Assembly (NCBI GenBank): GCA_964019135.1
Contig: OZ025258.1
Location: 372,001-436,000 of the forward strand
Length of the DNA: 64,000 nt
Direction: 5' to 3'
From: Arenicola marina
Taxonomy: Eukaryota > Annelida > Polychaeta > Arenicolidae
Below, in pieces: positions 1 to 64,000 of this stretch. The notes under the pieces are model-generated. The model was not told where the DNA came from. It saw only the letters and a list, made by a program, of their open reading frames with translations, and did no database searches. The position numbers and the translations under genes are program-made. Numbering within the stretch: position 1 is the stretch's first letter; every line of letters begins with the position of its first letter.

Positions 1-3000
1 TATAGCCCGTGGTGTATAGCCTGTGGTGTATAGCCTGTGGTGTATAGCCCATGGTGTATAGCCTGTGGTGTATAGCCTGTGGTGTATGGCCCGTGGTGTA
101 TAGCCCATGGTGTATAGCCCGTGGTGTATAGTCCGTGGTGTATAGCCCGTGGTGTATAGCCCATGGTGTATAGCCTGTGGTGTATAGCCTGTGGTGTATA
201 GCCCGTGGTGTATAGCCCATGGTGTATAGCCCGTGGTGTATAGCCCATGGTGTATAGCCTGTGGTGTATAGCCCGTGGCGTATAGCCCATGGTGTATAGC
301 CCGTGGTGTATAGCCTGTGGTGTATAGCCTGTGGTGTATAGCCCATGGTGAATAGTCTGGTGTATAGCCCATGGTGTATAGCCTGTGGTGTATAGCCTGT
401 GGTGTATAGCCCGTGGTGTATAGCCCGTGGTGTATAGCCCGTGGTGTATAGCCTGTGGTGTATAGCCTGTGGTGTATAGCCCATGGTGAATAGTCTGGTG
501 TATAGCCCATGGTGTATAGCCTGTGGTGTATAGCCTGTGGTGTATAGCCCATGGTGAATAGTCTGGTGTATAGCCCATGGTGTATAGCCTGTGGTGTATA
601 GCCCGTGGTGTATAGCCCATGGTGTATAGCCTGTGGTGTATAGCCCGTGGTGTATAGCCCATGGTGTATAGCCCATGGTGTATAGCCCGTGGTGTATAGT
701 CCGTGGTGTATAGCCCGTGGTGTATAGCCCATGGTGTATAGCCCGTGGTGTATAGCCTGTGGTGTATAGCCTGTGGTGTATAGCCCGTGGTGTATAGCCC
801 GTGGTGTATAGCCTGTGGTGTATAGCCTGTGGTGTATAGCCCATGGTGAATAGTCTGGTGTATAGCCCATGGTGTATAGCCTGTGGTGTATAGCCTGTGG
901 TGTATAGCCCGTGGTGTATAGCCCGTGGTGTATAGCCCATGGTGTATAGCCCATGGTGTATAGCCCGTGGTGTATAGTCTGTGGTGTATAGCCCATGGTG
1001 TATAGCCTGTGGTGTATAGCCCGTGGTGTATAGCCCGTGGTGTATAGCCCATGGTGTATAGCCCATGGTGTATAGCCCGTGGTGTATAGCCCGTGGTGTA
1101 TAGCCCATGGTGTATAGTCCGTGGTGTATAGCCCATGGTGTATAGCCCGTGGTGTATAGCCCGTGGTGTATAGCCTGTGGTGTATAGCCTGTGGTGTATA
1201 GCCCATGCTGAATAGTCTGGTGTATAGCCCATGGTGTATAGCCTGTGGTGTATAGCCTGTGGTGTATAGCCCATGGTGAATAGTCTGGTGTATAGCCCAT
1301 GGTGTATAGCCTGTGGTGTATAGCCCGTGGTGTATAGCCCATGGTGTATAGCCCGTGGTGTATAGCCCATGGTGTATAGCCCGTGGTGTATAGCCCGTGG
1401 TGTATAGCCCATGGTGTATAGCCCGTGGTGTATAGCCAGTGGTGTATAGCCAGTGGTGTATAGCCCGTGGTGTATAGCCAGTGGTTTATAGCCTGTGGTG
1501 TATAGCCTGTGGTGTATAGCCTGTGGTGCATAGCCTGTGGTGTATAGCCTGTGGTGTATAGCCTGTGGTGTATAGCCTGTGGTGTATAGCCCATGGTGAA
1601 TAGTCTGGTGTATAGCCCATGGTGCATAGCCTGTGGTGTATAGCCCATGGTGTATAGCCCATGGTGTATAGCCCGTGGTGTATAGCCCGTGGTGTATAGC
1701 CACCGCTGTGAATGCCTGTGGTGTATAGCCACCGCTGTGAAGGCCTGTGGTGTATAGCCACCGCTGTGAATGCCTGTGGTGTATAGCCACCGCTGTGAAG
1801 GCCTGTGGTGTATAGCCACCGCTGTGAATGCCTGTGGGTTATAGCCACCGCTGTGAAGGCCTGTGGTGTATAGCCACCGTTGTGAAGGCCTGTGGTGTAT
1901 AGACACCGCTGTGAAGGCCTGTGGTGTACAGCCACCGCTGTAAAGGCCTGTGGTGTATAGCCACCGCTGTGAAGGCCTGTGGTGTATAGCCACCGCTGTA
2001 AAGTCCTGTGGTGTATAGCCCATGGTGAATAGTCTGGTGTATAGCCCATGGTGCATAGACTGTGGTGTATAGCCCATGGTGTATAGCCCATGGTGTATAG
2101 CTCGTGGTGTATAGCCCGTGGTGTATAGCCCATGGTGTATAGCCCGTGGTGTATAGCCCGTGGTGTATAGCCTGTGGTGTATAGCCTGTGGTGTATAGCC
2201 TGTGGTGTATAGCCTGTGGTGTATAGCCCGTGGTGTATAGCCTGTGGTGTATAGCCCGTGGTGTATAGCCCATGGTGTATAGCCTGTGGTGTATAGCCTG
2301 TGGTGTATAGCCCATGGTGTATAGCCCGTGGTGTATAGCCCGTGGTGTATAGCCCATGGTGTATAGCCCGTGGTGTATAGCCAGTGGTGTATAGCCAGTG
2401 GTGTATAGCCTGTGGTGTATAGCCCGTGGTGTATAGCCTGTGGTGTATAGCCCATGGTGTATAGCCCGTGGTGTATAGCCACCGCTGTAAAGGCCTGTGG
2501 TGTGTAGCCACCGCGTTGAAGGCCTGGGGTGTATAGCCTGTGGTGTATAGCCACCGCTGTGAAGGCCTGTGGTGTATAGCCACCGCTGTAAAGGCCTGTG
2601 GTGTATAACCACCGCTGTGAATGCCTGTGGTGTATAGACACCGCTGTGAATGCCTGTGGTGTATAGCCACCGCTGTGAATGCCTGTGGTGTATAGCCACC
2701 GCTGTGAAGGCCTGTGGTGTATAGCCACCGCTGTGAATGCCTGTGGTGTATAGCCACCGCTGTGAAGACCTGTGGTGTATAGCCACCGCTGTGAAGGCCT
2801 GTGGGTTATAGCCACCGCTGTGAAGGCCTGTGGTGTATAGCCACCGTTGTGAAGGCCTGTGGTGTATAGCCACCGCTGTGAAGGCCTGTGGTGTATAGCC
2901 ACCGCTGTAAAGGCCTGTGGTGTATAGCCACCGCTGTAAAGACCTGTGGGTTATAGCCACCGCGTTGAAGGCCTGTGGTGTATAGCCACCGTTGTGAAGG

Positions 3001-5775
3001 CCTGTGGTGTGTAGCCACCGCTGTGAAGGCCTGTGGTGTATAGCCACCGCTGTGAAGGCCTGTGGTGTATAGACACCGCTGTGAATGCCTGTGGTGTATA
3101 GACACCGCTGTGAATGCCTGTGGTGTATAGCCACCGCTGTGAAGGCCTGTGGTGTATAGCTACCGCTGTAAAGACCTGTGGGTTATAGCCACCGCGTTGA
3201 AGGCCTGTGGTGTATAGCCACCGTTGTGAAGGCCTGTGGTGTGTAGCCACCGCTGTGAAGGCCTGTGGTGTATAGCCACCGCTGTGAAGGCCTGTGGTGT
3301 ATAGCCACCGTTGTGAAGGCCTGTGGTGTATAGCCACCGCTGTAAAGGCCTGTGGTGTATAGCCACCGCTGTGAAGGCCTGTGGTGTATAGCCACCGCGT
3401 TGAAGGCCTGTGGTGTATAGCCACCGTTGTGAAGGCCTGTGGTGTGTAGCCACCGCTGTGAAGGCCTGTGGTGTATAGCCACCGTTGTGAAGGCCTGTGG
3501 TGTATAGCCACCGCTGTAAAGACCTGTGGGTTATAGCCACCGCTGTGAAGGTCTGTGGTGTATAGCCACCGCTGTGAAGGCCTGTGGTGTATAGCCACCG
3601 CTGTGAAGGCCTGTGGTGTATAGCCACCGCTGTGAATGCCTGTGGTGTATAGCCACCGTTGTGAAGGCCTGTGGTGTATAGCCACCGCTGTGAAGGCCTG
3701 TGGTGTATAGCCTCCGTTGTGAAGGCCTGTGGTGTATAGCCACCGCTGTGAATGCCTGTGGTGTATAGCCACCGTTGTGAAGGCCTGTGGTGTATAGCCA
3801 CCGCTGTGAAGGCCTGTGGTGTATAGCCACCGTTGTGAAGGCCTGTGGTGTATAGCCACCGCTGAGAAGGCCTGTGGTGTATAGCCACCGCTGTGAAGGC
3901 CTGTGGTGTATAGCCACCGCTGTGAAGGCCTGTGGTGTATAGCCACCGCTGTGAAGGCCTGTGGTGTATAGCCACCGCTGTGAAGGCCTGTGGTGTATAG
4001 CCACCGCTGTGAAGGCCTGTGGTGTATAGCTACCGCTGTAAAGGCCTGTGGTGTATAGCCACCGCTGTGAAGGCCTGTGGTGTATAGCCACCGCTGTGAA
4101 GGCATGTGGTGTATAGCCACCGCTGTGAAGGCCTGTGGTGTATAGCTACCGCTGTGAAGGCCTGTGGTGTTTAGCCACCGCTGTGAAGGCCTGTGGTGTA
4201 TAGACACCGCTGTGAAGGCCTGTGGTGTATAGCCACCGCTGTGAAGGCCTGTGGTGTATAGCCTCCGTTGTGAAGGCCTGTGGTGTATAGCCACCGCTGT
4301 GAATGCCTGTGGTGTATAGCCACCGTTGTGAAGGCCTGTGGTGTATAGCCACCGCTGTGAAGGCCTGTGGTGTATAGCCACCGTTGTGAAGGCCTGTGGT
4401 GTATAGCCACCGCTGAGAAGGCCTGTGGTGTATAGCCACCGCTGTGAAGGCCTGTGGTGTATAGCCACCGCTGTGAAGGCCTGTGGTGTATAGCCACCAC
4501 TGTGAAGGCCTGTGGTGTATAGCCACCGCTGTGAAGGCCTGTGGTGTATAGCCACCGCTGTGAAGGCCTGTGGTGTATAGCTACCGCTGTAAAGGCCTGT
4601 GGTGTATAGCCACCGCTGTGAAGGCCTGTGGTGTATAGCCACCGCTGTGAAGGCATGTGGTGTATAGCCACCGCTGTGAAGGCCTGTGGTGTATAGCTAC
4701 CGCTGTGAAGGCCTGTGGTGTTTAGCCACCGCTGTGAAGGCCTGTGGTGTATAGACACCGCTGTGAAGGCCTGTGGTGTATAGCCACCGCTGTGAAGGCC
4801 TGTGGTGTATAGCCACCGCTGTGAAGGCCTGTGGTTTATAGCCACCGCTGTGAAGGCCTGTGGTGTATCGCCACCGCTGTGAATGCCTGTGGTGTATAGC
4901 CACCGCTGTGAATGCCTGTGGTGTATAGCCACCGCTGTGAAGGCCTGTGGTGTATAGCCACCGCTGTGAAGGCCTGTGGTGTATAGCCACCGCTGTGAAG
5001 GCCTGTGGTGTATAGCCACCGCTGTGAAGGCCTGTGGTGTATAGCCACCGCTGTGAAGGCCTGTGGTGTATAGCCACCGCTGTGAAGGCCTGTGGTGTAT
5101 AGCCACCGCTGTGAAGGCCTGTGGTGTATAGACACCGCTGTGAAGGCCTGTGGTGTATAGCCACCGCTGTAAAGGCCTGTGGTGTATAGCCACCGCTGTG
5201 AAGGCCTGTGGTGTATAGCCACCGCTGTAAAGTCCTGTGGTGTATAGCCACCGCTGTAAAGGCCTGTGGTGTATAGCCACCGCTGTGAAGGCCTGTGGTG
5301 TATAGCCACCGCTGTGAATGCCTGTGGTGTATAGCCACCGTTGTGAAGGCCTGTGGTGTATAGCCACCGCTGTGAAGGCCTGTGGTGTATAGCCACCGCT
5401 GTGAATGCCTGTGGTGTATAGCCACCGCTGTGAAGGCCTGTGGTGTATAGCCACCGCTGTGAAGGCCTGTGGTGTATAGCCACCGCTGTGAAGGCCTGTG
5501 GTGTATAGCCACCGCTGTAAAGGCCTGTGGTGTATAGCCACCGCTGTGAAGGCCTGTGGTGTATAGCCACCGCTGTAAAGGCCTGTGGTGTATAGCCACC
5601 GCTGTGAAGGCCTGTGGTGTATAGCCACCGCTGTAAAGTCCTGTGGTGTATAGCCACCGCTGTAAAGGCCTGTGGTGTATAGCTACCGCTGTAAAGGCCT
5701 GTGGTGTATAGCTACCGCTGTAAAGGCCTGTGGTGTATAGCTACCGCTGTAAAGGCCTGTGGTGTATAGCCACCA
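1..5775. repeat. compound 14-bp / 29-bp minisatellite
   Basis: The block is an uninterrupted tandem array entering from the left edge. From 1 to about 1693 and again from about 2011 to 2475 the unit is 14 bp (tatagcccgtggtg and one-base variants). From about 1694 to 2010 and from 2476 to 5775 the unit is 29 bp. The 29-bp unit is the 14-bp unit split after tatagcc by a 15-bp insert (accgctgtgaaggcc). Variants such as gaatagtctggtg recur in groups, which shows higher-order copying. Because 29 is not a multiple of 3, reading frames drift through all three phases and give long but meaningless open frames with a 29-residue period. Confidence 0.97.
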
Positions 5776-6629
5776 TGGCAGTCAATGCCTATACCCACGG
5801 TGTGTGTGTGGCGAGGCAGCAGTCACTGACGGGCTTCCCTGCTGACTGATTTTATATCGATTACTGACTTGGCCAGGTGAACGGAACCAACTGTCTACCG
5901 CCGAGCCATACCCCCCTCCCCATTCCGCCACCCCCTCCTTAAAGGCTGGGGCCCGACCTGGCCGGTGTGAATACATACCTATAGGCTGGTTGGCTGTGTG
6001 AGAGCACGCAGGGCGCAAGGCTCCACTCCACTGTATACCACGGTGTAGGGCCGTTGGGCCCACAGAACTAACTCACCGCTGGTTTCCAAGATGGCAGGGA
6101 GAGACGCGCTGTTGTTATGGGGCTGAGGTGTGGAGCCCTCGTCGTTAAGAGCGCGCTCCGTCCCCGCACGGCCGGCCTGGACCTACAGCGCTTCTCCCAG
6201 CGCTAGGTGGTGCGGTGTAGTCCTTGCCCAGTCTGGCCGGTATCATCCCTGGCGTTGCTGGCTTCAGGGTCGTTAAAGCGGCTGACAGCGCGCCATCCAG
6301 GGTTATAAGTGGTGCACAGAGCACCCCGTGGAACAGGACCGCCACAGTGACTGACAGAGCACCACCAGAAACAGAGGGCCACAGGCAGAGCCAGGCGGAG
6401 GGTGGCCAGTCACACCCATTGACACAGACCCTAGCTGCCGGTATCAGTCGGGGTGCAGACATATCGGGCCTTTCGTCGAAGCAGTGGAGTGCACACCACA
6501 CATATACATATAGAGTAATATATATGTATGTTATAGTGACCGCTGGTGCCACGCTTTGGATATAACACGTGATGCCAACACCCGAGTGATCGAGCGGCAC
6601 AGACAAGTCAAGGTGAGTGTGTAATACGG
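5776..6629. other. single-copy sequence, no gene recognised
   Basis: This spacer between two arrays is of mixed composition and includes a short TA-rich stretch near 6500-6535. Short open frames on both strands lack recognisable domains or convincing splice signals. I see no RNA gene or transposon terminus here. Confidence 0.6.
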
Positions 6630-7850
6630 GACCGACCAGGTGACTGGAGGGGTGGCCGACCAGGTGACTGGAGGGGTGGCCAACCAGGTGACTGGAGGGG
6701 TGGCCGACCAGGTGACTGAAGGGGTGGCCGACCAGGTGACTGGAGGAGTGGCCGACCAGGTGACTGGAGGAGTGGCCGACCACGTGACTGGAGGGGTGGC
6801 CGACCAGGTGACTGGAGGGGTGGCCGACCAGGTGACTGGAGGGGTGGCCGACCAGGTGACTGGAGGGGTGGCCGACCAGGTGACTGGGAGGTGGCCAACC
6901 AGGTGACTGGAGGGGTGGCCGACCAGGTGACTGGAGGGGTGGCCGACCAGGTGACTGGAGGAGTGGCCGACCAGGTGACTGGAGGAGTGGCCGACCACGT
7001 GACTGGAGGGGTGGCCGACCAGGTGACTGGAGGAGTGGCCGACCACGTGACTGGAGGGGTGGCCGACCAGGTGACTGGAGGGGTGGCCGACCAGGTGACT
7101 GAAGGGGTGGCCGACCAGGTGACTGGAGGAGTGGCCGACCAGGTGACTGGAGGAGTGGCCGACCACGTGACTGGAGGGGTGGCCGACCAGGTGACTGGAG
7201 GGGTGGCCGACCAGGTGACTGGAGGGGTGGCCGACCAGGTGACTGGAGGGGTGGCCGACCAGGTGACTGGGAGGTGGCCAACCAGGTGACTGGAGGGGTG
7301 GCCGACCAGGTGACTGGAGGGGTGGCCGACCAGGTGACTGGAGGGGTGGCCGACCAGGTGACTGGAGGGATGGCCGACCAGGTGACTGGAGGGGTGGCCG
7401 ACCAGGTGACTGGGAGGTGGCCAACTAGGTGACTGGAGGGGTGGCCGACCAGGTGACTGGAGGGGTGGCCGACCAGGTGACTGGAGGGGTGGCCGACCAG
7501 GTGACTGGAGGGGTGGCAAACCAGGTGACTGGAGGGGTGGCCGACCAGGTGACTGGAGGGGTGGCCGACCAGGTGACTGAAGGGGTGGCCAACCAGGTGA
7601 CTGGAGGGGTGGCCGACCAGGTAACTGGAGGGGTGGCCGACCAGGTGACTGGAGGGGTGGCCGACCAGGTGACTGGAGGGGTGGCCGACCAGGTGACTGA
7701 AGGGGTGGCCAACCAGGTGACTGGAGGGGTGGCCAACCAGGTGACTGGAGGGGTGGCCAACCAGGTGACTGGAGGGGTGGCCGACCAGGTGACTGGAGGG
7801 TTGGCCGACCAGGTGACTGGAGGGGTGGCCAACCAGATGACGGAAGGGGT
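6630..7850. repeat. 24-bp minisatellite rich in CAGGTG/CACGTG
   Basis: About 50 units of 24 bp are present, with core accaggtgactggagggg. Occasional shorter units (for example near 6885, 7270 and 7410) shift the frame. The right edge decays between 7810 and 7925 into diverged copies. Each unit carries a CAGGTG hexamer, and a few carry CACGTG, both of E-box type (CANNTG). Whether they bind anything is unknown. Both strands stay open in several frames because the unit is a multiple of three and lacks stop codons. Confidence 0.96.
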
Positions 7851-7937
7851 CAAAGGGGTGGCCAAAGAGGTGCCTAAAGGGTGGCCAAAGGAGTGGCCAA
7901 AATGGTGGCCGAATAGGTGGCCCAAGCGGTGGTCACC

Positions 7938-8503
7938 ATGTGTAGCTCCCGTGTGAGGAGAGGGTTAGCTTAACAGACAGTTACGCGAAAGTTAAAAACC
8001 ATGCAATTGGCTTTAAATGGTGACTCAAAGCACAAACACACTGTAACTGCTGGTGAAACCGACCAGTCAACATGTTATATCTGCCACAGTGGTGTGTCCT
8101 TTATCTTAGCTCGCTCTCAAGGCAAGTGGCACTTCTCTCAGTGGGAAGAAAAATCTGTGAACTCACAGGAGGAAAACACTGACACCATTGGGTGGCTTAC
8201 CCGGGGCTCACCGAACCGGCTGAGGCGATAAGGAACCAGCGGCCAGGGAGTCTGGGAATCGGTGGGGGGGGGGGGGGGGGGGGTGGAGAGACTCTCTGTC
8301 TGCCACCCGCCCGTGGCGCTGCGGAAACCACAGACCATTAGGAGAGAGTAAACAGGGCAGTAGAGAGATCCTAAGTAAGCCCCTAGGTGCTGCTGCCTGC
8401 CTTGTTTGTAATTTGCGAGTCAATTTTTGCTGCTTTAAAAGTAAAATTAGTCATGCTTATTTGTATTTAAAAGTGCGTATTTCTCTGGGTTCTCTGATCA
8501 ACA
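7938..8503 (+). mobile_element. possible solo LTR or LTR fragment (fossil)
   Basis: A segment starting with TGT and ending with ACA is followed two bases later by tggcgccagacgaag, which has the shape of a retroelement primer-binding site. A TTTAAAAG stretch near 8467 could be a promoter box. No gag, pol or second LTR is seen, and a 34-bp minisatellite begins about 65 bases further on. It is interrupted by a G homopolymer at about 8262-8283. The family cannot be assigned. The call rests only on the terminal bases and the PBS-like string, so it is weak. Confidence 0.22.
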
Positions 8504-8569
8504 AGTGGCGCCAGACGAAGCAGCAAGCTCCGGATATATATTAACAGATCAATATGGTTACAGTTTACA

Positions 8570-10172
8570 GGTCGGGATTGGTGGTACTGGGGCGGGATCC
8601 AGGTAGAGGGATTGGTGGTACTGGGGCGGGATTCAGGTAGAGGGATTGGTGGTACTGGGGCGGGATTCAGGTAGAGGGATTGGTGGTACTGGGACAGGAT
8701 CCAGGTAGACGGATTGCTGGTACTGGGGCGGGATCCAGGTAGAGGGATTGGTGGTACTGGGGCGGGATCCAGGTAGAGGGATTGGTGGTACTGGGGCGGG
8801 ATTCAGGTAGAGGGATTGGTGGTACTGGGGCGGGATTCAGGTAGAGGGATTGGTGGTACTGGGACAGGATCCAGGTAGAGGGATTGGTGGTACTGGGGCG
8901 GGATCCAGGTAGAGGGATTGGTGGTACTGGGGCGGGATCCAGGTAGAGGGATTGGTGGTACGGGGGCGGGATCCAGGTAGAGGGATTGGTGGTACTGGGG
9001 CGGGATCCAGGTAGAGGGATTGCTGGTACTGGGGCGGGATCCAGGTAGAGGGATTGCTGGTACTGGGGCGGGATCCAGGTAGAGGGATTGGTGGTACTGG
9101 GGCGGGATCCAGGTAGAGGGATTGGTGGTACTGGGGCGGGATCCAGGTAGAGGGATTGCTGGTACTGGGGCGGGATCCAGGTAGAGGGATTGGTGGTACT
9201 GGGGCGGGATCCAGGTAGAGGGATTGGTGGTACTGGGACAGGATCCAGGTAGAGGGATTGGTGGTACTGGGGCGGGATCCATTTAGAGGGATTGGTGGTA
9301 CTGGGGCGGGATCCAGGTAGAGGGATTGGTGGTACTGGGGCGGGATCCAGGTAGAGGGATTGGTGGTACTGGGGCGGGATCCAGGTAGAGGGATTGCTGG
9401 TACTGGGGCGGGATCTAGGTAGAGGGATTGCTGGTACTGGGGCGGGATCCAGGTAGAGGGATTGGTGGTACTGGGGCGGGATCCATTTAGAGGGGTTGGT
9501 GGTACTGGGGCGGGATCCAGGTAGAGGGATTGGTGGTACTGGGGCGGGATCCAGGTAGAGGGATTGGTGGTACTGGGGCGGGATCAAGGTAGAGGGATTG
9601 GTGGTACTGGGACAGGATCCAGGTTGACGGATTGCTGGTACTAGGGCGGGATCCAGGTAGAGGGATTGCTGGTACTGGGGCGGGATCCAGGTAGAGGGAT
9701 TGGTGGTACTGGGGCGGGATCCAGGTAGAGGGATTGCTGGTACTGGGGCGGGACCCAGGTAGAGGGATCGGTGGTACTGGGGCGGGATCCAGGTAGAGGG
9801 ATTGCTGGTACTGGTGCGGGATCCAGGTAGAGGGATTGGTGGTACTGGGGCAGGATCCAGGTCGAGGGATTGCTGGTACTGGGGCGGGATCCAGGTAGAG
9901 GGATTGGTGGCACTGGGGCGGGATCCAGGTCGAGGGATTGCTGGTACTGGGGCGGGATCCAGGTAGAGGGATTGGTGGCACTGGGGCGGGATCCAGGTAG
10001 AGGGATTGGTGGTACTGGGGCAGGATCCAGGTAGAGGGATTGGTGGTACTGGGGCGGGATCCAGGTAGAGGGATTGGTGGTACTGGGGCAGGATCCAGGT
10101 AGAGGGATTGCTGGTACTGGGGCGGGATCCAGGTAGAGGGATTGGTGGTACTGGGGCAGGATCCAGGTAGAG
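8570..10172. repeat. 34-bp minisatellite
   Basis: About 47 units of 34 bp are present, containing ggtactggggcgggatcc and ending in gagggattggt or gagggattgct. Most units hold a GGATCC site. Because 34 is not a multiple of three, each strand reads as a 34-residue peptide repeat that passes through three phases, and this accounts for the long Pro-rich minus-strand open frames here. No gene is inferred. Confidence 0.96.
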
Positions 10173-11210
10173 GGATCCAGACCCGGGGACTGCTATGGGC
10201 AAGGTGTACGCTTCTGGAGCGAAGTTGAAGACAAAGACGATATCTCTGATGTTGTGAATGTTTGGCTGGATTCTCCGGATCCTCCGTGTGGGGCCGGCGT
10301 ACCGCCTGATCACCGGATACGGTTCTCAGAGGCACTTACCTCGCGGCCAGCGACTAGGGACTGCGGATTTACCTCTCCCGGTGTCTATGACGTCACACCC
10401 CGATCACAGCCTGTTTTTTTAGCACCAAGAAGTGATTTATGGATTTCGCCGAATCAGACAGATCACTGTTTGGTGCGGGAGATTTTTCTTTAGTATTAGT
10501 GTTATTAGTCCAGAGCCTGAACTTCCAAGAAGGGGCGTGGGGGTTGAGGGGGGGGGGGTGTGGCGAAACCAGGTGGTGTGTCTGCTTACGTTTCTGAACC
10601 TGGATCATTAACGTCACGTGACAGGTTGCGAGGGGTTTGTGTGTTCACCGCGGACGTCTAATTCATGCCGCCAACAGCCCGATCATAAAGGGCGGATGGC
10701 GATGGTCCACGCGTGACCTGTAACACATGTGGGGGTGGGGTTTGGACGCCACCCCCTCTCGCTTTGTTTGTTTTTGTGTAAACAATATTTATTCACGAAT
10801 GGCAAACAGTACAAAATAGTATGTTAATGCCTCTAGTGTTAGTACTATTGGGGAGTCAACAGTCGGAGCTCCTTGCGTACAAATTGCCCCCGACTCCTCT
10901 TCGCCTCTTCAAACTCCTGGATCCGCGCTTGATCCTGAAGGGGTGACCAGGGGGGGGGGGTGACCAGGGGGGTAACAATGGGGAGTGACCAGGGGTGAGT
11001 GACCAGGTGGGGGGGGGGGCACCAGGGGGGAGTGGCCAGGTGGGGGGAGGGGGCACCAGGGGGGAGTGGCCGGGGGGTGACCATGAGGGAGTGACCAGGA
11101 TGGGGGGGGGGGGGGTAAGATGGGGGCGGTGTGTAGGGCGGTCGGCAGCCTATAAGGAGACGCCTATCATTGGACAACATGTTGAAAGCCGAAATTACGA
11201 CTCCGTTGCG
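10173..11210. other. spacer with G-rich degenerate repeats
   Basis: The first two-thirds is single-copy with no recognisable gene. From about 10938 to 11125 there is a degenerate array of gtgaccagggggg-type units separated by G runs of variable length, which would favour G-quadruplexes and slippage. A G run also sits near 10550. Confidence 0.6.
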
Positions 11211-12836
11211 GGGAGAGAGGAGCCATGTGGCGGGGTAACATCCCACTGTTAAAGGGAGAGAGGAACCACGTGGTGGGATAACCCCCCACTGTTAAAGGAA
11301 GAGCGGAGCCATGTAGCGGGGTAACCTCCCACTGTTAAAGGAAGAGCGGAGCCATGTAGCGGGGTAACCTCCCACTGTTAAAGGAAGAGCGGAGCCATGT
11401 AGCGGGGTAACCTCCCACTGTTAAAGGAAGAGCGGAGCCATGTAGCGGGGTAACCTCCCACTGTTAAAGGAAGAGCGGAGCCATGTGGCGGGGTACCTCC
11501 CACTGTTAAAGGAAGAGCGGAGCCATGTAGCGGGGTAACCTCCCACTGTTAAAGGAAGAGCGGAGCCATGTAGCGGGGTAACCTCCCACTGTTAAAGGAA
11601 GAGCGGAGCCATGTAGCGGGGTAACCTCCCACTGTTAAAGGAAGAGCGGAGCCATGTAGCGGGGTAACCTCCCACTGTTAAAGGAAGAGCGGAGCCATGT
11701 AGCGGGGTACCTCCCACTGTTAAAGGAAGAGCGGAGCCATGTAGCGGGGTAACCTCCCACTGTTAAAGGAAGAGCGGAGCCATGTAGCGGGGTAACCTCC
11801 CACTGTTAATGGAAGAGCGGAGCCATGTAGCGGGGTAACCCGCCACTGTTAAAGGAAGGGCGGAGCCATGTAGCGGGGTAACTTCCCACTGTTAAAGGAA
11901 GAGCGGAGCCATGTAGCGGGGTAACCTCCCACTGTTAAAGGAAGAGCGGAGCCATGTAGCGGGGTAACCTCCCACTGTTAAAGGAAGAGCGGAGCCATGT
12001 AGCGGGGTACCTCCCACTGTTAAAGGAAGAGCGGAGCCATGTAGCGGGGTAACCTCCCACTGTTAAAGGAAGAGCGGAGCCATGTAGCGGGGTAACCTCC
12101 CACTGTTAAAGGAAGAGCGGAGCCATGTAGCGGGGTAACCTCCCACTGTAAAGGAAGAGCGGAGCCATGTAGCGGGGTACCTCCCACTGTTAAAGGAAGA
12201 GCGGAGCCATGTAGCGGGGTAACCTCCCACTGTTAAAGGAGGAGCGGAGCCATGTAGCGGGGTAACCTCCCACTGTTAAAGGAAGAGCGGAGCCATTTAG
12301 CGGGGTAACCTCCCACTGTTAAAGGAAGAGCGGAGCCATGTAGCGGGGTAACCTCCCACTGTTAAAGGAAGAGCGGAGCCATGTGGCGGGGTAACCTCCC
12401 ACTGTTAAAGGAAGAGCGGAGCCACGTAGCGGGGTAACCTCCCACTGTTAAAGGAAGAGCGGAGCCATGTAGCGGGGTAACCTCCCACTGTTAAAGGAGG
12501 AGCGGAGCCATGTAGCGGGGTAACCTCCCACTGTTAAAGGAAGAGCGGAGCCATTTAGCGGGGTAACCTCCCACTGTTAAAGGAAGAGCGGAGCCATGTA
12601 GCGGGGTAACCTCCCACTGTTAAAGGAAGAGCGGAGCCATGTGGCGGGGTAACCTCCCACTGTTAAAGGAAGAGCGGAGCCACGTAGCGGGGTAACCTCC
12701 CACTGTTAAAGGAAGAGCGGAGCCATGTGGCGGGGTAACCTCCCACTGTTACAGGAAGACAGGAGCCATGTAGCTGAGTAACCCCCCACTGTTAAAGGAA
12801 GAGCAGAGCCATGTAGCGGGGTAACCTCCCACTGTT
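11211..12836. repeat. 43-bp minisatellite
   Basis: About 38 units of 43 bp are present, each containing gagcggagccatgtagcggg followed by gtaacctcccactgttaaa. Units are very similar to one another. The differences are single substitutions (tag/tgg, one-base loss in gtacc), and small blocks of variants repeat in the same order near 12235-12420 and 12490-12680. This indicates recent multi-unit copying. Confidence 0.96.
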
Positions 12837-15081
12837 ATTTGTCGTAATTCCCTCTCCCAATAGCCTGTATTTTCAGGGCGCATGTCGTAATTCCCTGTCA
12901 TAGTGCCCACTAGTTTATACCGCTCTGGGATAAATCTCTAGCCATTCTCAATTTTTGCAGGACACCGAGGTATACAAATACCACTATTGGCTCAGCATGT
13001 GTTTTGCTAACTTTCTGCCACATGTACCAAACGACAACAACTTGTGCAATTACCTCGTTTATGCCAAAAACCTCTCCCATAAATTGTGTCTGATGCGGGA
13101 AGCCTAAGCTGGTCAATGAGGGTTATTACATGGCTGGTAACTGAACGCAACATGCTCTTCGGTGCTTAGTGGCCGGTCGGCATGGCGACGACTGATTTGA
13201 TCACGTGACCGCGCATGTAATGCACAATGTACCGCTCGAAAATATGTCAAAGCGCCTTGCTCACTGTAAAGCACTCATATTATATGGAACAAACAAGGTC
13301 ACTTTTAACGCTAACGGTGTTTGTATTATAGAGCTTGCTCGAAGATTCTGTATAAATTGCGGTTTATATATACATGTATGTTATTATTTTTTGTTTTTTC
13401 CGGTATAAGCTTATCTATCCGTCACCCGTTCCATCAATGTATTTTTTGCTTTGTATTCGTGTATACGCTTTTACACATGTTCGCAGTCGCATAACTAACG
13501 GCAGTGTGGCCTGTTGTGACGTCATGTCCGGGATATGGCTAACCCCTCCCATGCGATTCGCTAAAAACTAACCTTTCATGCCGAAATTTACTGCGGTTTG
13601 TGGGACTAAAATGTGAAGAGGCATTGCTTCTATTATGGGGGACTTGTCAAGCGGAGATTATAAATCTATCTCGTATAAGTAGCGAATATTCACTGGCGGG
13701 TTACTCTTTTGTTCCATGTAGTCTCCATGGTAATCGACATCTTTTATGTATTCACGCGACTTTATGGCAATAATATGAATTGTCGTTTCCGTGACAACCT
13801 TTATTATGCTTTGTCATAGAATGTATTGTTTTACATTATTGACAAAACTGCACCTTCAGGACGTGTCAGCGTTAGGGTTACACGTACTTGGCGAGAGTCT
13901 GTGAAGCAGTCAGGTAAACCTGTCACTTCTTACTTTTAGTGGTTCGTTTGGCTACCTTTCTAGTCTGGTGAGCACTCATTGACATTGTGAGCTCCAGGTT
14001 TATCTGAAAGGTGATTTAGGTTATGGGACTCGATCATGGCGTCTTAACTACAGAAAGTGATGTTCACATATGCCTTCGTCTTCTGTAGACAAGTCTTCTT
14101 GAGCTCATGATAATGTAAGGCCGATATTAAAGCTAGAATAATGAAAACAAGACACTACAGAACGTCAGAGACAACTTATACAACCTTCCCACATGACACC
14201 AGCAATGTTGCACCAGTATGAGAAAACTTGTATAAGGATAAATCGGTGTATTAAAGTCAGCGAACAGGACGAATATGTTCTTCGTGGTTCCAGCGTCGGC
14301 CTTCGTAGTCTGGACAGATGGAGTCCATATCTCTGGGCCCGTGAGACGGCAGAGAAGAGTTGAGGCGCAGGGGACTAGACTAATAGTTTGTCTTAATGCC
14401 CAGGCAAGCCGAGCTTCCTGCTCGCATTACACCGCTCAGGCAGAAGGCAATCCCCACCGACACCTGCGCCGTCTGGCGGGGGAGAGTGCCACCTCACTCA
14501 CTATCCACCTCGCGCCACCAGCGTTCTCCATGATGTATGGCGGGCTCTTTCAAACTTTCTCATATTCTCTCTTATGTCTTCTTCATTCTATCGTGTTATC
14601 TCTTTTAATTCTATCGTTTTCTCTCCTAAATTTTATCGTTTTCCATCTCTTTCTCTTCTTAATTCCATCGTTTTTTCTCCCTAATTCTATGCTTGCTCTC
14701 TCCCTAATTGTATTGCTTTCTCTCGCCCAAATTCTATAGATTACTCTCTTACCCCTCCCAACTTTCTCGCTTTCTCTCTTCCCCCTTTCTTGCTTCTGTT
14801 TTGCTTGCGCGCCTTGCTGTGAAGCGCTAATAGGTACCGCCCCTCCTCCACCCTGCCCCACCCCCTTCCCGCCCCTCCTCCACCCTGCCGCACCCCCTTC
14901 CCGCCCCACCCTACGCAATGGCTACCTGCTGTTTTGCAGACGCTCTCTCTCTGCCCGTGAGCCGCTGGCAATATCGGCAGGAACGTAGGAGGAGATGTAG
15001 TCCTTCTCTCCTATCAGGTCTTCAAGCACAGCACCGCTCAATCCTCAGTCATGTCCTACAGCCGACCCCCCCTGGACGTCT
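12837..15081. other. single-copy spacer with pyrimidine tract
   Basis: Most of this 2.2-kb stretch is AT-balanced unique DNA in which I recognise no gene. A 68-residue minus-strand open frame at 12910-13116 has no identifiable domain. From about 14565 to 14800 the plus strand is a pyrimidine tract made of imperfect copies of ctaattctatcgttttctct. At 14839-14905 a C-rich motif of about 35 bp is present twice. Confidence 0.55.
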
Positions 15082-15182
15082 GGGCTGGGGCTGGGGCTGG
15101 GGCTGGGCCTGGGGCTGGGGCTGAGGCTGGGGCTGGGGCTGGGGCTGGGGCTGGGGCTGGGGCTGGGGCTGGGGCTGGGGCT
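15082..15182 (+). repeat. (GGGGCT)n hexanucleotide repeat
   Basis: About 16 copies of GGGGCT occur with two interruptions (a GGGCCT and a GAGGCT). The G4-per-unit pattern is expected to form G-quadruplexes. It resembles but is not the animal telomere repeat TTAGGG. Confidence 0.93.
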
Positions 15183-15412
15183 GGGAGTGGAGTGGGGGCT
15201 GGGACTGGGGCTCTGGCTCTAGTGAGTTTGATCTGAGACACCTACCCTCCCCCCCATCCCCAACCCCCTCTCCCCTACACGTGTAGCATTATCATTATCT
15301 CCTTGGCACGGTGTCCCGAGTAACCCCATCGCTTGCCATCGTAACCATGGTTACCGCATCGCAATCAAATAAGCATGGTGCATTGCCTGTTAGGACTGAA
15401 TTCTGTGCTGTA

Positions 15413-16347
15413 TAGCCTGACCTATCCTGGCCTGGTCTGGCCGGGCCTAGCTGTGCCTGACCTATCCTGGCCTGGTCTGGCCGGGCCTAGCTGTGCCTGA
15501 CCTATCCTGGCCTGGTCTGGCCGGGCCTAGCTGTGCCTGACCTATCCTTGCCTGGTCTGGCCGGGCCTAGCTGTGCCTGACCTATCCTGGCCTGGTCTGG
15601 CCGGGCCTAGCTGTGCCTGACCTATCCTGGCCTGGTCTGGCCGGGCCTAGCTGTGCCTGACCTATCCTGGCCTGACCTGGCCGGGTCTAGCTGTGCCTGA
15701 CCTATCCTGGCCTGGTCTGGCCGGGCCTAGCTGTGCCTGACCTATCCTGGCCTGGTCTGGCCGGGCCTAGCTGTGCCTGACCTATCCTGGCCTGGTCTGG
15801 CCGGGCCTAGCTGTGCCTGACCTATCCTGGCCTGGTCTGGCCGGGCCTAGCTGTGCCTGACCTATCCTGGCCTGGTCTGGCCGGGCCTAGCTGTGCCTGA
15901 CCTATCCTGGCCTGGTCTGGCCGGGCCTAGCTGTGCCTGACCTATCCTGGCCTGGTCTGGCCGGGCCTAGCTGTGCCTGACCTATCCTGGCCTGGTCTGG
16001 CCGGGCCTAGCTGTGCCTGACCTATCCTGGCCTGGTCTGGCCGGGCCTAGCTGTGCCTGACCTATCCTGGCCTGGTCTGGCCGGGCCTAGCTGTGCCTGA
16101 CCTATCCTGGCCTGGTCTGGCCGGGCCTAGCTGTGCCTGACCTATCCTGGCCTGGTCTGGCCGGGCCTAGCTGTGCCTGACCTATCCTGGCCTGGTCTGG
16201 CCGGGCCTAGCTGTGCCTGACCTATCCTGGCCTGGTCTGGCCGGGCCTAGCTGTGCCTGACCTATCCTGGCCTGGTCTGGCCGGGCCTAGCTGTGCCTGA
16301 CCTATCCTGGCCTGGTCTGGCCGGGCCTAGCTGTGCCTGACCTATCC
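15413..16347. repeat. 40-bp minisatellite, nearly identical units
   Basis: About 23 units of 40 bp begin cctatcctggcctggtctgg and continue with ccgggcctagctgtgcctga. Almost all units are identical, with changes near 15548 and 15671-15690 only. This is the most homogeneous array in the window and therefore probably the youngest or most often homogenised. The unit itself is built from CCTGG/TCTGG pentamers. Confidence 0.95.
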
Positions 16348-16676
16348 TGGTCTGGCCTGGTCTGGCCTGATCTGGCCTGATCTGGCCTGATCTGCCCTAA
16401 CCTGATCTGGCATGCTCTGTTCTGGTCTGGCATGTCCTGATCTGGTCTGGCATGCCCTGATCTGGTCTGGCATGCTTTGGTCTGGTCTGGCATGCTCTGA
16501 TCTGGTCTGGCATGCTCTGGTCTGGTCTGGCATGCTCTGGTCTGGTCTGGCATGCTCTGGTCTGGTCTGGCATGCTCTGGTCTGGTCTGGCATGCTCTGG
16601 TCTGGTCTGGCATGCTCTGGTCTGGTCTGGCATGCTCTGGTCTGGTCTGGCATGCTCTGGTCTGGTCTGGCCTGGC
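16348..16676. repeat. 20-bp minisatellite joined to the 40-bp array
   Basis: About 14 units of catgctctggtctggtctgg continue directly from the preceding 40-bp array and share its TCTGG pentamer. It probably arose from the edge of that array by slippage of the pentamer. It ends 180 bases before the start codon of the RING gene. Confidence 0.94.
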
Positions 16677-16855
16677 TCCATGCTACCAGGTGTGTATATT
16701 TCTAAGGGTTGTGCCTCCACTTTGATCTCTTGTCTGGACGTGACATTAACTTGCCTCCGCCCCGTGCAGGATGAGGGTAGTGCCTCTGTATACACTCTCC
16801 GCCTCTCTCTCTCCCTTCCAGCGCCCCCGCCCCTCCCCCCACCGCAGGCCCCGCC

Positions 16856-17001
16856 ATGGATCTCAACATCCCGGAGATGTCGTTCCAGAACGCACTGGAC
16901 ACGATCCTCAAGCCGGCAGGGGTCAAGGTCGGTGGATATCCGGAAGAAATCTTTCTCAACCTGGAGGAGGAGGACAAACAGAAGTGGACGTGTGGGATTT
17001 G
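16856..17001 (+). CDS. RING gene coding exon 1
   Basis: The exon encodes MDLNIPEMSFQNALDTILKP and onward to the first RING cysteine in KWTCGI. The donor is TG|GTGAGT. The exon stops after two bases of a codon, and the first base of the next exon completes it to TGT, so the codon for the second zinc ligand is split by the intron. The opposite strand is also open here but is a shadow. Confidence 0.82.
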
Positions 17002-20000
17002 GTGAGTACAACGCTACAGATGTCCATCTTAAAAAAAATGTTGTCAAACTATGATAGATAACTAGTTATACATTCATACGTAGACTTCACGAATGTCGAT
17101 GACGTAGTACATAAGAAATCAGCTCTTGCCCACATCTAACTGTAACAATCTATAACTACATTTCTTTACCCTCAAATTTGGCACAGTAATTTGGTGGATT
17201 TAAACGCCTGTCTGACGATGTTTGAAAACCTATTTCCTCAAAGGAAAAATCTGGTTTCACGCTATTATTTGCAAACTTCATTACTATAACTTCACTTTTC
17301 GAACTTTGGGTTTTCAGTTACTTGATCGTTCGAGACTGTCGTCACTGTGATAACAAGCACCTCTTCTGTCACACGTGTATCTTCGCCTGGACTCTGACCT
17401 ACAGAGAGAACAGCCAAAAGTGTCCGGTCTGCAGGTAAGATGGCTCGGCTCTTCCGCCCCCCCCCCCCCTCCGCGCGTCTCTGCCATGATGTCTGCCTGG
17501 TGTATGTAACGGGCATTGAAATGTATGTAGGCGATAATACATAGGTTGTGGGGATGACGTAATAAAGGGCTGCTAAGGATGTTTCCCAAAAGAGGATACA
17601 ATGTTGCATAGGATGTTTCCCATAACATAATGCAATGTTGCATAGGTTGTTTCCCATAAGATGAAACAATGTTGCATAGGATGTTTCCCATAAGATGGTG
17701 CAATGTTGCCTAGGGTGGTTCGCATCAGACGGGGGATAGGCTGTTTCTCATAAGATGGCAGTACCATCATGGCACAATGTTGCACCCCACTGACCTGGCA
17801 GTCCACTGACAAGACACATGCAATGATACTTTCATTGGTGCGTATTTAACGTTCGCTGTGACGTTCATTATTCTGTTTGTGACATTGCTAGAGCCATCAG
17901 CCCACCACTGAACCCATCAGCCCACCACTGATCCCATCAGCCCACCACTGAACCCATCAGCCCACCACTGAACCCATCAGCCCACCACTGAACCCATCAG
18001 CCCACCACTGAACCCATCAGCCCACCACTGAACCCATCAGCCTACCACTGAACCCATCAGCCCACCACTGAACCCATCAGCCCACCACTGAACCCATCAG
18101 CCCAACACTGAACCCATCAGCCCACCACTGAACCCATCAGCCCACCACTGAACCCATCAGCCCACCACTGAACCCATCAGCCCACCACTGAACCCATCAG
18201 CCCACCCCTGAACCCATCAGCCCACCACTGAACCCATCAGCCCACCACTGAACCCATCAGCCCACCACTGAACCCATCAGCCCACCACTGAACCCATCAG
18301 CCCACCACTGAACCCATCAGCCCACCACTGAACCCATCAGCCCACCACTGAACCCATCAGCCCACCACTGAACCCATCAGCCCACAACTGAACCCATCAG
18401 CCCACCACTGAACCCATCAGCCCACCCCTGAACCCATCAGCCCACCACTGAACCCATCAGCCCACCACTGAACCCATCAGCCCACCACTGAACCCATCAG
18501 CCCACCACTGAACCCATCAGCCCACCACTGAACCCATCAGCCCATCACTGAACCCATCAGCCCATCACTGAACCCATCAGCCCACCACTGAACCCATCAG
18601 CCCACCACTGAACCCATCAGCCCACCACTGAACCCATCAGCCCACCACTGAACCCATCAGCCCATCACTGAACCCATCAGCCCACCACTGAACCCATCAG
18701 CCCACCACTGAACCCATCAGCCCATCACTGAACCCATCAGCCCACCACTGAACCCATCAGCCCATCACTGAACCCATCAGCCCACCACTGAACCCATCAG
18801 CCCATCACTGAACCCATCAGCCCACCACTGAACCCATCAGCCCACCACTGAACCCATCAGCCCACCACTGAACCCATCAGCCCACCACTGAACCCATCAG
18901 CCCACCACTGAACCCATCAGCCCACCACTGAACCCATCAGCCCACCACTGAACCCATCAGCCCACCACTGAACCCATCAGCCCATCACTGAACCCATCAG
19001 CCCATCACTGAACCCATCAGCCCACCACTGAACCCATCAGCCCACCACTGAACCCATCAGCCCATCACTGAACCCATCAGCCCACCACTGAACCCATCAG
19101 CCCACCACTGAACCCATCAGCCCATCACTGAACCCATCAGCCCACCACTGAACCCATCAGCCCACCACTGAACCCATCAGCCCATCACTGAACCCATCAG
19201 CCCACCACTGAACCCATCAGCCCACAACGGAACCCATCAGCCCACCACTGAACCCATCAGCCCACCACTGAACCCATCAGCCCATCACTGAACCCATCAG
19301 CCCATCACTGAACCCATCAGCCCACCACTGAACCCATCAGCCCACCACTGAACCCATCAGCCCACCACTGAACCCATCAGCCCACCACTGAACCCATCAG
19401 CCCATCACTGAACCCATCAGCCCACCACTGAACCCATCAGCCCACCACTGAACCCATCAGCCCATCACTGAACCCATCAGCCCACCACTGAACCCATCAG
19501 CCCACCACTGAACCCATCAGCCCACCACTGAACCCATCAGCCCACCACTGAACCCATCAGCCCACCACTGAACCCATCAGCCCACCACTGAACCCATCAG
19601 CCCACCACTGAACCCATCAGCCCACCACTGAACCCATCATCCCACCACTGAACCCATCATCCCACCACTGAACCCATCAGCCCACCACTGAACCCATCAG
19701 CCCACCACTGAACCCATCAGCCCATCACTGAACCCATCAGCCCATCACTGAACCCATCAGCCCACCACTGAACCCATCAGCCCACAACTGAACCCATCAG
19801 CCTACCACTGAACCCATCAGCCCACCACTGAACCCATCAGCCCACCACTGAACCCATCAGCCCACCACTGAACCCATCAGCCCACCACTGAACCCATCAG
19901 CCCACCACTGAACCCATCAGCCCACCACTGAACCCATCAGCCCACCACTGAACCCATCATCCCACCACTGAACCCATCAGCCCACCACTGAACCCATCAG

Positions 20001-23000
20001 CCCACCACTGAACCCATCAGCCCATCACTGAACCCATCAGCCCATCACTTAACCCATCAGCCCACCACTGAACCCATCAGCCCACCACTGAACCCATCAG
20101 CCCATCACTGAACCCATCAGCCCATCACTGAACCCATCAGCCCACCCCTGAACCCAGCAGCCCACCCCTGAACCCATCAGCCCACCACTGAACCCATCAG
20201 CCCACCACTGAACCCATCAGCCCATCACTGAACCCATCAGCCCATCACTGAACCCATCAGCCCACCACTGAACCCATCAGCCCACCACTGAACCCATCAG
20301 CCCACCACTGAACCCATCAGCCCATCACTGAACCCATCAGCCCACCACTGAACCCATCAGCCCACCCCTGAACCCATCAGCCCACCACTGAACCCATCAG
20401 CCCACCACTGAACCCATCAGCCCACCCCTGAACCCATCATCCCATCACTGAACCCATCAGCCCACCACTGAACCCATCAGCCCATCACTGAACCCATCAG
20501 CCCACCACTGAACCCATCAGCCCATCACTGAACCCATCAGCCCACCACTGAACCCATCATCCCATCACTGAACCCATCAGCCCACCACTGAACCCATCAA
20601 CCCACCACTGAACCCATCAACCCACCACTGAACCCATCAGCCCACCACTGAACCCATCAGCCCACTACTGAACCCATCAGCCCACAACTGAACCCATCAG
20701 CCCACCACTGAACCCATCAGCCCACCACTGAACCCATCAGCCCACCACTGAACCCATCAGCCCACAACTGAACCCATCAGCCCACCACCGAACCCATCAT
20801 CCCACCACTGAACCCATCAGCCCACCACTGAACCCATCAGCCCACCACTGAACCCATCAGCCCACCCCTGAACCCAGCAGCCCACCCCTGAACCCATCAG
20901 CCCAACACTGAACCCATCAGCCCACCACTGAACCCAGCAGCCCACCCCTGAACCCATCAGCCCAACACTGAACCCATCAGCCCACCACTGAACCCATCAG
21001 CCCAACACTGAACCCATCAGCCCAACACTGAACCCATCGGCCAACCGCTGAACCCATCAGCCCACCACTGAACCCATCAGCCCAGCACTGAACCCATCAG
21101 CCCACCCCTGAACCCATCAGCCCAGCACTGTAGAGCGATCTACCCCTCTATGTCACTGACAAGTTACAACTTTATTGTTACAAACCGCCGTCCATTAGCG
21201 AAGCTCTCTGAATTATGGGCGATAATGGGTTGTTACGACCAATCGGTGAGGGTGGTCCGTGTGTTCACTGTGGACTGTGCCATGACACCCATCACGGTGA
21301 GATACTGCCGCCACCCAGTGCACACCTGTCTTCCCAGTGCACACCTGCCACCCCCACCCCCGACCCCCGGCTCCCGGTGTCACGGGGTCATCCCATGTCA
21401 TACGGCGACCGCATAGTGCAGCGTTTGTGGCCCCGTTGCCATGTGGCACGGCTTCCCAGAATGCTCAGCAGCGTGTGTTCACGGCCTGACGGGACTCGCA
21501 CTTCACGATAAAACCACCTTTTTTTCCTAGCCACTCGCACTGCACTCTCAATATATATGTCAAAATCGAGGGTCATGGAAAAAGAAGGGTGCCAGGAAGC
21601 GAGATGGGAAGGCGGGGGTGGGGTCGGGTCGAGAGCTGTGAGGGTGGCAGCGGCGGCTGTAGGCAGGGGTGGGGGGCGTCGGGTCGGGAGCTGTGAGGGT
21701 GGCAGCGGCGGCTGTAGGCAGGGGGGGCGTCGGGTCGGGAGCTGTGAGGGTGGCAGCGGCGGCTGTAGGCAGGGGGGGGGGCGTCGGGTCGGGAGCTGTG
21801 AGGGGGGCAGCGGCGGCTGTAGGCAGGGGGGGGCGTCAGGTCGGGAGCTGTGAGGGTGGTAGCGGCGGCTGTAGGCAGGGGGGGGGCGTCGGGTCGGGAG
21901 CTGTGAGGGGGGCAGCGGCGGCTGTAGGCAGGGGGGGGCGTCGGGTCGGGAGCGCTGAGGGTGGCAGCGGCGGCTGTAGGCAGGGGGGGGCGCGTCGGGT
22001 CGGGAGCTGTGAGGGGGGCAGCGGCGGCTGTAGGCAGGGGGGGGGACGTCGGGTCGGGAGCTGTGAGGGTGGTAGCGGCGGCTGTAGGCAGGGGGGGGGC
22101 GTCGGGTCGGGAGCGCTGAGGGGGCAGCGGCGGCTGTAGGCAGGGGGGGGGGGGGGCGTCGGGTCGGGAGCTGTGAGGGTGGCAGCGGCGGCTGTAGGCA
22201 GGGGGGGGGGCGTCGGGTCGGGAGCTGTGAGGGTGGCAGCGGCGGCTGTAGGCAGGGGGGGGGACGTCGGGTCGGGAGCTGTGTGGGTGGTAGCGGCGGC
22301 TGTAGGCAGGGGGGGGGGCGTCGGGTCGGGAGCGCTGAGGGGGGCAGCGGCGGCTGTAGGCAGGGGGGGGCGTCAGGTCGGGAGCTGTGAGGGTGGTAGC
22401 GGCGGCTGTAGGCAGGGGGGGGGGCGTCGGGTCGGGAGCGCTGAGGGTGGCAGCGGCGGCTGTAGGCAGGGGGGAGGGCGTCGGGTCGGGAGCTGTGAGG
22501 GTGGCAGCGGCGGCTGTAGGCAGGGGGGGGGGCGTCGGGTCGGGAGCTGTGAGGGTGGCAGCGGCGGCTGTAGGCAGGGGGGGGGACGTCAGGTCGGGAG
22601 CTGTGAGGGTGGCAGCGGCGGCTGTAGGCAGGGGGGAGGGCGTCGGGTCGGGAGCTGTGAGGGTGGCAGCGGCGGCTGTAGGCAGGGGGGGGGGGCTTCG
22701 GGTCGGGAGCTGTGAGGGGGGCAGCGGCGGCTGTAGGCAGGGGGGGGGCGTCAGGTCGGGAGCTGTGAGGGTGGTAGCGGCGGCTGTAGGCAGGGGGGGG
22801 GGCGTCGGGTCGGGAGCTGTGAGGGTGGCAGCGGCGGCTGCAGGCAGGGGGGGGGGCGTCGGGTCGGGAGCTGTGAGGGTGGCAGCGGCGGCTGTAGGCA
22901 GGGAGGGGGGCGTCGGGTCGGGAGCTGTGGGGGTGGCAGCGGCGGCTGTAGGCAGGGGGGGGGGCGTCGGGTCGGGAGCTGTGAGGGTGGCAGCGGCGGC

Positions 23001-26000
23001 TGTAGGCAGGGGGGGGGGCGTCGGGTCGGGAGCTGTGAGGGTGGCAGCGGCGGCTGTAGGCAGGGGGGGGGCGTCGGGTCGGGAGCTGTGAGGGTGGCAG
23101 CGGCGGCTGTAGGCAGGGGGGGGGGACGTCGGGTCGGGAGCTGTGAGGGTGGCAGCGGCGGCTGTAGGCAGGGGGGGGGACGTCGGGTCGGGAGCTGTGA
23201 GGGTGGCAGCGGCGGCTGTAGGCAGGGGTGGGGCGTCGGGTCGGGAGCTGTGAGGGTGGCAGCGGCGGCTGTAGGCAGGGGTGGGGCGTCGGGTCGCGAG
23301 CTGTGAGGGTGGCAGCGGCGGCTGTAGGCAGGGGGGGGGGCGTCGGGTCGGGAGCTGTGAGGGTGGCAGCGGGGGCTGTAGGCAGGGGGGGGGACGTCGG
23401 GTCGGGAGCTGTGAGGGTGGCAGCGGCGGCTGTAGGCAGGGGGGGGGGCGTCGGGTCGGGAGCTGTGAGGGTGGCAGCGGCGGCTGTAGGCAGGGGTGGG
23501 GGGCGTCGGGTCGGGAGCTGTGAGGGTGGCAGCGGCGGCTGTAGGCAGGGGTGGGGCGTCGGGTCGGGAGCTGTGAGGGTGGCAGCGGCGGCTGTAGGCA
23601 GGGGTGGGGGGCGTCGGGTCGGGAGCTGTGAGGGTGGCAGCGGCGGCTGTAGGCAGGGGGGGACGTCGGGTCGGGAGCTGTGAGGGTGGCAGCGGCGGCT
23701 CTCTTTCTCTGGCAGTGTTTCTCGGTACCGACCACCACGTGACCAGACAACCCCTTGAGGTGACTACAAGTGACCCAGGTAGCTGGGGATTTACATCGCG
23801 GACCGGACGGGTAGGGAGGGTGGGGTGGGTGGTGGGAGCGGTAGGGGTTGTGGCGGCCCTGGATTGGCGCTGACGGCGGGGGAAGTGATGTGAAGATAGG
23901 GAGGCGCACTCACACAATGTATAGACTGCTCAGCCCCTGCGGCACCAAGGCGAGCCACAACAGGGAGACTGGAGCCTCTCCAGTACAACCCCCCCACCCC
24001 TACGGCCTTACGTCGGTGCTATTGGCTGCCCCGCCACCCTCAATTTCACCCCCACCCCCCACCTCAATACCCTCTGACCCCGACAGTTTGGCCCTACACT
24101 ACGTCATACCGCCACCCCCCCCCCCCCCACAAGATCACCCTCCCGCCACCAGCAATAACCTCGCAGGATTCTTGCAGGATTCCCGCACAAGATCGAACAT
24201 CCCTTCTCCCTGCCAATCCCCCCCCCCCCCCCACACACCCAGCCGATACCTCACCGTGGGACTACACAGCTGTATGATATGTCTACGGTAGAGAGGGTGT
24301 CGTATCTTAATCAATACGCCAGCAGGCGGGGGGCTGTAATAACTGTCTGGGCCTCCTACTCCTCACCCCGGCCCGCTCCTATACTGCCTTCTCAGGCAGC
24401 TTCCATCTGCTGACTTTTGACCCCTGATCGACGTCATGGACGGCGTCTATCACCAGATTTATGATTGGCTGAGCGTCGACGAGCTATGACGTCAGCATTC
24501 CCGCCGCCACGTGGCCACGGGCGCCACCCACCCCCCCCCCCCCACCCCGCTCACTGCCTCCCCCGCACGCACACGCCTTCTCTCTGCTGATTACGGCGCA
24601 ACCATCCTGGGGCGGAAATTATCTCAATTAGGTCTTGTTTACATTAGGCATTCAGGTTTAGCAATTATTTATGCATGGCTAGCGTTATTAATTCCACAGA
24701 TTTATCGTTTGCGTGTACAATAACAATATGTTGACGGGTCTCAGACTGTAGCCTTTGTTGACGGGTCTCAGACTGTAGCCTTTGTTGACGGGTCTCAGAC
24801 TGAAGCCTTTGTTGACGGGTCTCAGACTGAAGCCTTTGTTGACGGGTCTCAGACTGTAGCCTTTGTTGACGGGTCTCAGACTGAAGCCTTTGTTGACGGG
24901 TCTCAGATTGAAGCCTTTGTTGACGTGTCTCGGACTGAAGCCTTTGTTGACGTGTCTCGGACTGAAGCCTTATTGACGGGTCTCAGACTGTAGTCTTTGT
25001 TGACGGGTCTCAGACTGAAGCCTTTGTTGACGGGTCTCAGACTGAAGCCTTTGTTGACGGGTCTCAGACTGTAGCCTTTGTTGACGGGTCTCAGACTGTA
25101 GCCTTTGTTGACGGGTCTCAGACTGAAGCCTTTGTTGACGGGTCTCAGACTGTAGCCTTTGTTGACGGGTCTCAGACTGAAGCCTTTGTTGACGGGTCTC
25201 AGACTGAAGCCTTTGTTGACGGGTCTCAGACTGAAGCCTTTGTTGACGGGTCTCAGACTGAAGCCTTGTTGACGGGTCTCAGACTGAAGTCTTGTTGACG
25301 GGTCTCAGACTGAAGCCTTTGTTGACGAGTGTCACACTGAAGCCTTTGTTGACGGGTCTCAGACTGTAGCCTTTGTTGACGGGTCTCAGATTGAAGCCTT
25401 TGTTGACGAGTGTCAGACTGAAGCCTTTGTTGACGGGTCTCAGACTGAAGCCTTTGTTGACGGGTCTCAGACTGAAACGTTTGTTGACGGGTCTCAGACG
25501 GAACCTTTGTTGACGGGTCTCAGGCTGAAACCTTTGTTGAAGGGTCTCAGACTGAAGCCTTTGTTGGCGGGTCCCAGAGTGAAGCCTTTGTTGGCGGGTC
25601 CCAGACTGAAGCCTTTGTTGACGGGTCTCAGACTGAAACCTGTGTTGACGGGTCCCAGGCTGAAGCCTTTGTTGACGGGTCCCAGACTTAAGCCTTTGTT
25701 GGCTGGTCCCTGACTGAAACCTTTGGGTCTGACGGACGCCTTTTCCCCCAGCCTTTTATTGAGCCTCCGGTCTATTGACATTGCGCCTTCGTTCTTCGGT
25801 ACTTGAAGTGAGCATAACAATTCTTGGNNNNNNNNNNNNNNNNNNNNNNNNNNNNNNNNNNNNNNNNNNNNNNNNNNNNNNNNNNNNNNNNNNNNNNNNN
25901 NNNNNNNNNNNNNNNNNNNNNNNNNNNNNNNNNNNNNNNNNNNNNNNNNNNNNNNNNNNNNNNNNNNNNNNNNNNNNNNNNNNNNNNNNNNNNNNNNNNN

Positions 26001-29000
26001 NNNNNNNNNNNNNNNNNNNNNNNNNNNCCCCTCTGTATAACCTCCCTTGTACAATGCCCCCCCTGTTTATACTGCCTCCCCAGTACAATGCCCCCCCCCC
26101 TGTATACACTGCCCCCTCTATACAATGCCCCCCCCTCTGTATAACCTCCCCTGTACAATGCCCCCCCTGTATATACTGCCCCCCTCTATACAATGCCCCC
26201 CCTGTATATACTGCCCCCCTCTATACAATGCCCCCCCTGTATATACTGCCCCCCTCTATACATTGCCCCCCCCGCCTCTGTATAACCTCTCCTGTACAAT
26301 GCCCCCCCCTGGAAGACCCTCCTCTGTGTAAGCTCCCCTGTACAATGCCCCCCCTGTATATACTGCCCCCCCCCTGTATATACTGCCCCCCCCCCCCCTG
26401 TATATACTGCCCCCCCTATACATTGCCCCCCCCCGCCTCTGTATAACCTCTCCTGTACAATGCCCCCCCCTGGAAGACCCCACTCCATATAACCTCCCTT
26501 GTACAATGCCCCCCCCCTGTATATACTGCCTCCCCAGTACAATGCCCCCCCCCCCTGTATATACTGCCCCCCCTATACAATGCCCCCCTCTGTATAACCT
26601 CCCCTGTACAATGCCCCCCCTGTTTATACTGCCTCCCCAGTACACAATGCCCCCCCCCCCCTGTATACACTGTCCCCCTCTATACAATGCCCCCCCCCCT
26701 CTGTATAACCTCCCCTGTACAATGCCCCCCCTGTATATACTGCCCCCCTCTATACAATGCCCCCCCTGTATATACTGCCCCCCTCTATACAATGCCCCCC
26801 CTGTATATACTGCCCCCCTCTATACATTGCCCCCCCCCGCCTCTGTATAACCTCTCCTGTACAATGCCCCCCCCTGGAAGACCCTCCTCTGTGTAAGCTC
26901 CCCTGTACAATGCCCCCCCTGTATATACTGCCCCCCCCCCCTGTATATACTGCCCCCCTCTATACATTGCCCCCCCCGCCTCTGTATAACCTCTCCTGTA
27001 CAATGCCCCCCCCCTGGAAGACCCACCTCCGTATAACCTCCCCTGTACAATGCCCCCCCCCTGTATATACTGCCTCCCCAGTACAATGCCCCCCCCCCCT
27101 GTATATACTGCCCCCCCTATACAATGCCCCCCTCTGTATAACCTCCCTGTACAATGCCCCCCCTGTTTATACTGCCTCCCCAGTACAATGCCCCCCCCCC
27201 TGTATACACTGCCCCCCTCTATACAATGCCCCCCCCCCTCTGTATAACCTCCCCTGTACAATGCCCCCCCTGTATATACTGCCCCCTCTATACAATGCCC
27301 CCCCTGTATATACTGCCCCCCTCTATACAATGCCCCCCCTGTATATACTGCCCCCCTCTATACATTGCCCCCCCCCGCCTCTGTATAACCTCTCCTGTAC
27401 AATGCCCCCCCCTGGAAGACCCTCCTCTGTGTAAGCTCCCCTGTACAATGCCCCCCCTGTATATACTGCCCCCCCCCCCTGTATATACTGCCCCCCCCTG
27501 TATATACTATCCCCCTTATACAATGCCCCCCTCTGTGTAACCTCCCCTGTACAATGCCCCCCCTGTATATACTGCCCCCCTGTACAATGCCCCCCCTGTA
27601 TATACTGCCCCCCCCTGTATATACTGCCCCCCTGTATATACTATCCCCCTTATACAATGCCCCCCTCTGTGTAACCTCCCCTGTACAATGCCCCCCCTGT
27701 ATATACTGCCCCCCCCTGTATATACTGCCCCCCCCCCTGTATATACTATCCCCCTTATACAATGCCCCCCTCTGTATAACCTCCCCTGTACAATGCCCCC
27801 CACTGTATATACTGCCCCCCTCTATACAATGCCCCCCCTGTATATACTGCCCCCCTCTATACAATGCCCCCCCCCTGTATATACTGCCCCCCTCTATACA
27901 TTGCCCCCCCCCCCGCCTCTGTATAACCTCTCCTGTACAATGCCCCCCCCTGGAAGACCCTCCTCTGTGTAACCTCCCCTGTACAATGCCCCCCCCTGTA
28001 TATACTGCCCCCCCCCCCTGTATATACTATCCCCCTTATACAATGCCCCCCTCTGTATAACCTCCCCTGTACAATGCCCCCCCTGTATATACTGCCCCCC
28101 TCTATACAATGCCCCCCCTGTATATACTGCCCCCCTCTATACAATGCCCCCCCTGTATATACTGCCCCCCTTTATACATTGCCCCCCCCGCCTCTGTATA
28201 ACCTCTCCTGTACAATGCCCCCCCCTGGAAGACCCTCCTCTGTGTAACCTCCCCTGTACAATGCCCCCCCTGTATATACTGCCCCCCCCCCCTGTATATA
28301 CTATCCCCCTTATACAATGCCCCCCTCTGTATAACCTCCCCTGTACAATGCCCCCCCTGTATATACTGCCCCCCTCTATACAATGCCCCCCCTGTATATA
28401 CTGCCCCCCTCTATACAATGCCCCCCTGTATATACTGCCCCCCTCTATACATTGCCCCCCCGCCTCTGTATAACCTCCCCTGTACAATGCCCCCCCTGTA
28501 TATACTGCCCCGTTCTATACAATGCCCCCCCTCTGTATAACCTCCCCTGTACAATGCCCCCCCTGTATATACTGCCCCCCTCTATACAATGCCCCCCCTG
28601 TATATACTGCCCCCTCTATACAATGCCCCCCCTGTATATACTGCCCCCCTCTATACAATGCCCCCCTGTATATACTGCCCCCCTCTATACATTGCCCCCC
28701 CCGCCTCTGTATAACCTCTCCTGTACAATGCCCCCCCCTGGAAGACCCTCCTCTGTGTAACCTCCCCTGTACAATGCCCCCCCTGTATATACTGCCCCCC
28801 CCCTGTATATACTGCCCCCCCCTGTATATACTATCCCCCTTATACAATGCCCCCCCTCCGTATAACCTCCCCAGTACAATGCCCCCAGGCCCTCCCCCCT
28901 GTATATACTGCCCCCCTGTACAATGCCCCCCCTGTATATACTGCCCCCCTCTATACAATGCCCCCCCCTGTATATATCTGCCCCCTCTATACAATGCCCC

Positions 29001-32000
29001 CCCTGTATATACTGCCCCCCTCTATACATTGCCCCCCCCCCGCCTCTGTATAACCTCTCCTGTACAATGCCCCCCCCTGGAAGACCCTCCTCTGTGTAAC
29101 CTCCCCTGTACAATGCCCCCCCTGTATATACTGCCCCCCCTGTATATACTGCCCCCCCCCTGTATATACTATCCCCCTTATACAATGCCCCCCTCTGTGT
29201 AACCTCCCCTGTACAATGCCCCCCCTGTATATACTGCCCCCCCCCTGTATATACTGCCCCCCCCCCTGTATATACTATCCCCCTTATACAATGCCCCCTC
29301 TGTATAACCTCCCCTGTACAATGCCCCCCCTGTATATACTGCCCCCCTCTATACAATGCCCCCCCTGTATATACTGCCCCCCTCTATACATTGCCCCCCC
29401 CCGCTTCTGTATAACCTCTCCTGTACAATGCCCCCCCCTGGAAGACCCTCCTCTGTATAACCTCCCCTGTACAATGCCCCCCCCCCTGTTTTACTGCCTC
29501 CCCTGTACAATGCCCCCCCCCCTGTTTTACTGCCTCCCCTGTACAATGCCCCCCCCGCTGTATATACTGCCTCCCCCCTGTACAATGCCCCCCCCTGTAT
29601 ATACTGCCCCCCCCTGTAAGACCCCCTGGCTCTCTCTCCAGGTGTGAGCAGACCGAGTACCTGGATACCACGGACGTCAACGCTGCTCTTGGCAACCTCA
29701 GGGTCAGCTGTCCCGAAGATGGATGCGGTTCAAGGCCCCTCTCAAGGTCAGACTTCTTCCGCCAAGGTCGTTGCGTCCACGCGTAATGACCCAGCTATGT
29801 GAAGTTATGTTTGACGGGAATCCGTGGTATAACGGGAAAGTTATAGGAGGTTCTGACGTCGTTTCGAAACGACTAGAGAGCTGACTCGAATATGTTTCGG
29901 TTCTGCTTGGAATGGACGCGTTTGACACCAACCGTCATGTTATAGCTTAGGATATGACTTTAAGTTGAGACACTTTCGAAGGGTCCGCATCGTGAATATT
30001 GTCGTCTAACAGCATCGAACTTCATTAAACTGCAGCAAACATTAAAGCTGCTTATACAGCAGTTGCCACCTACATTATGAGTATAAAGATCTTGTTGAGA
30101 AAGGTCCTGGGTACATTGTCTGACTGTGTAAATGGCTTCCCAGGAATATATTGCTCCATGTGTACCGTTAACTGTCAAATACTGTAACATAGTTGTTGTG
30201 TAGAGGTGTCGAACATGTCAGTCGGTTTGTTGTAGATATTATTGATGCACAACCACGGCAAGGAGCGCTTCAGCAATGGCCACGTAGACCTGGAGGGTCT
30301 GCGGCCCACTCGCCTCCCCTATCCCGTCCGGGGCCTCCTGGCCCTCCCAGACATGGCCCTCATGGCCCTCAACGCCCAGGACGGGGTCTTCACCCCCCGG
30401 GAGCTGGGGGGCAGGGCAGGAGGGCCCGGGGCCGGGCGGGGACACCGTGCAAACGCCATCAGACATCAGCTGCGACAGGTGGGTGTGTGGGGTCTGGGGT
30501 CAGGGGTCACAGACCAGGGGTCACAGGTCGGGGGTCGGGGGTCACAGGGTCACAGGTCGGGGGGTCAGGGGTCACAGGTCAGGTGTGGTCACCATGGGGG
30601 TCACCATGGCCACATCGTCAGTCAATGTAGTTGATCTCTCGAGAGGGGTGGGGGAGTTGTCTGCATGTGGCTCCTTGAAATGTTAGTTGTCAGATTTTGT
30701 CATTTGGAGGCGCCCGTCACTATAGACTTCTCTTGCCCACTCCAAGCCGACCCTCTCAACCAGACCCACACTTCCCGCCCTACTGCCCCTCTATGACCTC
30801 CCCCCCCCCCCCCCCCACCCCCCAATCCCCCAGCAGTAGTGACTGAGCAGTGATACACACGAGACAGGGCAGCAGACTGCCGGTAAATGTTGTGGCCTTG
30901 AATTGCTTTCTGTCCCTGTGCTGTGTGAGACGTAGAGAGGGTGGTGGGGGGGGGGGGGGGGTGGCGGGGGGTGGCGGTAGCAACAGCAAGAGGAATACTT
31001 CCGTTTGTTGTTGTAATGGAGAGCCGGTCTAGTATGTACGTTGCCAGCTACTTTTAGCCTGTGCCACCTGCTGACGTCAGGTACAAGCCTCCCCGTCCCC
31101 CACTCCGCCTCCCACCCTCCACCACCTCCACACTGCAGTCCCCACGTTATGGCTTTGTTTGTTCCTCAGTAAATACACCGGCAGCAAGTCCAGAAAATAT
31201 TACAAGACGCTTTATTATTGCAAGGGAACTTTCCACAAACAGATAATTTGTTTTTTTGTGTATAGTCCTACTCAAGCCGCTGAGTTATGTACTGTTTATT
31301 TGTTGATTGCATGAAACGCTAGGGGTGGGTCCGAACACCATGCCCCCCCCCCCTTTTAAGGAAGAATGGCCAGGTTAGGCCGTCTGAGGCGTGGACCCCC
31401 CCATTTCGTAGCAAGAAGGCTATCTGAGGCGGCGTGGACCCCCCCCCCCACCACCGGTCGTCAAAAAAATTGGTGGATTGGTCGCATTTAATTCAGCCCC
31501 CCCCCCCCTCCCGGCCAGTCGTCCGTTTCAATGGACCCCTCCCTTCCCATATTCCTGGATCCGCCCCTATAACGTAACAGTAGCATAAGACATGTTCCCG
31601 TGTTCGGTTTTAGATGTATAATCGCCATGAATTATGTCTCCATGTGTAATCCAGACACCAGTCGTGGCAGTTGCCGTGTCGCACATAACTCGTGGATACA
31701 GATTGGTTCGTTACAGACTATGTAGGAGTAATAAGAACATCAAACTTGTCCCATTTACACCATACAACAAATCATTCATATATGTTAAAACTTTAACTTC
31801 GAGTATTTCATATCCGTCTTGCATATCTTATTCTCGCCTTATAAACCAACCTAAATAGAACTTCGCCAATATCGTCCTGCTGTGGGCCTGCTGGCTGTTG
31901 CGATCCTGTGGTACCTTGCAGGGTCGCATTATGACTAATTGTGTCAAATTATCAAGCCGTTCAGCTGTCTTGCAGGGTCGCATTATGGATGATTCACCAT

Positions 32001-34245
32001 GTCCCATTCATTATGTCTCACTAAAGACTCTCACACATTGACGAGCTGTTCGGCTGTCTTGCAGGGTCGCATTATGATCCACCAGATGATGATGCTGCTG
32101 CACCTGGAGATGCGGCTGCGGCAGCAGGCGCTGGCCAGCTACCAGCAGGCTCGGGACCCGGATGTTCGCCTGCAGCGCATGGACGAGGTCCTGGCGCTCA
32201 ACGAGCAGCTCAACGAGGTAGGCACCATCCTGTCCGCTCTCCTCAACGCGCCGCCCAACAGACACCTGGAAGAGGGGGCCACGGGGGCGGAGGGAGGAGC
32301 GGCGGCGGCGGCGGCGGCGGTGACCTCCGCCGGCGTGGCCCCCAGCTCGCCTCGCCCAGGCCCGAGGGGTGGGGCGCTGACCCCCGGGCGCAGAAGGCGC
32401 CTGCTGCCCACCCCCCCGATGGAGCAACGCCGCGAACTGAGGCTCCCACTGGTGGACACGAACAACAACGCTGACAGTGACAGCACTGACAGCAGTGACA
32501 GTAGTGACAGCGAGGGAGGCGGGGGGGTCCTGTCGCCCGCCCGCAGGGAGGCGGTGTTGTTGAGGCGACGGGAGAGGCCGCCCCCACCCAGCGGTGACGT
32601 CACGGTGGCCCTACCGGATGACGTCATTAATCAGATCCGAAGGCGCGTGGGTGGGGGATCTAGCTTGAGCGACCCCCCGGCAGGGCGGGGCGTGCCCGGT
32701 GCCGGGGGTGCCGCCCCACGGGACGCCGCACCGGCCGTGGGGGTCACTCCGCGGCCTCACCCCCCCAGCGACTCCACTCGGCCGTCACGCGGAGTCACAG
32801 CGCCCTCCCTCCCGGCCCCCCCTCCTGCTCCTGCCGCCTCCATCGCCACAGCCCGTAATCCGACTGTGACGTCACCACAGGCTGTGCCCCCGGCAACGGC
32901 GGCTTCAGGTCCTGTGGCGGCGGCGTCCTTAGCAACCGCTAACTCGGTGGCCCGGGACCTGGGCTCGCGCACCCCCGTGCTTTCGCGGCGCCACGATCTT
33001 CAGCGCAGTAGGAGTAGGCAGCGCCTCAGCCAATCAGGCGACCCCGATGACGTCAGAGCGAGTGCTGATGACATCACCACGGCGTCGCTTAGAGTGACGC
33101 GCGGGCGAACTGACAGCAACGAGATCTCGGCAGACTTCGAGACGATCTCTGTGCTCGCTGCGCCCCCTGGCGCTGCCCCCCAGAGCATGACGTCACACAA
33201 TGCGGGCACGCTACCCCCGCTGGTAGCGCCCCCTGCCGCCGCCGCCCCCCGGCGTCCAGTCCGGGACACGAGCGTCGACACCATCTCTACGGACCAGGAC
33301 TCGTCCTCCGGAGACTCCCGCGAGGAGCCGGCCACCGGCGTCCCCAGCCTGAGTGTCGGGAGCTCGGCGCTCCGGGCCGCCATGGAGGAGGTCCGGACCC
33401 GATCCAGACCCACCGCGCCGGCAGCACCAGCCAATCCAGTGGCTATGACGACGGATTCCTCGCCACGCCCGGCGTCCGTGGCCCCCGGAATGCCCGTGAC
33501 GCCCCGCGACACCGCGGATCCGGAGCGATTGACTCGGAGTATCGACGCTGCCGGCGTAGAGGGCGCGCGTGTCCGTACGCACCCAGTGACCCCCAGGATC
33601 CTGCAGAGAAGGCGGTCCAGCGTCACGGCAGCCGGAGGCAGGAGTCGCCCCCTGGTGGGCGCGGGCGGCAGTCTGATCATCCCGAGACGCCGGGCTCCGA
33701 GAGGAAACCCCACGAGGCGAACCTCCACCGAGGGCAGAGCGCAGGATACCACGCCGCCCCCGCCGCCAGGATCCAGCCCCGGGTCCAGCCACGGGTCCAG
33801 CCACGGCTCCAGCCACGGGCCCAGCACCCCGACACGACAAGGGCGGACCACAACCATCGGCCGAGTCCGCAGGGTGGAGGAACGACTGCGCATGCGTCGC
33901 CGCTCCCAGCAGCACCAACAGTCGCCGATACAAAGCCAACAGCAACAGGGACAGCGCAGCGACAACTCCGTGTCGGCGAGTGACCAGGAGAGGTCATCGG
34001 GTCAAGGTCACGCGGCGCCTGTCAGCTCCGCACAAAGGGCGCTGTATAACGGGGGGCGCCCGATCAGGAGGGGCGTGGTGCGCGTTAGGCCGGTACGCCC
34101 CAGCGCCTCCCCGCAACCAGATCCGGACCAATCCAGAAGCGAGGCCGGAGCCCTGAGTAGGCCGGGGGGGCCGCTGGTAAGAGCCAGACGGCGGAGCGAA
34201 ATCCACGAGGAAATCCTGACGAAAGCTCGCAACCAAGAGAACTGA
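16856..34245 (+). CDS. RING-finger protein, probable E3 ubiquitin ligase (5 coding exons)
   Basis: Coding exons are 16856-17001, 17318-17434, 29642-29746, 30274-30478 and 32065-34245, about 917 codons. The start codon sits in a strong context (ccgccATGg), eight bases after a possible acceptor (accgcag), so a 5' UTR intron is likely. The N-terminal ~95 residues hold a C3HC4 RING: TCGIC, then RDCRHC, KHLFC, HTC and CPVC. RING domains bind two zinc ions and usually recruit ubiquitin-charged E2 enzymes. A following Cys pair (VSCPEDGC) looks like the start of a TRAF-type zinc finger, but no complete second finger is seen. A short helical segment follows, then a 650-residue Ser/Pro/Arg-rich tail. 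I do not recognise an ortholog. The 12.2-kb second intron is nearly all tandem repeat and includes an assembly gap, so missing small exons cannot be excluded. Confidence 0.8.
17318..17434 (+). CDS. RING gene coding exon 2 (core of RING)
   Basis: The acceptor is tttgggttttcag and the donor is CAG|GTAAGA. The exon carries zinc ligands 3 to 8: the last Cys of RDCRHC, the His and Cys of KHLFC, the Cys of HTC, and both Cys of CPVC. A Trp (IFAW) follows the sixth ligand at the position usual for E2-binding RINGs. Both phases match the neighbouring exons. Confidence 0.88.
17575..17765. repeat. 34-bp repeat, about 5 diverged units
   Basis: Units share ggatgtttcccataag and caatgttgcat. The copies differ by several bases each, so this small array is older than its neighbours. 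It lies in intron 2 of the RING gene. Confidence 0.85.
17890..21130. repeat. 20-bp minisatellite, about 162 units
   Basis: The unit is cccaccactgaacccatcag with few variants (cccatcactg, cccacccctg, cccacaactg, catcat). It is strictly 20 bp throughout, so it never shifts register over 3.2 kb. No long open frame arises because the reverse and forward units contain stops (tga in each unit). It is inside intron 2 of the RING gene. Confidence 0.98.
21131..21614. other. intronic spacer, nothing recognised
   Basis: About 480 bases of single-copy DNA lie between two arrays. Short overlapping frames on both strands show no domain, and I see no splice-flanked exon. Confidence 0.55.
21615..23700. repeat. 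G-rich minisatellite of about 50 bp with variable G run
   Basis: About 41 units contain gggtcgggagctgtgagggt and ggcagcggcggctgtaggca followed by a run of 6 to 13 G. The varying G run makes unit length uneven and shifts frames. Every unit has enough G tracts to form G-quadruplexes. The minus-strand Pro/Ala/Ser-rich frames (for example 21573-23909) are artefacts of the repeat. Confidence 0.95.
23701..24726. other. intronic spacer with C homopolymers
   Basis: This unique sequence is marked by C runs near 24112-24130, 24219-24233 and 24531-24543. No exon with matching phase for the RING gene is evident. I see no other gene. Confidence 0.55.
24727..25735. repeat. 27-bp minisatellite
   Basis: About 37 units contain tgttgacgggtctcagactg followed by aagcctt or tagcctt. 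Divergence increases to the right, where gggtcccag replaces gggtctcag. Units of 26 bp occur near 24970 and 25265-25295. The 27-bp length gives open frames (nine-residue period) on both strands at the right end. The array is intronic. Confidence 0.95.
25828..26027. other. assembly gap (200 N)
   Basis: There are exactly 200 N, a conventional placeholder, so the true size is unknown. It lies at the left border of the C-rich array in intron 2 of the RING gene, where homopolymers probably stopped the assembly. Any frame crossing it is meaningless. Confidence 0.99.
26028..29625. repeat. C-rich compound array with higher-order structure
   Basis: Alternating short modules such as ctgtatatactgcccccc, ctctatacaatgcccccc and ataacctcccctgtacaatg are separated by C runs of 5 to 13. 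A longer module with tggaagaccctcctctgtgt recurs about every 300-600 bases, which marks a higher-order unit. C-run length changes shift all frames. The array ends about 15 bases before the acceptor of RING exon 3, and the last module (cccctgtaagaccccctgg) resembles the repeat. Confidence 0.94.
29642..29746 (+). CDS. RING gene coding exon 3
   Basis: The acceptor tctctctccag lies a few bases right of the C-rich repeat array. The exon reads CEQTEYLDTTDVNAALGNLR then VSCPEDGC. The phase fits exon 2. Two donors are possible: AAG|GTCAGA at 29747 (phase 2) and AGG|GTCAGC at 29703 (phase 0). They pair in frame with two different acceptors of the next exon. Confidence 0.7.
30274..30478 (+). CDS. RING gene coding exon 4
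   Basis: The exon encodes NGHVDLEGLRPTRLPYPVRG and continues to HQLRQ, with donor CAG|GTGGGT in phase 0. The 5' border is uncertain. Acceptor cttcag at 30273 matches the phase of the 29746 donor. A stronger-looking acceptor, tttgttgtag at 30235, would add 38 bases (LLMHNHGKERFS) and needs the earlier donor at 29702. Either choice keeps the gene in frame. Confidence 0.65.
30479..31911. other. RING gene intron 4, left part, with homopolymers
   Basis: The intron holds a degenerate ggggtcacaggtc repeat (30490-30605), C and G runs near 30800 and 30945, and C runs with imperfect repeated wording (gtctgaggcgtggaccccccc) at 31376-31450. No extra exon is supported. Confidence 0.55.
31330..31580 (-). 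mobile_element. possible old non-autonomous DNA transposon remnant
   Basis: The minus strand begins ggggcggatccaggaatatg and then runs through G-rich, gtcc-containing text with internal near-repeats. Termini of this wording are typical of small non-autonomous elements in aquatic invertebrate genomes, but I see no clear inverted repeat or target-site duplication here. It is a weak call. Confidence 0.3.
31912..32076 (+). promoter_or_regulatory. triplicated 3' splice site before RING exon 5
   Basis: The string ttgcagggtcgcattatg occurs three times, at 31916, 31970 and 32059, and copies 2 and 3 share about 33 bases including gctgtcttgcag. Each copy is a polypyrimidine-AG acceptor plus the first bases of exon 5. 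Only the third (exon start 32065) opens the 726-codon tail. Acceptors 1 and 2 (exon starts 31922 and 31976) are in frame with each other and reach a TGA at 32039-32041. Confidence 0.8.
32065..34245 (+). CDS. RING gene coding exon 5 (long low-complexity tail)
   Basis: The acceptor is cggctgtcttgcag, phase 0. The first ~60 residues (MIHQMMMLLHLEMRLRQQ and on) are likely helical or coiled. The rest is disordered, rich in Ser, Pro, Arg, Thr and Ala, with an acidic-serine run (SDSTDSSDSSDSEGG), poly-Ala, a GSSHGSSHGSSHG repeat and Gln-rich pieces, and it ends KARNQEN. GC and CpG content are much higher than in the surroundings, and long frames on the opposite strand are shadows of that. A single 2.2-kb terminal exon is common for such tails. 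Confidence 0.82.
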   Translation, partial: GRIMIHQMMMLLHLEMRLRQQALASYQQARDPDVRLQRMDEVLALNEQLNEVGTILSALLNAPPNRHLEEGATGAEGGAAAAAAAVTSAGVAPSSPRPGPRGGALTPGRRRRLLPTPPMEQRRELRLPLVDTNNNADSDSTDSSDSSDSEGGGGVLSPARREAVLLRRRERPPPPSGDVTVALPDDVINQIRRRVGGGSSLSDPPAGRGVPGAGGAAPRDAAPAVGVTPRPHPPSDSTRPSRGVTAPSLPAPPPAPAASIATARNPTVTSPQAVPPATAASGPVAAASLATANSVARDLGSRTPVLSRRHDLQRSRSRQRLSQSGDPDDVRASADDITTASLRVTRGRTDSNEISADFETISVLAAPPGAAPQSMTSHNAGTLPPLVAPPAAAAPRRPVRDTSVDTISTDQDSSSGDSREEPATGVPSLSVGSSALRAAMEEVRTRSRPTAPAAPANPVAMTTDSSPRPASVAPGMPVTPRDTADPERLTRSIDAAGVEGARVRTHPVTPRILQRRRSSVTAAGGRSRPLVGAGGSLIIPRRRAPRGNPTRRTSTEGRAQDTTPPPPPGSSPGSSHGSSHGSSHGPSTPTRQGRTTTIGRVRRVEERLRMRRRSQQHQQSPIQSQQQQGQRSDNSVSASDQERSSGQGHAAPVSSAQRALYNGGRPIRRGVVRVRPVRPSASPQPDPDQSRSEAGALSRPGGPLVRARRRSEIHEEILTKARNQEN

Positions 34246-36100
34246 AAAAAGTTTCTCGGACAGAGCGCCTCATTGTTGAGGTCGGAATGGAGTAGAGAGG
34301 CCGCCGTACTGTGGCCTCGGTGAGGCAGCCACAAATATATCGTATACACTATATTCACAAAATATACAATATATCTAGGCTTTTTTTTACAAACTGGGGG
34401 TAGGTATTTTGCCGTTCACACTCGGGTGACATGTCAGGTAATCAAAGATCCTGATTGTGACTCTGAGTCTCCGGAGCGCGGTGTTGGCGTGTCAGTGGGA
34501 ACGGTGGTGCTCAACCTTGTTAGGCCAAGCCACCAGGGAACATCGTTAGACGTCATTCGCAATGGTTGCCCCCATGGTAACCGTGAAGAGAAAAACTGGA
34601 CCCCTTACCCCACTGACAATAAACGTGTATGGCAATGTCAGAGGGCCAAAATACAAGATTGTTATCGAGAAATAGCCAAAAAACAAGCACATTATTAAAT
34701 ACTTTCAAAGGATGTAATTTTGAAAAAAATTGAAAAAACAGTGTAGGCCTACTTTGGTAGCGATTGTATTTGATTATTTTAGTGGGCATGAATTGCATGC
34801 TTTAAAAGTGCCTTTCTTGATACTATGTAACTGAATATAAGACGTCGTTGTGCAACGTCGGGTAACAACAGACCACTTCAAGTAATACCATCTAATTCGT
34901 GGAACGTTTTTCTTTCAAATTTGAAAGGATTTTTTTTTCAACCTGGTTACATATGAAAGCATATAGCTCCAATATTGAGTTAGGTACGGCCTGAGCACTG
35001 CCACCCCTATTGGCGGGGGCGACCCAGTGGTGAACGGAAGGCCTTCAGACACCCTCTTGGCTGTAGAGCTTTGTCACCAGGTCACGTCTTGTTGGTGGCA
35101 CACGCCAGCGCCACAGCGATCTCTCGTAGGCCGGGGACATCTCGCGTTATCACGTGGGATCACGTGTGATGCCATGTTACATCGAGACTTGGTTTGTCTT
35201 TCAACACGACTTACTAATTGTTGTACAAGGACTTGTTTACATGGAGTTGATGTATCTAAGTGGCTGCAATACTACTGTTCTGTTCAGACAATAAGTGATA
35301 TTGCTCAAATAGGATTACTGAGAATTACTGATAAACATGTGATATGTAGAAGTTAATTTATACAGTTTGACACTGTAATTTGTTGTTGAATAGAAGTTGT
35401 ATTTTGTTTGTGTTTTGTATTGCTACCCCTGTGCGGGGCTCTATATAACAGCTGTATCACTTGTAGCTGTGAGTTACTCATCTGAACACTAGGTTATTGT
35501 CAGTGGCACGCATGCAACGTGACTTGTATCACGTTGTCAGCGTGACGTATCTGGCGACAATGTTGTGACGTCATTGCCAAACAGCAAACGCAGCAAAGCC
35601 CTGGTGACCTTGAAGTGTCCTTGGTTGGTTGCTTTAGCATTAGGTGACATCATCAATTGTATGCATTTTTTTGTCGACCTCAGCGTTTTTATGGAGGAAA
35701 CAATAAAATAATTTGAAACGTATATATATATATGTCCCTGTCTTTGTTTGTTGGTGTGTAAGCTGCAGCAAGATTCAATGACGACACGCGAGGGTGAACC
35801 TTACACACCTCTGTCTCTAGCATTGGATTGTAATGATGACCGGACAGCATAGGATGTTAGAGATAAATTTTATTGAATTAAATTAAACTGAAAAAGACCA
35901 GAAAGCGGCGGGGTATTGAGATATCGCGAAATCACATAACACTTCCTGGAATACATATCGGACTTAAATGTAAAATATTGTACAGACCGGTAATTCATAC
36001 TAGTATACTTTAGTAAATGAGATTACCTAATTTTATTAGATATTAATCGACATTGCAGCAGATTTACGAATTATTGGAACCCCTATAGTATCCGTATTGA
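34246..36100. other. 3' flank of the RING gene, no other gene seen
   Basis: The stretch likely contains the 3' UTR. AATAAA hexamers stand at 34618-34623 (about 375 bases after the stop) and 35702-35707. The first is the better candidate for the RING gene poly(A) signal. The rest is AT-rich unique DNA with a TA dinucleotide run near 35720 and no supported coding exon. Confidence 0.5.
34618..34623 (+). terminator. candidate poly(A) signal of the RING gene
   Basis: AATAAA lies about 375 bases after the stop codon of the plus-strand RING gene. A GT-rich stretch (cgtgtatggcaatgtcag) follows immediately, as expected near a cleavage site. The assignment is by position only. Confidence 0.4.
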
Positions 36101-36184
36101 GGCATAAACATAGAAAACAAAATAGCTGTCAGTTTTGCTGTATTCGAGAAACGTTCATTGGTGTTTTAGGCTGCTTTTGTGCAC

Positions 36185-36382
36185 GCAATGGCCAAACAGA
36201 GCCAAGGAAGCTCCCGGGACGATGGAGGATGAAGGGATGCCACACGCCCCAGGTAACGTGCCCGGGCGGGACTCGAACCCAGGACCTGGGCTCTGCGGTG
36301 TCGTGCTAACCAATACACCAGCTCCTCTGGCCTCCGCGGTGTCGTGCTAACCAATACACCAGCTCCTCTGGCCTCCGCGGGG
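36185..36382 (-). mobile_element. tRNA-derived SINE with duplicated A-box region
   Basis: On the minus strand a tRNA-like head carries an A-box-like stretch (tggtgtattggttagcac) and a clear B box (ggttcgagtcc, at 36279-36269). The head segment containing the A box is present twice with a 41-bp shift (near 36295 and 36336). A tRNA-unrelated body follows to about 36185. The spacing of A and B boxes and the cccgcccgggc arm after the B box fit an RNA polymerase III promoter of tRNA origin. It is not a functional tRNA because the anticodon and acceptor arms do not fold. It lies about 110 bases beyond the stop of the nucleoside hydrolase gene on the same strand. Confidence 0.75.
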
Positions 36383-36387
36383 AGGTA

Positions 36388-36393
36388 TTTATT
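36388..36393 (-). terminator. candidate poly(A) signal of the nucleoside hydrolase gene
   Basis: The minus strand reads AATAAA 96 bases after the stop codon of the hydrolase gene, immediately before the SINE. The distance is normal for an animal gene. Confidence 0.5.
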
Positions 36394-36488
36394 TCCCTGC
36401 CACCATCATTACTAAACTACTTGGCGTCACGGGCCGAGCAGGAGACCCCGTGGTGATTGGTTACCTGGCCTGGCCGGTGTCGCCCTGA

Positions 36489-36827
36489 CTACTGGACAGC
36501 CGCCATCAGCATGTTGCCGTAGGTGTCGTGGTCTACGGCCAGCACCAGCGTGACGTTAGGCTTACACCCCAGGCACCCGTCCCGGTCCACCACCATCTGC
36601 CCCCTGGTGTATGTCCCCTGTAGCTCCACCGTGCAGTACACGTGGCGTGTCTCCGTCGCGACCTTGTTGCCAATGGCGACGGCCATGAGCATGGAGTCTG
36701 CCGTCTCATACTTGGGCATGGCGTCTGGCTGGCCTCGCTTGTAGTATATCTCCAGAGACTTGCCTCCGATGGCCTTCACAAAGCGCCCCTTGGCGGTCGG
36801 CGTGCTCGTCAGCTTGTCGTACCACTC
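36489..36827 (-). CDS. nucleoside hydrolase exon 5
   Basis: The acceptor is gccgttttctgtag, whose pyrimidine tract is built from the edge of the 28-bp array in the intron. The exon begins EWYDKLTSTP, contains the MPKYETADSMLMAVAIG helix and ends AVDHDTYGNMLMAAVQ before TAG. Confidence 0.92.
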   Translation of the reverse strand, partial: EWYDKLTSTPTAKGRFVKAIGGKSLEIYYKRGQPDAMPKYETADSMLMAVAIGNKVATETRHVYCTVELQGTYTRGQMVVDRDGCLGCKPNVTLVLAVDHDTYGNMLMAAVQ

Positions 36828-39608
36828 CTACAGAAAACGGCAAGAAGGGTATAATATATAAACAACGGCAAGAAGGTTATAATATATAGACAACGGCAAG
36901 AAGGTTATAATATATAGACAACGGCAAGAAGGTTATAATATATAGACAACGGCAAGAAGGTTATAATATATAGACAACGGCAAGAAGGTTATAATATATA
37001 GACAACGGCAAGAAGTTATAATATATAGACAACGGCAAGAAGGTTATAATATATAGACAACGGCAAGAAGTTATAATATATAGACAACGGCAAGAAGGTT
37101 ATAATATATAGACAACGGCAAGAAGGTTATAATATATAGACAACGGCAAGAAGTTATAATATATAGACAACGGCAAGAAGGTTATAATATATAGACAACG
37201 GCAAGAAGGTTATAATATATAGACAACGGCAAGAAGGTTATAATATATAGACAACGGCAAGAAGTTATAATATATAGACAACGGCAAGAAGGTTATAATA
37301 TATAAACAACGGCAAGAAGGTTATAATATATAGACAACGGCAAGAAGGTTACAATATATAGACAACGGCAAGAAGTTATAATATATAGACAACGGCAAGA
37401 AGGTTATAATATATAAACAACGGCAAGAAGGTTATAATATATAGACAACGGCAAGAAGGTTATAATATATAGACAACGGCAAGAAGGTTATAATATATAG
37501 ACAACGGCAAGAAGGTTATAATATATAGACAACGACAAGAAGGTTATAATATATGGACAACGGCAAGAAGGTTATTATATATAGACAACAGCAAGAAGGT
37601 TATAATATATAGACAACGGCAAGAAGGTTATTATATATAGACAACAGCAAGAAGGTTATAATATGTAATATTTACACTGATATTCAAATATGTGCACACT
37701 GCGGGTACACTGATATTATTTATGAAAATCGCTACGCATGCGTACATAACATGCGATCTCTTTCGTTTTCCCCAGTGGAGGTCGACTTCCGGTGGATTTC
37801 ACCAGCTTATAACAATATGGGATTCAGATATAGATTTTGTCGTTTTTTACGTGTGTGCGTCTAAAGAGTTCACTATGTTTGCTATTAACAAGATAAATTA
37901 AACGTTTTAAAACCGAATTCGAGACTTTTTCGCGGCTATAATACTGGTGTTGTGGACTGGTGGGGTGGCGCGGCGGCCTGTGTTGCGGGCGGCCTGTGTT
38001 GCGGAGTGGTCTGTGGGGTGATGGGGGTGGTGGGGGTGGTGGACTGACCCAGGTGAAGGCGTACTTGAGGCACAGCTCCCAGCACACCATGGTGACGGGA
38101 GTCCTGAGGTCGCGCAGCACGATGTGCGCGGCGTCAGGGTCAGCCAGGAAGTTGAACTCTGCGCATGCGTTCAATGGAGTATTCCCCGTGGCTGCAAGAG
38201 ACGATGACGGATGTCAGCACAGCCCGCCAGATGGCGCCACGCTATCAGGTATTAGAAAAGTCGCTACGAACCCCGGTCAGCTGCGCCCAGGAAAGGTGTG
38301 CATCCAGCAATGACGCAGCCATTATCACTACGCATCACATTGCGCATCACATTGCGCATCACATTGCGCAAAGGGTTAAAGCTAACTGTATAATGAGACC
38401 TTGCACCACAAGACGTATATCTTGGTGGAGTTTAATAACATTGTAATATAGCAATGCATCATTTTCATATATTAGTCACTTGGCAATATTTATCGTTACT
38501 AGACGTACCTTCGTAGTTTCCACCCATAATGAAGCACTCCTTAAGGTTGGCGCCGAACATAGGGTCCATCCTGAGAGCCATGGCCACGTTGGTCAGAGGA
38601 CCCAGGCATATCAGGGTTAACTGGCCTGCAAGGAGTGTACAGTGTTACAGCGGTGGCCAGCAGTCTGGGGCAGATGGTGATACACTGTAGTCTATTGTGA
38701 TTAAATATCTAACATGGAAGTACTATCACAAACCAATGCTCGTTATGATTTATTGCCAACGAACTTACATTAAAGTAACATATACCACATTTTCCTGAGT
38801 AAATAACCAACTTGTGTCGTGGACATGACCTTAACGCATTGTTCCGTCTGTATTAGTGTTAACTATTAAAGGATGTATACATTATCATATCAGTCAGCGT
38901 CAGCAAGGAACTAAATTGTATGATGTAGTACACAGAACGTCGCTTACCTTCCTGAACCAGTTTAACCCTTTCCTGCCCAGTTTCACCTTTGAGGCGGTTG
39001 GCCAATTTAACCCAGCGAGAAAAGGTTTAACCCTTCCTGCCCAGTCTCACCTTTGAGGCGGTTGGCCAGTTTGACCAGTGCGTGCACGGCGTGTTCTTGC
39101 TGCAGACACTCGATAGAGGGCGCCTCAGGATCCGGGCACTCCCCGAAACCGTCCTCTCCGTGGCAAAAAGACGCCGAGATCCTGTCTCCGTGAAGAGGCT
39201 TGCAAGCGCCTTGGTATACAGGAATCTGGCGGGTCACATCGGCTCAAGTTTAATAATTGAAAGACAAATATATATCCATATATCAAGCGGTTGATCTCCC
39301 ACGGAGGCTTCACATTTCAGTTATTGTACGAAAACGTAATCTAAGGCCATAAATCAGCAAGGAAGAAATTGAATGAGATGTTAAGATATGATTATACCAC
39401 GCTGACCACTTACATTCATTCTTCCCGCCACTTTCAGGACGCGCAATGTGTTGCGAGACGTCTGCTCCACCGTCACGTTGCCATGGGTGACGGTGATGGC
39501 GACGACCTCGGTGTCTGGAGAGGCCAGCGCCATCAGGATCCCCTGGGCGTCATCCACGCCGGGATCCGTGTCGATCACCACCAACCGCTTGGTGGGGGCC
39601 GGAGACAT
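36489..39608 (-). CDS. inosine-uridine preferring nucleoside hydrolase (5 exons)
   Basis: Exons in order are 39608-39414, 39225-39051, 38625-38509, 38191-38049 and 36827-36489. Every junction is GT-AG and every phase agrees, giving 322 codons, the usual length of the family. Nucleoside hydrolases cleave the N-glycosidic bond of ribonucleosides to ribose and base in purine and pyrimidine salvage. Diagnostic features are the calcium/ribose-binding motif DTDPGVDDAQ near residue 10-20, ICLGPLTNVA near 130, MGGNYEATGNTP followed by AEFNFLADPDAA near 155-180, and a C-terminal AVDHDTYGN with the His/Asp pair expected to contact the nucleoside and metal. The start ATG (gtcgccATGt) is the only Met that begins just before the motif. 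No signal peptide is seen, so it is probably cytosolic. All key residues I can check are present, so the gene looks functional. Confidence 0.92.
36832..37668. repeat. 28-bp minisatellite in the last hydrolase intron
   Basis: About 30 units of 28 bp contain acaacggcaagaagg and ttataatatatag, with some 27-bp units lacking one g. The first unit starts within about ten bases of the acceptor of exon 5, so the array supplies that acceptor's pyrimidine tract. Units near the distal end are more diverged (ttattatatatag, acaacagc). Confidence 0.96.
38049..38191 (-). CDS. nucleoside hydrolase exon 4
   Basis: The acceptor is gtctcttgcag. The exon reads TGNTPLNACAEFNFLADPDA and ends at LKYAFTW. The EFN and DP.AA residues line the ribose pocket in the family. 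The donor is TGG|GTCAGT in phase 0. Confidence 0.92.
38509..38625 (-). CDS. nucleoside hydrolase exon 3
   Basis: The exon encodes GQLTLICLGPLTNVAMAL and ends at IMGGNYE. GPLTN and MGG are family hallmarks. The acceptor is ctccttgcag and the donor is GAAG|GTACGT. The split codon GCC joins to the next exon. Confidence 0.92.
38961..39078 (-). repeat. tandem duplication of the exon 2 donor region
   Basis: About 52 bases (38961-39015 and 39026-39078) are present twice with roughly 90% identity, sharing cacctttgaggcggttggcc. On the minus strand each copy reads as the end of exon 2 followed by a GTGAGA or GTGAAA donor. The gene-side copy (donor at 39050) gives the correct phase. Reading on to the second copy meets a stop first. 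Confidence 0.85.
39051..39225 (-). CDS. nucleoside hydrolase exon 2
   Basis: The acceptor is gacccgccag. The exon starts IPVYQGACKPL, the conserved strand after the Rossmann-like start, and ends LVKLANRLK plus one base. It includes an acidic, Cys-containing insert (CHGEDGFGECPDPEAP) in the region of the flexible active-site loop. The donor is AAAG|GTGAGA, and a second copy of this donor lies about 64 bases downstream. Confidence 0.9.
39414..39608 (-). CDS. nucleoside hydrolase exon 1
   Basis: The exon encodes MSPAPTKRLVVIDTDPGVDD, the metal-binding DxDxxxDD loop, and continues to LKVAGRMN. The donor is AAT|GTAAGT, phase 0. A possible acceptor (cacccccag) 12-18 bases before the ATG allows a 5' UTR intron. 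Confidence 0.92.
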
Positions 39609-39614
39609 GGCGAC

Positions 39615-39975
39615 CTGGTGCCTGGGGGTGACATGGTGATATGGTGACAGGGTGACATAGCGACAGGGTGACATGGTGACAGGGTGATCTGGTACCTGGG
39701 AGTGACGGGGTGATCTGGTACCTAGGGTGACGGGGTGACAGGGTGACAGCGTGACAGTGACAGGGTGACATGGCGCCATGGTGCCTGGTGGTGGCAGGGT
39801 GACAGGGTGACAGGGTGACCTGGTACCTGGGAGTGACAGGGTAACAATCTGATACGGGGTCAATGTGATAGGGTGATAATGTGACAGGGTGTCAAGGTGA
39901 CAGCATAACAGGGTGTTAAAGTGACAGGGAAACAGAATGACAATGTAAAGGTGCAACAAGGTGACAAGCTGACAA
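39615..39975. repeat. degenerate GTGACAGG-type repeat upstream of the hydrolase start
   Basis: Short units such as gtgacagggtgacatggt with variants (tggtacctggga) repeat irregularly. The stretch lies immediately upstream of the start codon of the minus-strand hydrolase gene, so it occupies its 5' UTR or promoter. No ordinary promoter boxes are apparent within it. Confidence 0.85.
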
Positions 39976-42211
39976 GATGGCGAGGGACTAGACCACCTAC
40001 CCCGTCAAGCAGAATATTATCACAGAAAGAACCTTATAGTGTTCGGCCTTCAAGAAGGAATCGCAATGACAGATTTGTAAGACAGGTACACACAAAATAT
40101 GCTGAAAACCGTCATATATTACCAATATTTTGGCTTTTTCTCCATCACTTAAAAGGACAGTAGCTCTTGGAACTTTAGTAAAGAAAGCTGAATAAACTAC
40201 GTTTGTCATCAGATCATGCTTATCATCAAATCGCAATGAGGCGACTTATGGGCTCGGGTCAGCCTTGATATGTTCAATAAGATGATTTTTCTTATTCTAC
40301 TCTGGATCTGGGGATACAGGGATGCAGATCAGAAGGAATCATGGCTAACATTAATACCCTCCACCTTTTGCTTGACACCCAGAAGACGGTCAATCATAAC
40401 TTTTAATTGTCGAACCGGAAAGTTACGTTCAAAATATAAAAAGTCGTTTTGCAAATCTAACATACCTGTATCCCAGGGTACAGCAGCTCGCCCGCAATGT
40501 CCTAACTACGCTGTGATTGAGCACTCTGGCGTGTGTCGCTGGTCCAGAGGGGACTGGGGGGCCGCTCACGCTGTGCCACGGCTCCTCAGGTTGAAGATGT
40601 GAACCTTTCTCGGTGCCTGGAGAGACAGGATGTGGAGGCTGGCACCAAGGCTCGAGCGGTGACAGGCGTGCTCGTTCTTCAAATACATGAGCTGTTCTTA
40701 GAGATCTGCATAACTATCAAAGACAAGTATCTTGGCTGACGCGTGAAGCTGTATCCGCTGGCTTTAATTTCGGTTCGACGTTGGGTGTGTGTCGGGTCTA
40801 TGTCGGTCTGTTGCGGGTTCTGTCTCGGATCTGCCCTGTGGCGTGTACGGCGGAAGACGGCAGGCCCGGGCAGAGAGTGACGGTGACACCCTGAGGGCCT
40901 TCGGTGCCGGGTTATATGGCAGTCTGACGCCCGCATGGTGGGGGCTGGCCCGTCCCATTACGGGTCAACAACTGGGCCCCCGATGTTCTGACGCACGACC
41001 CTACATGTGGGAACATACAAATCAGCAGCCACTGACATGCGGAGAGCGGGGGGGGGTGGGGGGACACATGGTGACTAACGCACAAGCCTGACAGGGCAGG
41101 CCATCACCGCCTCCACCCCGCAGCTCGCCAGCCCTGATAAATGAAGTTATTGTTGAAAAAGTGGAATATGGTGGTCAAGATGTTACGCCTGGTGTTACAC
41201 GCATGGTGGCCGCCCACCTAGCGTGGTAACTATCAGCCAACCATCCGCCAACATATCAGACAATGTTGGCCCAATATTGGACTTCAACAATGGCCCAACA
41301 TTTCTGTGCTCATTGGCGATCAGTTGGTCCTACGGAAATTGCGAACCATCCACCAACCATGGGCCAACAAATCGCCAACATCGGCCCTACGTCAGTTACA
41401 ACACTCTGCCTATGTTGGTTCAAGGTAGTTACCCCTTAGTTCTTATACCTAATTATGAAAAATATGTTTAGTAGTTATTTGGCTCGCTAAAAAAAGAATG
41501 TTCATTGCTTAACTGACTTATATAATTACCCTAATTACCACCAGGAAGCTGGTGTGGACAAATCACGAAAGGAACGTCAGAGAAAAGGTACACCAGAACT
41601 TGGTGCCACAATCCATAAATACTAGATGTAAGGGACATTACAAACAAGAAAATATTATTCCATTTTCTGGAAGCTACTCATTGAATTAGATTGTATGCAT
41701 TCATCAAGCACGGCAGTGCAAAGCAACTGACAATTTAAACTCAGCTATTGAGATGACAGAATGTGGTCCAACGAACAATCACAATCCAGGACACCATATC
41801 CTGCCTTGCATACTTTACAGTCCCATTCTGTGACGTAATACACAAATACGACTTAACAGCATCATCATCAAGCCATACACACGCATACTTCAACAGCACC
41901 GTTATCAATAAAACACTCATTGTGCCATGACCTCGGCACCTGCAAGTTCAATAGAGTAAAAACGAAAGTAACTCCCAGAGGCAATACTGAAATCGGTGCA
42001 ACTCGGCTATCACAATGATGACTTTCTCAAGCCAGGAAGGCGTACTAAGCCTTGACAACGCATATATCAACACCAAGAGTAAACAAACGATCACGATCAG
42101 AATAGTCCGCGCCTAATAAACGGCGCAGACAGGTGATGCACACACAATTACGGTATACCATGTATGTACCGCTTAACTACTCCTTAATGAATCACGGCGC
42201 GGTCGTTTCGC
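39976..42211. other. intergenic, no gene recognised; CCAAC-rich patch
   Basis: This is mixed-composition DNA between the hydrolase gene and the 24-bp array. From about 41215 to 41425 the text repeats gccaac, ttggcc and cggccctacg on both strands, as in some short inverted-repeat transposons, but termini cannot be fixed. No exon with supported borders was found. Confidence 0.5.
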
Positions 42212-45200
42212 AGCGTCCTCTCGCTGTCTCCCTGCAACGTCCTCTCGCTGTCTCCCTGCAGCGTCCTCTCGCTGTCTCCCTGCAACGTCCTCTCGCTGTC
42301 TCCCTGCAGCGTCCTCTCGCTGTCTCCCTGCAACGTCCTCTCGCTGTCTCCCTGCAGCGTCCTCTCGCTGTCTCCCTGCAACGTCCTCTCGCTGTCTCCC
42401 TGCAACGTCCTCTCGCTGTCTCCCTGCAACGTCCTCTCGCTGTCTCCCTGCAACGTCCTCTCGCTGTCTCCCTGCAACGTCCTCTCGCTGTCTCCCTGCA
42501 ACGTCCTCTCGCTGTCTCCCTGCAACGTCCTCTCGCTGTCTTCATGCAGCGTCCTCTCGCTGTCTCCCTGCAGCGTCCTCTCGCTGTCTCCCTGCAACGT
42601 CCTCTCGCTGTCTCCCTGCAGCGTCCTCTCGTTGTCTCCCTGCAGCGCCCTCTCGCTGTCTCCCTGCAGCGTCCTCTCGCTGTCTCCATGCAGCGTCCTC
42701 TCGCTGTCTCCATGCAGCGTCCTCTCGCTGTCTCCCTGCAGCGTCCTCTCGCTGTCTCCATGCAGCGTCCTCTCGCTGTCTCCATGCAGCGTCCCCTCGC
42801 TGTCTCCCTGCAGCGTCCTCTCGCTGTCTCCCTGCAGCGTCCTCTCGCTGTCTCCATGCAGCGTCCCCTCGCTGTCTCCCTGCAGCGTCCTCTCGCTGTC
42901 TCCATGCAGCGTCCCCTCGCTGTCTCCCTGCAGCGTCCTCTCGCTGTCTCCCTGCAGCGTCCTCTCGCTGTCTCCATGCAGCGTCCTCTCGCTGTCTCCA
43001 TGCAGCGTCCCCTCGCTGTCTCCCTGCAGCGTCCTCTCGCTGTCTCCCTGCAGCGTCCTCTCGCTGTCTCCATGCAGCGTCCCCTCGCTGTCTCCCTGCA
43101 GCGTCCTCTCGCTGTCTCCCTGCAGCGTCCTCTCGTTGTCTCCCTGCAGCGCCCTCTCGCTGTCTCCCTGCAGCGCCCTCTCGCTGTCTCCCTGCAGCGC
43201 CCTCTCGCTGTCTCCCTGCAGCGTCCTCTCGCTGTCTCCCTGCAGCGTCCTCTCGCTGTCTCCCTGCAACGTCCTCTCGCTGTCTCCCTGCAGCGTCCTC
43301 TCGCTGTCTCCCTGCAACGTCCTCTCGCTGTCTTCCTGCAGCGTCCTCTCGTTGTCTCCCTGCAGCGCCCTCTCGCTGTCTCCCTGCAGCGTCCTCTCGC
43401 TGTCTCCATGCAGCGTCCTCTCGCTGTCTCCATGCAGCGTCCTCTCGCTGTCTCCCTGCAGCGTCCTCTCGTTGTCTCCCTGCAGCGCCCTCTCGCTGTC
43501 TCCCTGCAGCGCCCTCTCGCTGTCTCCCTGCAGCGCCCTCTCGCTGTCTCCCTGCAGCGTCCTCTCGCTGTCTCCATGCAGCGTCCTCTCGTTGTCTCCC
43601 TGCAGCGTCCTCTCGCTGTCTCCCTGCAGCGTCCTCTCGTTGTCTCCCTGCAGCGCCCTCTCGCTGTAACCCTGCAGCGTCCTCTCGCTGTCTCCATGCA
43701 GCGTCCTCTCGCTGTCTCCATGCAGCGTCCTCTCGCTGTCTCCCTGCAGCGTCCTCTCGTTGTCTCCCTGCAGCGCCCTCTCGCTGTCTCCCTGCAGCGC
43801 CCTCTCGCTGTCTCCCTGCAGCGCCCTCTCGCTGTCTCCCTGCAGCGTCCTCTCGCTGTCTCCATGCAGCGTCCTCTCGCTGTCTCCCTGCAACGTCCTC
43901 TCGCTGTCTCCCTGCAGCGTCCTCTCGTTGTCTCCCTGCAGCGCCCTCTCGCTGTCTCCCTGCAGCGTCCTCTCGCTGTCTCCCTGCAACGTCCTCTCGC
44001 TGTCTCCATGCAGCGTCCTCTCGCTGTCTCCATGCAGCGTCCTCTCGCTGTCTCCCTGCAGCGTCCTCTCGTTGTCTCCCTGCAGCGCCCTCTCGCTGTC
44101 TCCCTGCAGCGTCCTCTCGTTGTCTCCCTGCATCGTCCTCTCGCTGTCTCCATGCAGCGTCCTCTCGCTGTCGCCATGCAGCGTCCTCTCGCTGTCTCCA
44201 TGCAGCGTCCTCTCGTTGTCTCCCTGCATCGTCCTCTCGCTGTCTCCATGCAGCGTCCTCTCGCTGTCTCCATGCAGCGTCCTCTCGTTGTCTCCCTGCA
44301 TCGTCCTCTCGTTGTCTCCCTGCATCGTCCTCTCGCTGTCTCCATGCAGCGTCCTCTCGCTGTCTCCATGCAGCGTCCTCTCGCTGTCTCCATGCAGCGT
44401 CCTCTCGCTGTCTCCATGCAGCGTCCTCTCGCTGTCTCCCTGTAGCGTCCTCTCGTTGTCTCCCTGCAGCGCCCTCTCGCTGTCTCCATGCAGCGCCCTC
44501 TCGCTGTCTCCCTGCAGCGTCCTCTCGCTGTCTCCATGCAGCGTCCTCTCGCTGTCTCCCTGCAACGTCCTCTCGCTGTCTCCCTGCAGCGTCCTCTCGT
44601 TGTCTCCCTGCAGCGCCCTCTCGCTGTCTCCCTGCAGCGTCCTCTCGCTGTCTCCATGCAGCGTCCTCTCGCTGTCTCCCTGCAGCGTCCTCTCGCTGTC
44701 TCCCTGCATCGTCCTCTCGCTGTCTCCCTGCATCGTCCTCTCGCTGTCTCCCTGCAGTGTCCTCTCGCTGTCTCCATGCAGCGTCCTCTCGCTGTCTCCA
44801 TGCAGCGTCCTCTCGCTGTCTCCCTGCAGCGTCCTCTCGCTGTCTCCCTGCAGCGTCCTCTCGCTGTCTCCCTGCAGCGTCCTCTCGCTGTCTCCCTGCA
44901 GCGTCCTCTCGCTGTCTCCATGCAGCGTCCTCTCGCTGTCTCCCTGCAGCGTCCTCTCGCTGTCTCCCTGCATCGTCCTCTCGCTGTCTCCCTGCATCGT
45001 CCTCTCGCTGTCTCCCTGCAGCGTCCTCTCGCTGTCTCCATGCAGCGTCCTCTCGCTGTCTCCATGCAGCGTCCTCTCGCTGTCTCCCTGCAGCGTCCTC
45101 TCGCTGTCTCCCTGCAGCGTCCTCTCGCTGTCTCCATGCAGCGTCCTCTCGCTGTCTCCCTGCAGCGTCCTCTCGCTGTCTCCCTGCAGCGTCCTCTCGC

Positions 45201-46455
45201 TGTCTCCCTGCATCGTCCTCTCGCTGTCTCCCTGCAGCATCCTCTCGCTGTCTCCCTGCAGCGTCCTCTCGCTGTCTTCCTGCAGCGCCCTCTCGCTGTC
45301 TCCATGCAGCGTCCTCTCGCTATCTCCATGCAGCGTCCTCTCGCTGTCTCCATGCAGCGTCCTCTCGCTGTCTCCCTGCAGCGTCCTCTCGCTGTCTCCC
45401 TGCAGCGTCCTCTCGCTGTCTCCCTGCAGCGTCCTCTCGCTGTCTCCCTGCAGCGTCTTCTCGCTGTCTCCCTGCAGCGTCCTCTCGCTGTCTCTCTGCA
45501 GCGTCCTCTCGCTGTCTCCCTGCAGCGTCCTATCGCTGTCTCCCTGCAGCGTCCTCTCGCTGTCTCCCTGCAGCGTCCTCTCGCTGTCGCCCTGCAGTGT
45601 CCTCTCGCTGTCCCCCTGCAGCGTCCTCTCGCTGTCTCCCTGCAGGGCCCTCTCGCTGTCTCCCTGCAGGGCCCTCTCGCTGTCTCCCTGCAGCGTCCTC
45701 TCGCTGTCTCCCTGCAACGTCCTCTCGCTGTCTCCCTGCAACGTCCTCTCGCTGTCTCCCTGCAGCGTCCTCTCGCTGTCTCCCTGCAGCGTCCTCTCGT
45801 TGTCTCCCTGCAGCGCCCTCTCGCTGTCTCCCTGCAGCGCCCTCTCGCTGTCTCCCTGCAGCGCCCTCTCGCTGTCTCCCTTCAGCGTCCTCTCGCTGTC
45901 TCCATGCAGCGTCCCCTCGCTGTCTCCCTGCAGCGTCCTCTCGTTGTCTCCCTGCAGCGTCCTCTCGCTGTCTCCCTGCAGCGTCCTCTCGCTGTCTCCC
46001 TGCAGCGTCCTCTCGCTGTCTCCCTGCAGCGTCCTCTCGCTGTCTCCCTGCAGCGTCCTCTCGCTGTCTCCATGCAGCGTCCCCTCGCTGTCTCCCTGCA
46101 GTGTCCTCTCGCTGTCTCCCTGCAGCGTCCTCTCGCTGTCTCCCTGCAGCGTCCTCTCGCTGTCTCCCTGCAGTGTCCTCTCGCTGTCTCCCTGCAGCGT
46201 CCTCTCGCTGTCTCCCTGCAGCGTCCTCTCGCTGTCTCCCTGCAGTGTCCTCTCGCTGTCTCCCTGCAGCGTCCTCTCGCTGTCTCCATGCAGTGTCCTC
46301 TCGCTGTCTCCCTGCAGCGTCCTCTCGCTGTCTCCCTGCAGTGTCCTCTCGCTGTCTCCCTGCAGCGTCCTCTCGCTGTCTCCATGCAGTGTCCTCTCGC
46401 TGTCTCCCTGCAGCGTCCTCTCGCTGTCTCCCTGCAGCGTCCTCTCGCTGTCGCC
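42212..46455. repeat. 24-bp minisatellite, about 177 units, partly coding
   Basis: Units contain cgtcctctcgctgtctccct followed by gcag, gcaa or, in other units, tccatgcag. The length is strictly 24 bp, so all frames keep register, and several frames on both strands stay open for over 2-4 kb. Blocks of variants recur in the same order (for example gttgtctccctgcagcgccc groups every 300 bases), showing multi-unit copying. The right end of the array (46455 to 45530) is continuous and in frame with the last exon of the minus-strand DUF4806 gene. Confidence 0.98.
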
Positions 46456-46557
46456 TGCCTCCCTCACGATCCCCCGCAAACCGCAACCATTTCTTTACGA
46501 CATCTTCCATGTCCGCATTGCTGGCGTTAGCTGTGGACAGGTTGCGTCTTGTAGCTC
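45530..46557 (-). CDS. DUF4806 gene exon C plus coding minisatellite
   Basis: The acceptor is cctattacaaaacag. One base from exon B plus GA gives Gly. The exon then reads ATRRNLSTANASNADMEDVV and KKWLRFAGDREGGRRQ, the C-terminal helix of the domain. From there the frame enters the 24-bp array without a break and encodes about 38 copies of RQREDAAG (variants RQREDTAG, RQREGAAG, RQREDAAW, RQRGDAAW). It stops at a TAG produced by a substitution in one unit at 45530. Confidence 0.7.
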
Positions 46558-47541
46558 CTGTTTTGTAATAGGATCGGAATATACTTACGTAAACATGACA
46601 TTGCTGATACAAGGCTAAACTACTGAAGAATACCGGAGGCAAAATACAGTACAATTCGAAACTACGTGTATAAGAGTAGTTCAATATAACATGAACTGTA
46701 GGGTCAGTAGCAGGTATATCAGATAGAGGGTTGGCTCTTGACAGGGATGAGAACGTTTTTGTGACCAGAATATGTGATCTGCCCTAGGAGAAAATACGAA
46801 AAATACGACCTGAAAGTGGGGGCAGGGATACCCCCCCCCCCCTCCGCGGTTCCGTCAATGCAGTAAAGGTACACATCTAATAGCGTTGTGTCACAGGATT
46901 GCCACACTTACCATACACCAGATGGCGCAGATTCAGAATAGAAAATGCCATCTTCCCCCCTTTTCCCACCCAGTTCATCTTCTTCGCCACGTCATTAGAC
47001 AACATGTGGGCCATCAGACGACGCACCGTCTTCTCCACCGTGTGGCCACCAATATAGGATATGCTGCTGATCTGCGTGCAAGAAACATAAAAAACATGTT
47101 TAAATTTGAAAGACCTTTAATTAGGGGTATCGCAGTCACAGATTACAATTGAGACTTTCTTAAACATTGTGTTATGATTCATTTTTGCTTGAACCCAGGC
47201 ACTGAAGCTTGGCCAACTAAATTTTAGCCAAGGCCTTATTTTTCGCACATTTCATTTCAACACATTGCAAAATACTTAGATCTAGATAGCAATTATAACT
47301 CCTTAGATTTACAGCGTCTTATATACCGTTTGCCGCAACGTATCTTCTTCGTCGAGACGCCCGTCAACGGCATGAAGTTCCTCCAATGATTAGATCGGGA
47401 ATGAGATTCCCTCTGGTGAGGGTGCTGCGGCGCCGGTCAAGTTAGGTCGCTGGCTAATATGCGCGAGGAGCGCCTCGTTGTGTTCATTCTGCTGCTGCAT
47501 ACCTTCTACGACTTGCAGCATAGCAATCTCGTATTCAGTCA
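45530..47541 (-). CDS. DUF4806-domain gene with repeat-encoded C-terminus
   Basis: Three minus-strand exons are supported: 47541-47327, 47071-46912 and 46557-45530. All junctions are GT-AG and all phases agree. Together they give the typical layout of the DUF4806 domain: FPI followed by SLEELHAVDGRLDEED, then SYIGGHTVEKTVRRLMAHML, then WVGKGGKMAF, then ADMEDVVKKWLRFAGDREGG. DUF4806 proteins are widespread in invertebrates, are often multicopy, and have no established function. One in-frame TAA replaces the expected Lys after FPI in the first exon, so the copy may be a young pseudogene, a null allele or carry a base error. Upstream N-terminal exons were not found and may lie in the gap at 48253. 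The last exon continues into the 24-bp minisatellite. Confidence 0.72.
46912..47071 (-). CDS. DUF4806 gene exon B
   Basis: The acceptor is gtttcttgcacgcag and the donor is ATG|GTAAGT. The exon encodes ISSISYIGGHTVEKTVRRLM and NWVGKGGKMAFSILNLRHLV, the core of DUF4806 with the invariant IGG and the W-x-GKGGK-x-F pattern. The exon is intact. Confidence 0.8.
47327..47541 (-). CDS. DUF4806 gene exon A
   Basis: The acceptor is gttgccaactatttcag. The exon reads TEYEIAMLQVVEGMQQQNEH, a likely coiled segment, then LTGAAAPSPEGISFPI, one stop, and SLEELHAVDGRLDEEDTLRQ. The donor is ACG|GTATAT, phase 0. Apart from the stop the exon looks well preserved. Confidence 0.68.
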
Positions 47542-47999
47542 CTGAAATAGTTGGCAACGGAAAAACTAGAATCCCATACATAACTAGAGATCATAACACA
47601 ACTAAGATATTGTTGAAGGGGATCGGGTCTAAGATTTTAAGTCTCCAATTCCTTACAATATGGATTCTGGCCCTAACTATCTTTGGTTCCCAGTGTGTTA
47701 TGATATAATATGGGAGCAGATACTGCAGTCATATATTGTGTTGATGCTGTCTTGGGTAGCCCAGGGACCTCGCTCTGAAGAGCGTCATAATCTCTCGCGG
47801 CTTCTTATATAGGTTCAAGTCTCTTCGTTTGTTTATATTTTATAAGTTGTTTAAGAGCTACCATTTGATAATAGTCCAATCCTCCTGTAACAGCTGCCAC
47901 TGACCAGCCATTGCCCAGAGCCAGGGGATACTGCACATACTGCGCTATGGCATCGGGGCAGGGGCTGGTTTAGGTGAAGGGAGTTTGGGGATCAACGTG
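47542..47999. other. no feature recognised
   Basis: About 460 bases separate the DUF4806 exons from the repeat and gap at the end of the receptor gene. I see no N-terminal DUF4806 exon and no receptor exon here. Confidence 0.5.
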
Positions 48000-48252
48000 A
48001 AGCTGAGGGGCGGTAAAGATGTCCGGGTTGGGAGGGGGGGGGGGGGTATGGGATAATAGCAATGCTGAGAGGGCGGTAAAGGTCCGGGGGCGGGGGGGGG
48101 GGCGGGTGGGGGGGGTTATGGGATAATAGCAATGCTGAGAGGGCGGTAAAGGTCCGGGGGCGGGTGGGGGGGGGGGCGGGGGGGGGGGGGTTATGGGATA
48201 ATAGCAATGCTGAGAGGGCGGTAAAGGTCCGGGGGCGGGGGGGGGGGCGGGG
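48000..48252. repeat. approx. 72-bp repeat with long G runs
   Basis: Four copies share gataatagcaatgctgagag and ggcggtaaaggtccggg, separated by G runs of up to 14. The repeat borders the assembly gap, so more copies probably lie in it. The minus-strand frame through it (DLYRPLSIAIIP then stop) repeats with the array and is not taken as receptor sequence. Confidence 0.85.
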
Positions 48253-48452
48253 NNNNNNNNNNNNNNNNNNNNNNNNNNNNNNNNNNNNNNNNNNNNNNNN
48301 NNNNNNNNNNNNNNNNNNNNNNNNNNNNNNNNNNNNNNNNNNNNNNNNNNNNNNNNNNNNNNNNNNNNNNNNNNNNNNNNNNNNNNNNNNNNNNNNNNNN
48401 NNNNNNNNNNNNNNNNNNNNNNNNNNNNNNNNNNNNNNNNNNNNNNNNNNNN
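48253..48452. other. assembly gap (200 N) inside the receptor gene
   Basis: A 200-N placeholder of unknown true size cuts the receptor after transmembrane segment 5. The segment 6-7 part and C-tail of the receptor, and possibly the first exons of the DUF4806 gene, are expected in or next to it. Confidence 0.99.
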
Positions 48453-51211
48453 ACCTCCACGGTCTTCTTGGCGGCCATGAGGCGCTCGGCCCTCGAGAAG
48501 TCTCGCCGCTGGACGCCTCGCCTGACCCGCTGCACGAACCGCGCGAGGAGAGTGGCGCTGATGGCCACACAGACCGGTGCCAAGACCGAGACGACCAGGG
48601 CCTGGTAGAGCCAGACATCACGGGACCACAGGCTGGACGCCGACGCTCCCCAGCAGAGACTGTCCAGCTGTGATATCCGGAAGGGCTGTTGGTGAGGAGA
48701 CGGGTAGAGGATGGCGACAGCGGTAAGGGCGACCTGCAGCAACAGGCCAGCCGCCAACACCCACATTAAGGCCAGGAGCAGTTTATGGTCCTTAAGATAA
48801 ACGATTGCAATGACGTCGAAGACGGACAGGAAAGCCGTGGTTGTGAGAGAGCCCAGAAGGGAATTAGCACTGATGAGACGGAGAAGTTGACAGGTGAAAC
48901 TTGACACCCAGACGGTGTTGAGCGCAAAGCCTCTGTCCGACAGAAGGTGCGTCAGGACCACAACACACGTGCACAGCGCCATCAGCACATCAGCCGCAAA
49001 CAGAAGACATTTCAGAAAGATTCGCTTCACAGATGTTTTAGAGGAGACCTTCATTTTGAGCAGGAGAGTGGTGAGCGAGAACCCGGTGAGGAGACAGGTG
49101 CCCGCCGCGGCACAGAGCGTGAGCGAGGGCAGAGACAGTCCAGCCATGGGAGACAGACACTGGGCGGACGTTGACCGCATCACGGCGCCTGAATACACAC
49201 ATTCTGTAGCTGGTGGCACGTAGCAACAGACGCCAGGTTTGTCGAGGATCAACGATCGGATGTACGCACCGCGGAAAGCCAGCAAATCTACGTAATGAAA
49301 GGTATTATTCACCAAATGGAGAGTGTCCAATTCCGAAAAGGGCGAGAAAGCCAAAGCTTTGAGGGTCTCTATTGGTGTATCGGACAAGTCTAAGTGTCGA
49401 AGGGACAAGCCCCAGAAGGTGCTCTCCTCGATATCGCTTAATGCAGTGTGCACCAACTTCACATGGTTCAACTGGTCAAGGCCACGGAACGCGTTTTGTT
49501 CTATTTTTGTTATCGGGTTATGCGATAAATCTAGATGCTGCAAGTGGATGCCGACAAAGCAGTCACTCCGTAGTAAAGTCACATTGTTTGATATTGCCTT
49601 CAAGATTTTTAATCTTGAAGCTAACTTCAAACTTTGCTGACAAATTGTCTGTATAGCATTTCTGGAGACATCTAAGGCCACAACACTTTGCAAGTCGCTT
49701 AGCTGGTTGTTCCACACGGAGTCGGTTAGGGCCGCATCGCGTACCAGGACAGTTTGTGACACGGGGGAGTTGAACCTATATTGACGTGTGACATTCTGTG
49801 TACCCGTGCAATAAATAGCGGGTCCCTGACACCGACATGCAGGAGGACAAGGGAACCAGCCACATCGCCTCTCGTCATCGGCTTCATCCGGGCACTGCAC
49901 AACGCCGTCACAGATCTCCTCGGGCGCCACGCACGTAATGGGGCGCCCCCTACAGTGGAGATAACCCGGGGGACAGCGGTGTGCGTCACAGTTACGCTCG
50001 TCGTCCGCATCCGGGCAATCCGTGACGTCATCGCAGACTCTCCGCCAGGGTAGACAGTGCGCTTGGTGGCACTTAAAGTGCTTGTGGCAATCGAAGCCCT
50101 GGCACCCCAGCAGGTGAACCCCGTTCTCGCAGAATCTCAGTGTGCCGTTCGCGTCCCGGTCGTAGAGGCAGAGTTTGTTTTGCGGGAAGCACTCGGTGGC
50201 GCTGGGGACGCAGGGAATGCGTCCAGAGGAACAGACGTGGACCTCGCGCAGATCTCGCCCCGTGTTCTGTGTAACTACAGGCGATGACGCTGGCCACAGT
50301 CGCCGCAGCACCATCACGTTGTGGTCGGAGATCGGGCGTGACTCCTCGAGATGTGTCGCAGTGTTCACATCATAAATAGTTTGCTTCGTCTCATTTGTGG
50401 AGGAGAAATATTCCGAACCTATGAGTAACATGTCAGTAAGAATTTCTAAGAATAATTTACAGTCTATCTCGTCAATGCCTGAGTGACAGTCTGCAAAGCC
50501 GTCGCACACATAGTCGTCGAGAATGCATTCCTGATCCTGACACAAGTAGTATCCTGGCGGGCAGCGTGTCGCCGACCACGTGGTGTTCTGGTGCTGGGCG
50601 TACGTGGTAGGACTGCCGCACGGACTCCCGCCAGCCTCGAACCTCTCTCTCGCCTCAAACCCCATGAACCCTGGCTCCCAATCCCAGATCTGTAGCCCAT
50701 CACCGCCTTCTACAACAACGCAAGTATCTGCCAGATATGTGGACTGAATGTGACGCAGGGCTACACAAGACCTCAATCCCCACTGACACTCGCCATACTC
50801 CATAGGAGGCAATGGCAGATCGTCCTGCAGGTAGTAATGGACGAACGATACACAAGTGTCAAAGATTACCAACCAGTGTTGGGGGCAGACGTGATCGGTG
50901 CGAGTGAAGCGGCCAGACACTGGACTTCCTGCTCCTGTCTCAGGGCTCGGCGCTTCGCAAATGACAGTCGTATTATACTTCTGGTGACACGGGAGGTTCA
51001 CAACCCTCGCGGGAACACCCGGAACCAGGGCCGTCACGGCAGTGCACGTTACTTTCTCCGCTGTGTCAACCGTAGGCAGCTTGGAGGTCTCAAAGTCTAT
51101 GACGTGACCTAATATGGCTAAGGTCATGTCGCTGTTTCTGACGGTGGCTGGATGGGGTGCCCACGTCGAGGTGGCGTACGAGGATCCATCCTGCCAGGCC
51201 CAGCGCCTTGC
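48453..51211 (-). CDS. receptor exon 3 (CTLD end, LDLa, LRR, TM1-5)
   Basis: The acceptor is gatcacttccctag. The exon opens ARRWAWQDGSSYATSTWAP, the W-x-DGS...WAP signature of a C-type-lectin-like domain, closed by a Cys in TVICEAP. LDLa module 1 is at 50563-50459 (CDGFADCHSGIDEIDC). Further modules lie at about 50200-49860, including CDDVTDCPDADDERNC and CDGVVQCPDEADDERRC. LRRs cover about 49690-49240 (for example LQHLDLSHNPITKIEQNAF). TM1 is near 49135-49058 and TM5 near 48619-48542. The reading frame enters the gap after RAERLMAAKKTVE, the end of the third cytoplasmic loop. Confidence 0.9.
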
Positions 51212-54200
51212 CTAGGGAAGTGATCACATTTATAAACGTACATTTCATACCTTTCAGGTCATGGGCCCACGGTATCAGTTCAGTGCAAAAGTCATATGCA
51301 GCTATATTCTGAAGTTCAGAATAACTTTGAGAGGATAGCATTGTGATAAATTGTACTCGCGATGGATACAGTACAGTCCTGCTAAAAAAACGCATTTCTA
51401 ATATGATCGTAATGGGAACAAATACAGATGAAGTGATATTCGTTTTCAATGGCTTCTATTCCTGCAGCGAGACAGAAACGGCAGAATGTAAGATTTCTGT
51501 CTATACTATTCTCCTCTGACGCTCGATCGCCAGCTGATGCGAAGAACATCTAAGTCTTGACAGCGCGATTCTATGACTATGCATTTTGCCACATGTGATG
51601 ACAGTCGAGGTAGTCATTAAGATGTGTCTGCGCTGTTGATAACCTCGTTAAATAAATGAAGTTTACATAAAAACAAAGTGATGACATCACACCCACTGTT
51701 ACAGCCAGAGCCGGCATCGACATCTGCCACAGAGGGTGACGGAGTCGCGCGCCATTCATTTACATATCGTGACAAAATCATTACAACTTCTATGAATATA
51801 AAAATACGAGCTTCACTTCTGATTGGAAAATGATCGGGTGCGACAACTGCAGGGCTACATTAGTGCCTTGGGTTATAATTGATAGGTCTGTCCATTTAAA
51901 TGTTCTTGTCTAAATGATGTTTTCTTGCATTAGGGGAACGACAGGAAGGCATTATATAAGACACTAATTGCATTACTGGATAACCTGCGCTACCGGTACT
52001 GAAAATTCACCATGACAAAGAGGTTGCATAAATCAGGATTCACTATGAGAATGATGGTTTATTATTCCCAATGACTGCTTTACTGTGCCAGAGTCTACGC
52101 CTCAGTAAACGTTGGAAGAACGCACCGTGGTACAGCTAAACAATCATTACCTTGAGGTTGAACGTCAAACCCAGAAATATTGGGTAGTGGTCAGGTTCAA
52201 GATATTTCCGGAAGAAAATGTGCTTGAGTGTCTCTTGAAGGGTAGCGTTCCTCAGCGTCGGCAAGGTCATGTGTTCTTGTCGGCATATATCGCGCGCATC
52301 CTGGTGAATAACATAACACCGGTTTCTATTTGATCACCTTACCCTCCTGGTATTGCACAAATAAAGACAAAACCCCATATACAAGAAGTCCATGAACAAG
52401 TTCTATTATTGTGCGTAATTGAATGGCCAGAACTAAGCGAAGTATCACAGTTCCTCATTGAATGCAAATTTACAAGCCGAGTGAGGGTATTACAAACAAA
52501 TCCCATTATACGTGATATATATATACAAATGAAAACAAACTAACAATACATGCATAGATATATCTTACCATCCAGGATATGGCATCGGCGTTGCCTGCAT
52601 GAACTTGTCGGTAAAGCTTCGTGCCTGGAAGGCTAGAGACTGTCAAGTCGTGACCAGAGTTCCCGGGGAGAGCGCCCGGAACGCGGATTGAGTGTGGCAT
52701 TGTCCGTAAGCGCCACTGAAGCTCATATGCTTCCAGTCTGCATATATTGCGGACACTATCGTTATTAAAGGCTTCTAAGATGAAAATATCAAACAGTTGG
52801 TCGTGGGGGTAGGCATACAAAGGGTAGACCCCAAGTGGTAAAACGTAGCGTGTGGCCGGGGGGGAGAACGGAAGTATATACCGCAGTACTATTGTGATCT
52901 GCTCGTACACCATTCCTGCGGTCACTGAGACAGGGAATCTGGCACAATAGGGAGCAGAGCTGGCCTCGAGTATCGACACCACAAGGTAAGTATCATATTG
53001 GGGAAATGGGTTGAGCGATAAGTCTTGCAGACGCAACATGAACCGTTTGTCCAGGACTCTCTTTCCTACAGATAATTGGACGGGGTTCATATTTAACAGT
53101 GACGGTATGATGACGGTATTCTGCACCCAGCGACTCAAGGTTTGATTGTCGACGGGTGTGTAGACCAGACCCCAGGTAACCTCCCAGCCTCGACATATTG
53201 TGATGAACAGTACATTCCGGAAGAAGGGACCTTCATGCTGGATGGTAGTGGCGTTCAGCGCAAGCGTGATCTCGCGAGATAAATATATACCCTTCCACAT
53301 AATATTAACTCGTAGGCACGACATGAAGGGGTTTGACTCTCGCTCGACATACTGCAGCGATGGAGCGAAGGTAAAGGTGAACGTTCCCTTCACAAGACTC
53401 TTAGTAAACTCGTAGTCCGCCACGTTGATCGCTTGGTCGGCGCTGAGGAAGGTTAAGTCGTCCACCACGTGGTGCGCTATGTAACATGGCTTCGGGATCT
53501 GATCCATGGACATAATGGGCGCGAGGAAGGGACCTTGGACGTGACCCAGCAGCTCGCAGTCCGACGCCAGGATGGACACGTCCAGGGTGGCTCCAGAATA
53601 CACGGCAAAGGTATAGAGGTCCAGGTGGACTTCTTCAGTGCTGTAAAACACAGCTTCGGTCCCCTCGTCCAGCATTTGGGTGTAAGGATAGCACATCTTT
53701 TTAAATCTTGGGTATGGAATGCCTTCAACAGGGCATTGAGTCCTGAGAAAGAGACCGCCAAACAGACAATCGTCGTCGCTCCTGCCTCGAAACTGAAACA
53801 ACTTGATGGTCACGACGAGCGTACCACTGGCTCTAGCGGAGACTTGGCAATGGGTATTGCTGTCAATCTGACTCTGGCCCAGCATACGACTGGCTGTCTG
53901 TCCCGGGTACAGCTCCAGGGTACGATTAGCGGGCGTCACAAGGCACCCCAATGAATTGAGGTGTGGACTCTCACTGTGAAACAACCAGAATAAGTGCATG
54001 CCCCCGTGGGGGGAAACCAGAGCGAGCGTCAGGCTACGGGACGTGGAGGAGACGAGACAGGTGTCTGTGTTGACGCCGCTGTCTGCACAGCGTAGAGGAG
54101 GGGAGAGGACACCCGGTCCGTCATAGTACCGCAGCTGGTGGGAGCGCTCTGCCGGGACATGGTGAATGTCGACCACGTGGCGCAGTTCGGCAGTGACTGT

Positions 54201-55567
54201 CACCACAGCCACACCCGGCACCGACACGTCATACTGAAGAAGTTCCGCGATCATCACACAACTTGATGTCTCCAGATTTAACTGCTCCGCGCCCACCAGC
54301 GTAAAGATCGCGTCCACAGCACTGTGCCGCAGCATTAAGCCTACCAGGTACAAGTTGATGCCGGCTGATAACATGGTTATCGGATTTGAGCTGACACCAC
54401 ATAATACGAACGGGCTGTCCTCGTGGAATATCTCCCGTGGCGCAGCTTCCTGCAGCTGAATGTGTGCCAAGTGGCAGTCCGGTGTGGAGAAGAGGATGTC
54501 AAACTTGAGGAGCGTTACATTGAGGACTGCGAGCGCTGGGCTTTGGAAGGTCCACACGTGACGGACTGTATAGGGAGCCGCTACAGGGTCGCGCCGCAAA
54601 CTGAGAATCCCATACGGTAACAACACTGAAGTGTTCAGGTAGCCACTGCTACCACTTTCGAAAGTGCCTTCATTCAAAACAAGTTCTCGTGGTTGGTACT
54701 TGTTGAGGCAGTTGATGAGGCTATATGCGCTGTGTGTGTAATGGTGAGCCTGGTGGCTGCGTGCCCTCCTCAGGCACAGAGAGAGCGCCCTCGCGATGGC
54801 GCCCGGTATGAGACCCGTGGAGGGTGAGTTGGGGCGAGTGACGTCGAGGTAGGACTGAGACCACAGGTCGGTGTCTGCCACCTGCCGCCATCCCGAGGAA
54901 CCAGCTGAAATACACCGTAAGGCAGCAACTAATGACAAGGTCTGTGTGACTGAAAGTTAGACATACACTAAATGGCATTTTTAGCTAAGGTATTTTAACC
55001 CTGCAATAAACATGTAGTGTTATTTGTGGATTTTTTTTTATTTCTCCGTTCACCAAGAAAACAAACAGTTAATACGTACAAGTTTCAATGCGGGAAAACA
55101 CAGTACGACACTGCGGGTTACAAGAGTAGTAATCTAGTGACCAGTACAAACAAGAGAGATAAAGAGCAAAACATTTCGGAACCAAACTTAATAAAATGTG
55201 TCTATTAAACCCCTACTTAAACACCGCCACCTTTGCCAGAATATTTGGACTTTATTATCCTGCTTGGTAATATAGTTATTATATGCGACGCTTTTCTCTA
55301 ATGAATATATATATTTTAACTGCCTTAACGCGGCTTTCACATTCAGCGACTCCCTTTTGCACTTAGCTGTGAAAATATACCGTTTAACAATGATAAAAAT
55401 GTGATTAACTAGGTGTTTGTTTTTGGGGTTAACTTCGATATACCTGGTCGATAAGACACAGTACTGCCAACCTTACCGTTATCACATAACCGGGAAGCGC
55501 GGCAAACGGCACTAAGTGTGAAGCATATTCCGAGTATTACTAACAATGTGCGGCACATCTTGAACAT
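48453..55567 (-). CDS. CTLD-LDLa-LRR seven-transmembrane receptor, 3' end missing
   Basis: Exons are 55567-55444, 54904-52569 and 51211 to the gap at 48453, with phases 1 and 0 agreeing. The deduced order is: signal peptide (residues 1-24); a divergent ectodomain of about 780 residues with CUB-like motifs; a C-type-lectin-like domain formed across the exon 2/3 junction (near 800-910); a Cys-rich linker; LDLa modules (about 1037-1071 and 1155-1270); an LRR N-cap (PCPPACRC); five to six LRRs (near 1330-1475); a C-cap; then TM1-TM5. LDLa plus LRR plus 7TM places it with the GRL101/relaxin-receptor (LGR type C) family of the rhodopsin class. A secreted ligand or surface carbohydrate may bind the ectodomain; this is inference. 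The conserved Cys at the start of TM3 (FTCQLL) and in loop 2 (SLCWG) are present. The cytoplasmic E/DRY is replaced by FDV. Confidence 0.85.
51212..52568 (-). other. receptor intron 2, nothing else seen
   Basis: This is AT-rich unique DNA between the two large receptor exons. Short frames on both strands lack domains. A phase-0 to phase-0 join across it completes the lectin-like domain, so no missing exon is needed. Confidence 0.6.
52569..54904 (-). CDS. receptor exon 2 (778-codon ectodomain exon)
   Basis: The acceptor is ggtgtatttcag and the donor is ATG|GTAAGA, phase 0. The exon is open for its full length. It contains several weakly similar segments with the pattern of a beta-strand, hydrophobic-x-F, then a Cys (for example LNVTLLKFDILFSTPDC and LVVTIKLFQFRGRSDDDC), which is the second half of a CUB-like fold. 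N-glycosylation sequons (NVT, NRT, NAT, NQT, NDS) are frequent and there is no transmembrane helix, as expected for an extracellular region. The end (KLYRQVHAGNADAISWM) fits the first helix and WIG strand of a C-type-lectin-like domain. No closer family is recognised. Confidence 0.8.
54905..55443 (-). other. receptor intron 1, nothing else seen
   Basis: About 540 bases of AT-rich unique sequence with no supported exon or repeat. Splice borders are GTATAT and tttcag. Confidence 0.55.
55444..55567 (-). CDS. receptor exon 1 (signal peptide)
   Basis: From the Met at 55567 the exon reads MFKMCRTLLVILGICFTLSA then VCRA, a clear hydrophobic signal peptide, then SRLCDNGKVGSTVSYRP. The donor is CCAG|GTATAT and leaves one base (G), which combines with CT at the start of exon 2 to give Ala. 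An in-frame Met at 55621 is also possible but would put a polar stretch before the signal. The start at 55558 (MCRT) is a third option. Confidence 0.72.
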
Positions 55568-55916
55568 TGGGTATCGTTGTTGATATAACGACGTACATTC
55601 GTTACTTCGCGCATACAACAAGTGGGACCGGCAGATGACATACGGACCTCGATATCAATGTTATGGTTCACTTTTTACGTGAAGGTAAATTCATCGCAGA
55701 ACGTGTCAGTCAGACGATATGCGACAAAAGGCGATGGATTCATCAGGTTCCGTGATAATTCTACACGTATGCGCTCTGGAGTTAACGAGAAATAAAACAT
55801 ACCCAGTATATGAGACACCATTTGTTCCCAAATGAATGGCGGTGCGAAAAGGACGGAAAGAATTGTTAGCCATTGCTGAACCGTTATAGCAGGAAAAATC
55901 AAAGATTGCGGGTCAT
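55568..55916. other. upstream flank of the receptor gene
   Basis: This is the short unique stretch between the receptor start and the right-hand array, so it should hold the promoter and 5' UTR unless there is an upstream UTR exon. A 75-codon minus-strand frame (55902-55675) is open but has no recognised domain. No definite TATA box is seen. Confidence 0.45.
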
Positions 55917-58900
55917 CTTAGATACATTACGGGGCGTCCGGTGATGACTGGGGGATGGCAGACGGGGAGCCAGATACATTACGGGGCGTCAGGTGATGGC
56001 TGGGGGATGGCAGACGGGGAGCCAGATACATTACGGGGCGTCAGGTGATGGCTGGGGGATGGCAGACGGGGCCCAGATACATTACGGGGCGACAGGTGAT
56101 GGCTGGGGGATGGCAGACGGGGGGCCAGATACATTACGGGGCGTCAGGTGATGACTGGGAGATGGCAGAAGGGGCGTCAGGTGATGACTGGGGGATGGCA
56201 GAAGGGGCGTCAGGTGATGACTGGGGGATGGCAGACGGGGGGCCAGATACATTACGGGGCGTCAGGTGATGGCTGGGGGATGGCAGACGGGGCCCAGATA
56301 CATTACGGGGCGTCAGGTGATGGCTGGGGGATGGCAGACGGGGGGCCAGATACATTACGGGGCGTCAGGTGATGACTGGGAGATGGCAGAAGGGGCGTCA
56401 GGTGATGACTGGGGGATGGCAGAAGGGGCGTCAGGTGATGACTTGGGGATGGCAGACGGGGGGCCAGATACATTACGGGGCGTCAGGTGATGACTGGGAG
56501 ATGGCAGACAGGGGGCCAGATACATTACGGGGCGTCAGGTGATGACTGGGAGATGGCAGACAGGGGGCCAGATACATTACGGGGCGTCAGGTGATGACTG
56601 GGAGATGGCAGACAGGGGGCCAGATACATTACGGGGCGTCAGGTGATGACTGGGGGATGGCAGACGGGGGCCAGATACATTACGGGGCGTCAGGTGATGA
56701 CTGGGGGATGGCAGACGGGGCGTCAGTGATGACTGGGGGATGGCAGACGGGGCGTCAGGTGATGACTGGGGGATGGCAGACGGGACGTCAGGTGATGGCT
56801 GGGGGATGGCAGAAGGGGCGTCAGGTGATGACTGGGGGATGGCAGAAGGGGCGTCAGGTGATGACTGGGGGATGGCAGACGGGGGGCCAGATACATTACG
56901 GGGCGTCAGGTGATGACTGGGAGATGGCAGACAGGGGGCCAGATACATTACGGTGCGTCAGGTGATGACTGGGAGATGGCAGACAGGGGGCCAGATACAT
57001 TACGGGGCGTCAGGTGATGACTGGGAGATGGCAGACAGGGGGCCAGATACATTACGGGGCGTCAGGTGATGACTGGGGGATGGCAGACGGGGGGCCAGAT
57101 ACATTACGGGGCGTCAGGTGATGACTGGGGGATGGCAGACGGGGCGTCAGGTGATGACTGGGGGATGGCAGACGGGGCGTCAGGTGATGACTGGGGGATG
57201 GCAGACGGGACGTCAGGTGATGGCTGGGGGATGGCAGACGGGGCGTCAGGTGATGACTGGGGGATGGCAGACGGGACGTCAGGTGATGGCTGGCGGATGG
57301 CAGACGGGCCGTCAGGTGATGACTGGGGGATGGCAGACGGGACGTCAGGTGATGGCTGGGGGATGGCAGACGGAGCGTCAGGTGATGACTGGGGGATGGC
57401 AGACAGGGCGTCAAGTGATGACTGGGGGATGGCAGACAGGGGGCCAGATACATTACGGGGCGTCAGGTGATGACTGGGGGATGGCAGACGGGGCGTCAGG
57501 TGATGACTGTGGGATGGCAGACGGGGCGTCAGGTGATGGCTGGGGGATGGCAGACAGGGCGTCAAGTGATGAGTGGGGATGGCAGACAGGGCGTCATGTG
57601 ATGACTGGGAGATGGCAGAGGGTGCGTCAGGTGATGGGTGGGGGATGGCAGACGGGGCGTCAGGTGATGACTGGGGATGGCAGACGGGGCGTCAGGTGAT
57701 GACTGGGGATGGCAGACGGGGCGTCAGGTGATGACTGGGAGATGGGAGACGGAGGGCCAGATACATTAGGGGGCGTCAGGTGATGATTGGGGATGGCAGA
57801 CGGGGCGTCAGGTGATGATTTGGGGATGGCAGACGGGGGGCCAGATACATTATGGGGCGTCAGGTGATGACTGGGGGATGGCAGACGGGACGTCAGGTGA
57901 TGATTGGGGGATGGCAGACAAGGGACCAGATAATTAGGGGGCGTCAGGTGATGATTGAGGGATGGTAGACGTGGGGCCAGATACATTACGGGACGTCAGG
58001 TGCTGATTGGGGGAGGGCAGACAGGGGGCCAGATACATTAGGGGGCGTCAGGTGATGATTGAGGGATGGCAGACCGGGGGCCAGGTACATTATGGGGCGT
58101 CAGGTGATGATTGGGGGATGGCAGACAGGGGGCCAGCTACATTAGGGGGCGTCAGGTGATGATTGAGGGATGGCAGACAGGGGGCCAGATACATTAGGGG
58201 GCGTCAGGTGATGACTTAGGGAAGACAGACGGGGAGCCAGATACATGACGGGGCGTCGGGTGATGATTTTAGGATGGCAGACGGAGGGCCAGATACATTA
58301 GGGGGCGTCAGGTGATGACTGAGGGATGGCAGACGGGGCGTCAGGTGATGACTTAGGGAAGACAGACGGGGAGCCAGATACATGACGGGGCGTCGGGTGA
58401 TGATTGGAGGATGGCAGACGGAGGGCCAGATACATTAGGGGGCGTCAGGTGATGACTGAGGGATGGCAGACGGGGCGTCAGGTGATGACTTAGGGAAGAC
58501 AGACGGGGAGCCAGATACATGACGGGGCGTCGGGTGATGATTGGAGGATGGCAGACGGGGGGCCAGATACATTAGGGGGCGTCAGGTGATGACTGGGGGA
58601 TGGCAGACGGGGGGCCAGATACATTACGGGGCGTCAGGTGATGACTGGGGGATGGCAGACGGGGGGCCAGATACATTACGGGGCGTCAGGTGATGACTGG
58701 GGGATGGCAGACGGGGGGCCAGATACATGACGGGCGTCAGGTGATGACTGGGGGATGGCAGACGAGGCGTCAGGTAATGACTGCGGGATGGCAGACGGGG
58801 GGCCACATTCATTACGGGGCGTCGGGTGGTGACTGGGGATGGCAGACGGGGGGCCAGATACATGACGGGCGTCAGGTGATGACTGGAGGATGGCAGACAG

Positions 58901-61900
58901 GGAGCCAGATACATTACGGGGCGTCGGGTGATGATTGGAGGATGGCAGACGGGGGCCAGATACATTACGGGTTCGTCGGGTGATGGCTGGGGGATGGCAC
59001 ACGGGGGGCCAGATACATTACGGGGCGTCAGGTGATGACTGGAGGATGGCAGACAGGGAGCCAGATACATTACGGGGCGTCGGGTGATGATTGGAGCATG
59101 GCAGACAGGGGCCAGATACATTACGGGTTCGTCGGGTGATGACTGGGGGATGGCACACGGGGGGCCAGATACATTACGGGGCGTCAGGTGATGACTGGGG
59201 AATGGCAGACGGGGGCCAGATACATTACGGGGCGTCGGGTGATGGCAGACGGGGGGCCAGATACATTTCGGGGCGTCAGGTGATGACTGGGGAATGGCAA
59301 ACGGCGCGTCAGGTGATGATTGGGGGATGGCAGATGTGGGGCCAGATGCATTACGGGGCGGCAGATGATGACTGGGGGATGGCAGACGGGGCGTCAGATG
59401 ATGACTGGGAGATGGCAGACGGGGCGTCAAGTGATGACTGGAGGATGGAAGACGGGGGGCCAGATACATTAGGGGGCGTCAGGTGATGACTGGGGGATGG
59501 CAGACGGGGCGTCAGGTGATGATTGGGGAATGGCAGACGGGGGGCCAGATACATTACGGGGCGTCAGTTGATGACTGGGGGATGGCAGAAGGGACGTCAC
59601 GTGATGATTGAGGGATGGCAGACGGGGCATCTGGTGATGACTGGGGGTGGCAGACGGGGCGTCAGGTGATGACTGGGGGATGGCAGACCCGGGGCCAGAT
59701 ACATGACGGGGCGTCAGGTGATGACTGGGGGATGGCAGACGGAGTGTCAGGTGATGATTGGGGGATGGCAGACGGGACGTCAGGTGATGATTGGGGGATG
59801 GCAGACAGAGGGTCAGATATATTAGGGGGCGGCAGATGATGATTGAGGGATGGCGGACGTGGGGCCAGATACATTATGGGGCGTCAGGTGATGACTGTAG
59901 GATGGCAGACTGGGGGCCAGAAACATTACGGGGCGTCAGGTGATGACTGGGGATGGCGGACGAGGGGCCAGATACATGACGGGGCGTCAGGTGATGACTG
60001 GGGGATGGCAGACGGGGGGGCAGATACATTACGGGGCGTCAGGTGATGACTGGGTGATGGCAGACGGGGGTCCAGATACATTACGGGGCGTCAGGTGATG
60101 ACTGGGGGATGGCAGGCGGGGCAGCAGATACATTACGGGGCGTCAGGTGATGACTGGGGGAGCACAGACGGGGGTCCAGATACATTACAGGGCGTCAGGT
60201 GATGACTGGGGGAGAGCAGACGGGGCGTCAGGTGATGACTGGGGGACGGCAGACGAGGCGTCAGGTGATGACTGGGGGATGGCAGACGGGGCGTCAGGTG
60301 ATGACTGGGGGATCACAGACGGGGATCCGGATACATTACAGGGCGTCAGGTGATGACTGGGGGAGAGCAGACGGGGCGTCAGGTGATGACTGGGGGACGG
60401 CAGACGAGGCGTCAGGCGATGACTGGGGGATGGCAGACGGGGCGTCAGTTGATGACTGGGTGATCACAGACGGGGGTCCAGATACATTACAGGGCGTCAG
60501 GTGATGACTGGGGGAGAGCAGACGGGGCGTCAGGTGATGACTGGGGGACGGCAGACGAGGCGTCAGGTGATGACTGGGGGATGGCAGACGGGGCGTCAGG
60601 TGATGACTGGGGGATCACAGACGGGGATCCGGATACATTACAGGGCGTCAGGTGATGACTGGGGGAGAGCAGACGGGGCGTCAGGTGATGACTGGGGGAC
60701 GGCAGACGAGGCGTCAGGTGATGACTGGTGGATGGCAGACGGGGCGTCAGGTGATGACAGGGGGATCACAGACGGGGGTCCAGATACATTACGGGGCGAC
60801 AGGTGATGACTGGGGGATGGCAGACGGGGAGCCAGATAGATGACGGCGCGTCGAGTGGTGACTGGGGTTGGCAGACGGGGCGTCAGGTGATGACTGGGAG
60901 ATGGCAGACGGAGGCCAGATCCATTACGGGGAGTCAGGTGATGACTGGGGGATGGCAGACGGGGGCCAGATACATTACGGGGTGTCAGGTGATGGCAGAC
61001 GGGGGGTCAGATACATAACGGGGCGTCAGGTTATGACTGGGGGATGGCAGACGAGGGGCCGGATACATTACGGGGCGTCAGGTGATGACTGGGGGATGGC
61101 AGACGGGGGCCAGATACATTACGGGGCGTCAGGTGATGACTGGGGGATGGCAGACGGGGCCCAGATACATTACGGGCGTCAGGTGATGACTGGGTGATGG
61201 CAGACGGGGGGCTAGATACATTACGGGGCGTCAGGTGATGACTGGGGGATGGCAGACGGGGCCCAGATACATCACGGGGAGTCAGGTGATGACTGGGTGA
61301 TGGCAGACGGGGGGCCAGATACATTACGGGCGTCAGGTGATGACTGGGTGATGGCAGACGGGGGGCTAGATACATTACGGGGCGGCAGATGATGACTGGG
61401 GGATGGCAGACGGGGCGTCAGATGATGACTGGGAGATGGCAGACGGGGCGTCAAGTGATGACTGGAGGATGGAAGACGGGGGGCCAGATACATTAGGGGG
61501 CGTCAGGTGATGACTGGGGGATGGCAGACGGGGCGTCAGGTGATGATTGGGGAATGGCAGACGGGGGGCCAGATACATTACGGGGCGTCAGTTGATGACT
61601 GGGGGATGGCAGAAGGGACGTCACGTGATGATTGGGGGATGGCAGACGGGGCATCTGGTGATGACTGGGGGTGGCAGACGGGGCGTCAGGTGATGACTGG
61701 GGGATGGCAGACCCGGGGCCAGATACATGACGGGGCGTCAGGTGATGACTGGGGGATGGCAGACGGAGTGTCAGGTGATGATTGGGGGATGGCAGACGGG
61801 ACGTCAGGTGATGATTGGGGGATGGCAGACAGAGGGTCAGATATATTAGGGGGCGGCAGATGATGATTGAGGGATGGCGGACGTGGGGCCAGATACATTA

Positions 61901-64000
61901 TGGGGCGTCAGGTGATGACTGTAGGATGGCAGACTGGGGGCCAGAAACATTACGGGGCGTCAGGTGATGACTGGGGATGGCGGACGAGGGGCCAGATACA
62001 TGACGGGGCGTCAGGTGATGACTGGGGGATGGCAGACGGGGGGGCAGATACATTACGGGGCGTCAGGTGATGACTGGGTGATGGCAGACGGGGGTCCAGA
62101 TACATTACGGGGCGTCAGGTGATGACTGGGGGATGGCAGGCGGGGCAGCAGATACATTACGGGGCGTCAGGTGATGACTGGGGGAGAGCAGACGGGGCGT
62201 CAGGCGATGACTGGGGGATGGCAGACGGGGCGTCAGTTGATGACTGGGTGATCACAGACGGGGGTCCAGATACATTACAGGGCGTCAGGTGATGACTGGG
62301 GGAGAGCAGACGGGGCGTCAGGTGATGACTGGGGGACGGCAGACGAGGCGTCAGGTGATGACTGGGGGATGGCAGACGGGGCGTCAGGTGATGACTGGGG
62401 GATCACAGACGGGGATCCGGATACATTACAGGGCGTCAGGTGATGACTGGGGGAGAGCAGACGGGGCGTCAGGTGATGACTGGGGAACGGCAGACGAGGC
62501 GTCAGGTGATGACTGGTGGATGGCAGACGGGGCGTCAGGTGATGACAGGGGGATCACAGACGGGGGTCCAGATACATTACGGGGCGACAGGTGATGACTG
62601 GGGGATGGCAGACGGGGAGCCAGATAGATGACGGCGCGTCGAGTGGTGACTGGGGTTGGCAGACGGGGCGTCAGGTGATGACTGGGAGATGGCAGACGGA
62701 GGCCAGATCCATTACGGGGCGTCAGGTGATGACTGGGGGATGGCAGACGGGGGCCAGATACATTACGGGGTGTCAGGTGATGGCAGACGGGGGGTCAGAT
62801 ACATAACGGGGCGTCAGGTTATGACTGGGGGATGGCAGACGAGGGGCCGGATACATTACGGGGCGTCAGGTGATGACTGGGGGATGGCAGACGGGGGCCA
62901 GATACATTACGGGGCGTCAGGTGATGACTGGGGGATGGCAGACGGGGCCCAGATACATTACGGGCGTCAGGTGATGACTGGGTGATGGAGGACGGGGGGC
63001 TAGATACATTACGGGGCGTCAGGTGATGACTGGGGGATGGCAGACGGGGCCCAGATACATCACGGGGAGTCAGGTGATGACTGGGTGATGGCAGACGGGG
63101 GGCCAGATACATTACGGGGCGTCAGGTGATGACTGGGGGATGGCCGACGGGGCGTCAGGTGATGACTGGGTGATGGCCGACGGGGGGCGAGATACATTAC
63201 GGGGCGTCAGGTGATGACTGGGGGATGGCAGACGGGGGCCAGATACATTACGGGGCGTCAGGTGATGACTGGGGGATGGCAGACAGGGGGCCAGATACAT
63301 TAGGGGGCGGCAGGTGATGATTGAGGGATGGCCGACAGGACATCAGGTGATGATTGGGGGATGGCAGACAGGGGGCAAGATACATTACGGGGCGTCAGGT
63401 GATGACTGGGGGATGGCAGACAGGGGGCCAGATACATTAGGGGGCGGCAGGTGATGATTGAGGGATGGCAGACGGGGCGTCAGGTGATGACTGGGGGATG
63501 GCAGACAGGGGGCCAGATACATTAGGGGGCGGCAGGTGATGATTGAGGGATGGCAGACGTGGGGCTAGATACATTACGGGGCGTCAGGTGATGACTGGGG
63601 GATGGCAGACGGGGCGTCAGGTGATGACTGGGGGATGGCAGACGGGGGTCCAGATACATTACGGGCGTCAGGTGATGACTGGGGGATGGCAGACGGGGGC
63701 CAGATACATTACGGGGCGTCAGGTGATGACTGGGGGATGACAGACGGGGGCCAGATACATTATGGGGCGTCAGGAGATGTCTGGGGGATGGCAGACGGGG
63801 GACCAGATTCATTACGGGGCGTCGGGTCATGACTGGGTGATGGCAGACGGGGAGCCAGATAAAATACGGGGCGTCTGGTGATGACTGGGTGATGGCAGAC
63901 GTGGGGCCAGATACAATACGGGGCGTCGGGTGATGACTGGGTGATGGCAGACGTGGGGCCAGATACATTACGGGGCGTCAGGTGATGACTGGGGGATGGC
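55917..64000. repeat. compound 33-bp / 52-bp minisatellite
   Basis: The array runs off the right edge. The short unit of 33 bp contains gcgtcaggtgatgactgggg then gatggcagacggg. The long unit of about 52 bp is the same plus gggccagatacattacggg. Both forms alternate irregularly, with one-base length changes that shift frames. A local 221-bp higher-order unit is copied at 56045 and 56266. Between 57770 and 58560 variants with tgattgaggg and gaagacagac are more diverged. Confidence 0.97.
59357..63100 (+). repeat. 2-kb tandem duplication inside the array
   Basis: The sequence from 59357 is repeated from 61381 with an offset of 2024 bases and near identity. After about 60160 the right copy lacks about 236 bases, and the offset becomes 1788 (60484 matches 62272). 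Sample matches are gcggcagatgatgactgggg at both starts and ggatccggatacattacagg in both. Variant positions inside units also match, so this is one event and not parallel change. Confidence 0.9.

Follow-up and report, generated by a model that had tools for sequence, protein, structure and literature searches.

A probable coding minisatellite in the tail of a putative helper protein of a CACTA/TRC-like DNA transposon in Arenicola marina

Animal TRC elements have been described as having a terminal repeat starting with CCC, a 2-bp direct repeat and an L-D-x-M/L-H-x3-L-G motif, and the same source reports that in plant CACTA elements the TNPA protein binds DNA and TNPD interacts with TNPA (PMC1636069). 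The DUF4806 domain has been described separately as a BEN-type DNA-binding domain (PMC11075544). Here, we analysed a stretch of 64,000 nucleotides of the Arenicola marina genome (C11:372001-436000, genome of 867 Mb), hereafter the window, in which the last exon of a DUF4806 gene is followed by a 24-bp minisatellite. Judging from the sequence, this array most probably encodes the C-terminal tail of the second protein of an animal CACTA/TRC-like DNA transposon with two genes. The window copy has the following features:

41213..47767, minus strand: decayed, 5'-truncated copy of the putative CACTA/TRC-like DNA transposon, matching positions about 5550-8200 of the 8,200-bp C14 element
41213..41228, no strand assigned: 3' terminal repeat of the window copy, decayed (CCCACCTAGCGTGGTA); fresh copies have CCCAGCTAGCATGGTA
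47313..47541, minus strand: predicted exon A of the DUF4806 gene, coding for the first part of the domain; splice sites judged by eye
47390..47392, minus strand: in-frame TAA within exon A of the window copy (FPI-stop-SLEELH), position counted by hand; CAA in all seven other array copies
46912..47066, minus strand: predicted exon B of the DUF4806 gene, coding for the second part of the domain, with donor GTAAGT; splice sites judged by eye
45530..46557, minus strand: exon C, conserved C-terminal helix followed in frame by the array; ends with TAG at 45532-45530
42210..46452, minus strand: 24-bp minisatellite of 177 units in 28 distinct forms, with consensus AGACAGCGAGAGGACGCTGCAGGG (RQREDAAG)
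42173..42209, minus strand: post-array tail of the window copy, in which the family stop codon is TCA and the next stop is TAA at 42175-42173

As the initial annotation had read it, the DUF4806 exon runs in frame into the array: the acceptor CAG ends at 46558 (by eye), the exon B-exon C junction is in phase (HLVYG followed by ATRRN), and exon C begins with KKWLRFAGDREGGRRQREDAAG and continues through about 38 RQREDAAG units to the TAG. The joined exons, with an X placed at the in-frame stop, pass the gathering threshold of Pfam DUF4806 (PF16064) with 31.6 bits for a cutoff of 25. The match terminates inside exon B and the helix of exon C lies just beyond the Pfam model, so the description of exon C as a conserved-domain exon holds for its conserved helix and not for the domain core. 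Neither a transposase in the window nor an Rfam match at gathering scores was found.

Tandem Repeats Finder (TRF) reports the array with a period of 24 bp and 176.8 copies over 4,243 bases (42210-46452), and every one of the 176 unit spacings is 24 bp. The consensus unit is open in all three minus-strand frames, and an open frame alone is thus of little meaning; the coding frame is singled out because of the evidence in other copies. Stops in this frame occur within the window array at 45532, 45322 and 42544, and the frame leaves the array into the TAA at 42175. Among the unit variants of the window, 6 classes are synonymous, 13 are non-synonymous and 3 are stops (6.0, 14.7 and 1.4 expected); in another array copy, C3d, the corresponding numbers are 10, 26 and 3. 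No selection on the repeat units was detected from the variant classes of these two copies, which look neutral.

Strong matches to window positions 46451-47600 were found on C3, C14, C19 and C373. The array is present at the same place in eight copies, with 6.4, 10.4, 42.4, 52, 70, 97, 114 and 176.8 units, the last being the window copy; the variation in tail length put forward in the initial annotation is therefore borne out within a single genome, and the notion of a tail unique to the window was rejected on account of the seven other arrays. The copies on C14 (288933-297132), C373 (132474-141650) and C19 (8371269-8380524), which are 97-100% alike along their aligned stretches and are referred to as fresh, have 6, 10 and 42 units, and the five older copies have 52-177.

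The C14 element is 8,200 bp long, and in all three fresh copies the 5' end carries the terminal repeat CCCAGCTAGCATGG and the 3' end its inverse, the two matching at 16 of 16 bp in C14 and at 15 of 16 in C19 and C373. Target duplications of 2 bp (AC/AC, TA/TA, AG/AG) flank each of these three copies, the ones with both ends read; the window copy is without its 5' end. An ORF of 697 amino acids in C14 contains LDYMHMVCLG, which corresponds to the transposase motif L/V/I-D-x-L/M-H-x3-L-G, and has a sub-threshold match to DUF4218 (about 23.8 bits, cutoff 27). This ORF is unbroken in C14 only, being broken in C19 and in C373, where it was read from inside. The CCC terminal repeat, the 2-bp duplication and the LDYMHMVCLG sequence led us to call the element CACTA/TRC-like; since no match to Pfam Transposase_21 (PF02992) was found at E up to 10, with HMMER filters that drop weak matches, we did not file it as a member of that group. 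Past the C373 copy, from about position 7245 of locus L062, lies a transposase-like ORF of a related family with open stretches of 432 and 223 amino acids, the former having a weak, sub-cutoff SCAN match as its sole Pfam outcome.

The second gene of C14 matches DUF4806 with 34.4 bits (cutoff 25). A candidate first exon (MFLIVEFDQTNEV...) was assigned by its likeness to DUF4806 proteins, and a Pfam search of it gave no match; about 40 bp of it are missing from C19. For exons A to C, the comparison of C14 with the window gave a dN/dS of 0.227 (160 codons, leaving out the stop codon), which indicates purifying selection on a DUF4806 gene still functional as the two subfamilies diverged. At the last step, within the fresh trio, no constraint on this gene is visible (3, 3 and 4 non-synonymous changes for 1, 1 and 0 synonymous). 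GTTGGC/GCCAAC-type motifs are found 6 times in the first 400 bp of C14, 5 times in the last 200 bp and 5 times elsewhere, a count made with a motif picked after the ends were seen and without a shuffle control; these clustered motifs are candidate binding sites.

With a query built from the fresh copies, we found at least 11 3' ends in the genome, a lower bound; the window's own lies at 41213, and the array copy C3d falls outside this set. The array is absent from 4 of the 11, read over 2.7-2.95 kb: three match only beyond the array and one has other sequence there.

In the fresh copies the array has the characters of a coding minisatellite, namely a 24-bp unit, a frame kept on entry and exit and a variable copy number. 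Exon C is open through 6, 10 and 42 units, without stop or frameshift, and terminates five codons past the array (DAAKRQR(R/C)D-stop). A normal stop ahead of the first unit, which the initial annotation had considered, is thus not what these copies have. The post-array stop is at the same codon in seven of the eight array copies, as TGA in three and TAA in four, and is lost only in the window. The four C3 copies read RRE-stop after the array in the unit frame. Read from exon C, each of them meets a stop or a frameshift within its array, which makes the post-array stop a relic, and their arrays contain spacings of 23, 27 and 32 besides 24. The fresh arrays consist of only two unit types, E and D, plus an end unit, and their order differs from copy to copy (EDEDDD, EDDDEDDEDD and a 42-letter string), which suggests that the array was rearranged faster than point changes accrued. 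A pattern of one and a half units was found, among the matches listed (at least 118), exclusively within known arrays.

Exons B-C have at least 150 matches across the genome. The last exons of family B end GGRRQRDETRRHTQQDA-stop at 13 loci, one with GARR, and those of family C end GGRRERDTAGKRKNQE-stop at 4 loci; in all 17 the stop follows GGRR at a distance of 12 or 13 codons, and no array continues the frame. A further copy, at C11:15454, reads GG-stop-QERDAACKRKNTE-stop, with a stop directly after GG and a one-unit tail behind it. When the array is read as a single unit, the tail becomes RRQREDAAKRQRRD-stop, which aligns without gaps, and at equal length, with the RRERDTAGKRKNQE-stop of family C: 14 codons plus stop, as also in the C11 copy. 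In codon shuffles, the 26 of 45 bases that the one-unit tail shares with family C have a P of 0.006, and the 24 of 45 shared with the C11:15454 copy one of 0.009; at the protein level the likeness is less marked (P 0.012 and 0.069). The family B tail is one codon longer and matches at 22 of its first 45 bases, the shuffles having covered the other two sister tails; the exact one-unit length is found in two of the three. These comparisons support, without proving it, the earlier proposal of the coding end as the seed of the array. The C11:15454468 locus, with an open frame of 270 amino acids, had been a candidate for another family having a long tail that is translated, but it has a one-unit tail and a stop. 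Family B (L036-L047) has a second array at the same exon end, by which the protein is not extended: a segment of about 116-122 bp, which includes the exon end, the stop and a run of C, occurs in up to 3.7 copies behind the last DUF4806 exon and is reported by TRF in 8 of the 13 loci.

As for the window copy, its sequence indicates that it is dead, because two thirds of the element are missing from its 5' side, including the transposase and the putative first exon of gene 2, because exon A contains a TAA and because the unit variants are neutral. The silent pseudogene that had been considered as an outcome is hence what this locus appears to be. Two of the C3 copies (C3f and C3g) have a stop of their own in exon A, 4 codons before the site of the window TAA. 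The four C3 array copies (L061, L066, L067, L068; C3:22.57-22.99 Mb) have their 5' breakpoint in common with the window copy. No transposase match was found in them within the 9.9 kb read; this, the shared breakpoint and three shared 3' flanks indicate that local duplication had a part in the spread of the C3 subfamily.

The surroundings of the window copy are themselves rich in repeats, tandem repeats making up 54% of the window according to TRF. About a dozen other large arrays are present; unrelated minisatellites with periods from 20 to more than 100 bp occupy 1435-5774, 6632-7850, 8574-10176, 11214-12837, 15415-16380, 17894-21130, 21614-23700, 24729-25725, 26050-29613, 36832-37664 and 55920-64000. 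Two runs of exactly 200 N (25828-26027 and 48253-48452) are assembly gaps beside repeats. The window starts 372 kb from a contig end and the stretch may be subtelomeric. The growth of the array to 177 units fits such local instability, though the C3 copies (22.6-23.0 Mb on their contig) hold 52 to 114 units although they do not lie close to its end.

Could the open frame be a simple by-product of a stop-free 24-bp unit, in a non-coding minisatellite that expanded downstream of the gene? A unit open in all three minus frames, the neutral variants of the window array and the many unrelated arrays of a window that is 54% tandem repeat would agree with this. However, a post-array stop kept at the same codon in seven of eight copies by two different codons, a one-unit tail that aligns with sister tails ending in a stop, and fresh arrays of 6, 10 and 42 units free of stops and frameshifts argue against it, and we regard a non-coding array as unlikely. 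Far less probable still is a host DUF4806 gene expressed from the window locus with a working tail of variable length. Such a gene is what the initial annotation would imply if taken literally, in line with splice sites in phase and about 38 open units, but the evidence points to the second protein of a DNA transposon: copies are dispersed and carry terminal repeats, on which ground a host gene was rejected, and at the window locus the 5' two thirds of the element and the family stop are lost, exon A has TAA where seven other copies have CAA, the array frame contains three stops and the unit variants are neutral.

A different question is whether selection has acted on the tail, once coding, as a rigid helix of tuned length in the transposase helper, the number of units tuning mobility and copies over the limit dying. 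A helix is predicted in the coding frame only, and the shortest three arrays are those of the fresh copies (6, 10 and 42 units against 52-177; exact rank P 1/56, a value overstated by the test since the copies are not independent, three of the five older ones, C3e, C3f and C3g, sharing their flanks). Growth may, however, simply continue after the death of a copy, and the unit variants look neutral, with no selection on units detected, so that such tuning seems rather improbable to us.

If the array is the tail-coding segment of the second gene of the transposon, the following sequence of events can be envisaged. A piece of 8 codons of the original tail would have been duplicated in tandem in the ancestor of the array-bearing family, and the array would then have grown and shrunk via slippage or repair, 24 bp preserving the frame and a tail beyond the folded domain probably tolerating added units. 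Elements with 6 to 42 units may have stayed mobile, or their arrays may have changed after insertion, and the array of the dead window copy would have drifted and swelled to 177 units. By analogy with TNPA of plant CACTA elements, the DUF4806 protein is predicted to be a DNA-binding helper of the transposase.

As regards the tail itself, AlphaFold2 models the product of exon C of C373 as a single helix spanning residues 13-118 of 119 (mean pLDDT 91.8), and the same DNA read one base on as having no helix (mean pLDDT 57.0); both are single-sequence models, which for charged repeats are weak evidence. An alpha helix rises 1.5 Å per residue. Our best guess, from these models, is a charged helical rod that gains 8 residues with each unit and would lengthen by about 12 Å. 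It is conceivable, albeit improbable, that the tail acts as an evolvable ruler, a DNA-binding helper with one charged helix at its end, the coding minisatellite determining how long this helix is, so that each insertion can encode a helper of its own reach, with effects on the bridging of element ends or the pairing of helpers. If so, the 6 to 42 units of the fresh copies would correspond to roughly 7 to 50 nm.

This single genome appears to hold a likely before-state (the one-unit sister tails), a live state (6, 10 and 42 units) and a dead state (52 to 177), and the origin, growth and restraint of coding repeats can thus be put to a direct test. The little-studied DUF4806 domain is, moreover, placed beside a transposase in a CACTA/TRC-like transposon. 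Word searches for coding repeats in transposons, in a single literature collection, returned nothing to the point, from which absence in print does not follow. In the texts naming DUF4806, as far as they were available, no link to a CACTA/TRC-like transposon was found. What appears to be new is thus a CACTA/TRC-like transposon whose putative helper protein has a coding-minisatellite tail, within a kind of thing that is already known.

Single alpha-helix (ER/K) rods are charged helices. The Arenicola tail resembles them as a charged R/E/D/Q/A repeat predicted to form one long helix, and differs in having one Gly per 8 residues. Its gene scores above the cutoff for the DUF4806 proteins (PF16064), but the other last exons have no in-frame array. 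The closest described elements are SmTRC1 and the animal TRC group, which share with ours the CCC terminal repeat, the 2-bp direct repeat, the transposase motif, a second protein without a transposase domain and a 3' tandem-repeat region; in contrast, the account of SmTRC1, in the passages available, does not call these repeats coding or name DUF4806, and Transposase_21 is unmatched in the Arenicola element (PMC1636069). A review of transposon-born tandem repeats likewise treats the transposon as a repeat seed and has a CACTA entry in its Table 1, but the cases it presents in the part available seed genomic satellites or minisatellites rather than a kept coding tail of variable length (PMC9659126). 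The plant element Jozin also has a tandem array within a CACTA-like element, toward its 3' end. Its 171-bp units lie outside coding sequence and are, in the part of the paper available, mostly referred to as "captured", once as "captured (or possibly generated)" (PMC8978399), whereas the 8-codon units of the Arenicola element look amplified from its own coding tail.
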